Assembly (NCBI GenBank): GCA_946186945.1
Contig: CAMHPC010000015.1
Location: 1 to 32,654 of the forward strand
From: an uncultured Prevotella sp.
Lineage (GTDB): Bacteria > Bacteroidota > Bacteroidia > Bacteroidales > Bacteroidaceae
DNA: 32,654 nucleotides
Direction of reading: 5' to 3'
How positions within the stretch are numbered: position 1 is the first letter of the stretch; every line of letters starts with the position of its first letter. Below the pieces are notes generated by a model. It was not told the origin of the DNA and made no database searches. It saw nothing but the letters and a program-made list of their open reading frames with translations. This document shows positions 1-32,654 of the stretch, one piece after another. The translations under genes were made by a program, and so were the position numbers.

Positions 1-2
1 AG

Positions 3-98
3 TTTGATTTTATCCAGGAGTCGACCCGCTGTTCGAAGGAACTGGCGGATTTTTTTAAAGAAGCGTTTGGAGACGCTCCCTATAACGCCGTGAGGTAA
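3..98 (+). pseudogene. Tail of an IS N-terminal-region ORF (ISAon1/ISL3-like orfA), truncated by window edge
   Basis: Frame 3 reads FDFIQESTRCSKELADFFKEAFGDAPYNAVR*, and its stop overlaps the next ATG (TAATG at 96-100). Family assignment by resemblance only. Confidence 0.4.
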
Positions 99-661
99 TG
101 ACGGAGGTCGCTAATGCCAGAGATGACTTCAGGGCTATGATAAAAGACCTGATCAAGAGCGGAAAGCCGCTTGTAGATGCAGAAGGCAAGCCAATCCGTA
201 GCAATGCCGCATACCATCCTGAGAGGCTGAAGAACAACGAGACAAAGGCAGAGCTGCTCATGCGCAGTAAATACCTGCTGATGGTGTCACCAGAGAAGTG
301 GACTCCAAGCCAAAGGGAGCGTGCGGAGATACTCTTTGAGCTGTATCCTGATATAGAGATGGCGTACAGCCTGACACACTCTCTGAGGATGATCTTTGCC
401 CAGAAGTGCGACAAGGAAGCCGGACGTAAGAGCATCAAGAAGTGGTATGCCAAAGTAGGCGAGTTTGATAATAAAGCCTTCAACGACATTGCCGCAGCCA
501 TGTACGACAGAGAGGATGAAATCCTCAACTACTTTGTGAACAGGTCAACCAATGCTTCTGCAGAATCGCTGAATGCTAAGATTAAGGACTTCAGGGCTCA
601 GTTAAGAGGTGTTATTGACAAGAAATTCTTCATCTTTAGACAGGTCAAGATTTTCGGTTAA
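98..661 (+). pseudogene. ISL3/ISAon1-like transposase, C-terminal part only
   Basis: 187 aa with NRSTNASAESLNAKIKDFRAQLRG, YPDIEMAYSLTHSLRMIF and EKWTPSQRERAEILFE, typical of the C-terminal half of ISL3-family DDE transposases. The N-terminal catalytic part is absent. Confidence 0.75.
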
Positions 662-933
662 TCCACGCAGTTATGCAGGTGACCCCTTATTTCTGCCTCT
701 CGACCTACAATACCTTTCATAAAAATATCGTTTTATTCAGCCGCGAAGTTAGCAATTTTATATTTCATGGCCAAATAAAAAGCACTATTTGTAATAAAAC
801 TTAACCCAACTTTGACACGAAAAAAGAATTTTTCATCTTTTTCTATATGCTGCTATCGTATAACCCGTTGTCAATCAATGCGGGTCCGTTTGAAAAGTCG
901 TTTGTAGCACACAGGGGATTGGAAATAAAGTCT

Positions 934-941
934 TACCTTTG
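934..941 (+). promoter_or_regulatory. Bacteroidota -7 box (TAccTTTG) upstream of the transposase remnant
   Basis: TACCTTTG at 934-941, 7 nt before ATG 949. Confidence 0.4.
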
Positions 942-948
942 CACCACG

Positions 949-1284
949 ATGCACTTTATGTCCCAGCTCAGATACAACCCGAAGACCCGGCGTAATGAAT
1001 GGTATTACCGCATCAAGGAGTCCTTCCGCGACCTGACGGGTCGTGTCCGCAGCCGTGTGATGCTGAACGTGGGTTTCATCGACGAGGCGGGGTTCACCCG
1101 CTACTCTTCCATCCTTGCCGGCAACACCGCCGACCCGAAGGTCCTGCCCGACATGGTAGACACGCTGGCCGCCAAGTCGCGTGCGCCGAAGGGCGCAAAC
1201 GGACGAGCACCCGTCATCATAGACGCAGGTATCGCCGGGGAAGACCGTCAAGGAAAAATGCAGTCATTTCTGACTGCATTTTGA
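949..1284 (+). pseudogene. IS4/IS1634-like transposase remnant, internally deleted
   Basis: MHFMSQLRYNPKTRRNEWYYRIKESFRDLTGRVRSRVMLNVGFI (N-terminal type) is followed directly by FTRYSSILAGNTADPKVLPDMVDTL...APVIIDAGIA (central DDE type), then a short unrelated tail. ORF 847..1284; start at 949 preferred because the -7 box lies within the longer ORF. Confidence 0.65.
1255..1282. terminator. Perfect inverted repeat AAAATGCAGTCA-tttc-TGACTGCATTTT
   Basis: 12-bp arms with a 4-nt loop; overlaps the 3' end of the transposase remnant. Confidence 0.55.
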
Positions 1285-1321
1285 TGTTATTCGGGGTCAA
1301 ACCCTATATAATTACCTAAAG

Positions 1322-1354
1322 AAATCCTCACCAGCCAAATAGGGGTGAGGATTT
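1322..1354. terminator. Hairpin AAATCCTCACC...GGTGAGGATTT followed by T-run
   Basis: 11-bp perfect arms, between the IS remnant and the convergent dehydrogenase gene. Confidence 0.7.
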
Positions 1355-1410
1355 TTCGTATTTACAAGTTGAACACTATCAAAAGGGGCCACATCTGCTA
1401 AGCCCTCTGC

Positions 1411-2667
1411 TCACAGCATATATCGGCAGTCGACAACGGGTTTGGCGGTACGCTGGCGCACATCGGCGAACTCTGGCCAGGCGGTGGTGATGACGAGCGA
1501 GTCGGCCTGCTGGAGCAGAGCCTCGTAACTGCGCACATACCCCACAGACATATCATAGCGGCGGGCAAACTCGTCAATAGCCACGGGGTCGTAGGCAATT
1601 ATATGCTCATAGCCGGCATCGAGCAGGGCACGGATGATCTTGGCAGATGGTGTATCGCGCACATCATCACTGCCAGGCTTGAACGAGAGTCCCAATATGC
1701 CGATGACCTGAGTGCGGTCGTCACCTATGGCTCGTGCTATCTTGCTGGCGATAAACTCGGGCATGCGGTCGTTGGTGTCAATGACATGATGCAGTATCTG
1801 GGCATCGAAACCGGCAGTACGACTCACGGCATAGAGGGCGTTGGTGTCCTTGGGCAGGCAGTAGCCGCCGTAACCGCAGCCGGGGTACACATACGACGCC
1901 ATCTGCGCCCCACCCCACCGCTTGTCTTCGTGCAAGATACGGAAGGCCTGGGCCACATCTATGTTGCCTATTGTGTCTGCCACCATGCTCATCTCATTGC
2001 TGTAACTGATGAGAGTGGCAAGGAGCGTGTTTGACAGATACTTGATAAACTCACCCGTATTGAGTGACACACAGTGTACTGGCACCGACACGCTGGCATA
2101 GACTGAACGCAACACACTGGCAGAACGCTCATCACTTACGCCCAGCACTATGCGGTCGGCATGCATGAAGTCGTCCCAGCAATGACCCTCGCGCAGGAAT
2201 TCAGGATTATTTGCCACGCCCACATCTTCTCCTACACGCAGGCCCTGTGCCTCGAGATGAGGTATCACCTTGCTGGCTGTTGTAGAGGGCGGCACGGTAG
2301 ACTTCACCACCAACACCTGATAGCGGTCGGCAGGACGCACAGCCAACGTCTGGTCGATGGCAGAGAAGAGGTAGGTGAGGTCAGCCTGACCATCCTTGCC
2401 GTATGGCGTGCCCACACAGTAGTACACACAGTCGCTCTCTGACACGGCAGCAGACAGCGAGTCGGTGCCTATGGGTGTGAAGCCATGGTTGAGATGCCGA
2501 CTGAGAGCCTCGTCGAGTCCCTCTTCGAGGAAGGGCAACTTGCCACTGCGTATGGTGTTCAACCTGCCCTCGTCTATCTCCACACCATACACCTTGTGTC
2601 CGTACTCGGCAAAACCGAGAGAGGTGGTGAGTCCTACAAATCCTAATCCAAATACTGTTATTGTCAT
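1411..2667 (-). CDS. ugd: Nucleotide-sugar (UDP-glucose 6-) dehydrogenase family
   Basis: MTITVFGLGFVGLTTSLGFAEYGHKVYGVEID, NNPEFLREG, GCGYGGYCLPKDTNAL, LGLSFKPGSDDVRDTPS. Confidence 0.9.
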   Translation of the reverse strand: MTITVFGLGFVGLTTSLGFAEYGHKVYGVEIDEGRLNTIRSGKLPFLEEGLDEALSRHLNHGFTPIGTDSLSAAVSESDCVYYCVGTPYGKDGQADLTYLFSAIDQTLAVRPADRYQVLVVKSTVPPSTTASKVIPHLEAQGLRVGEDVGVANNPEFLREGHCWDDFMHADRIVLGVSDERSASVLRSVYASVSVPVHCVSLNTGEFIKYLSNTLLATLISYSNEMSMVADTIGNIDVAQAFRILHEDKRWGGAQMASYVYPGCGYGGYCLPKDTNALYAVSRTAGFDAQILHHVIDTNDRMPEFIASKIARAIGDDRTQVIGILGLSFKPGSDDVRDTPSAKIIRALLDAGYEHIIAYDPVAIDEFARRYDMSVGYVRSYEALLQQADSLVITTAWPEFADVRQRTAKPVVDCRYML

Positions 2668-2689
2668 ATCGATTGATGTCTATGTGTTA

Positions 2690-3781
2690 TTACCACTGGT
2701 ATTCACCCTTGTCGCTCTCTTTGAGATACTGGAGGAAGCGACGTACGCCCTGCTCCACTGTGATGGAGGGGTTGTAGCCCAGGATGGTGCGGGCCTTGGT
2801 GATATCCGGACAACGGCGCTGTGGGTTATTAGTGAGATACTCCTTGTCTTCGCTCACGGCGTAGCGCACCTCACCGGTGTATCCCATGATTTCTCTGCCA
2901 GCCTCGACATATATTTCAGCCAGTCGGGCGATGCTTATCTCCGGACTCTCTATGCCGATATTGAAATAGTCGTAGGTACCGTGGAGCAATATCTTGAGAT
3001 AGCCGTTGATGGCATCTGCTATATAGCAGAAGGTGCGTGTGGGCGAACCGTTGCTCAGTATCTCTATATCGCGGTTCTCCATCACAGCCAGAGCGAAGTC
3101 GGCAGGCACTCGCTTATCACCAGTGCGCATGCCGGGACCGTAGTTGTTGAACGGTCTTGCCACGCCTATAGGCATATCATACTTCTGTGCGAAAAGCATA
3201 CACATGGTCTCGCCGAAGCGCTTCGACTCATCATAGCAGGCACGCGGCCCCGTGGCACACACGTTGCCGTTGTAACTCTCCGACGTGGGCACATGCGCAG
3301 CATCGGGGTCGCCATAGAGTTCGCTGGAGGAATAGAAGAGGAAACCGCGGATATCCTTCTCGCAATAGAAATCGAGCAGCGAGCGCAGTCCCCAGATATT
3401 GGCATCGAGTGTCTCAATAGGGTATTTGCGGTAGAACATGGGCGAGGCGATGGAAGCCATGTGTATAATAAATTGTGCCTCGCCGGCGCCCTCCACCTGG
3501 TCTATGCGGTCGCGTATGATGTCGAACTTCTTTATCTCCACCCGTGGGTCTTCTGCCAGGCGGTCTATCCACTCGGGGTGTCCGAGCATGAAGTTGTCCA
3601 GACCTATTATCTTCTTTATGCCGAGAGCCTCGGCTGTCTGGCAGAAGAAATTCATGAAGTAATAGCCCAGGAATCCTCCACAGCCGGTGATAAGCACGGT
3701 AGAGTCCTTAAACTTTGCTTTCTCTGCACCACTGAGTCCATTGAGAGTGTGCAGTATGTCCTGATGTAATATACTACTCAT
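2690..3781 (-). CDS. NAD-dependent epimerase/dehydratase, UDP-glucuronate decarboxylase (UXS)-like
   Basis: GCGGFLGYYFMNFF Rossmann motif, GPRACYDESKRFGETMC (UXS-like GPRACYDExKR), SPTRTFCYIADAI. Confidence 0.85.
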   Translation of the reverse strand: MSSILHQDILHTLNGLSGAEKAKFKDSTVLITGCGGFLGYYFMNFFCQTAEALGIKKIIGLDNFMLGHPEWIDRLAEDPRVEIKKFDIIRDRIDQVEGAGEAQFIIHMASIASPMFYRKYPIETLDANIWGLRSLLDFYCEKDIRGFLFYSSSELYGDPDAAHVPTSESYNGNVCATGPRACYDESKRFGETMCMLFAQKYDMPIGVARPFNNYGPGMRTGDKRVPADFALAVMENRDIEILSNGSPTRTFCYIADAINGYLKILLHGTYDYFNIGIESPEISIARLAEIYVEAGREIMGYTGEVRYAVSEDKEYLTNNPQRRCPDITKARTILGYNPSITVEQGVRRFLQYLKESDKGEYQW

Positions 3782-3788
3782 GGTGATA

Positions 3789-4607
3789 TTATGTATTTTG
3801 TTTGTATTCTCTGTAAGGCAGGTTGAGGTCGAGTATATGGAAATTATGCTGTTTCTGATGGTCGCCGTCGGGTATCTGCATGTAGTCGCCGTACATCTGC
3901 GTGAGGTAGTGTTCGTAGTTCTTCACTCCCATCACTGTCACACCTTCAAACTCGTATGGTGCATACACGCCCTCCACCTCTTTCGGCATCACGCCCTTCA
4001 GTCCGTCGGTATAGTCGGCAACGAGCCTGGTCTTTTCGTAGTCGTATTTCATGAGCAAGCGGCGTATGCGAGCCTGCAACTTCTCCATGGTGGTGAGTCG
4101 GCGTGTGAGCAGTGGTATCCATGAAGAGGGACCATGGCCGTGACGGTAGGGGTCGCGGTGTATCCAGTACAGAGCCTGACGCAGGAAGCCATAGCGCCAG
4201 AGGTGCAGGTGACGGGGCAGCCACCCTGAGGGCACGGCATCCAGAGGAAAGACATCCACGTATATGCCTCCCAGGTAACTGAGGTGCAGACGTTCTATGA
4301 GTGTGGTGGAAGCATCCTGCACCTTGCCGAAAGGCAGAGGATAATGAGGGTCGTTCTCGGCACAGACAAACTCATAAGGTTCGGGCAACCATTCCTTTGA
4401 GTGCTTGATGAAGCGCTCGTAGTCGGGACGGGGCATGAGTATGTCCATATCATCATCCCAGGGTATGAACCCATGATGACGCACGGCACCTATCAGGCTG
4501 CCGGCAAAGATGCCGTAGGTGATGTCATGCTCGCGGCACGTCTTGTCTATGGCCTGTAGTATGCGCAACATGCGCAGTTGCAGCGGACGAATATCGTATG
4601 TAGCCAT
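3789..4607 (-). CDS. LicD family protein (phosphocholine/phosphosugar transferase-like)
   Basis: LRILQAIDKTCREHDITYGIFAGSLIGAVRHHGFIPWDDDMDILMPRPDYERF is the LicD nucleotidyltransferase-like core. Confidence 0.9.
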   Translation of the reverse strand: MATYDIRPLQLRMLRILQAIDKTCREHDITYGIFAGSLIGAVRHHGFIPWDDDMDILMPRPDYERFIKHSKEWLPEPYEFVCAENDPHYPLPFGKVQDASTTLIERLHLSYLGGIYVDVFPLDAVPSGWLPRHLHLWRYGFLRQALYWIHRDPYRHGHGPSSWIPLLTRRLTTMEKLQARIRRLLMKYDYEKTRLVADYTDGLKGVMPKEVEGVYAPYEFEGVTVMGVKNYEHYLTQMYGDYMQIPDGDHQKQHNFHILDLNLPYREYKQNT

Positions 4608-4619
4608 AATATCATTCTG

Positions 4620-5387
4620 TCATTTGGTCCAGGGAGCATCGCCAGAGTTCCACAACTGATTGAGCAGGTCGCGGTCGCGCACGGTGTCCATGCACTGCCA
4701 GAAGCCCTCGTGACGATAGGTTTTCAACTGTCCCTCCTCGGCCAGTCGTTCCAGTGGTTCGCGCTCAAGCACGGTGTGGTCGTCACTGATATAGTCCATC
4801 ACCTTGTGAGAGAACACGAAGAAACCGCCGTTTATCCAGCCCTGCTTCACCTGTGGTTTCTCTTTGAACGAGCGCACATAGTCGTCATCGTCTATCTGCA
4901 GTTCGCCGAAGCGGGCAGTGGGATGAACGGCAGTGACCATGGCCAAGGCTCCCGATTCATGGTATTTCTGCACCAGCGCCTCAATATTGACATCGCTCAC
5001 GGCATCGCCATAGGTCACCATGAAGTCTTCCTCGCCTATCACCTGACGCAGGCGGCGTATTCTGCCCCCAGTCATCGAGTCGGCTCCAGTATCCACCAGT
5101 GTCACCTTCCAGTCGGTGGGGTGCTCATCTATGTAGTGTATGCTGTTGTTGCTGAGGTCTATAGTGAAATTATTGTTGAGCGTATAGTACTGCAGGAAAT
5201 AGTTTTTTATCACCTCTCCCTTATATCCCAGTGCTATCACAAAGTCCTTGTATCCATAGCGTGCATAGTGGTTCATGATATGCCACAGTATGGGTTTTCC
5301 TCCCACCTCAACCATGGGTTTGGGTATGAGTTTGGTGTATTCAGAAAGGCGTGTACCGAAACCGCCTGCCAATATTACTACTTTCAT
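4620..5387 (-). CDS. rfbF: Glucose-1-phosphate cytidylyltransferase
   Basis: MKVVILAGGFGTRLSEYTKLIPKPMVEVGGKPILWHIMNHYARYGYKDFVIALGYKG. Confidence 0.88.
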   Translation of the reverse strand: MKVVILAGGFGTRLSEYTKLIPKPMVEVGGKPILWHIMNHYARYGYKDFVIALGYKGEVIKNYFLQYYTLNNNFTIDLSNNSIHYIDEHPTDWKVTLVDTGADSMTGGRIRRLRQVIGEEDFMVTYGDAVSDVNIEALVQKYHESGALAMVTAVHPTARFGELQIDDDDYVRSFKEKPQVKQGWINGGFFVFSHKVMDYISDDHTVLEREPLERLAEEGQLKTYRHEGFWQCMDTVRDRDLLNQLWNSGDAPWTK

Positions 5388-6502
5388 GGTATTGCTGCTG
5401 CGTATATGGTTTCACAAATATAGTCTATATCGGAATTGGTGAGTTCTGGGTGTATGGGCAGCGATATGATTCTGTCGTACACCTGTTCCGTCACCGGCAG
5501 ATGCTCCTCCTGACGGAAGAGTGTGAGTGTGTGGTTTGGCCGGTACTGTATGCCAAACTGTATGTCGCGCTCACGGAAGAGGGCCTGCAGTCGTGGGCGC
5601 AACCCATCGAGTATCTGTATGGCGAAGATATGTGGCACCACCTGGTGCTCATAGTCCATCGGGGTGAGCAGCACATGTTTGCAATCCTTCAACCGCTGGG
5701 TATACGCCATGGCTATCTGTCGGCGGCGCGGAGCAAACTCCTTCTCAAAGCGTGATAGTTGCACCATACCGATGGCAGCGAAGATATTGCTCATGTGGTA
5801 ACGGTAGCCCTGTTCCACCACATCGAAATCCCAACTGCGCTTTCCGGCATAGCGTTTCTCCGAGTCTTTCTGTACGCCGAGCAAGCGGGCATCGCTCACT
5901 TTCTCTATCACCTCCTCATCGGCAGTGAAGATGGCACCACCTTCGCCAGAGGTAATATTCTTTATACCGTCAAAACTGAAGCACACCACGTCGCCTGTGG
6001 CACCTACCTTCACGCCGTCCACACTACACCCGAAGGCATGGGCGGCATCCTCTACGATGCGCAAGCCATGCTTGGCTGCAAACTCCTGATACTCAGGCAG
6101 CATACTCACATTGCTGGCATAATAGACGGGCATAATGGCACGGGTGCGCGGCGTGATGCGCCGCTCGGCATCTGCCAAATCGAGGGTGAGGGTGTCGGGA
6201 CGTATGTCGCAACTCACCGGCACACATCCAGCGGCAGTGATAGCCTGATAAGAGGCTACGAAGGTGAACGAGGGCACCAGCACCTCATCGCCAGGACGCG
6301 TCACGGCCTGCACTGCCAGATGGAGGGCTGCCGTACCACTATTCACACATATACAACGGCGGCCACCGCCTATGTACTGCTGCAAGGCCTTTTCAAACTC
6401 GCCTACAGTCTCGCCCATACCCAAATAGCCGATATCCTGTATGATATGAGCCACAGCGTCTGCCTCGGCTTTGCCTACAACAGATTTAGATAATCTTATC
6501 AT
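5384..6502 (-). CDS. DegT/DnrJ/EryC1/StrS PLP-dependent sugar aminotransferase
   Basis: VNSGTAALHLAVQAVTRPGDEVLVPSFTFVA, VEDAAHAFG, CFSFDGIKNITSGEGGAI, YRYHMSNIFAAIG. Overlaps the next gene by 4 nt. Confidence 0.92.
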   Translation of the reverse strand: MIRLSKSVVGKAEADAVAHIIQDIGYLGMGETVGEFEKALQQYIGGGRRCICVNSGTAALHLAVQAVTRPGDEVLVPSFTFVASYQAITAAGCVPVSCDIRPDTLTLDLADAERRITPRTRAIMPVYYASNVSMLPEYQEFAAKHGLRIVEDAAHAFGCSVDGVKVGATGDVVCFSFDGIKNITSGEGGAIFTADEEVIEKVSDARLLGVQKDSEKRYAGKRSWDFDVVEQGYRYHMSNIFAAIGMVQLSRFEKEFAPRRRQIAMAYTQRLKDCKHVLLTPMDYEHQVVPHIFAIQILDGLRPRLQALFRERDIQFGIQYRPNHTLTLFRQEEHLPVTEQVYDRIISLPIHPELTNSDIDYICETIYAAAIP

Positions 6503-6525
6503 GTCTTCTGTCTGTTATTTTCGTG

Positions 6526-6533
6526 CAAAGTTA
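6526..6533 (-). promoter_or_regulatory. Bacteroidota -7 box (TAacTTTG) for the aminotransferase-rfbF-licD-uxs-ugd genes
   Basis: CAAAGTTA on + strand, 24 nt upstream of the ATG at 6502 in an AT-rich gap. Confidence 0.5.
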
Positions 6534-6603
6534 CATAAAATTAGCAATTTATGCATAGATAACGGCAAAAAACACGCGTAAAATAATTATTCGCCTCTGG
6601 CAC

Positions 6604-7362
6604 TTACAACTCTAAGTGAAATTCCATCTCACGTTTCTTCTGATAATGGTGCCAGAAGCGGGCACGTAGAGAGAGCATGGTTTTCTCTGCCTCATCGGCG
6701 TCAAAACCACGCAAGTAGGCATATTCCCTGCACAGGAGTACGATGAAACGCTTAGGTCCCCACAGGCGCGAGAAACTGTTCACGCCCTGCACCATACCGA
6801 CGGGTCCGAAGTGCATGCGGTTGATGTCTACGATAGAGAAATGGTACTCACCCTCAATACGTTCCCAAAGGATATTGCCGGGTGAGAAGTCCAGGTGCAA
6901 CACCTCGCTCTCATGCATGTGTGCACAGAAACGTGCCAAGGGCTTTACCATGGGTTCGTACTCATCGGGAGTAGCATCACCCAACTCATACATGCGATGT
7001 GCGTACGGACACTGCTCGGTGATGAGCCACGAACGACGCAAGAGACCGCAACGGCGGTCCTCGATATAAGCCACTGCCTGTGGTGTCTCTACGCCTTTCT
7101 GCGCCAGTATCTGTGGGTATTCGTATGCCCTTTGCCCCTTGGGTGTCCTGATACCTATGGAATAGACTATATCCGCTGGCAGTGAGGGTATCTTGTAGCG
7201 TTTCACATTGAGCACAATACCGTCCGGAGCCGTCATGCTCACTATCAGGTTTCTGCGCCCTCCATAGATATACTGTCCGTCGCGCTCCATGGTGTCGGGC
7301 ACCGAGGCTATGAAATCTGCCAGATGCCGGTAGTGGGGTTGTATGGAAATGTTACGACTCAT
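6604..7362 (-). CDS. Lipopolysaccharide kinase (Kdo/WaaP/InaA) family protein
   Basis: VLHLDFSPGNILWERIEGEYHFSIVDINRMHFG resembles the HxDxxxxNIL...xDxxR kinase core. Confidence 0.75.
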   Translation of the reverse strand: MSRNISIQPHYRHLADFIASVPDTMERDGQYIYGGRRNLIVSMTAPDGIVLNVKRYKIPSLPADIVYSIGIRTPKGQRAYEYPQILAQKGVETPQAVAYIEDRRCGLLRRSWLITEQCPYAHRMYELGDATPDEYEPMVKPLARFCAHMHESEVLHLDFSPGNILWERIEGEYHFSIVDINRMHFGPVGMVQGVNSFSRLWGPKRFIVLLCREYAYLRGFDADEAEKTMLSLRARFWHHYQKKREMEFHLEL

Positions 7363-7369
7363 GTCACTG

Positions 7370-8536
7370 CTATTTTAAATCCGGAACCAGACGCTGGTAC
7401 ACCTGCCATACCTGACGTGCAACATCGGCGCCTTCGAAGCGCATTATGTACTCTCTGCTGCCAGATATGCACTTCTCACGCACTGTCTGGTCGGTAGTGA
7501 GAGTGGAGACTGCCTGGGCCAGTGCTTCTTCATCATCAGGGTCTACATACAAACAGTGTGGACCGCCTGCCTCCTCCAGACAACTGCCGCTACAAGCCAC
7601 TACAGGCAGTCCGCTCTGTATGGCCTCTACCACCGGTATGCCGAAGCCTTCATAGCGCGAAGGGTACACACAAACCTCTGCCTGATGGTACACTGCGGAG
7701 AGGTGGGCGAATGGCACATCGTGGAGCATCACCACCCGCTGCTGCACGTTAAGTCCACGTGCCAATTTGTTCACATAATCGGCATAGGGGGTATGACGCC
7801 CCACTATGACGAGTGAGAGGTCTGCCGGCAACGAGGGTAATGCCTTGACCGCCAGTGCCACGTTCTTGCGTTCCTCTACCGAACCCACGCACACCATATA
7901 GCGCTGGGGCAGATGGTAGAGGCGGCGCACCTCATCTGCCAAAGCCTCAGGCACTGGTTGTGCAAAATGGTTGCCGCAACTCTGATAAATCACCGTGATA
8001 CGGCTCTCCTCCACACCGCCGTAATACATGATATCGCGCTTGGTACATTCGCTGATGGCTATGATGTGGTCGGCTTCACGACAGGTACGCAGAAATTTCC
8101 ATTTGTACAGTCGGCGGTCTATGGCAGGGTAGTATTCGGGATGGCGCAGGAAGATAAGATCGTGTATGGTGACCACAGAGGGTATGCCGGCACGGCGCAG
8201 CCCTTTTGGCAGTTCACCGCTCAGCCCATGGAAGAGTGTCACCTCATCCCGCACGAGATCGTCCACTATCCCATGCAAGCGCCAACGGTCTGTGCTTATG
8301 CGGTGCCACAGCCCACCCCTCTGCCCGTCGCCGCCGTGTGGGTATACGAAGCGCAGGTGCCCAGAGGTGCTGACACGCTGGCGCAGATGGTCGTGCCCAC
8401 GGTCGGGAGCATAGAGCAGCAGTTGGCAGTGGTCGCCCACAGTGGCGTCCATGTCCGTCACCAGCGTGCGACAGTAATTGCCCAGTCCAGTAGCGTTGCG
8501 CACTATGCGCTTGGCATCATATCCTATCCTTATCAT
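7370..8536 (-). CDS. Glycosyltransferase family 4/1
   Basis: VTIHDLIFLRHPEYYP, YMVCVGSVEERKN, VYPSRYEGFGIPVVEAIQSGLPVVA. Confidence 0.92.
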   Translation of the reverse strand: MIRIGYDAKRIVRNATGLGNYCRTLVTDMDATVGDHCQLLLYAPDRGHDHLRQRVSTSGHLRFVYPHGGDGQRGGLWHRISTDRWRLHGIVDDLVRDEVTLFHGLSGELPKGLRRAGIPSVVTIHDLIFLRHPEYYPAIDRRLYKWKFLRTCREADHIIAISECTKRDIMYYGGVEESRITVIYQSCGNHFAQPVPEALADEVRRLYHLPQRYMVCVGSVEERKNVALAVKALPSLPADLSLVIVGRHTPYADYVNKLARGLNVQQRVVMLHDVPFAHLSAVYHQAEVCVYPSRYEGFGIPVVEAIQSGLPVVACSGSCLEEAGGPHCLYVDPDDEEALAQAVSTLTTDQTVREKCISGSREYIMRFEGADVARQVWQVYQRLVPDLK

Positions 8537-8564
8537 AATCTCTGTTTCGTCTATAGGTTAACAT

Positions 8565-10847
8565 CTACTGTGGGTCGACATCGAAATAAATCTGCACGGC
8601 ACTGAAGCGTTTTGCCGCGAGCACCTGTGAGCGTATAGAGTGCAAGCACCCGCGCACATCGTTGAGCGACAGTGAGGGTTCTATCTTGAGCATCAGTTTG
8701 CGTATGTGCTGCGTCTTCACCTTTGCCACCGGTGGACGGTCGGGACCCAACACGCGTGAACCCAGTTGCTGTTTCAGCATATTGCCCATCATGATTGCTG
8801 CACTCTGCACCACGTCATTGTCGCGATGTTTCAGATACACGTACATCAGCCGAGTGAAGGGTGGATAGCGGAAGGTGGAGCGTTCTTCGCACAACTGGTG
8901 GTACAGCGAACGCCAGTCGAGGTTGACCACCTGCCGTATGAGTGGCAGTTCGGGGTTTCTGGTCTGTAGTATCACCTCCCCCTGTTCGCCCTGTCTACCT
9001 GCCCGTCCGCTCACCTGCGCCATCATCATATACGCATGTTCGTATGCTCGGAAGTCGGGGATGTTGATCAGGTTGTCTGCCTGTAGTATTCCCACCACAC
9101 TCACGTTTTTAAAGTCCAGTCCCTTGGTCACCATCTGGGTGCCGATGAGCAAGTTGGTGCGTCCTGCCGAGAAGTCGTCTATTATGCGTTCGTATGCCGT
9201 GCGTGTATGTGTGGTGTCCAGATCCATGCGCGCCAACCGTGCCTCGGGGAAGAGTGCCGCTATCTGCTGTTCTATCTTTTCCGTGCCAAAGCCCACTGCC
9301 TTCAGTTCACGCTCCTCACAAGCGGGACACTTATCGGGCAGGTGATATGTGTATCCGCAGTAATGGCAAGTGAGTATGTTCATGCCCCTGTGGTAAGTGA
9401 GCGACACATCACAGTTCTTGCATTTGGGCACCCATCCGCAGGTCTTGCACTCTATCATGGGTGCAAAACCGCGCCTATTTTGAAAGAGTATGACCTGTCG
9501 GTTGGCTGCCAGTGCCTTTCTTATACTACTGAGCAACGTGGGCGAGAAGGGACCGTTCATCATCTTACGCTTCCGCAGGTCGCGTATATCCACTACCGTG
9601 ACCTTGGGCAGTGCTATATCACCGTAGCGGGTGGTGAGCGGCACATATCCGTACTTGCCATGCTGCGCATTGTACAGACTCTCCATTGATGGTGTGGCAG
9701 AGCCCAGTACCGTCTTGGCACCGCTCATACGTGCCAGCATGAGAGCCACCGAACGGGCATGGTAGCGGGGTGCGGGGTCCTGCTGTTTGAACGAACTCTC
9801 GTGTTCTTCGTCGACGATGACCAAGCCCAACCTCTGGAAAGGCAGGAAGGCGGCACTGCGTGCGCCGAGTATGATATCGTATGGTGCGGAGGATAGTTGT
9901 TTGTTCCATATCTCCACACGTTCGGCATCATTGTATTTGGAATGGTATATACCTATCCTGCTGCCGAAGACTGCCTGCAGACGTTGGCGCATCTGCACGG
10001 TAAGGGCTATCTCGGGCAAGAGGTAAAGCACCTGCTGATGTGCATCGAGTGCTTTCTGCATGAGGTGCACGTAGATTTCTGTCTTTCCGCTCGACGTCAC
10101 TCCATGTAGTAGCACCACATCGTGCTGCAGGTGTTGGAACACTATTTGGTTGTAGGCATCCTGCTGTGGCTGCGAGAGAGGTTTTATCTCTTCCGGATGC
10201 GGCACGTCGCCATCGTTGATGCGTTTCACCTCGCGCTCGTAGGGAACTACCAATCCACGGTCTACGAGGGCTCTGACATGAGTGGCAGACACGTGGCTCT
10301 GGTTGACCAGCACCTCACGCGACACATCCACGGGCGTGGTCTGCGGGGTGGTGCCGTCGAGTGTGTCCCAATGGCTGAGGTGGAGGAAGGCTATGAATGC
10401 CCGGTGCTGTGCATACGCCCGATGCATACTGTCGAGTACACGGTGCAGTGCCAGTTCCTCTCTGTACTCTGCCGCCAGAGTGAGATAGGTCTCAGTGCGC
10501 GGTCGGTAACCGTCTTCGTTTTTCAGTCCCACGGGCAGGGCGGCATTATACACATCGCCAATTGGAGCCATATAGTACTGTGCTATCCAGCACCACAACT
10601 GCCACTGCATGGGGAGGACGACAGGTCTGTCGTCCATCACTGCGAGAATATCTTTCGCCTTGAATTCGGGGGCATCATCATGCACTTTCACCACCAGGGC
10701 CAGATAAGTCTTGCTGTTACCGAAGGGCACACTCACCCTCATGCCCTCGGTCAATGAACCAAGGAGTGCATCGGGTACCCTATATGTGAAAGTGGTATCG
10801 AGGGGTAGAGGCAACACCACGTCAACATAGTGATGAGCCATTGACAT
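8565..10847 (-). CDS. priA: Primosomal protein N' / replication restart helicase PriA
   Basis: LHGVTSSGKTEIYVHLMQKAL, VDEEHESSFKQQDPAPRYHARSVA, zinc-binding CKTCGWVPKCKNCDVSLTYHRGMNILTCHYCG, GTEKIEQQIAALFP. ATG overlaps upstream stop (TAATG). Confidence 0.97.
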   Translation of the reverse strand: MSMAHHYVDVVLPLPLDTTFTYRVPDALLGSLTEGMRVSVPFGNSKTYLALVVKVHDDAPEFKAKDILAVMDDRPVVLPMQWQLWCWIAQYYMAPIGDVYNAALPVGLKNEDGYRPRTETYLTLAAEYREELALHRVLDSMHRAYAQHRAFIAFLHLSHWDTLDGTTPQTTPVDVSREVLVNQSHVSATHVRALVDRGLVVPYEREVKRINDGDVPHPEEIKPLSQPQQDAYNQIVFQHLQHDVVLLHGVTSSGKTEIYVHLMQKALDAHQQVLYLLPEIALTVQMRQRLQAVFGSRIGIYHSKYNDAERVEIWNKQLSSAPYDIILGARSAAFLPFQRLGLVIVDEEHESSFKQQDPAPRYHARSVALMLARMSGAKTVLGSATPSMESLYNAQHGKYGYVPLTTRYGDIALPKVTVVDIRDLRKRKMMNGPFSPTLLSSIRKALAANRQVILFQNRRGFAPMIECKTCGWVPKCKNCDVSLTYHRGMNILTCHYCGYTYHLPDKCPACEERELKAVGFGTEKIEQQIAALFPEARLARMDLDTTHTRTAYERIIDDFSAGRTNLLIGTQMVTKGLDFKNVSVVGILQADNLINIPDFRAYEHAYMMMAQVSGRAGRQGEQGEVILQTRNPELPLIRQVVNLDWRSLYHQLCEERSTFRYPPFTRLMYVYLKHRDNDVVQSAAIMMGNMLKQQLGSRVLGPDRPPVAKVKTQHIRKLMLKIEPSLSLNDVRGCLHSIRSQVLAAKRFSAVQIYFDVDPQ

Positions 10848-11440
10848 TAGAGATAAACCGTCAGACCGGCATGCCAGGCATTAGCGCGGACATCAGCATT
10901 ACTGTAATCGCCCGCGTATCTGCTCGAGGACAACCTTCCCGTCTTGCCCAGTGCCAGGTTGTAACCGAGACTGAAATCAACATTCCTGCCTAAAGAAAGT
11001 CCCGCGCCAAAATTGGCGCTGAAGGAACTGCTGCGCCAATCCCACTTATTATGTACGAAATCGGACGACAACCCATTATCGAATTTGAATGCCACCTGTG
11101 GACCGGCAAACAGGAATAAGTCTATGAGCCTGCCCAGTCCGAAGGAACAACGTAAGTTCAGCGGAAAGATGAAATGGCGTACGGTCTCCCCACGATCTTC
11201 CACCTCTACCCGGCGCTGGTCGTACAGTGCCGACAGATCTACAGACAGTGCTGTGCCACGAAACGGTATCCGCACGGTGGGACCGGCGAAGAAACCGATA
11301 CAGTGTTTCGACTCGAAGCCAGACGATTTAAAATACAATTCCGACAGATTGGCACCGCCCTTAATACCAAAACGTACCTGTGAGGTGGCAGTGCCCACGA
11401 TGATGCAAAGGAATGCTAACAGAATGAGAGTGCGTCGCAT
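10847..11440 (-). CDS. Outer-membrane beta-barrel (porin family / PorT-like) protein
   Basis: Signal peptide MRRTLILLAFLCIIVGTATSQ, then VRFGIKGGANLSEL and alternating beta-strand pattern ending in an aromatic/aliphatic strand. Confidence 0.75.
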   Translation of the reverse strand: MRRTLILLAFLCIIVGTATSQVRFGIKGGANLSELYFKSSGFESKHCIGFFAGPTVRIPFRGTALSVDLSALYDQRRVEVEDRGETVRHFIFPLNLRCSFGLGRLIDLFLFAGPQVAFKFDNGLSSDFVHNKWDWRSSSFSANFGAGLSLGRNVDFSLGYNLALGKTGRLSSSRYAGDYSNADVRANAWHAGLTVYL

Positions 11441-11464
11441 GGGATGATTGTCGTTAAGTGGATA

Positions 11465-12517
11465 TTAGTGTCGCTGTCTGCGTACTGTCACACGTGCCGA
11501 TGTAGAGACTGCTGAGGAATCCGAGGCATCGCGGTTTCTGCGACTCGTCTTCTCACTCTTCTCCCTGCGGCTCTTTTTCATCTTCTTGCCCTTCACCTCG
11601 CTGTTGGCTGCGGCGATACTGTCGAGAGAGTCTTTCTTTGCCGGATCGCCGAAGATATTCTTTTCGAAGTCCTTGAGTTCCTTCTCTATACGCTGTTGCT
11701 CAACCGCCATGGCAGAATCGGTGGGGCAGTATTGTGCCAATGTGCGCCCCAGCATATTGGTGGTTTTGTATATCTTACCCTTATACTTATTGGTAGTGAA
11801 ATAATCGTCCATGCTCATGGTGGCAGCGTTGTTGAGGTCGCTGGTCATGATGGTCTGTTTACTGAGATAGGGTGCCACATCATCGTACCTCACCCAGAAG
11901 AGGGGGTACTTGGCAGAACCCTCGCCGAAGTCATCCTCGCGCATGAGTATGGGACAGAGTGCGATGACCTTGCGGTGGAAGGTGGATGTAGCCTGGTCGT
12001 AGTATGCACTTTCCTTCAGGTAATAGCCTTTCACCTCCGATGATGGAATATCGCTATTGTCTATACGCACGCGTCCGTCCTTGCGTTCATAGTAGATATG
12101 GTAGTTGTTGAGGAAGTCGAGCGGTTTGATGCGTGCGCTGTCAGTGAACACCTCGTTGCCGTCGAGGCGGTACTCATACACATTGATACCACCACGGTTC
12201 GGTCCCATCAGCATGAGTTTGAAGAGGTAGGTAAAGAGGTTCATCTCTGTGCCCTGCGGTTCTACGGGATAATAGAGTCCGGCGTTTGCATCCTCTTCCA
12301 GGTTGAGTTCACGATAGATGTCGCGTCTCCACACCACATCCTCCGACATAGTGAGTGCAGTAGGGAACGAGATGCGTGCCCTGGTGGTCATATTATTGGC
12401 ATTCGACTGTGCCTGCGCCTGTTGCTGCTGTCGGGCTTTTGGCTGAGCCGACACCCACTGGGCGGCACAAGAGAGCAGACATATAACAAAGAATATTCTC
12501 TTCATATCTAAATACAC
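11465..12517 (-). CDS. gldN: T9SS protein GldN/PorN
   Basis: ALTMSEDVVWRRDIYRELNLEEDANAGLYYPVEPQGTEMNLFTYLFKLMLMG, in the expected position after gldM. Confidence 0.9.
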   Translation of the reverse strand: MYLDMKRIFFVICLLSCAAQWVSAQPKARQQQQAQAQSNANNMTTRARISFPTALTMSEDVVWRRDIYRELNLEEDANAGLYYPVEPQGTEMNLFTYLFKLMLMGPNRGGINVYEYRLDGNEVFTDSARIKPLDFLNNYHIYYERKDGRVRIDNSDIPSSEVKGYYLKESAYYDQATSTFHRKVIALCPILMREDDFGEGSAKYPLFWVRYDDVAPYLSKQTIMTSDLNNAATMSMDDYFTTNKYKGKIYKTTNMLGRTLAQYCPTDSAMAVEQQRIEKELKDFEKNIFGDPAKKDSLDSIAAANSEVKGKKMKKSRREKSEKTSRRNRDASDSSAVSTSARVTVRRQRH

Positions 12518-12519
12518 GT

Positions 12520-14076
12520 TTATTTCACTATTATTTCCATTGCGGAGGGCAGTTTACGAGTGAGTCCGTCGGGACCCACGGCATTGACATGGGTGATGTA
12601 GAAGCGCTTGTTGCGTGATAGTTTACGGAATGCGTCTTTCTGTCTGTCAGAGAAGGCGGCACCTGCCGAAGCCATAGGCACGGCGTTACCCATATTGTCG
12701 AAGAATACCGTTTCGAAACTGGTGACCTTGAATTCTATGTCGAGCAGTCCGTCGTCGATGGCAGCATGTATGCCACCCACGCCCATGAGACTGGCCTTTG
12801 CCAGACCGCCACCCTTGAAGCGGTCGTTGCCCAGGGCTATGTATGCTGTCGGGTCGGGCAGTTTGCGCACGTGGAAGATAAAGGTACCCATCTGCCTGCT
12901 CTTGCCCTGGTCGTTGGCTGTGACAGTAAAGGTGACATCCTGACCCACTGCCGAGGGCGTGGCGATATAGTGTCCGTCGCCTTTGGATGTGAGCGAGCCG
13001 CCACTCATGGATAGCGACACACTGTTCTGGGGCAGTCCTGCCACGGTGACGCTTACCGGATTGGGGTATCCTGCATACAGCACATTCATCAGGTCGGCTG
13101 CCACGGTGGCTCCCGATGGGGGCTGAATGACACGGTATTTCTGCAGGAAGTCGCGACGTATCATATCGCCATCTGCATTGCGCATGAGTATATAGCCACC
13201 AAACTGATGTTCACCCACTCCACCAGCGGTGATGGTATAGGCACCGCCCTTGCTGTTTACTCGTGTGCCGTTGACATATATCTCGGGCTGTGCTGTAGTG
13301 TCCACGGCTGCCATGACTATGTGTGTGCTCATCTGCTCGCCGGGGTAGAGTGTAGTCTTGTCGGGTATGACGAAGGCATCCAACTTGTTCACACGTATAT
13401 CTTTCAATCCGATATTTGCTATGAGTGAGTGGAGCACCTCGCCCTCTGCATAGCGCACGTCGCTCTGCAGTTTGGACAGCAGTGTGATGGCTGCCGCCAC
13501 GGGCATGGCATCAAACATATATTCCTGCCAGTTTTTGCCCAATGTATTCTCATTCTTAGGCACCTCGGTGGAGAGGTTGCTGGCTATTATCTCTTTCTGA
13601 TGAGGGTCGGGTATGAGGTCGAGTATGCGCTTGCGGTAGTTCACCACCTGGTCGAAGAGTTGCTGACCCTTACCGCTGCCAGGTGCAAGCATCACCTGTG
13701 CAGCAGCCTCCAAGTCTTCCTTGTTCTTGATATTCTTCAGGTCGGCATCATCGCCGTCTGCCTCTCTCACGATAGCCCATTTCAGTTCTTGCGCGAAGTT
13801 GTACAGCGAATCGCTCATATTCTTCACCTCGCGTGCTCTTTCATACCACTCGCGCACCTTGGTGGGATTTTCTTTCATCTGCTGCTCGAAGTCGGCAAAC
13901 ATTGCCTGATTCTCTTTGGTAGAGTTGGCTGTAGTGCGGCTGAGACTCTCCTCCACCACCGAGAAGCCATTAAGCACCTCAGTAGAGATGTTGAGTGCCA
14001 GCATAGCCATCAGAACCACATACATCAGGTTGATCATCTTCTGGCGTGGCGAGATCGGTCTTTTCTTTATTGCCAT
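12520..14076 (-). CDS. gldM: T9SS protein GldM/PorM
   Basis: ISPRQKMINLMYVVLMAMLALNISTEVLNGFSVVEESL N-terminus and the long periplasmic domain. Confidence 0.95.
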   Translation of the reverse strand: MAIKKRPISPRQKMINLMYVVLMAMLALNISTEVLNGFSVVEESLSRTTANSTKENQAMFADFEQQMKENPTKVREWYERAREVKNMSDSLYNFAQELKWAIVREADGDDADLKNIKNKEDLEAAAQVMLAPGSGKGQQLFDQVVNYRKRILDLIPDPHQKEIIASNLSTEVPKNENTLGKNWQEYMFDAMPVAAAITLLSKLQSDVRYAEGEVLHSLIANIGLKDIRVNKLDAFVIPDKTTLYPGEQMSTHIVMAAVDTTAQPEIYVNGTRVNSKGGAYTITAGGVGEHQFGGYILMRNADGDMIRRDFLQKYRVIQPPSGATVAADLMNVLYAGYPNPVSVTVAGLPQNSVSLSMSGGSLTSKGDGHYIATPSAVGQDVTFTVTANDQGKSRQMGTFIFHVRKLPDPTAYIALGNDRFKGGGLAKASLMGVGGIHAAIDDGLLDIEFKVTSFETVFFDNMGNAVPMASAGAAFSDRQKDAFRKLSRNKRFYITHVNAVGPDGLTRKLPSAMEIIVK

Positions 14077-14088
14077 CTCTGAGCGGGA

Positions 14089-14949
14089 TTAGAGGATCGG
14101 TTCGGGTGTTTGCGGGGCGGCGGCGGTGCGCATATTGACGGTCATGGCCTGTATCATGCGTGCATAAATGGCATTGAGTTGCTCTATCTGCTGAGCCATG
14201 CGGCGCGACTGCTCATTAATCTGGTCGATGGTGCCTATCTGCTGACTGGCGCTCTTGAGTTGCATTTCATACACCTTGCAGATACCTGTGAGGGTACGGT
14301 TGAGGTTTTCCATCTCTTCGCTGTCGCGTGTGAGGCGTGCACTCTGTTCGCTCACCTTGCCCAGGAGTTCGGTGAGTTTGTTGAGTTCTTCCACGTAGTT
14401 GCTTGTGGCCTCTGCCATCTCAGGCGACACCTGTTGCTGCTGACCTATCCATGCAGCCGACTGTGCGGGCACCACCTGTGCGGCACCCTCGGGTACTGCG
14501 ACAGCACCCTGTACACCAGCAGGAGAGGCAACTGCGGCTGCCACTCCCTCGGGCATATCGCTTGTGGAGCCACCCATGCCACCTATAATGATAGTGCCAC
14601 CACCCTGTATGCCTGTAGCCGTCTGACTCTGGTCAGTCTCTGCCACATTCTGTGCGGAGTCTTCCTCCTCGTCCTCGTCATCTCTCACGTGTGTAGGCAG
14701 TTCCTTGCCTATGGCAGTCTTGTCAAAGGGACGGTCGAAGGCTGAGAGGAAGAACACCACCACCTCGGTACCCATACCAAGAAACAGCATGAAGTTGGCA
14801 CCTGGCAGGTGAGTAAGTTTGAAGAGAGTACCCAGAATCACCACCGAAGCACCCCAACTGTAAGCATAGTTCAGGAAGGTCTGTCCTGGTACGCTGTCCA
14901 TCCACTTCTGCAGACGGTACACGATATTGAATTTGCTGTACTGTGTCAT
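14089..14949 (-). CDS. gldL: T9SS inner-membrane motor protein GldL/PorL (start corrected from ORF start 15219)
   Basis: MTQYSKFNIVYRLQKWMDSVPGQTFLNYAYSWGASVVILGTLFKLTHLPGANFMLFLGMGTEVVVFFLSAFDRP. The ATG at 14949 overlaps the gldK stop; the longer ORF overlaps gldK out of frame. Confidence 0.93.
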   Translation of the reverse strand: MTQYSKFNIVYRLQKWMDSVPGQTFLNYAYSWGASVVILGTLFKLTHLPGANFMLFLGMGTEVVVFFLSAFDRPFDKTAIGKELPTHVRDDEDEEEDSAQNVAETDQSQTATGIQGGGTIIIGGMGGSTSDMPEGVAAAVASPAGVQGAVAVPEGAAQVVPAQSAAWIGQQQQVSPEMAEATSNYVEELNKLTELLGKVSEQSARLTRDSEEMENLNRTLTGICKVYEMQLKSASQQIGTIDQINEQSRRMAQQIEQLNAIYARMIQAMTVNMRTAAAPQTPEPIL

Positions 14950-16406
14950 TTTTTCTTCTTGCTTGCTTTTTGTTTGGTACTTGAACTGCTTGCCAGACTG
15001 CGCACACAGCGGAAGCCGATGTAACTGCGTGGCTGGTTTTGATATTCCCAGGTGCGCCATGCAGAGCGGATGTATGACTCGGGGTCTTTCCACGAACCAC
15101 CCCTGACGCTTTTCTTCTTCAGTTTGTATGGGTCTTCCTTGGCTGCCTTGTACTCCAGTTGCGGGTTCAGGTCGTTCATGGCATCCACACCTGCCTCGGT
15201 GTATATGGTACTGGTCCATTCAGCCACGTTGCCTGCCATGTCGAACAGTCCGTTGCTGTTGGCACCATATATGCCCACCTTTGCGGTGATGAGGTTGCCG
15301 TCTTTGGTGTAATTACCCTTGTCGGGTTTGAAGTTGGCATAGAAGCATCCCTCTCCGTTTTTCACGCTTTCGTTCTCCCATGGAAACTCGTTGCCGTCCT
15401 TGCCACGTGCGGCATATTCCCATTCAGCCTCTGTGGGCAGGCGGTAGCGCTGTATGTATCGTGCCTCGGCACCCAGTCCCTTGAGCAGGTAGTCGGTGCG
15501 CCATGCGCAGAATGCCTCTGCCTGTTCCCATGTCACTCCCACCACGGGGTAGTTGTTGTATGTGGGGTTACTGAAATAGTTGCGCAGATACATCTCGTTG
15601 TCAGAGTTGCGGAAGTCGTTCACCCAGCATGTGGTATCCGGATAGACATTGACTATGTACGTATTAAGGAAGTCCCACGGTCCGGTGAGTTGGCGGTTGA
15701 TGGTTTCTCTCACTATCCTGCCTTCATCATCGATATAGGCGGTATCCTTGGATATCATCACCACTTCGTTGGGATCGACAGCCACATCGGTATTGAGGTT
15801 GCGCTCATTCGGGTCCAGGCGGTTGCGGCGCAGGGCAGCGGTGGTATAGTCATACACCTCGTACCTGTAGTTGAGTTGTTTTGCATCGAGCAGTTTCTCT
15901 CCTGTCACAGGATTGGTGACATATAGGCTCTCGATAGCCCTGAGTTCATCCTCATTGGGTTTGCGGGGCAGGTTCTTCTTCCAGTTGAGATGTGGTTTCA
16001 CTGGGTCGCCGTTTTTGTCCTCCGTGATTTTATATGTCTCATCGCCACCGTATGCAGGGTCGGCGAGTCGTTCACGGAGGATAGAGTCGCGCACCCAGTA
16101 TACGAACTGCTTGTACTTGGAATTGGTCACTTCCGTCTCGTCCATCCAGAACCCGTCCACGGATATGTCTTTCACAGGGGTCTCTTTTCCCCAGAGTGAG
16201 TCTTGGTGTTCGATACCCATGCGCAGATAGCCTCTCTTGATGAGTGTCATGCCATAAGGAGCCGGTTCGCTGAAGCCTTTGCCAGAGCCCACTCCCACCA
16301 CTTCGCCACCTCTGCCGGAGGTGGATGCCGAGCGACTGCCCATGCAGGCGGTGAGCATAGTCACTGCCACGAGGGAGAGGGTCATGATCGTTGTTCTTAT
16401 CTTCAT
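14946..16406 (-). CDS. gldK: T9SS lipoprotein GldK/PorK (SUMF/FGE fold)
   Basis: Lipobox LTAC, DGFWMDETEVTNSKYKQFVYWVRDSI, YRLPTEAEWEYAARG, GLFDMAGNVAEWTSTIY, VRGGSWKDPESYIRSAWR. Confidence 0.93.
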   Translation of the reverse strand: MKIRTTIMTLSLVAVTMLTACMGSRSASTSGRGGEVVGVGSGKGFSEPAPYGMTLIKRGYLRMGIEHQDSLWGKETPVKDISVDGFWMDETEVTNSKYKQFVYWVRDSILRERLADPAYGGDETYKITEDKNGDPVKPHLNWKKNLPRKPNEDELRAIESLYVTNPVTGEKLLDAKQLNYRYEVYDYTTAALRRNRLDPNERNLNTDVAVDPNEVVMISKDTAYIDDEGRIVRETINRQLTGPWDFLNTYIVNVYPDTTCWVNDFRNSDNEMYLRNYFSNPTYNNYPVVGVTWEQAEAFCAWRTDYLLKGLGAEARYIQRYRLPTEAEWEYAARGKDGNEFPWENESVKNGEGCFYANFKPDKGNYTKDGNLITAKVGIYGANSNGLFDMAGNVAEWTSTIYTEAGVDAMNDLNPQLEYKAAKEDPYKLKKKSVRGGSWKDPESYIRSAWRTWEYQNQPRSYIGFRCVRSLASSSSTKQKASKKKK

Positions 16407-16411
16407 ATTCT

Positions 16412-17401
16412 CTAAAGTATTCTCACACTTTTATGTTTGTTTTTTCCTTTCTTGGTCATATTGATGTCCATCTGGTATCCCACGAAGAGTTCATGGCTGC
16501 CATTGCCGATGCTGATGGCTGATGTGTACATCTCGTAACTGTATCCGATGTTGAAACCGTGGAAACTGCCTCCGATGAGCGCCGTGACGGAATTGGTGGG
16601 ACTATAAGCCACGCCGACGTACAAGCGGCGGTTCTCGTGCTTATACTGCAAGCGGGCCGTGATATCTCCACGATACCCCACCCCATCGGTGCGCACAAGC
16701 ACTGAGGGATGTATTGTAAGAAACGGATTTCTGAGTTTAATATTGTATCCTGCAGTGAAATAATATGTAGGATCGACCTGCATCTCACTGGTTTCACCCA
16801 GTTCCACGGTAGGTGCTGTGAGGTGCTGTGCCGACACTCCTACATACCATGGTCCGTGCAAATAATACAGTCCCACTCCCACATCAAGTGCCTGTCCGTT
16901 CACATCGGTTTTGCTTAGAGCGGGATCTTCGACATCTGGTTCCACGGGGTCGAGTTCGCTACCCTTGAAACGCTCTATGAGCAGTCCTGCATGTACACCG
17001 ATGCCCAAGGAGCCACCCAGGAAGTTCTTCTTCAGGGCATACTGTGCTGCCACTCGCTGATGTGTGAAGAGACCTATCTGGTCGTTCATGAGTTGAAGGC
17101 CCACGCCATGGTATGTATTGAGGGCATGGAAGGGCATGTCGCCTGCCACATACATGGTGTGTGGACTGTTTTCGAAGCCAGCGAAACTGAGTGCATAGGC
17201 GGCAGTGAGGTTGAGTTTCGACTCTTTGCCCACTGCGGCGGGGTTGAACGTAGGCTCCATCGCCCAGTAATGGCTGAACGATGGGTCGTACTGTGCCCGG
17301 GTGGTGAGTGCCACCACACTGAGCAGCGAGATGAGTATATATTTCCTTATAGACACGTGATAATAACGAGACGCAGCCGCATTTATTGTATCATCATGCA
17401 T
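16412..17401 (-). CDS. porP: PorP/SprF family type IX secretion membrane protein
   Basis: AQYDPSFSHYWAMEPTFNPAAVGKESKLNLTAAY motif; located immediately upstream of gldK. Confidence 0.92.
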   Translation of the reverse strand: MHDDTINAAASRYYHVSIRKYILISLLSVVALTTRAQYDPSFSHYWAMEPTFNPAAVGKESKLNLTAAYALSFAGFENSPHTMYVAGDMPFHALNTYHGVGLQLMNDQIGLFTHQRVAAQYALKKNFLGGSLGIGVHAGLLIERFKGSELDPVEPDVEDPALSKTDVNGQALDVGVGLYYLHGPWYVGVSAQHLTAPTVELGETSEMQVDPTYYFTAGYNIKLRNPFLTIHPSVLVRTDGVGYRGDITARLQYKHENRRLYVGVAYSPTNSVTALIGGSFHGFNIGYSYEMYTSAISIGNGSHELFVGYQMDINMTKKGKNKHKSVRIL

Positions 17402-17425
17402 CGTGGGATGGGAAAACGGGAGTCA

Positions 17426-18013
17426 TCAGTCACTGTAGAGCGAGAATTTGATTATGGCACCCTGCACGCCTTCAAAAGTACCTTCGTAGGAGTCGGAGGT
17501 GTTGACGGCCTCGCCAGAACTGTATTCCACGTTGTGGTGATATATGCCGTTGAAGGTGCCGATGTACTTGCTGCCGGCGTAGGCACGCAATATCAGTCTG
17601 CCGGTGTCGGGGTCATAACTGTCGGTCGAGAGACTCCGTTTGCCACTCTGCACGCCGTTGCTCACATAACTGTATGAGCCGAGCAAACCGTCTACGGTGA
17701 AGAAGTTTACCTGACCGTCACCTATGGTGCCTATCATGTATGTGCGGAGCGAGCCAGGATTGCTCTTTCTTGTCGTTGTTTCTGCCATTGGTGTTTTGTC
17801 TTCTGACACCGAGGTCTTAACGGTGCTTTCCTCTATCGCTTGACTCTGAGCAGGCTCGTTGACGACGGTCTTAGGTGTCACGTCGGTCACCTGTGTAGTG
17901 CCTTTCACTTCGGTTTTGCCCTGTGTAAGCAAGAATGCGCCACCACCGAGCAGAATGACTGTGAGCAGGGCGATGATGACATAAAGGGGAGTGTTGGAGT
18001 GCTTGTTTGCCAT
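17426..18013 (-). CDS. Hypothetical single-TM protein, first gene of the porP block
   Basis: MANKHSNTPLYVIIALLTVILLGGGAFLLTQ TM anchor, Thr/Ser-rich linker, C-terminal beta-type domain. ORF track starts at 18046, but the -7 box overlaps that start, so the ATG at 18013 is preferred. Confidence 0.75.
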   Translation of the reverse strand: MANKHSNTPLYVIIALLTVILLGGGAFLLTQGKTEVKGTTQVTDVTPKTVVNEPAQSQAIEESTVKTSVSEDKTPMAETTTRKSNPGSLRTYMIGTIGDGQVNFFTVDGLLGSYSYVSNGVQSGKRSLSTDSYDPDTGRLILRAYAGSKYIGTFNGIYHHNVEYSSGEAVNTSDSYEGTFEGVQGAIIKFSLYSD

Positions 18014-18043
18014 AGAAAATTGGTTGAAGTATATCTTTTGCTG

Positions 18044-18051
18044 CAAAAATA
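18044..18051 (-). promoter_or_regulatory. Bacteroidota -7 box (TAttTTTG) for the porP operon
   Basis: CAAAAATA on + strand, about 30 nt upstream of the ATG at 18013. Confidence 0.5.
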
Positions 18052-18111
18052 AGAAAAAAAAGACTTATATCGACACAATAATCTGAGAAATAAGAAGTTT
18101 TTTCGTATTTA

Positions 18112-18145
18112 TTTTGTTAAGAGTTGGCATTTTTTTATACTTTTG
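18112..18145 (+). promoter_or_regulatory. Bacteroidota promoter (TTTTG - N21 - TActTTTG)
   Basis: TTTTG at 18112-18116 and TACTTTTG at 18138-18145, upstream of the ATG at 18208. Confidence 0.6.
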
Positions 18146-18207
18146 CAGCGGAATGGGGACTATAGCCTCATTACTCTTAATTATTAACCTAAAATAAAAA
18201 CGTTTTT

Positions 18208-19065
18208 ATGAAGAAAATTTTTACTCTTTTTCTCGCTCTCGTGGGTTTTTCCATGGTGGCAAGTGCTCAGGATTCCTACATGATGGTAGGTACATGGCAG
18301 GGATGGAGTTTTGAGAACTCCCCGCTGATTTTCGAATATCAGACGACTACTGATGGTGATGCAATCTACACTGCTTCTATCGACAAGATCTTTGGCGACT
18401 GGAAGATTGTGAAGAACTCCAGTTGGGACGGTGCCCTCGGCGGTGGCGGTATGAACATGGTGGCAGGCGGTGAATATGACTTGACCCCCGGTGGTGCCAA
18501 CTCTGGCTTTGCTTCCGGTTACAATCTGAAGAACGCATCCTTCACCCTCACCGTGCACTCTGATGGCAGTGCCACCATTAAGGTAGAGGGTACACCCTAC
18601 GAGGAGCATTCTTATGGTGTGGTAGGTGCGTTCCAGGGTTGGAATGCCGCTGGCGCTCCGCTGATGCAGGAGCAGGACGATGGTAGTTTTGGTCTCGCCA
18701 TCAACAATTTCCCTGGCGGTCAGGAGTTTAAGATCTCTATCGACAAGAGTTGGACCTGCTTCCTGGCTCAGGATGGTCCCACCACTATGGAGTTTGGAGT
18801 GGCCTATACCTGCGCTCGTGGCGACAACAACAACAACTTCTCTGTAGGTGAAAGTGGCACCAACTACAACGTATGGGTGAGCCTGAAAGTGGCTGCCGGT
18901 GCTCAGTCTGCCGAACTAACCGTGACCGAGACCACCACGGGCATCACTCTGCTCTCTACTGCCGTAGAGAAGGCTGACGAGATATACAACATCGCCGGCC
19001 AGCGTCTGTCTCAGCCTGCAAAGGGTATCAATATCATCAACGGCAAAAAGGTGCTGATGAAGTAA
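18208..19065 (+). CDS. Secreted protein with two tandem SusE/F-like modules and a T9SS-type C-terminal signal
   Basis: Signal peptide MKKIFTLFLALVGFSMVASAQ; repeats SYMMVGTWQGWSFENSPL.../SYGVVGAFQGWNAAGAPL...; C-terminus DEIYNIAGQRLSQPAKGINIINGKKVLMK. Confidence 0.8.
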   Translation: MKKIFTLFLALVGFSMVASAQDSYMMVGTWQGWSFENSPLIFEYQTTTDGDAIYTASIDKIFGDWKIVKNSSWDGALGGGGMNMVAGGEYDLTPGGANSGFASGYNLKNASFTLTVHSDGSATIKVEGTPYEEHSYGVVGAFQGWNAAGAPLMQEQDDGSFGLAINNFPGGQEFKISIDKSWTCFLAQDGPTTMEFGVAYTCARGDNNNNFSVGESGTNYNVWVSLKVAAGAQSAELTVTETTTGITLLSTAVEKADEIYNIAGQRLSQPAKGINIINGKKVLMK

Positions 19066-19089
19066 TTGTCACCAGACAAAAGTTTTATG

Positions 19090-19129
19090 CTCCCCCACAT
19101 CCCCCAAGGCGATGTGGGGGAGTTTTTTT
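19090..19129 (+). terminator. Rho-independent terminator
   Basis: CTCCCCCACATC-cccaaggc-type loop-GATGTGGGGGAG followed by TTTTTTT. Confidence 0.9.
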
Positions 19130-19147
19130 GAAGTTTTTTGTCTTTTA

Positions 19148-19179
19148 TTTGCCGATATGAAGCAATAACCGTATCTTTG
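19148..19179 (+). promoter_or_regulatory. Bacteroidota promoter (TTTG - N20 - TAtcTTTG)
   Basis: TTTG at 19148-19151 and TATCTTTG at 19172-19179, upstream of the ATG at 19203. Confidence 0.6.
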
Positions 19180-19202
19180 AGGCATTATTCAAGAAAAGTG
19201 CT

Positions 19203-19658
19203 ATGCCAGCAAAGCAATATCCTACGATAGGAGTGGAGGAGACACTGACGCTGAACAACGACATAGCGGACGTGGACGCTCTCAACCGGTTTCAGAAATC
19301 GGTCTACGAAAGGATTGGCTTGGACAAGCCAACGATGCGACAGATGCAACTGGCTGTGGAGGAGGCTGTGGTAAACGTGATGGAGTATGCCTACCCCAAG
19401 GGCACTAAGGGTGAAATAACGGTAGAGATGACATATGATAGCAAGCACCTGAACGTGAGGATAAGCGACCAAGGCATGGCTTTCGACCCTACCGCCACCG
19501 AAAGCGCGGACACCTCTCTATCTGCCGAGGACAGGGAGATAGGCGGTCTGGGCATACTGCTGGTAAGGGAACTGGTGGATGCAGTGGACTACGAACGCCG
19601 TCAGGGGAGAAACATGCTGACACTGACAAAGACAATCGAACAAGACAACAAACAATAA
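19203..19658 (+). CDS. ATP-binding anti-sigma-factor-like protein (HATPase, RsbW/SpoIIAB type)
   Basis: MRQMQLAVEEAVVNVMEYAYP (N-box), VRISDQGMAFDP (G1), GGLGILLVRELVDAVDYERRQGRNMLTLTK. Confidence 0.9.
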   Translation: MPAKQYPTIGVEETLTLNNDIADVDALNRFQKSVYERIGLDKPTMRQMQLAVEEAVVNVMEYAYPKGTKGEITVEMTYDSKHLNVRISDQGMAFDPTATESADTSLSAEDREIGGLGILLVRELVDAVDYERRQGRNMLTLTKTIEQDNKQ

Positions 19659-19669
19659 GAAAAACGACT

Positions 19670-19972
19670 ATGATTACTAAGATTGAAGAAATCGACGGCA
19701 AGTACGTTGCCACTCTGAAAGGAGAAATGGATACCGCTGCCGCGAAAGAGGCAGAGGAGGTACTGAAACCTCTCTACACCTGCGAAGGCAAGGATGTGAT
19801 TATCGACTGTAGCGAACTGGAGTATATCGCATCAAGCGGTCTGCGCATACTGCTCGCCATACTCAAAGGTGCCAAGAGCAAAGGCAGCAGAGTGGTGATG
19901 CGCGGCGTGAACGATGACATAAAGAACGTGTTCAAACTCACAGGATTTATCAATATCTTCGAGTTTGAATAG
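19670..19972 (+). CDS. STAS domain anti-sigma factor antagonist
   Basis: VIIDCSELEYIASSGLRILLAILKGAKSKGSRVVMRGVNDDIKNVFKLTGFINIFEFE. Confidence 0.92.
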   Translation: MITKIEEIDGKYVATLKGEMDTAAAKEAEEVLKPLYTCEGKDVIIDCSELEYIASSGLRILLAILKGAKSKGSRVVMRGVNDDIKNVFKLTGFINIFEFE

Positions 19973-20028
19973 AGGACTGCTGTAAATCGCCTGTCGACGG
20001 CCATTCCTGGCAAAAGTTGACAAACACA

Positions 20029-20084
20029 GTGCCACCTGATTGCAAACCGGCAGAAAAGTACCGGTTATTGCAATCAGGTGGCAC
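20029..20084. terminator. Strong bidirectional hairpin between convergent STAS and PCMD genes
   Basis: GTGCCACCTGATTGCAA ... TTGCAATCAGGTGGCAC (17-bp perfect arms) with nested AACCGG/CCGGTT, followed by GTTTTC. Confidence 0.85.
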
Positions 20085-20104
20085 GTTTTCTTCACCTTAG
20101 CGCA

Positions 20105-21604
20105 TTAACGCAGCACCTTCACCACCTTGCCGTCAGCCTGACGGTGCAGGTAGATCTGTCCACTGCGCGGCTGCAGCACCCTGCGTCCGTCCAGCGAATA
20201 GAAGGCTGACTGCTGCGATGCGGCAGGACTTACGGTCTGAATGCCTGTGCTGACGCTCACTGTCACAGTATAGACAACAGCCTTCGACAGGTCTCCACTG
20301 AAGGCTGTGAGCACACACTGGTAGCCACCTTCCATCTGCTTGACGTCCTTCAGTACTACAACCGAGGGACTGACAGTTTCGGCTTCGATGTCGTCTGCCG
20401 TAAATGACTGGTCGAGGGCCATGGTGTATTCAGTCTTGTCCTTGTCGAACTCGGGCACGGCCTGTCCCTTGATTTTCAGTGCCTTCAGACCGACGTTGTA
20501 GATGAGTTCGGCATCGTCTACGAGCAGTTCGTCACCATTCGAGCCGCTGCCTGCATCGGCATTGGTAGAGAGTGTGACGAGGATGGCCTTGGGAGACACG
20601 CTATTGTCAGTATACTCAAACGGAGCCACCACACGCACCCACTGATTACCAGTGGTAGCGATGGTGTTGTTTTTGGCCTTTGCCACCACATTGGTATATG
20701 TCTTATCCTCAGGGTCCTGATAGTAGGTACCATCGGTGATGACGGCACTCACTGTGGCATAGGGATGTGAAGCATTGGGTGTGCCCTGCTTGAACTTCAC
20801 CCAGAAGGCGATGCTGTCGGGACGACTATAGAGCGGTGTATAGAAGGGGTCGCCATTACCATCCACATAAGTCTCGCTCATATCAAGATATGCATGGTTG
20901 GACACATCGGAAGCAGACGCTGAAGCTGCGTTTATGCGACCTGTGGTCATAGTACCATTTGCCACAAAACCGAAGATCTGTGTAGACAATAGACAGGCAC
21001 TGGCGGTGCCGGAGTGGGCATCGTCCGACTTAGAGAGGTGGTGACCAGCAAGAGCAGCCATAGCACCCGTACCACTCTCGAACGAGTGCCAACCGTTGGG
21101 CTCTACGTAACTGCCAGTGGAGGTGTGCCACTCCTCGAAACCGCGATTAGACAGTTGCAGACCATAGCCGTCGCCTATGGCCACCTGGATAGACTGCCCT
21201 ATGTTGATATCGATGTAACCATTTAGTTTGTCGCCGATGATCTTGGCACAGAGGTTCACGGGTACAGGCGGCAGCATGGTTGCCAACCAGAAGGGCGAAA
21301 CTGCCGGGTCGCCATTAGTGACAGTGACAATCTGACTGGCCATCAGGAGAGTGACATCGCCGTCCTTAGTGGGCTGGAGGTCAGTCAACTCGACATTGCC
21401 CACTGGCATGGGGCTGTCGGCAGTGATAAGCATGAAGTTCTTGAGTGTCAGGGAGCATTTGCCGTCGGTCTCGGTCACGGTCACCACAGCCGTCTGCTCA
21501 GAGATTGCGCCGTCGACTATAATCTTGATAGGCACATCATAGTCAGTGGCGTGTGCAACGATAGTCACACAGAATAAGAAGATACAAGTAAAAAACTGTT
21601 TCAT
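20105..21604 (-). CDS. Secreted protein: N-terminal calycin-like region, PCMD domain, T9SS-type C-terminus
   Basis: Signal peptide MKQFFTCIFLFCVTIVAHA; GFEEWHTSTGSYVEPNGWHSFESGTG...SRPDSIAFWVKF (PCMD-like); C-terminus SAFYSLDGRRVLQPRSGQIYLHRQADGKVVKVLR. Confidence 0.8.
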   Translation of the reverse strand: MKQFFTCIFLFCVTIVAHATDYDVPIKIIVDGAISEQTAVVTVTETDGKCSLTLKNFMLITADSPMPVGNVELTDLQPTKDGDVTLLMASQIVTVTNGDPAVSPFWLATMLPPVPVNLCAKIIGDKLNGYIDINIGQSIQVAIGDGYGLQLSNRGFEEWHTSTGSYVEPNGWHSFESGTGAMAALAGHHLSKSDDAHSGTASACLLSTQIFGFVANGTMTTGRINAASASASDVSNHAYLDMSETYVDGNGDPFYTPLYSRPDSIAFWVKFKQGTPNASHPYATVSAVITDGTYYQDPEDKTYTNVVAKAKNNTIATTGNQWVRVVAPFEYTDNSVSPKAILVTLSTNADAGSGSNGDELLVDDAELIYNVGLKALKIKGQAVPEFDKDKTEYTMALDQSFTADDIEAETVSPSVVVLKDVKQMEGGYQCVLTAFSGDLSKAVVYTVTVSVSTGIQTVSPAASQQSAFYSLDGRRVLQPRSGQIYLHRQADGKVVKVLR

Positions 21605-21708
21605 ACGTAAACAATATTTTAGTTGATATTAATGTTAATGTCGCAATCATTCAAGCCCGCAGGACAAATTACCATATAATGCGAACCTGTGTATTCTCAT
21701 TGACGCGG

Positions 21709-21716
21709 CAAAGGTA
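21709..21716 (-). promoter_or_regulatory. Bacteroidota -7 box (TAccTTTG) for the PCMD gene
   Basis: CAAAGGTA on + strand, about 105 nt upstream of the ATG. Confidence 0.45.
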
Positions 21717-21767
21717 CGAATTTTTCCGCTATGTCATAGTTTTTTAGGGAAATAATCCCTTTTTTTG

Positions 21768-21775
21768 TAAATTTG
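21768..21775 (+). promoter_or_regulatory. Orphan Bacteroidota -7 box (TAaaTTTG) preceding a 12-codon truncated ORF
   Basis: TAAATTTG, then ATG at 21806 (MDIKMRQVFLV*). Confidence 0.35.
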
Positions 21776-21839
21776 CCGATACTTAATACTCATTCTCAAA
21801 GAAAAATGGACATCAAAATGCGTCAAGTTTTCTTAGTTT

Positions 21840-22371
21840 AAGACAGCTGGAGATTTGGTAGCGGGAGGCATTGCTGTTAAGCTGGGCAGGGATAGCGGCG
21901 AAGATACGGGCAACTTTTCCCGAAGGATCAATCTTGTTGAAATCTTCGTCATAGATATTCAGGACAAGACGCTTGGCCTGGTCAACTGCTTCGAAATTGT
22001 TAGTATCAAGATAGGCATTAACAGCCTGAGGCATACCCCCCACTAACATGTACATACGGAAATCGCGCATCAGTTTACGGTGGGCATCCTTTAGCGGCTG
22101 AGGGTATTCCCACACGCTGCGAAGCAAAGGTATGGTGGCCGTATCGCCCAATGCCCAACGAAACTCCTCGTAATCCATCGGATACATATTGACACGCTCT
22201 TCCTCGCTTGGAATCAGAATGTGATCCGTGTTCTTGCGGATAGAAATCAAAGAGCCGGTTTCGATATAGTCGTAACGATGATCGCCGACAAACGACTTGA
22301 CGGCTTGGCGAGCCTTGGGCTGAAACTGCACCTCGTCGAAAATGATGAGCGACTTGCGCTCCTTCAGTTGG
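21840..22371 (-). pseudogene. Internal fragment of an AAA_14/DUF4143 ATPase
   Basis: Minus reading HVQLKERKSLIIFDEVQFQPKARQAVKSFVGDHRYDYIETGSLISIRKN...YPMDYEEFRWALGD...LVGGMPQAVNAYLDTNNF...PAQLNSNASRYQISS. Walker B is present; Walker A and the C-terminal part are missing. Confidence 0.8.
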
Positions 22372-22550
22372 ACGTGATAATCGAGTGTCAGGGACTGGAG
22401 TACATAGCATCGAGCGGCCTGCGCATACTGCTCGGCATACTCAAGGGCGCCAAGAGCGGCGGCAGCAAGGTGATGCTGCGCAATGTGAACGACGACATAA
22501 AGAACGTGTTCAAGCTCACTGGTTTCATCAACCTATTCGAGTTTGAGTAA
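22371..22550 (+). pseudogene. 3' half of a second STAS-domain gene
   Basis: DVIIECQGLEYIASSGLRILLGILKGAKSGGSKVMLRNVNDDIKNVFKLTGFINLFEFE, paralogous to 19790-19972; the 5' half is replaced by antisense ATPase sequence. Confidence 0.85.
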
Positions 22551-22574
22551 TTTCCCATGGCGCAGCCATAAGCC

Positions 22575-22619
22575 ACCTTCCCCCTCATGCAAGTCACTGC
22601 ATGAGGGGGAAGGTTTTTG
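22575..22619 (+). terminator. Rho-independent terminator after STAS remnant
   Basis: ACCTTCCCCCTCATGCA-agtcac-TGCATGAGGGGGAAGGT followed by TTTTG (17-bp perfect arms). Confidence 0.9.
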
Positions 22620-22686
22620 TTAGCAGCGTATACTGCACCGAATTTGTCATCTAAAACACGAAAAGTGTTAATTATTATTATAAAGC

Positions 22687-22728
22687 AATTATTATAGTAT
22701 CATAATTACAATATAATAATTATCTTTG
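22687..22728 (+). promoter_or_regulatory. -7 box TATCTTTG with flanking inverted repeat AATTATTATA-N15-TATAATAATT
   Basis: TATCTTTG at 22721-22728; arms 22687-22696 and 22712-22721 abut it. Confidence 0.45.
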
Positions 22729-22752
22729 CATATCAAACAAGCAGAACAATAT

Positions 22753-23874
22753 ATGACAAATAATCCTTTTATACTATATGGCTATGAGTCGGAAGAGTAT
22801 TTCTGCGACCGAGAGAAAGAAACAGCACATCTAATGAGGCTGATAGACAATGGCAACAATATATCGTTGATAGCACCACGCAGGATAGGAAAGACGGGAC
22901 TGGTGGAACACCTGTTTCATCTTCCAGAAATCAGGGAAAGGTATTACACCTTTATTATCGACATCTATGCGACTAAGAGTTTGGAAGACCTGATTATGGC
23001 GATGGGCAGTGCCATGCTGTCTACCCTTCGGCCTTTTGGAGCGAAAGTGATGAAGAAATTCACCGATTTTCTGAAGTCTCTTCGTAGCGGTATTTCATTC
23101 GACCCGATGGGCAATCCGTCATGGAATGTGGAGTTAGGCGACATTCGTACTCCAAGAGTCACGCTCGATGAAATATTTCAGTACATTGAGAATGCCGATA
23201 AGCCTTGCATTGTGGCAATAGACGAATTTCAGGCCGTCAGCTCTTACCGCGACAGCAACGCCGAAGCTATGCTAAGAACATACGTGCAGCACTGCCGCAA
23301 TGCCAATTTCATTTTCTCCGGTTCACAGCGAAGAATGATGAGTGAAATATTTCACAACTATGCTCGTCCTTTCTACCAGAGCACCACCTCTATGAAACTG
23401 GACTGCATACCCTCTGAACGATATTTGCAGTTTGCACAGGAACATTTTCTGAGGGCGGAGAAATCGTTAAATCCTGACGTGTTTCACCTGGTGTATGAGC
23501 GATTTGACGGCATTACATGGTACATTCAACGAGTGATGAACGAGTTGTATGCCATCACACCATCCGGCGGCTCATGTACACCAGACTTGACAGAAACAGC
23601 CATAGACAACATATTGAGATCTAACGAATTCAGTTATCAGTCGCTCCTGTATCAGTTGCCGCCAAAACAGAAAACACTGTTCACGGCCATTTGCAAGTCT
23701 GGTAAGGCGACCTCCATCATGTCGTCTGATTTCATCCACCGCTGGCACCTGCCGTCATCGAGCAGTGTACAGGCGGCCATAAAAGGACTGTTGGAAAAGG
23801 ATTATGTGACCGAATCTCTCGGTGTTTATGAAGCATACGACAAATTTTTCTCTCTATGGATGGTTCGACAATGA
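22753..23874 (+). CDS. AAA family ATPase (archaeal-ATPase/STAND-like, IAPRRIGKT P-loop)
   Basis: MTNNPFILYGYESEEYFCDREKETAHLMRLIDNGNNISLIAPRRIGKTGLVEHLF, IVAIDEFQAVSSYRD, FIFSGSQRRMMSEIF. ORF start 22726 overlaps the -7 box, so ATG 22753 is preferred. Confidence 0.88.
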   Translation: MTNNPFILYGYESEEYFCDREKETAHLMRLIDNGNNISLIAPRRIGKTGLVEHLFHLPEIRERYYTFIIDIYATKSLEDLIMAMGSAMLSTLRPFGAKVMKKFTDFLKSLRSGISFDPMGNPSWNVELGDIRTPRVTLDEIFQYIENADKPCIVAIDEFQAVSSYRDSNAEAMLRTYVQHCRNANFIFSGSQRRMMSEIFHNYARPFYQSTTSMKLDCIPSERYLQFAQEHFLRAEKSLNPDVFHLVYERFDGITWYIQRVMNELYAITPSGGSCTPDLTETAIDNILRSNEFSYQSLLYQLPPKQKTLFTAICKSGKATSIMSSDFIHRWHLPSSSSVQAAIKGLLEKDYVTESLGVYEAYDKFFSLWMVRQ

Positions 23875-23883
23875 ACTTAGGAG

Positions 23884-25194
23884 TCACTCATCCATAGCGA
23901 GACGCAGGCCGAGGCGGTCGCTGCGATAACCTGGTGCACGACCGTCGCGGTTTGCCACACGACAGTTGTCAGGACCACCATTCCACCCGCCACCCCGTAT
24001 GGCACGAGTAGAACTGGAGTACGGTCCCGTGGGGTCAACCTGACCGTCACTATCATAACTGCCGTACCAGTCAGAGCACCACTCCCACAGGTTACCCGTC
24101 ATGTCATAGAGACCTAACTCATTGGGTGATTTCGAGCCAACCTCGTGTGTACGAGAGCCACTTGTAGCAGAATACCACGCCACACTACCCACACTGTTAC
24201 TGCCACTATATGTATAGCCACGGCTATTGTTGCCTCCTCTGGCAGCAAACTCCCATTCCGCCTCTGTTGGCAGTCGGAAATGCTTCCCCGACAGGTCATT
24301 CAGCTTTTTGATAAATGTCTGACAATCGCGCCAACTCACATTATCAACAGGCCTGCGGGCACCTCTGAACCGTGACGGGTTGTTTCCCATCACCGCCTGC
24401 CACTCTTCCTGTGTCACCTCACAACGACCGATGCGAAACGATGATAGCGTCACATTGTGTACCGGCCATTCATCATCACCAGCACCGGCACTTTGCTCAC
24501 TGGTGGCACCCATGAGGAAGGAGCCACCATTCAGCGGCACCATATTGTTGACAATGCCCCGGACGATAGCGTCTCGCTTGTCAGTTGACGGTTCTTCAAG
24601 GACCAGATCTTGTGAAGATGTTTCAGGCGCAGCCGTTTCCTGCAACGGCCGTTCGGCAACAGTGGCAGTGTTCGGTGTGTCCTCTTTTCTTAGCAACAAG
24701 ACCAGGAACATTGCCACGATGCCAGCAGCAAGAGCACCGATGACAGCATATAGCCATTTGGAGGAAGATGGCTTTTCGGGATAATAATCCTCTCCGTCAT
24801 TATTGAAATGAGTTGGCGAAGAATTCTCTACTTGACCGACGGGATAGCCACACTTGGGGCATTTCACCGCTTTATCGGAAATCATATTCCCACATTCGGG
24901 ACATTGAATAAGTGGCATATTGAATCCATATTCTTCTGGAGTCTGAGTTCCCTCGTCGCAAGGAGCCATGTCCTCCTGGCTTGTACCAATATCATCATCC
25001 ATAATAGACTCCTTCATAGATTCATCTGTTACAAACAAGAAAGCCAACTCTTCGACTTCTTCGGCATGCTTCCATTTATCCATCCCCTTACACCATACCA
25101 GCGTTTTCGGACCCACATCAAACATGACAAGGTCATTAACTAGGATGGGACCTTGACGTGTTCTATTCTTATCCACATAATAATATACTTTCAT
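23884..25194 (-). CDS. GYF_2 + zinc ribbon + TM + formylglycine-generating-enzyme-like (SUMF) protein
   Basis: MKVYYYVDKNRTRQGPILVNDLVMF...LVWCKGMDKWKHAEEVEEL; CPECGNMISDKAVKCPKCGYPVG; WLYAVIGALAAGIVAMFLVLLL; GGSFLMGATSEQ...FRLPTEAEWEFAARGG...GNLWEWCSDWYG...RAIRGGGWNGGPDNCRVANRDGRAPGYRSDRLGLRLA. ORF start 25221 is TTG; ATG at 25194 preferred. Confidence 0.88.
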   Translation of the reverse strand: MKVYYYVDKNRTRQGPILVNDLVMFDVGPKTLVWCKGMDKWKHAEEVEELAFLFVTDESMKESIMDDDIGTSQEDMAPCDEGTQTPEEYGFNMPLIQCPECGNMISDKAVKCPKCGYPVGQVENSSPTHFNNDGEDYYPEKPSSSKWLYAVIGALAAGIVAMFLVLLLRKEDTPNTATVAERPLQETAAPETSSQDLVLEEPSTDKRDAIVRGIVNNMVPLNGGSFLMGATSEQSAGAGDDEWPVHNVTLSSFRIGRCEVTQEEWQAVMGNNPSRFRGARRPVDNVSWRDCQTFIKKLNDLSGKHFRLPTEAEWEFAARGGNNSRGYTYSGSNSVGSVAWYSATSGSRTHEVGSKSPNELGLYDMTGNLWEWCSDWYGSYDSDGQVDPTGPYSSSTRAIRGGGWNGGPDNCRVANRDGRAPGYRSDRLGLRLAMDE

Positions 25195-25327
25195 GGTATT
25201 ACCATTAAGTCGTTCTTGCAAACTTTTCTATACTAAATGAACCTTCAAGTTCTTTTATCTTTACTTTTCCGCTAAGTATATCGAAGAAGAAAGAACGTAT
25301 CCGCTCAATTGTAAGTAGTGCAGGTTT
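24832..25327. repeat. 496-bp direct repeat, copy 1
   Basis: Read line by line against 26540-27035 (offset 1708); no mismatch seen. Diverges at both ends (c/t before 24832; ata versus tcc after 25327). Confidence 0.95.
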
Positions 25328-26902
25328 ATAATCGTTACCGTTCCATTTGACAAGATAAATATCGTCAATCAGTATATCATATACCCCATTCGTTTTGGAT
25401 GTCAAAAAAGTTATTTCATAACCACCGCCAATGTTGTGGTCTGTTACTCTTCCGTCTGACCAGTAAATTTTTTCAATGAATACATAACGGCCCCATCCAC
25501 CAGCATGTGACGAGTTGCTTGTGAATACAAGGAGCTCGTCTTCTCCATCTCCATTAATATCGAAATAAATTTGCCTTGTTGCGTCTTGTTCAGAACTTTC
25601 TTCATTGAAAACGCTCATGTGGGTGAATGTTTTTTTCGCAGAAGCTATTTTCTTCCTATTAGAATCATGTTTAACAACTTTAGAACCATCAAAGCAATAT
25701 GTTTTCCGTTCTATCCCATATTTGAAAGTAAAAAGCCATTTGTCGTTTTTATACTCTACTTTGACGTCATCTTTTCCTAGATACCACCAACCTTCATCGT
25801 CACCTAAATCAATTGGATCAGTCATTTTGAATTTCCTGCTCCCTTCATCATAATAAACCACACAAAAATACGAGGGAGTATGGGCACCACCCAATTCATC
25901 ATATTGCAACAGACAATCATTTATTCCATTGCCATCATAATCGTGTTCATCAATTATCATCAACTGATAACTGCCAATACCCGTCTTTACACGTTTTCCA
26001 TTCAGCATAACACCGAGATATACAGGATATTCATCGTAGTCCGTTTCTTCTATCACGTTATAGTTCTTCACCATGTTTGCCCTCTTATTTACTGTATTCT
26101 TATACTCTTCAATCTCATTTTCATTACCCACAAACACGTATGTGCCTTTGACGTAGCCCTCTATGTTGCCCTGTCTTATTTTGTACCAATCACCTTCTTT
26201 GCCCAACACCTCCGCTGCATCACCACCAGTCATCAATTTACCTATAACCGCAGCGGAGACAGAGGGAGTTTCACGAATATTCAAAAAACCTCCTTCCGTG
26301 GTAGACAAAGCATAGGTTTTTTCTTTCTCCTCCACTTGCTCTGAAGTCATTTCTGATGAAGAATCACCTGCTGTTGTTTCCTGTGAGGCAGAGTTTCTCA
26401 AGAGCAAGATTATCACAGTTACCAATGCTACCACCAATATTCCTATAATGGCATAAATCCATTTTCGGGAGGATGGCTTTTCAGCATAATAATCCTCTCC
26501 GCCATCATTGAAACTGCGAGTTGGCGAAGAAACTAGTGTTTGACCGACGGGATAGCCACACTTGGGGCATTTCACCGCTTTATCGGAAATCATATTCCCA
26601 CATTCGGGACATTGAATAAGTGGCATATTGAATCCATATTCTTCTGGAGTCTGAGTTCCCTCGTCGCAAGGAGCCATGTCCTCCTGGCTTGTACCAATAT
26701 CATCATCCATAATAGACTCCTTCATAGATTCATCTGTTACAAACAAGAAAGCCAACTCTTCGACTTCTTCGGCATGCTTCCATTTATCCATCCCCTTACA
26801 CCATACCAGCGTTTTCGGACCCACATCAAACATGACAAGGTCATTAACTAGGATGGGACCTTGACGTGTTCTATTCTTATCCACATAATAATATACTTTC
26901 AT
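25205..26902 (-). CDS. GYF_2 + zinc ribbon + TM + SH3b + Ca-binding-like protein, C-terminus shared with upstream gene
   Basis: Same N-terminus as 23884..25194; SH3b TTEGGFLNIRETPSVSAAVIGKLMTGG...GDWYKIRQGNIEGYVKGTYV; DYDGNGINDCL and DINGDGEDELLVF; last 38 aa ALLTIERIRSFFFDILSGKVKIKELEGSFSIEKFARTT identical to the 26913..27884 product. Confidence 0.85.
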   Translation of the reverse strand: MKVYYYVDKNRTRQGPILVNDLVMFDVGPKTLVWCKGMDKWKHAEEVEELAFLFVTDESMKESIMDDDIGTSQEDMAPCDEGTQTPEEYGFNMPLIQCPECGNMISDKAVKCPKCGYPVGQTLVSSPTRSFNDGGEDYYAEKPSSRKWIYAIIGILVVALVTVIILLLRNSASQETTAGDSSSEMTSEQVEEKEKTYALSTTEGGFLNIRETPSVSAAVIGKLMTGGDAAEVLGKEGDWYKIRQGNIEGYVKGTYVFVGNENEIEEYKNTVNKRANMVKNYNVIEETDYDEYPVYLGVMLNGKRVKTGIGSYQLMIIDEHDYDGNGINDCLLQYDELGGAHTPSYFCVVYYDEGSRKFKMTDPIDLGDDEGWWYLGKDDVKVEYKNDKWLFTFKYGIERKTYCFDGSKVVKHDSNRKKIASAKKTFTHMSVFNEESSEQDATRQIYFDINGDGEDELLVFTSNSSHAGGWGRYVFIEKIYWSDGRVTDHNIGGGYEITFLTSKTNGVYDILIDDIYLVKWNGNDYKPALLTIERIRSFFFDILSGKVKIKELEGSFSIEKFARTT

Positions 26903-27035
26903 GGTATTACCATTAAGTCGTTCTTGCAAACTTTTCTATACTAAATGAACCTTCAAGTTCTTTTATCTTTACTTTTCCGCTAAGTATATCGAAGAAGAAA
27001 GAACGTATCCGCTCAATTGTAAGTAGTGCAGGTTT
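26540..27035. repeat. 496-bp direct repeat, copy 2
   Basis: See copy 1 (24832-25327). Confidence 0.95.
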
Positions 27036-27884
27036 TCCATCTTTATCAGTCCCGAGGTCATAGGTTTTCAGTGTCTGCGGTCCCAGCGCTGCTGCCGTGA
27101 GAAGGAAATGATTTTGGAATCTGTCTGTATCTATCAAATCTGCAGCCAAAACTTTACCTACTACGCTATAACTATGAAGTGATCGTTGTTGTTCACCGTC
27201 AGTCAGCACTGTATGCAAATCATCAGACGCAGGGTTTATTTCAATCCGTCCACTCTCTTCACTTTCCTCTTGATGTCTATACAATGATCCAAGATCAGCC
27301 AGTGCAAGAGAATATACATGTGTTGTTTTAGTATAGTTTACACGTTCTGTGCTGAATACAGAAGGCAACAGCAAATTGACATTGCCGTCTAATTCGACAA
27401 GAGGCGAAATGAAAGTTCCGACGATGCAATCCTTTACGAATAGGGTTTGTGTAGCAAAGACGCCACCTATTACGACGCAGTTCTCAAGTGTTATTTCATC
27501 ACCATAAAGACTCCCTGCTACAAAAGCATTGCTCAATGCTATTCTTTTAGCATTAACATCTGAGCAGAAAGTTGTCATACATTTCATCGCCCTAGAGACA
27601 ACAGAGGAAGCCGAGCCAACGGCTTTTCGGAATGTCACAGTTCCAGAGACATCATTGTTAATGTATAATTCATGTAGAGTGAACACCGCACCATTCACTT
27701 CTAATGGTGCAGCTTCTATTGTTAGTTTATCAGCATAAAGAGGTCCCTCTACAACCGTTTCGCCTACTACATTTACGGTTCTGGAAAGTTCGGACATCTT
27801 ATTAGGCAGGATACCGCCTTTTACGATATTATTATCTAAGCGGATATTAGTGTCTGTCAAATGGATTTCCTTTAAATTATTCAT
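26913..27884 (-). CDS. Bactofilin-like / beta-helical repeat protein
   Basis: Repeating short strands: VNVVGETVVEGPLYADKLTIEAAPLEVNGAVFTLHELYINNDVSGTVTF...LYGDEITLENCVVIGGVFATQTLFVKDCIVGTFISPLVELDGNV. Confidence 0.6.
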   Translation of the reverse strand: MNNLKEIHLTDTNIRLDNNIVKGGILPNKMSELSRTVNVVGETVVEGPLYADKLTIEAAPLEVNGAVFTLHELYINNDVSGTVTFRKAVGSASSVVSRAMKCMTTFCSDVNAKRIALSNAFVAGSLYGDEITLENCVVIGGVFATQTLFVKDCIVGTFISPLVELDGNVNLLLPSVFSTERVNYTKTTHVYSLALADLGSLYRHQEESEESGRIEINPASDDLHTVLTDGEQQRSLHSYSVVGKVLAADLIDTDRFQNHFLLTAAALGPQTLKTYDLGTDKDGKPALLTIERIRSFFFDILSGKVKIKELEGSFSIEKFARTT

Positions 27885-28917
27885 GATTATTAATTAATTT
27901 ATTTAACATTTTATTTATCATTGCCCTTACTCTTATTGAATGATTGTCGTCTCCACTGAGTTTATTGGCAATTTCTGACTGCATATATGACTGAACAGTA
28001 TCAGAGACACACATGCCAATTTCTTCCAACTCTATTTCATCAAGGGTTTCACATAGTTTGTCCTTCAATGATTTATTCTTGAAATATAAATCAGGAATGA
28101 AACATTCTCTTTTTACTCGTTCAGACTCTGATACTGTTTTCAAGAAACATACAGGAATAAAATAGTTATCATCACCTGTTCCCTCAACGGAAGTTTCCTG
28201 GATAGTCTTTTCTGAAGTTGCTTTTATTTTCAAAAATGCTTGCGCCTGACTCATAGCCTCCAAAGCGTGATTCTTCACAGTTGCAGCACTAATCTGAGCT
28301 TGCAACACACTGCTCTCTTTGCCCATGGTAACAGCGGTCTGAACCATATCAGTATGAAGCATTCTATCACTCTGGGTGTCTACCGCCTTTACGAGTTCAA
28401 AAACAGGTTTGTCTACTTCATGAATCCTAACAGAGAGTTCGTTATTCAGATCAGCAAAGAGTTTCTGGTATCTTGCAGATGTTCGTGCATAATCATCTGA
28501 CATCTTTTTTTGTTTATTACGTAGTGTTGCTGCTTGCTGCCGAAGGAGCAGAAGCCTTGCTTCTATGACCTGTTCCAGCTCTGCCTGCTGTGTAGATAAA
28601 TCTGTACGAACAGTATGAAAGAATCCGTCAATTATAGACTTAGATATTTTATCAGCATTCTCTGTTATCGCAATGCACTGTGCGGCATTCATGGCACCGA
28701 CACTTGCAGTAAGCCCGTTAACAGAACTATTACAACTCTGAACACCTTCTTCAAATGGTGAAGTATCAACATAAACATCTACATCTACATCTTCATAGGC
28801 AGTACCGCTATAATTTACGTTCAGGGTACCTCCAGATTGAGATGCCGGATAGCTTACTGTTTTTGAACCACTATAATGACAAGATACAGTTTGTCTAAAT
28901 CTTCTTCTATACCCCAT
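27877..28917 (-). CDS. Coiled-coil protein, paralogue 2, with Gly/Ser/Tyr-rich N-terminal extension
   Basis: MGYRRRFRQTVSCHYSGSKTVSYPASQSGGTLNVNYSGTAYEDVDVDVYVDTSPFEEGV...; overlaps the downstream ORF by 8 nt; aligns by eye to 28928..29836. Confidence 0.75.
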   Translation of the reverse strand: MGYRRRFRQTVSCHYSGSKTVSYPASQSGGTLNVNYSGTAYEDVDVDVYVDTSPFEEGVQSCNSSVNGLTASVGAMNAAQCIAITENADKISKSIIDGFFHTVRTDLSTQQAELEQVIEARLLLLRQQAATLRNKQKKMSDDYARTSARYQKLFADLNNELSVRIHEVDKPVFELVKAVDTQSDRMLHTDMVQTAVTMGKESSVLQAQISAATVKNHALEAMSQAQAFLKIKATSEKTIQETSVEGTGDDNYFIPVCFLKTVSESERVKRECFIPDLYFKNKSLKDKLCETLDEIELEEIGMCVSDTVQSYMQSEIANKLSGDDNHSIRVRAMINKMLNKLINNHE

Positions 28918-28927
28918 AAAGAATAAT

Positions 28928-29836
28928 TTAAAGTGTTTCTATATTTGCCGAGGAATACATCTCTTTTATAACATTCTTCACCCTTGGCGAAGAGCTGGAA
29001 GTTTCGAGGATATGAGAGAACTCTTCAGTGATTTCTGCTGAGGAACCTTCTTGACGCCAAGGTAAGTCCGTTTCGTTTCTTATGAAGTCACCGATAGACG
29101 CCAAATTGGAACCTACGATCTGACCATTAGCTACCACTTTCATTTGCGGGATTCCTACCGAGTTATCGATGGTTTCCCATACAATCACCGGTATCTGATA
29201 CGCTTTATCTTCATTTCCCTTAAGGTTGCTTATCAAAACTTTATCTGTCAACACTCTTTGTTCGCCTATTTGCAATAGGAAATTAGCGGATTGTTCTAAA
29301 GCTGATTTTGCGTTATACTTAATTCTGGAAACCAATATTTGCTGGCTTTGATAAAGCCCTTCAGTCTGTGATGTCGAAACACAACCGATCAGAGCGTGCA
29401 TTCTATTCGATGCTGTGACCATGTGTTTGTTAACAAATTCAAAAACCGGTTGATCCAGTTGGCGTATTCTTTGTTCGAGTCCTTTGTTGATAACAGTAAA
29501 AATACGAAGATAGCGTTCAGTTATTCTACCATATTCACGTTCCATATTAGCTTTTATGCCGAGTAATTGACGTTTTTGTTGAGCCAACTTCATCAACAAT
29601 GCTTCAACACGACTTTGTTTGTTTGCAATCTTCTGTGAAATTTGCGATTGTAATAACGCAAAGAAACCACGGTTAACGTTTTTGCAGACTTTATCAGCAC
29701 TGGCATTTTCTGCTGCAATGACAGCGCTCTCCATCGCTACTACCGCCGCCGTTGTCCCCATAACATGTTTAGAAACACTTCGAAGTTCATCAGCCATTGG
29801 AGTGGTATCAACCTCACATGGAATTAATGTTGCCAT
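28928..29836 (-). CDS. Coiled-coil protein, paralogue 1
   Basis: VDTTPMADELRSVSKHVMGTTAAVVAMESA...RITERYLRIFTVINKGLEQRIRQLDQPVFEFV; preceded by AGGAG Shine-Dalgarno-like sequence. Confidence 0.75.
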   Translation of the reverse strand: MATLIPCEVDTTPMADELRSVSKHVMGTTAAVVAMESAVIAAENASADKVCKNVNRGFFALLQSQISQKIANKQSRVEALLMKLAQQKRQLLGIKANMEREYGRITERYLRIFTVINKGLEQRIRQLDQPVFEFVNKHMVTASNRMHALIGCVSTSQTEGLYQSQQILVSRIKYNAKSALEQSANFLLQIGEQRVLTDKVLISNLKGNEDKAYQIPVIVWETIDNSVGIPQMKVVANGQIVGSNLASIGDFIRNETDLPWRQEGSSAEITEEFSHILETSSSSPRVKNVIKEMYSSANIETL

Positions 29837-29878
29837 ATTTATTCTCCTAAAAAATATTAAACAATATTACACACGATA

Positions 29879-29941
29879 TCATTTAGACAATGGGGGTTGC
29901 CATTTTGAAGGGGAAGGGTTACTGCCACCTCCTTTTGACAT
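29879..29941 (-). CDS. Putative 20-aa peptide MSKGGGSNPSPSKWQPPLSK
   Basis: ATG on minus strand at 29941, stop TGA ending at 29879; starts 10 nt after the stop of the 672-aa ORF in an otherwise unexplained ~115-nt gap. Confidence 0.4.
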   Translation of the reverse strand: MSKGGGSNPSPSKWQPPLSK

Positions 29942-29951
29942 TTCGAAAGTA

Positions 29952-31898
29952 TCAAACTTCATCGGGAATATCTGGGATGTCATCCTCATCAGGTATATCC
30001 CCTTCTTCAATATCAAAATTTTCATTGTTGGCCATCTTAGATTCTTCTACATTATCTATTGTAATATTACTAACTGCGTCTAATGCAGTAACAGCAAGGG
30101 ATGGAAGATTAAGGGAAAGGTGCTCAAAAGTCACATCCTCTACATTTGGTTCTGGCAATAGTACTGATTCTTTTGCAAGCAATGGGTTTGTAAAAGCGAG
30201 AGGTTTACGACGATTATCAAGATTTTGAACTTCTCCTGCCGCTATTGCCATTGAATTTGAATAGCCATCCTGCAAGCGTGCATCGTAAAACTCCACATGG
30301 CCAAATTTTTCGGCTTTCAGAGCTATGTCTTCCTGAAGCCTGTCCATATAATCACAAAACTCATCCTGTACTCTTTTAAATTCTATTGCCTGATTTTCAA
30401 ATGCGGCTAGTGTTTCGGTACTATTATCCTGTTTCTGAACGATGGTCTTATCCAAAGTTGCTCCTTCCGTTTCCATATTTTCTAGTGTTTTCTGCAGTTG
30501 AGACAATGTGTTATAAGCTTCTACATATTCACTTAAAGTCTGTTGCATGTTGTTAATGATGTCTGCACTTTCTGCGTGATTAGAGCGATAAAAAGCATCT
30601 ACATCTTGATGCCACTTATTCAAATAGCTAATCTTTTGATCGTGTATTTGGCTATAAATACGGATACGCTCTACTCGATTTTCCATCATAAGACGTTGAA
30701 CCATTGGTGCTACGATTTCCTCATAGATTTGGTGGACCCCAAAAGGAACACTTGCACTACTATTATCTTCTGCCATCCACTCATCAGCAAAAAGATTATA
30801 TCGTACGCGTGAACTTTCCCGAAGTTGAAAAGGTTCATATCCCTGGATCGAATCTGCATAATCAAAACGCTCGTTGCGAATTCGCATTATTTCTTCCGCT
30901 TCAAGAAGTGGTGAATAATGATTATAAGGCGACTTAAGAATTCTGAACAGCAAATCGTTCGACTTATTTACGACTTTATCCGTGGAAGCCAATTTCAAAG
31001 CCGAAATGGTTTGTACTGACATTGCCATGGTATGCATAAGGTGTTTTAGCACATCCTCGAATTGCTCTGTATCACTTGACAACGAGTCCTTGAGTTTGTT
31101 CAATTGGCAGAAATCATTAATTTCATTATCATATTTCTTATCGTCAAAGATGTTAACTACAGGATGATTACCAGGGTCGCTGGTTGTATATTCATCCAAG
31201 AACGCCAAATAATCACTGTTACCTGCCACTAATGGCAAATCAACAGATTTCACTTCCGTATCGTTCATGCAGTATGAAATAGTACGAAGTGACCTATCAA
31301 GTTTACCCACATAATCACTTTGCGTAACTTCCTGTATAGAAAGTGAATAATCGTTTGTATCAATGCTTTCTGCTTCATTAGAAGTTTCAACAATTGGTGC
31401 TTCTAAGGTAAGATTCTCCATCTGCGACATTGTTTTCGCTAGTAAATCACTTTGGCGAGGCAACTGCAAGCTCACTCTAGAAAGAGGGACATTACCTGTG
31501 TAGTCAACCACAAAACACCTGTCTTCGTATGACATTTGACGTGCGACAGGAATATAGGCTACACCCATTTTTGTCACCTTATAATCCCTAAATATATTAG
31601 CATACTCTGTTTGTTTCTCTGCAATCTTTTCATCAATTGCCTCGATTTGCCTATTATACTTATTACGGCGTATCCAAAACATGAAGAATGCCACAATCGT
31701 CAAGAACCATTTCCAAATATCACTTTTTAAAAGTTCCACCTGTTCTCTGTCCGACTGCAGCTGTTGTATTTGCATTTCTAAAGTTTCTTCTTGTCGAACA
31801 ATACGTTCTGCTGCCTGTTCATAAAAATTGAACAACAGCCGAGCCTGATCTTGATAGATGTTGCTCGAATCATTGAATATCTTTCCTGTTGTTGACAT
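29952..31898 (-). CDS. Large TM + coiled-coil protein with acidic C-terminal tail
   Basis: MSTTGKIFNDSSNIYQDQARLLFNFYEQAAERIVRQEETLEMQIQQLQSDREQVELLKSDIWKWFLTIVAFFMFWIRRNKYNRQIEAIDEKIAEKQ; tail EEGDIPDEDDIPDIPDEV. ATG 31898 preferred over 31970, which overlaps the upstream gene. Confidence 0.75.
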   Translation of the reverse strand: MSTTGKIFNDSSNIYQDQARLLFNFYEQAAERIVRQEETLEMQIQQLQSDREQVELLKSDIWKWFLTIVAFFMFWIRRNKYNRQIEAIDEKIAEKQTEYANIFRDYKVTKMGVAYIPVARQMSYEDRCFVVDYTGNVPLSRVSLQLPRQSDLLAKTMSQMENLTLEAPIVETSNEAESIDTNDYSLSIQEVTQSDYVGKLDRSLRTISYCMNDTEVKSVDLPLVAGNSDYLAFLDEYTTSDPGNHPVVNIFDDKKYDNEINDFCQLNKLKDSLSSDTEQFEDVLKHLMHTMAMSVQTISALKLASTDKVVNKSNDLLFRILKSPYNHYSPLLEAEEIMRIRNERFDYADSIQGYEPFQLRESSRVRYNLFADEWMAEDNSSASVPFGVHQIYEEIVAPMVQRLMMENRVERIRIYSQIHDQKISYLNKWHQDVDAFYRSNHAESADIINNMQQTLSEYVEAYNTLSQLQKTLENMETEGATLDKTIVQKQDNSTETLAAFENQAIEFKRVQDEFCDYMDRLQEDIALKAEKFGHVEFYDARLQDGYSNSMAIAAGEVQNLDNRRKPLAFTNPLLAKESVLLPEPNVEDVTFEHLSLNLPSLAVTALDAVSNITIDNVEESKMANNENFDIEEGDIPDEDDIPDIPDEV

Positions 31899-31917
31899 AA
31901 GATAATAGATTATATTG

Positions 31918-32529
31918 TTAATACCTTTTCCTTCTTGATAAAATACTTTCAAGATTATCAATTTCTTCAAAGATTTTTTCTTTGTTTAATGTTGTATTTT
32001 TCATTAAGACCTTCAGGTCCTTGACAGATTGGACGAATTGATATTCCAAATTCTTTGCATCTGCATTTGACGTTGGACTAAGATAGCGAATAGAATCACA
32101 CAGAGACAATATTCTACATTTAATTGACTCGTCAATTTGTTGAGATGCAGGAACTTCGTCCATAAGATCATTCATAACATTTTGCAATACCATTTTTCCT
32201 CCGACAATTATTTGTTCCTTTTCATAAATTTGCTGTACTTTTACACCAGAATGCAATGTGGCGACACGCCCCATTATTAAGATGAGAAATAAAGCTAAAT
32301 GCCCCATTAGCTGATACTTGAATTGTATCTGATTGACAATGCTCCAAACGATGAACCCCATTGAAAACAAGCAATATACGCTCAGAGCAAACATGTGTAT
32401 CCCCATCATTCCTACCTCTTTGTGAGCAGGTTTGTCGAGATTAACAAGTGGGAACAATAAGAATTGAACAAATTGTGTAAGAACAATGCAAGAAACGACT
32501 ATATCAAGTATTTTCACCTCGCATTCCAA
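31918..32529 (-). CDS. Multi-TM protein with C-terminal helical region; true start likely further upstream
   Basis: Hydrophobic segments ILDIVVSCIVLTQFVQFLLF, MFALSVYCLFSMGFIVWSIV, LMGHLALFLILIMG. The frame stays open upstream (KLNQSVAELRIYTILGIFLGYGLIIGGFTILGES). Confidence 0.65.
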   Translation of the reverse strand: MECEVKILDIVVSCIVLTQFVQFLLFPLVNLDKPAHKEVGMMGIHMFALSVYCLFSMGFIVWSIVNQIQFKYQLMGHLALFLILIMGRVATLHSGVKVQQIYEKEQIIVGGKMVLQNVMNDLMDEVPASQQIDESIKCRILSLCDSIRYLSPTSNADAKNLEYQFVQSVKDLKVLMKNTTLNKEKIFEEIDNLESILSRRKRY

Positions 32530-32654
32530 GGATTCTCCAAGGATTGTAAAACCTCCAATTATAAGTCCATATCCAAGGAAAATACCAAGTATTGTATATA
32601 TCCTTAATTCCGCAACACTTTGATTTAACTTTATTTATAAGTTCCTGAGCAACA

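Follow-up and report, generated by a model that had tools for sequence, protein, structure and literature searches.

An undescribed six-gene operon of scattered bacteria with a probable role as a membrane-bound scaffold for interchangeable sensors

Described membrane systems with related parts

In B. subtilis the SPFH protein YdjI requires YdjG and YdjH for its recruitment to the membrane (PMC8581546), and YdjG combines zinc ribbons with a TM and an NTF2-like domain (PMC11237479). We consider the PspA-YdjGHI system the best analogy for the operon described here. In each case a single operon combines coiled-coil proteins of the polymer type with its own integral membrane proteins as partners and an SPFH protein that has zinc ribbon(s) at the C-terminus (PMC8581546, PMC11237479), and the adaptors of the present operon resemble YdjG in having zinc ribbons, a TM and an extra domain. 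Unlike pspA-ydjGHI, the operon adds MEM, the paired proteins CC1 and CC2, and BAC, as well as GYF adaptors with exchangeable C-termini, and it lacks PspA. No match to PspA/IM30 (PF04012) was obtained in this genome (a MAG that is 89.6% complete) or among the core genes of the analysed stretch, and since PspA is absent the operon is not a Psp system.

Toastrack/LiaI-LiaF-TM and other PspA-free systems of PSP partners have a beta-helical cytoplasmic platform and TM partners, which have been proposed to assemble sub-membrane complexes (PMC11237479). Our operon may share such a cytoplasmic beta platform with TM partners, but no Toastrack or PspC match was found in it, and it contains no genes for transcription regulators or two-component systems. 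In the archaeal ESCRT 'Meth_adaptin' loci, a protein with SPFH and zinc ribbon likewise adjoins coiled-coil proteins (PMC10936438), whereas our core genes gave no match to Vps4 ATPase, ESCRT-III or winged-helix proteins. In agreement with the original prediction, which did not recognise the gene combination as a named system, a search of open-access literature brought up no described counterpart.

Layout and conservation of the operon

The window, i.e., the whole stretch of DNA that was analysed (32,654 nucleotides from an uncultured Prevotella sp.), is an entire contig. All seven minus-strand genes that had been predicted are present as ORFs (Table 1). In relatives the six-gene core has the order SPFH/zinc-ribbon, TM1 (4-TM), MEM (large helical), CC2, CC1 and BAC (beta-rich). 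The contig end falls before the SPFH/zinc-ribbon gene with which these operons open, so that the operon of the window is severed and incomplete. The SPFH gene is not in the window, and no high-identity copy was found elsewhere in the incomplete MAG. The operon promoter also falls outside the window. The SPFH gene of relatives matches Band_7_1 (E=2e-33) and encodes zinc ribbons; Band_7_1 followed by zinc ribbons, by which we recognise SPFH proteins of the YdjI type, was found in operon gene 1 of three loci (L017, L018, L087). TM1 of the window is 50-54% identical to TM1 of two loci (L016 and L017). Its listed start is a TTG at 32529, and homology reaches to about 32588, where no ATG was seen and the contig end is close.

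Table 1. Positions of operon genes and associated features within the window.
Feature	Position	Strand	Basis
TM1, ~230 aa, four hydrophobic segments, operon gene 2	31918..32588	-	ORF, homology, hydropathy
MEM, 648 aa, mostly helical signature protein	29952..31898	-	ORF, profile searches, structure model
MEM C-terminal acidic/proline tail, motif IPDIPD, putative GYF docking site	29955..30026	-	motif/GYF-adaptor association
CC2, 302-aa coiled coil, CC1 paralogue	28928..29836	-	structure model, hhalign
CC1, 346-aa coiled coil, CC2 paralogue	27877..28917	-	hhalign
BAC, 323 aa, beta-rich, weakly bactofilin-like, final core gene	26913..27884	-	profile comparison
Direct repeat R copy 2 (BAC 3' end, intergenic, GYF, zinc ribbon), 496 nt	26540..27035	-	100% identical to copy 1
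GYF/zinc ribbon/TM/SH3 adaptor, 565 aa from likely ATG	25205..26902	-	ORF, domain search
Direct repeat R copy 1, 496 nt	24832..25327	-	100% identical to copy 2
GYF/zinc ribbon/TM/FGE-domain adaptor, 436 aa from likely ATG	23884..25194	-	ORF, domain search

The genes had been described as tightly spaced. On re-measurement this holds for most of them: TM1 and MEM (which starts with the ATG at 31898) are 19 nt apart, CC2 and CC1 are separated by 10 nt, CC1 and BAC overlap by 8 nt (27877-27884), and gaps of 10 nt lie between BAC and the GYF/SH3 gene and between the GYF/SH3 and GYF/FGE genes, given ATG starts at 26902 and 25194 for the two GYF genes. The gap between MEM and CC2 is looser, however, with 115 nt. 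The upstream TTG starts that were mechanically listed for the GYF genes appear unlikely, and the ATGs are preferred because homologues begin at the corresponding positions.

With 38% GC versus 52% in the first 23.8 kb, the operon core of the window is AT-rich, as had been noted. In 62 other loci the GC content of operon and flanks agrees (mean difference -0.6 percentage points), and recent horizontal transfer is therefore a reading for this genome only. The dN/dS values relative to relatives are about 0.1 or less where dS was estimable.

The original prediction saw in these genes an unrecognised, membrane-attached multiprotein set and looked to its co-occurrence in other genomes. The neighbourhood is indeed conserved and the set is co-inherited, with the exact order SPFH-TM1-MEM-CC2-CC1-BAC in 59 of the 86 loci examined; nearly all the others are shortened versions, most of them broken by contig ends. 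The six-gene order was found in Bacteroidota, Bacillota, Spirochaetota and Fibrobacterota. The six core proteins co-diverge, with correlations of 0.81-0.96 between their pairwise distances; these values are descriptive because close loci have common ancestry. The six-gene block is real and undescribed, and bacteria scattered over four phyla or more have kept its order. Cultured carriers include Barnesiella sp. An55 and Labilibaculum filiforme. The operon was present in 7 of 399 genomes of the family and, among 396 genomes of the phylum, in the window alone, both figures being lower bounds from a pattern scan. By clustering, the GYF family is the most recurrent same-strand +1 neighbour; in the neighbour survey of the loci no defence-like gene, cargo gene or stress regulator recurs beside the operon.

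Core proteins and adaptors

TM1, MEM, CC1 and CC2 gave no confident match in Pfam or NCBIfam, and for MEM and CC2 there was neither a match among PDB sequences nor a significant PDB fold match. Two membrane proteins had been expected. This applies to TM1 with its four hydrophobic segments, whereas MEM is largely soluble, with long helices, beta inserts and a single hydrophobic stretch that in the window protein scores below the hydropathy cut-off. CC1 and CC2 are paralogues, as proposed, with an hhalign value of 100% (E=1.5e-56). AlphaFold models of CC2 (a 116-residue helix; pTM 0.28) and MEM (pTM 0.36) have low scores, and because of these scores and the missing fold match any arrangement of the core assembly is a guess. 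A match of MEM to GldM (E=4e-5) is limited to one coiled-coil stretch and was dismissed as probable coiled-coil similarity, and the scattered weak Pfam matches of CC2 members resemble coiled-coil noise. Homology of CC1, CC2 and MEM to PspA/ESCRT-III was rejected, since hhalign comparison to the PspA profile gave a probability of <1%.

Downstream of the core some loci encode optional adaptors with a GYF domain and/or zinc ribbon, one TM helix and a C-terminal domain that varies (SH3, FGE, YARHG, MORN/BACON); most loci carry no adaptor. The original prediction of shared GYF_2 and zinc-ribbon N-termini and unlike C-termini in the window was confirmed by the domain search, which found SH3_3 in one adaptor and FGE-sulfatase in the other. 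The two are not independent genes, however, but a mosaic that shares an exact 496-nt direct repeat, which had escaped the original prediction and also spans the BAC 3' end. They had been called effectors; we regard them instead as optional adaptors, each having a TM helix and, by prediction, an extracytoplasmic domain for sensing or binding. The repeat halts abruptly at both ends, and the GYF/SH3 adaptor ends with a fused duplicate of the BAC C-terminus, 39 aa long. Since the shared repeat includes the BAC 3' end, a clean exchange or loss of a C-terminal module would be possible. Although the repeat exceeds the length of a short read, the tandem arrangement is probably genuine rather than an assembly artefact, because the SH3-to-repeat junction is direct, continuous sequence without Ns. 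A diversity-generating retroelement with the FGE C-terminus as target was discarded, as no template repeat was found; in the incomplete MAG the final 177 nt of the FGE gene have no match other than themselves.

An IPxIPE-type MEM tail was present in 7 of 7 loci with a GYF adaptor and in 0 of 57 loci without (Fisher P=1.6e-9; both the tail motif and the regular expression for GYF were defined once the data had been inspected). In two loci (L022, L090) the GYF domain was at first missed, and was found after the MEM tail had pointed to it. The association is confined to one MEM clade, inside which the numbers are 7/7 versus 0/3 (L023, L027, L055). As GYF adaptors occur exactly where the tail has such motifs, our data suggest that the GYF domain may dock on the MEM tail. 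Eukaryotic GYF domains bind PPG-phi motifs, not IPxIPE, which therefore remains a putative GYF ligand.

Possible functions of the operon

The operon probably encodes a protein scaffold that is attached to the membrane and has sensor proteins that are exchangeable. With slightly less than even confidence, we propose that this scaffold lies on the cytoplasmic side of the inner membrane, carries swappable adaptors and would work like YdjI with YdjG/YdjH. The SPFH/zinc-ribbon protein would oligomerise, with the 4-TM protein and MEM as its membrane anchors, recruitment by TM partners being suggested by the adjacent TM1 gene, while CC1, CC2 and BAC may make up a filamentous or sheet-like body. Through its cytoplasmic GYF (or zinc-ribbon) domain each single-TM adaptor would dock on the MEM tail, and its exchangeable extracytoplasmic part (SH3, FGE, YARHG, MORN) would report on the envelope or bind to it. 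Their C-termini may be exchanged through recombination across the common BAC-3'/GYF/zinc-ribbon segment. By analogy we infer a role in envelope protection, in which the operon would act like YdjI with YdjG/YdjH in B. subtilis, its own polymer replacing PspA. Only tentatively do we suggest a new type of membrane scaffold, an SPFH-nucleated polymer of four or five undescribed families with GYF-docked plug-in sensors on a proline-motif tail, exchanged by repeat recombination.

Bactofilins form nucleotide-free beta-solenoid filaments. A bactofilin-like polymer and coiled coils anchored to the membrane could also act in cell shaping or as a cytoskeleton, with a role in morphology, polarity or division, and the long coiled coils and membrane anchors fit this. 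BAC, which had been predicted to be bactofilin-like, is so only weakly: 51 of 66 BAC proteins match Pfam Bactofilin (PF04519) with E-values of 1 or lower, the best being 8e-5, but a direct profile comparison of BAC and bactofilins, with two sequences only, was not significant. BAC differs by its length of 323 aa with a long additional C-terminal region, its hydropathy periodicity at 16 residues is not above that of shuffles, and no PF04519 match was found for BAC of the window or in this MAG. To our knowledge, bactofilin loci do not usually encode an SPFH/zinc-ribbon protein or extracytoplasmic sensor domains. Rarity of the operon speaks against a housekeeping role, and we regard a cytoskeletal function as unlikely.

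Defence against phages or competitors appears similarly improbable. In that case the core would provide a platform at the membrane for sensing or pore formation and the variable adaptors would do the recognition, in line with the patchy, rare distribution, the variable C-terminal modules with their recombinogenic repeat, and the occurrence in some conflict systems of GYF proteins and of effectors with FGE-type ('FGS') domains (PMC7159879). Nevertheless, the seven operon proteins reached PADLOC E-values no better than 0.019, no defence-like gene recurs in the neighbour survey, the core has no NTPase, nuclease or recognisable toxin domain, and the variable adaptor is missing from most loci. No carriage was found on plasmids (MEM query), in phages (BAC query) or on viral contigs (BAC profile). 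Of the roles originally considered, envelope stress is the best analogy, while defence is without positive evidence.

A compartment, vesicle or secretion-related assembly, with an SPFH cage and a helical shell acting on membrane vesicles or specific cargo, is very unlikely: a distant bacterial SPFH homologue is reported as a 24-mer enclosing a membrane compartment and archaeal ESCRT loci contain SPFH/zinc-ribbon proteins (PMC10936438), but no cargo gene recurs beside the operon, CC1, CC2 and MEM lack homology to PspA/ESCRT-III, and a T9SS link is unlikely because Bacillota are among the carriers.

With its conserved order in at least four phyla and most of its proteins without a family model, the operon is a strong candidate for an undescribed cell-envelope machine. 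As a membrane-attached scaffold it would tie SPFH proteins to a non-PspA polymer, which bears on the cooperation of SPFH proteins and membrane-repair polymers. The GYF/proline-tail rule offers a docking code that is both simple and testable, the repeat offers a testable route to sensor-module swapping, and since cultured hosts have the operon, it can be tested now.

Gene order and distribution of the operon

The original prediction had placed all genes on the minus strand with tight spacing, and an ORF listing of the window, one whole contig of a 185-contig, 2.65-Mb MAG that is 89.6% complete, confirmed this. The order deduced from ORFs and domain search, with starts of both adaptors and of MEM shifted after comparison with relatives, is given in the table. 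For TM1 homology extends to about position 32588; no ATG was seen at that point and the start is left approximate. The first operon gene in relatives encodes a protein with an SPFH (Band_7_1) domain and several zinc ribbons. Since only about 65 nt are left upstream of TM1, where no frame resembles an SPFH C-terminus, and the remainder of the MAG holds only an SPFH homologue of 25% identity, we infer from the relatives that the genome would carry such a gene.

Features of the window (nt positions on the forward strand; operon genes in minus-strand order)
Feature	Position	Strand	Remark
TM1 (4-TM)		-	
MEM (large helical)	start 31898	-	shifted start
CC2 (coiled-coil)		-	
CC1 (coiled-coil)		-	
BAC (beta-rich)		-	
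GYF/zinc-ribbon/TM-SH3 adaptor	25205-26902	-	ATG shifted to 26902
GYF/zinc-ribbon/TM-FGE adaptor	23884-25194	-	ATG shifted to 25194
Repeat R, copy 1	24832-25327	-	496 nt
Repeat R, copy 2	26540-27035	-	496 nt
AAA/ATPase_2 protein	22726-23874	+	converges on FGE adaptor, 9-nt gap
STAS-like ORF	22221-22550	+	
ATPase fragment	21813-22331	-	overlaps 5' end of STAS-like ORF
RsbW-like kinase	19203-19658	+	about 2.5 kb from STAS-like ORF
T9SS-like cluster	11465-17401		PorP-like, GldK/PorK, GldL, GldM, GldN-like
FGE-domain match	15000-16253		inside T9SS-like cluster
Transposase-like ORF	98-661	+	far contig end

A first search of 301 genomes of the same family recovered CC1 in 6, among them that of the window, and in 5 of 30 genera; gene order was common to these loci. 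A scan of 85,462 species, each represented by a single genome, with patterns from the MEM alignment yielded at least 83 relatives, a lower bound as the patterns were built from two short conserved peptides; 80 were fetched. With iterated profiles the exact order SPFH-TM1-MEM-CC2-CC1-BAC was found in 59 of 86 loci (three of the 86 were fetched twice from two databases, so that the independent number is slightly smaller), and the genes thus do co-occur in other genomes. Most loci without this order reach contig ends. Three loci of culturable Bacteroides species (L076, L078, L080) represent a variant, in which SPFH and TM1 are replaced upstream of MEM by a TM-containing Sel1-repeat protein. Pairwise distances of the six core proteins correlate at 0.81-0.96. 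Carriers belong to Bacteroidota, Bacillota, Spirochaetota, Fibrobacterota and one Ignavibacteriota, and the MEM tree sets Bacteroidota/Ignavibacteriota apart from all others. The operon is conserved, and it is rare: BAC was found in 7 of 399 family genomes, and MEM, among 396 phylum genomes, in the window genome only.

Elsewhere on the contig, the T9SS-like genes were recognised by reading. The AAA/ATPase_2 protein weakly matches PADLOC PDC-S27 (E = 1e-5) and is not conserved beside the operon. The RsbW-like/STAS-like region looks like an insertion or rearrangement. An ORF similar to the transposase-like one lies just downstream of the operon in a homologous locus (L017, 13275-14291, +), and a link to mobility is possible.

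Core proteins and possible function

Profile alignment with hhalign identified CC1 and CC2 as paralogues (E = 1.5e-56). AlphaFold predicted a 116-residue helix for CC2 (mean pLDDT 80, pTM 0.28) and a mixed, mostly helical structure for MEM (pLDDT 70, pTM 0.36); neither had a significant PDB match by fold or by sequence. PspA profile comparison was negative for CC1, CC2, MEM and TM1, and the 89.6% complete MAG contains no PspA match.

In Bacillus subtilis, YdjI (an SPFH protein) together with YdjG/YdjH (membrane proteins) recruits PspA to the membrane (PMC8581546); in YdjG, zinc ribbons and a TM segment are joined to an NTF2-like domain (PMC11237479). This is the nearest described arrangement. 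Because the domain logic is parallel, while the polymer candidates of the operon are unrelated to PspA, we tentatively propose that the operon may encode an envelope-associated scaffold with optional sensors.

A cytoskeletal apparatus appears unlikely. The BAC product had been called bactofilin-like: 51 of 66 BAC members do match Pfam Bactofilin weakly (best E = 8e-5), but a BAC profile compared directly with two bactofilins gave no significant match; hydropathy periodicity was not above shuffles. The suggested role in defence we also consider improbable, since none of the seven operon proteins gave a PADLOC match with an E value below 0.019, no defence-like neighbour recurred in the flank clustering, and plasmids (MEM query) as well as phages and viral contigs (BAC query) were all negative. 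Assembly of a compartment is more doubtful still.

No description of the operon was found in the open-access literature on SPFH in combination with GYF, bactofilin, zinc ribbon, Band_7_1 or "virion core protein", in line with the original prediction, in which the gene combination was not recognised as a named system. We file the operon with the SPFH-linked membrane systems, as a new form, since it has one core component and its adaptor logic in common with a known system. It is possibly a categorically new system, as most core families are undescribed.

Adaptors, MEM tails and the 496-nt repeat

When operon-flanking genes were clustered, the GYF family was the one clearly recurrent same-strand next gene; an exonuclease-like gene recurred in three related loci. 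Other loci encode zinc-ribbon/TM proteins without GYF, and adaptor C-termini vary (SH3, FGE, YARHG, MORN/BACON, L12-like domain). MEM tails also differ strongly from locus to locus. Those of GYF-adaptor loci carry the motif [ILVM]-P-x-[ILVM]-P-[ED], and for two loci with motif-bearing tails that were initially counted among those without GYF (L022, L090) direct search located a GYF gene downstream of BAC. The motif occurs in 7/7 GYF loci versus 0/57 others (P = 1.6e-9), although the seven are not independent, since all belong to one MEM clade, and both the motif and the GYF search expression were set after data inspection. Inside that clade the ratio is 7/7 versus 0/3. Overall the motif count is far above that of shuffled tails; the window has only one motif, reached by 8 of 2000 shuffles. 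That the GYF domain would dock on the MEM tail is a well-motivated hypothesis. Zinc-ribbon-like CxxC motifs are seen in the MEM C-terminal tails of L050 and L093, which suggests that the tail may be a variable docking platform.

R, a direct repeat comprising the BAC 3' end, the gap, GYF and zinc ribbon, is present in two 100% identical copies without exact extension at either end, giving the layout BAC-[R]-SH3-[R]-FGE; this tandem arrangement is read from a short-read assembly, which cannot fully prove it. The reading frame of the SH3 gene continues into the copied BAC tail, and a distant relative of the SH3 adaptor's extracytoplasmic domain terminates near the SH3/R junction. GC content is 55% in the extracytoplasmic part of FGE and 38% in the SH3 part, as would fit separate origins. 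In L090 BAC is followed by a comparable GYF/zinc-ribbon/TM/SH3 protein, and in L021 by GYF-FGE; thus each adaptor form is found alone elsewhere. R could serve for the loss or exchange of adaptor C-termini: recombination between its copies would remove SH3 and keep BAC and the GYF-FGE gene intact.

Follow-up and report, generated by a model that had tools for sequence, protein, structure and literature searches.

A perfect 496-bp direct repeat in an operon with interchangeable membrane-protein cassettes is probably the footprint of one recent, one-ended recombination. The repeat is located in the window, that is, the whole stretch of 32,654 nt that was analyzed, which represents the complete contig C15 of a MAG of 185 contigs (89.6% complete) from a Prevotella-like bacterium. 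Base-by-base extension of the match revealed that positions 24832–25327 and 26540–27035 are identical, with 0 mismatches and an offset of 1708 bp, exactly as the initial annotation had reported. The 95% upper bound for the divergence between the copies is 0.6%, and the identity is not a matter of chance, because the probability of 0 differences in 496 positions at 20% divergence is about 1e-48. A third copy was not found in the whole 2.65-Mb assembly, which contains one matching pair only; the two-copy state is that of this fragmented MAG assembly. Both copies are coding on the minus strand. Each comprises, in this orientation, 40 codons from the end of the upstream gene (KPALLTIERIRSFFFDILSGKVKIKELEGSFSIEKFARTT), a TAA stop codon, a 10-bp gap (TGGTAATACC), and 121 codons of a GYF/zinc-ribbon gene (120 + 3 + 10 + 363 = 496). 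A gene end, a short gap, and the start of the next gene (about 120 codons) had thus been recognized correctly beforehand, whereas the gene end had been counted as 38 codons instead of 40. The features of the region are compiled in Table 1.

Table 1. Features of the repeat and of the surrounding operon (positions in the window).
Feature	Position	Strand	Basis
Derived repeat copy (R2), made up of the borrowed tail that ends the SH3/FG-GAP gene, the 10-bp gap, and codons 1-121 of the GYF-ZR-TM-FGE gene	24832..25327	(-)	Exact 496-bp identity with R1; tail foreign at that place, as judged from relatives
Repeat copy with native tail part (R1), made up of the final 40 codons of the bactofilin-like gene, the 10-bp gap, and codons 1-121 of the GYF-ZR-TM-SH3 gene	26540..27035	(-)	Exact identity; tail conserved in 10/10 homologues
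GYF_2 - zinc ribbon - TM - FGE-sulfatase-like gene, 436 aa	23884..25194	(-)	Pfam, gene model, GC3 (0.51 beyond R2)
GYF_2 - zinc ribbon - TM - SH3_3 - FG-GAP/VCBS-like gene (565 aa) that carries the borrowed bactofilin tail	25205..26902	(-)	Pfam, gene model, relatives
Bactofilin-like protein (323 aa), putative beta-helix, to which the tail is native	26913..27884	(-)	Homologues; weak sub-gathering Pfam Bactofilin match in the G295 homologue; AF2 pLDDT 80.7, mostly strands
Remaining conserved core: 346-aa, 302-aa, 648-aa coiled-coil and small TM genes	27877..32529	(-)	Gene order shared with 10 other genomes; Pfam scan of the copy in G295
Linker flank beyond R2, homologous but diverged; its paralogous counterpart lies at about 26451-26539	24746..24831	(-)	Self-blastn and codon comparison
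Non-homologous junction at which the FG-GAP/VCBS-like domain ends and continues in frame into the bactofilin tail, plausibly at a shared AAA codon	25327..25328	(-)	Relatives stop 0-3 codons away; upstream flanks of the repeat without similarity

The two ends of the repeat differ in nature. At the linker end (24832/26540), both genes enter a TM linker that is clearly homologous but diverged, as already noted in the initial annotation: 21 of the 46 aligned codons are identical, and the remainder comprises 9 synonymous and 16 amino-acid differences. The homology on this side extends to about position 24746, at about 63–87% per 30-nt block. The comparison of synonymous sites along the two genes, which had been suggested as a check, showed differences in 0 of 121 codons inside the repeat vs. 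9 of the 30 conserved linker codons (Fisher p = 1.6e-7). At the 25327/27035 end no homology of the flanks was detected; the sequences adjoining the two copies there are unrelated, and the non-homologous join plausibly lies at a shared AAA codon.

The repeated gene end reveals the polarity of the event, which is seldom possible from a single genome. In all 10 homologues of the bactofilin-like protein from other genomes, the 40-residue tail can be aligned without a break from the remainder of the sequence, with 14–20 of 39–40 residues identical; it is therefore native to this gene. For the FG-GAP/VCBS-like domain, the relatives in the genomes G162, G198, and G044 end with YRWDGNQYK, YRWDGKQYKKQ, and YRWDGKQYKQQ, respectively, each followed directly by the stop codon. 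These stops are located 0–3 codons from the junction, where the gene in the window reads LVKWNGNDYK and then continues into the tail. Thus, the tail was added in frame at the native stop codon, or at most 3 codons from it. Judged from these alignments, the tail is foreign in the SH3/FG-GAP gene (25205–26902), which runs in frame into the 40 borrowed residues. Because the tail is native in one place and foreign in the other, the copy at 24832–25327, at least its tail part, is on the same grounds the derived one. Ownership of the tail by the bactofilin-like gene also gives the event a direction, with the bactofilin end and the GYF start as the template. The AF2 model of the bactofilin-like protein shows the tail as a strand and a helix with a low-confidence end, all within a larger C-terminal region. 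Because the modelled tail is a fragment of this region, it is likely to be a passenger in the SH3 protein, the predicted structure of which (pLDDT 45.8) is too poor to inform on the tail.

In the event that we propose, the end of the last core gene (the bactofilin-like gene), the 10-bp gap, and the GYF-zinc-ribbon start of the first cassette would have served as the template, and the product would be a second copy of this stretch ahead of the linker of the FGE cassette. One end would have been guided by homology in the zinc-ribbon/TM-linker region that is common to the cassettes, and the join at the other end would have been non-homologous, placed directly at the SH3/FG-GAP stop codon and probably mediated by AAA microhomology. 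As a result, the SH3/FG-GAP gene would have received the bactofilin tail in frame, and the second cassette would have gained the operon's own translation start. Two versions fit this scheme: either an FGE gene that was already resident might have acquired a new start, or an insertion might have placed the SH3 cassette ahead of it in a displacement similar to that of Rhs tips. Both cassettes stay complete genes because the copied segment holds the start codon together with its natural upstream context; in this way, a single homologous anchor can equip an operon with a complete, translatable gene. Recombination between R1 and R2 could, in turn, cleanly delete or amplify the 1708-bp cassette.

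The architecture of the two ends points to homology-facilitated illegitimate recombination (HFIR) or to a one-ended conversion. The new segment has homology at one end (the diverged linker, 24746–24831), no homology or microhomology at the other (unrelated flanks, shared AAA codon), and its template sits in the same operon. Gene conversion is characterized by homology flanking both sides of the tract, whereas here it was found on one side only. A close strain with the pre-event state was not found among the genomes surveyed (397 others of the genus, 392 others of the order), and we therefore infer a single event and its timing. In a DNA search of 199 relatives, the matches were mostly to FGE.

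On the minus strand, the order of the operon is small TM gene, 648-aa coiled-coil gene, 302-aa gene, 346-aa gene, 323-aa bactofilin-like gene, SH3/FG-GAP cassette (565 aa), and FGE cassette (436 aa). The core, headed by an SPFH-zinc-ribbon gene, was found in 3 other genomes of the genus (among 397), all of them distant, and in 7 genomes of the order (among 392 others; the 7 are full-length carriers, and G419 has a short, weak match). Its distribution is patchy, and it is shared with other Bacteroidales families. The contig of the window ends before the position at which the SPFH-zinc-ribbon gene is expected. In most of the related genomes the bactofilin-like gene closes the operon, and in G295, G148, and G767 it is followed by zinc-ribbon genes. 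The assignment of this gene is based on homologues and on the model, which consists mostly of strands predicted with good confidence; a fold search against the PDB gave no significant match. The Pfam Bactofilin model (PF04519) reached 20.5 bits with the homologue in G295, below the gathering cut-off of 27.9, and the Pfam scan gave no PF04519 match for the protein of the window. The C-terminal domain of the large coiled-coil core protein of G295 (L087 7742–10054) is that of ribosomal protein L7/L12. As far as a limited literature search shows, this SPFH-zinc ribbon/coiled-coil/bactofilin-like operon and its cassettes appear to be little described.

The operon (23884–32654) is AT-rich within GC-richer surroundings. 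Its GC3 is about 0.33, compared with 0.64 for the neighbouring genes, and it was therefore probably acquired. The cassette bodies differ in composition. The SH3/FG-GAP body (0.36) is similar to the core (0.33; p = 0.32), whereas the FGE body beyond the repeat has a GC3 of 0.51 (p = 5e-5 vs. the SH3 body, 1e-9 vs. the core), which is lower than that of the host genes (0.64; p = 2e-5). This departure from both the core and the SH3 body suggests that the history of the FGE ectodomain differs from that of its operon, and the GC3 of its body may partly reflect a history of its own. The shift in GC3 occurs at the point of exit of the second gene from the repeat, which is located only approximately because windows of 20 codons are noisy. 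Near the onset of the drop in GC, the 3' end of a STAS anti-sigma-antagonist-like gene (19670–19972) is repeated as a truncated remnant (19792–19971 and 22370–22549; 81.7% over 180 bp), possibly an older insertion scar. It is adjoined by an ORF at 21813–22331 that by eye resembles a truncated ATPase/DUF4143-type gene, and beyond this ORF lies an ATPase_2 gene of intermediate GC3 (22754–23874).

Several other explanations of the repeat were considered. If the entire 1708-bp unit had been freshly duplicated in tandem and had then diverged, the constant offset would be accounted for, but a fresh duplicate would match throughout, whereas the identity stops at 24831/26539, the linkers are only partly similar beyond the repeat, and the downstream domains, SH3/FG-GAP and FGE, are unrelated. 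The initial annotation had already argued against this origin, and we rejected it on the basis of the codon comparison, which shows divergence beyond the repeat; it is hardly conceivable. The initial annotation had proposed instead a recent gene conversion or recombination between older paralogues. The contrast of the synonymous differences inside the repeat and in the linker agrees with a recent recombination and with paralogous genes. However, a conversion confined to the two GYF genes does not account for the 40-codon tail and the gap, and it leaves unexplained how two unrelated genes came to be joined at the other end, so plain paralogue conversion was also discarded. An origin by assembly artefact, in which the short-read metagenome assembly merged strain variants or mis-resolved the repeat, deserves attention in view of the 185 contigs and 89.6% completeness of the MAG and of an exact repeat that exceeds the typical length of short reads. 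Yet, the in-frame junction of the FG-GAP domain and the tail must exist in the reads however the repeat is resolved, and assemblers usually collapse exact repeats or break at them rather than invent copies; the arrangement of repeat, body, and repeat would be a natural path through the assembly graph. We regard an artefact as very unlikely.

The possibility that the SH3 cassette arrived on a circle, as in the model for rhs tips, is more difficult to dismiss, although we still consider it unlikely. A 1708-bp circle comprising the repeat and the SH3/FG-GAP body would have integrated by a single homologous crossover into a lone repeat between the bactofilin-like and the FGE genes, and would have pushed the FGE cassette downstream. 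Such an insertion yields exactly the observed order of repeat, body, and repeat with identical copies, it agrees with the circular-intermediate model for rhs tips (PMC2935791), and closure of the circle would account for the junction of body and tail. However, it requires a prior, circle-forming event with the same non-homologous junction, and no phage, plasmid, or viral carrier was found: the repeat had no match in phage records, the 1708-bp unit none in plasmids, and the bactofilin-like and GYF-ZR proteins none in viral contigs. The PADLOC models for anti-phage defence gave no match for the nine proteins scanned. Lastly, the tail might be a functional sorting or interaction module that is shared within the system, the identity of the repeat being kept by selection or by repeated conversion. 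The tail is indeed conserved in the bactofilin-like family and is in frame in the fusion. Against such a role, it is modelled as a fragment of a larger region and not as a self-contained domain, it is found in no other cassette gene examined, and the synonymous sites and the gap are identical as well, which goes beyond what selection at the protein level requires. There is thus little to favor this explanation, and the one-ended recombination remains our preferred reading.

A second genome suggests that such an exchange may recur. In G143, an array of zinc-ribbon-TM genes is located downstream of a Tubulin_2-GYF operon. The array (L033 and L090, G143:C15) contains about 10 such genes with differing ectodomains and shared N- and C-terminal modules, the C-terminal module being repeated with 85% over 277 bp. 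In two of these genes, which have different ectodomains, the zinc-ribbon codons exhibit 0/28 synonymous differences vs. 11/45 downstream (p = 0.005). This is a weaker parallel, as the stretches are short, include one amino-acid difference, and lack a duplicated tail. Further near-identical pairs of the ZR module were not found in nine other genomes of the genus, in two of which (G183 and G091) the module was not detected. If exchange of this type were recurrent, it would explain how arrays of membrane proteins that begin with the same zinc-ribbon module but differ in their ectodomains are built in Bacteroidales. The arrays would then grow by the exchange of modules that carry the start codon, with the 5' zinc-ribbon module as the recombination anchor, and new ectodomains would be gained in the form of complete genes downstream of unrelated host operons (SPFH/bactofilin-like in the window, tubulin-like in G143), making the process a gene-gaining relative of Rhs tip displacement. 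At present, we regard this generalization as rather doubtful.

Taken together, the recombination scar is well polarized and of a known mechanistic type, while its host operon is little described; it is a clear example of the growth of a modular gene array, and not a new kind of system. The displacement of C-terminal tips of Rhs proteins (Jackson et al., 2009, PMC2935791) is similar in that a constant 5' module is combined with variable 3' modules, identical core fragments are repeated beside different tips, and the variable parts have a distinct GC content. Unlike in Rhs, the repeated core includes the start codon and the end of the previous gene, and the cassettes are complete genes rather than orphan tips; there is also no toxin and no Rhs core here, Pfam detecting GYF_2, zinc ribbon, SH3_3, and FGE, but no Rhs or YD-repeats. 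In T6SS clusters of Vibrio cholerae, stepwise insertion of effector-immunity modules has been described, for which homology-facilitated illegitimate recombination was proposed (Kirchberger et al., 2017, PMC5361080). One homologous anchor and one non-homologous join (as proposed there) and the accumulation of cassettes downstream of a conserved operon are common to both cases; however, no T6SS, effector, or immunity gene is present here, and the polarity is derived from a duplicated gene tail. During pneumococcal transformation, repeat-containing DNA generates tandem duplications by inter-chromatid bridging between sister chromosomes (Johnston et al., 2013, PMC3784515). The involvement of repeat-containing DNA in a tandem duplication is similar, but there the bridge is formed by incoming DNA, and the duplications span about 100–900 kb between pre-existing repeats, compared with 496 bp and one non-homologous end here. 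With regard to function, the closest comparison is the PspA-YdjGHI system of Bacillus subtilis (PMC8581546), in which the SPFH-zinc-finger protein YdjI acts with its membrane partners YdjG/YdjH and with PspA in envelope stress. The SPFH protein there, which has a C-terminal zinc finger and is encoded together with the membrane proteins that place it at the membrane, resembles the product of the SPFH-zinc-ribbon gene that heads the related operons. Unlike in B. subtilis, no PspA was identified here, and the coiled-coil, 302-aa, 346-aa, and bactofilin-like genes have no demonstrated counterpart; membership is not claimed. As a lead, the analogy suggests a possible role of the operon at the membrane, in which its cassettes may be zinc-ribbon-anchored envelope sensors or effectors.

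Follow-up and report, generated by a model that had tools for sequence, protein, structure and literature searches.

In polymorphic Rhs/CDI loci, tips are exchanged behind a conserved upstream part, the C-termini being swapped by recombination. When a partial tandem duplication or an ectopic gene conversion between paralogues creates a chimeric gene, the copied stretch is exact and takes no account of where genes start or stop; one of its boundaries is homologous and the other is not, and the fusion to the end of a neighbouring gene is in frame. We analysed a 32,654-nucleotide stretch of DNA from an uncultured Prevotella sp. (assembly GCA_946186945.1, contig CAMHPC010000015.1), hereafter the window, in which three tightly packed genes of the same orientation, named A, B and C, together display the traits of such a chimera (Table 1). 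The locus shows no essential difference from such chimeras; here, a 40-residue tail of the neighbouring gene sits at the natural stop of B. Tip exchange in Rhs/CDI loci is only a loose analogy, as neither toxins nor immunity genes nor orphan tips were recognised. A literature search returned no paper recognisably about this gene family.

Table 1. Features of the A-B-C locus. Positions are those of the window.
Feature	Position	Strand	Description
Gene A	26913..27884	minus	ORF; predicted beta-solenoid protein with C-terminal helices; owner of the tail
Gene B	25205..26902	minus	GYF_2, zinc ribbon, TM, SH3_3, FG-GAP-like C-terminal region and borrowed A tail
Gene C	23884..25194	minus	GYF_2, zinc ribbon, TM and FGE-sulfatase domain
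Genes D, E, F, G	27877..32529	minus	Upstream of A; same order in related Bacteroidales loci
Repeat copy 1	26540..27035	minus	A tail, stop, 10-bp spacer and B leader
Repeat copy 2	24832..25327	minus	Borrowed tail of B, stop, 10-bp spacer and C leader
Native tail of A, 40 codons	26916..27035	minus	Aligned in A homologues, several invariant residues
Copied A tail, in-frame fusion to B	25208..25327	minus	Missing from every B homologue
Illegitimate junction, natural B end / A tail	25327..25328	minus	Similarity of the copies stops abruptly; coincides with the C-terminus of B homologues
Zinc-ribbon DNA segment of copy 2, where the homologous end of the event probably lies	24832..24921	minus	Block positions 407-496
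Diverged paralogous flank in C (TM region)	24746..24831	minus	Just beyond the repeat
Diverged paralogous flank in B (TM region)	26451..26539	minus	Just beyond the repeat

Self-comparison of the window revealed a single continuous direct repeat whose two copies are identical at 496 of 496 bases with a spacing of 1708 bp, leaving approximately 1.2 kb of unique DNA between them. Read in the direction of the genes, the block comprises 40 tail codons and a stop (123 bp), a 10-bp spacer (TGGTAATACC) and 121 leader codons (363 bp). The 40-codon tail of A (KPALL...FARTT) is followed by a TAA stop codon, and the first 121 codons of B and C are identical. Identity runs through coding, spacer and again coding DNA regardless of gene borders, silent sites and spacer included, as befits a copied block in a chimera made by recombination. 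Since the probability of 496 identical bases is near 1e-48 at a background identity of 80%, the match is not due to chance. No third copy of the block was found by a DNA search of the draft genome. These results confirm the initial annotation, according to which B starts like C and ends like A; its coordinates for the three genes agree with the list of open reading frames, and the shared tail exists as described except for its length, given as 38 residues and measured here as 40 codons.

To assign the tail to one of the genes, we compared homologues of A and B. Homologues of A, 49-73% identical, came from 17 loci of a genome collection and from seven genomes of the order, with possible overlap between the two sets. 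A segment matching the tail was found in the 16 A proteins aligned, with several invariant residues. This conservation of the C-terminal segment in A homologues indicates that the tail is native to A. In the AlphaFold model of A (mean pLDDT 84.5), the tail forms a helix (residues 290-302) and a short final helix (316-322) behind the beta-solenoid. In contrast, the tail is lacking from all six homologues of the C-terminal region of B, which come from five congeneric genomes (G593 with two genes, G554, G660, G590 and G436). Aligned with B, they stop a few residues past W(D/N)GxxY or its equivalent, with ends such as KKYDHVQ, KYVLQ, KQYKKQ, NQYK and KQYKQQ, whereas B reads WNGNDYK and then runs into the PALLTIERIRSFFF... 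of A. The junction thus lies at the natural terminus of B, and the copied tail provides the sole extra residues of B. B is a chimera: its fused segment belongs natively to the donor gene, and homologues of the recipient lack it. The possibility raised at the outset that the tail is an ordinary conserved domain of all B homologues was therefore rejected, and neither is the tail an exchangeable module of B: it is the conserved terminus of A, joined on at the point where B would normally stop.

The two ends of the copied block were then delimited. Past the end of the tail, identity ceases at one base and the copies show no similarity. Past the end of the leader, similarity drops sharply: B and C keep approximately 80% paralogous identity through the TM region and then diverge. 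In a 586-column blastn alignment, all mismatches and gaps (14 and 4, respectively, over roughly 86 bp) fall within the TM-region flank. Among 299 genomes of the genus, strong DNA matches to the block elsewhere were confined to its positions 407-496, with 89% identity in G535 and 82% in G621, and they end exactly at the leader boundary of the block. This zinc-ribbon boundary is the expected spot for a homologous crossover or for the end of a conversion tract. Furthermore, the nearest zinc-ribbon/TM leaders in relatives begin at the zinc ribbon (MALIKCPECGN...) and lack GYF_2, which suggests that C may have gained its GYF_2 portion from B in this same event.

Beyond the shared leader and the paralogous TM region, B continues with SH3 and FG-GAP-like sequence and C with an FGE-sulfatase domain (Pfam, 7e-48), so that the pair is organised like the gene array described below. 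The FG-GAP match of B in Pfam is weak (E 0.057), and its TM segment was called by hydropathy. Cell-wall and enterotoxin names from NCBIfam were discarded for B, as the matches fall far below the cut-off and cover the SH3 region only. No B-like protein was found in IMG/VR, a search of plasmids for B-like sequences returned one SH3-sized match only, and the junction 36-mer was absent from viral contigs.

We consider it likely that a recent duplication or gene conversion produced the chimeric gene B and left the present arrangement as its scar. If the assembly is right, B is a real and recent chimera, made by ordinary recombination among paralogous neighbours. The ancestor would have had the order A-B-C, with B and C already diverged paralogues bearing a zinc-ribbon/TM leader, and the 496-bp block (A tail, stop, spacer and B leader) would have been copied onto the boundary between B and C. 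Its first end, at the natural C-terminus of B and with no visible homology, would reflect illegitimate or microhomology joining, and its second end, in the conserved zinc-ribbon coding segment, a homologous crossover or conversion. Two routes could yield this product. In the first, the 1708-bp unit from the A tail to the end of B would be duplicated in tandem by illegitimate joining at the end of B, and a zinc-ribbon crossover with C would then remove the second B together with the old leader of C. In the second, one copying event with a double template switch would suffice. Both routes predict the boundaries as observed and would give a B with the 40-residue tail of A, and a C with the leader and translation start region of B, the block presumably keeping the same stop-spacer-start arrangement ahead of C. 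The order A-B-C was found in no relative, and A, B and C occurred together in none of the sets searched; the polarity of the event is accordingly read from homologues of the parts. The locus would represent a clean recent case in which a gene has taken up a tail, and the gene next to it a leader, from donors that are still adjacent. It also points to an apparently little-described group of zinc-ribbon/membrane-anchor genes in which C-terminal halves are exchanged between adjacent members.

An assembly artefact, in which the A tail and B leader were placed twice or a repeat loop was misresolved while the true B has its own end, appears unlikely. The source assembly is a draft, 89.6% complete and split into 185 contigs; an exact repeat of 496 bp exceeds the length of short reads, which makes its copy number uncertain and a misassembly possible, and 100% identity is the look of a collapsed or re-used repeat. 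However, a de Bruijn path requires reads over the junction of the B end and the A tail, and the flanks have no long overlap outside the repeat. In addition, the genome yielded no alternative contig joining A, B or C differently, the open reading frame continues in frame across the fusion, and the position of the leader boundary can be explained biologically.

A comparable organisation was observed in G535, where contig C15 (L098:3059-17445) carries tandem zinc-ribbon/TM genes with shared leaders, differing C-terminal modules and mosaic members, including one FGE-sulfatase and one SH3 member. The 270 bp of 5' DNA of gene 8977-10074, counted from approximately 35 bp before its start codon, are 91% identical to gene 6690-7415, and its C-terminal 101 residues are 87% identical to those of gene 11317-12684. 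An SH3-type gene of G621 ends with a related segment, 82% identical to the C-terminus of the latter gene. The G535 mosaic is of the same kind as that of the window but older, and its repeated DNA lacks the tail of a neighbour. Thus, the array and the window have in common the leader type, some of the modules (FGE-sulfatase and SH3) and mosaic genes; the leaders of the array differ in lacking GYF_2, and its repeats are about 80-95% identical. Leader-guided shuffling over evolutionary time is plausible from these sequence comparisons. More tentatively, and with considerable doubt, zinc-ribbon/TM leaders might serve in this genus as recurrent patches of homology through which adjacent genes swap C-terminal modules, which are probably envelope-facing. 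If so, the window and the G535 array would capture two moments in an ongoing diversification of membrane-anchored proteins by recombination without a dedicated recombinase.

We also considered whether the fusion was retained because the A tail acts as a docking peptide that gives B access to the partners of A. The tail is conserved in A homologues and predicted to be partly helical, and the three genes are closely packed in one orientation. Nevertheless, this explanation is very improbable: B homologues manage without the tail, so little time has passed since the event that conservation could not yet reveal selection, and the C-terminus of B is predicted to lie beyond the TM segment, possibly in a different compartment from A.

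The operon G-F-E-D-A, which ends with gene A, is conserved in Bacteroidales and in one Fibrimonadales bin; when the 60 nearest genomes were searched, A was found in no other member of the genus. The genes downstream of A vary among relatives. A search of 23 related loci with tail-less B, C and the leader gave one weak SH3 match, in G406; one locus (L053) has little downstream sequence and two (L032 and L056) appear to be one contig, which reduces the effective number of loci to approximately 21-22. We rejected the notion of B or C as the regular downstream neighbour of A, since zinc-ribbon genes follow A in G406 only, one of them with SH3. Likewise, neither an A-B nor an A-C junction, nor any other cargo behind the same leader, was found beside A in the approximately 22 loci of other species.

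RecA-type recombination between the identical copies should delete the 1708-bp unit and leave A and C intact. On this point the initial annotation was mechanically right, the repeats being direct and exact, yet deletability of the B unit does not make the arrangement a switch. Loading of new C-terminal modules, also proposed there, agrees in part with G535, where a leader of the same type heads varied and mosaic C-termini, but the tail itself is no such module. No dedicated recombinase that would point to programmed excision was recognised among the ORFs and families of the unit and its neighbourhood. A single inverted repeat was reported for the window, and its arms (18904-18933 and 21467-21496) lie outside the unit; no evidence of a promoter switch was found. 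Hence a natural presence/absence switch or a cargo-loading cassette, with repeats that exist for exchanging the 1708-bp unit or new C-terminal modules, is extremely improbable and without direct support: although the repeats are so placed that deletion restores A and C and the array of a relative combines shared leaders with variable C-termini, the survey of approximately 22 related loci from other species disclosed neither a presence/absence variant nor other cargo beside A, the tail belongs to A, and the leader repeats of the G535 array exclude the tail of a neighbour.

The predicted structure of A gave no Foldseek match at E <= 0.001, and VIA-align returned many beta-solenoid or left-handed-helix proteins (Z 8.5-13.7), headed by tapirin 6n2c (Z 13.7, rmsd 2.4, 193 aligned). 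We therefore claim for A only a general fold type, a predicted beta-solenoid. No confident Pfam family was found for the five proteins of G-F-E-D-A (26913-32529; related loci L030, L032, L036, L038, L039, L041, L042, L043 and L044). D (27877-28917) and E (28928-29836) seem paralogous, each matching homologues of the other in related loci at approximately 25-35% identity. In the relatives inspected in Bacteroidales, the operon is preceded by a gene that encodes an SPFH domain (SPFH/Band_7_1) and several zinc ribbons; the contig of the window ends before this gene, and the sole hit in a search of its own genome was a 26% match on contig C6. G-F-E-D-A looks like an uncharacterised membrane-associated system. 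In one Muribaculaceae genome (L043:11131-19005), proteins with vWA-like, Tubulin_2 and papain-like domains are encoded right after A.

The window contains another partial gene duplication. Positions 19792-19971, a 180-bp C-terminal fragment of gene 19670-19972, which is STAS-like by eye, are repeated with 82% identity at 22370-22549, 2.6 kb away. Beside this second copy, a short ORF (21813-22331) looks like an ATPase fragment.
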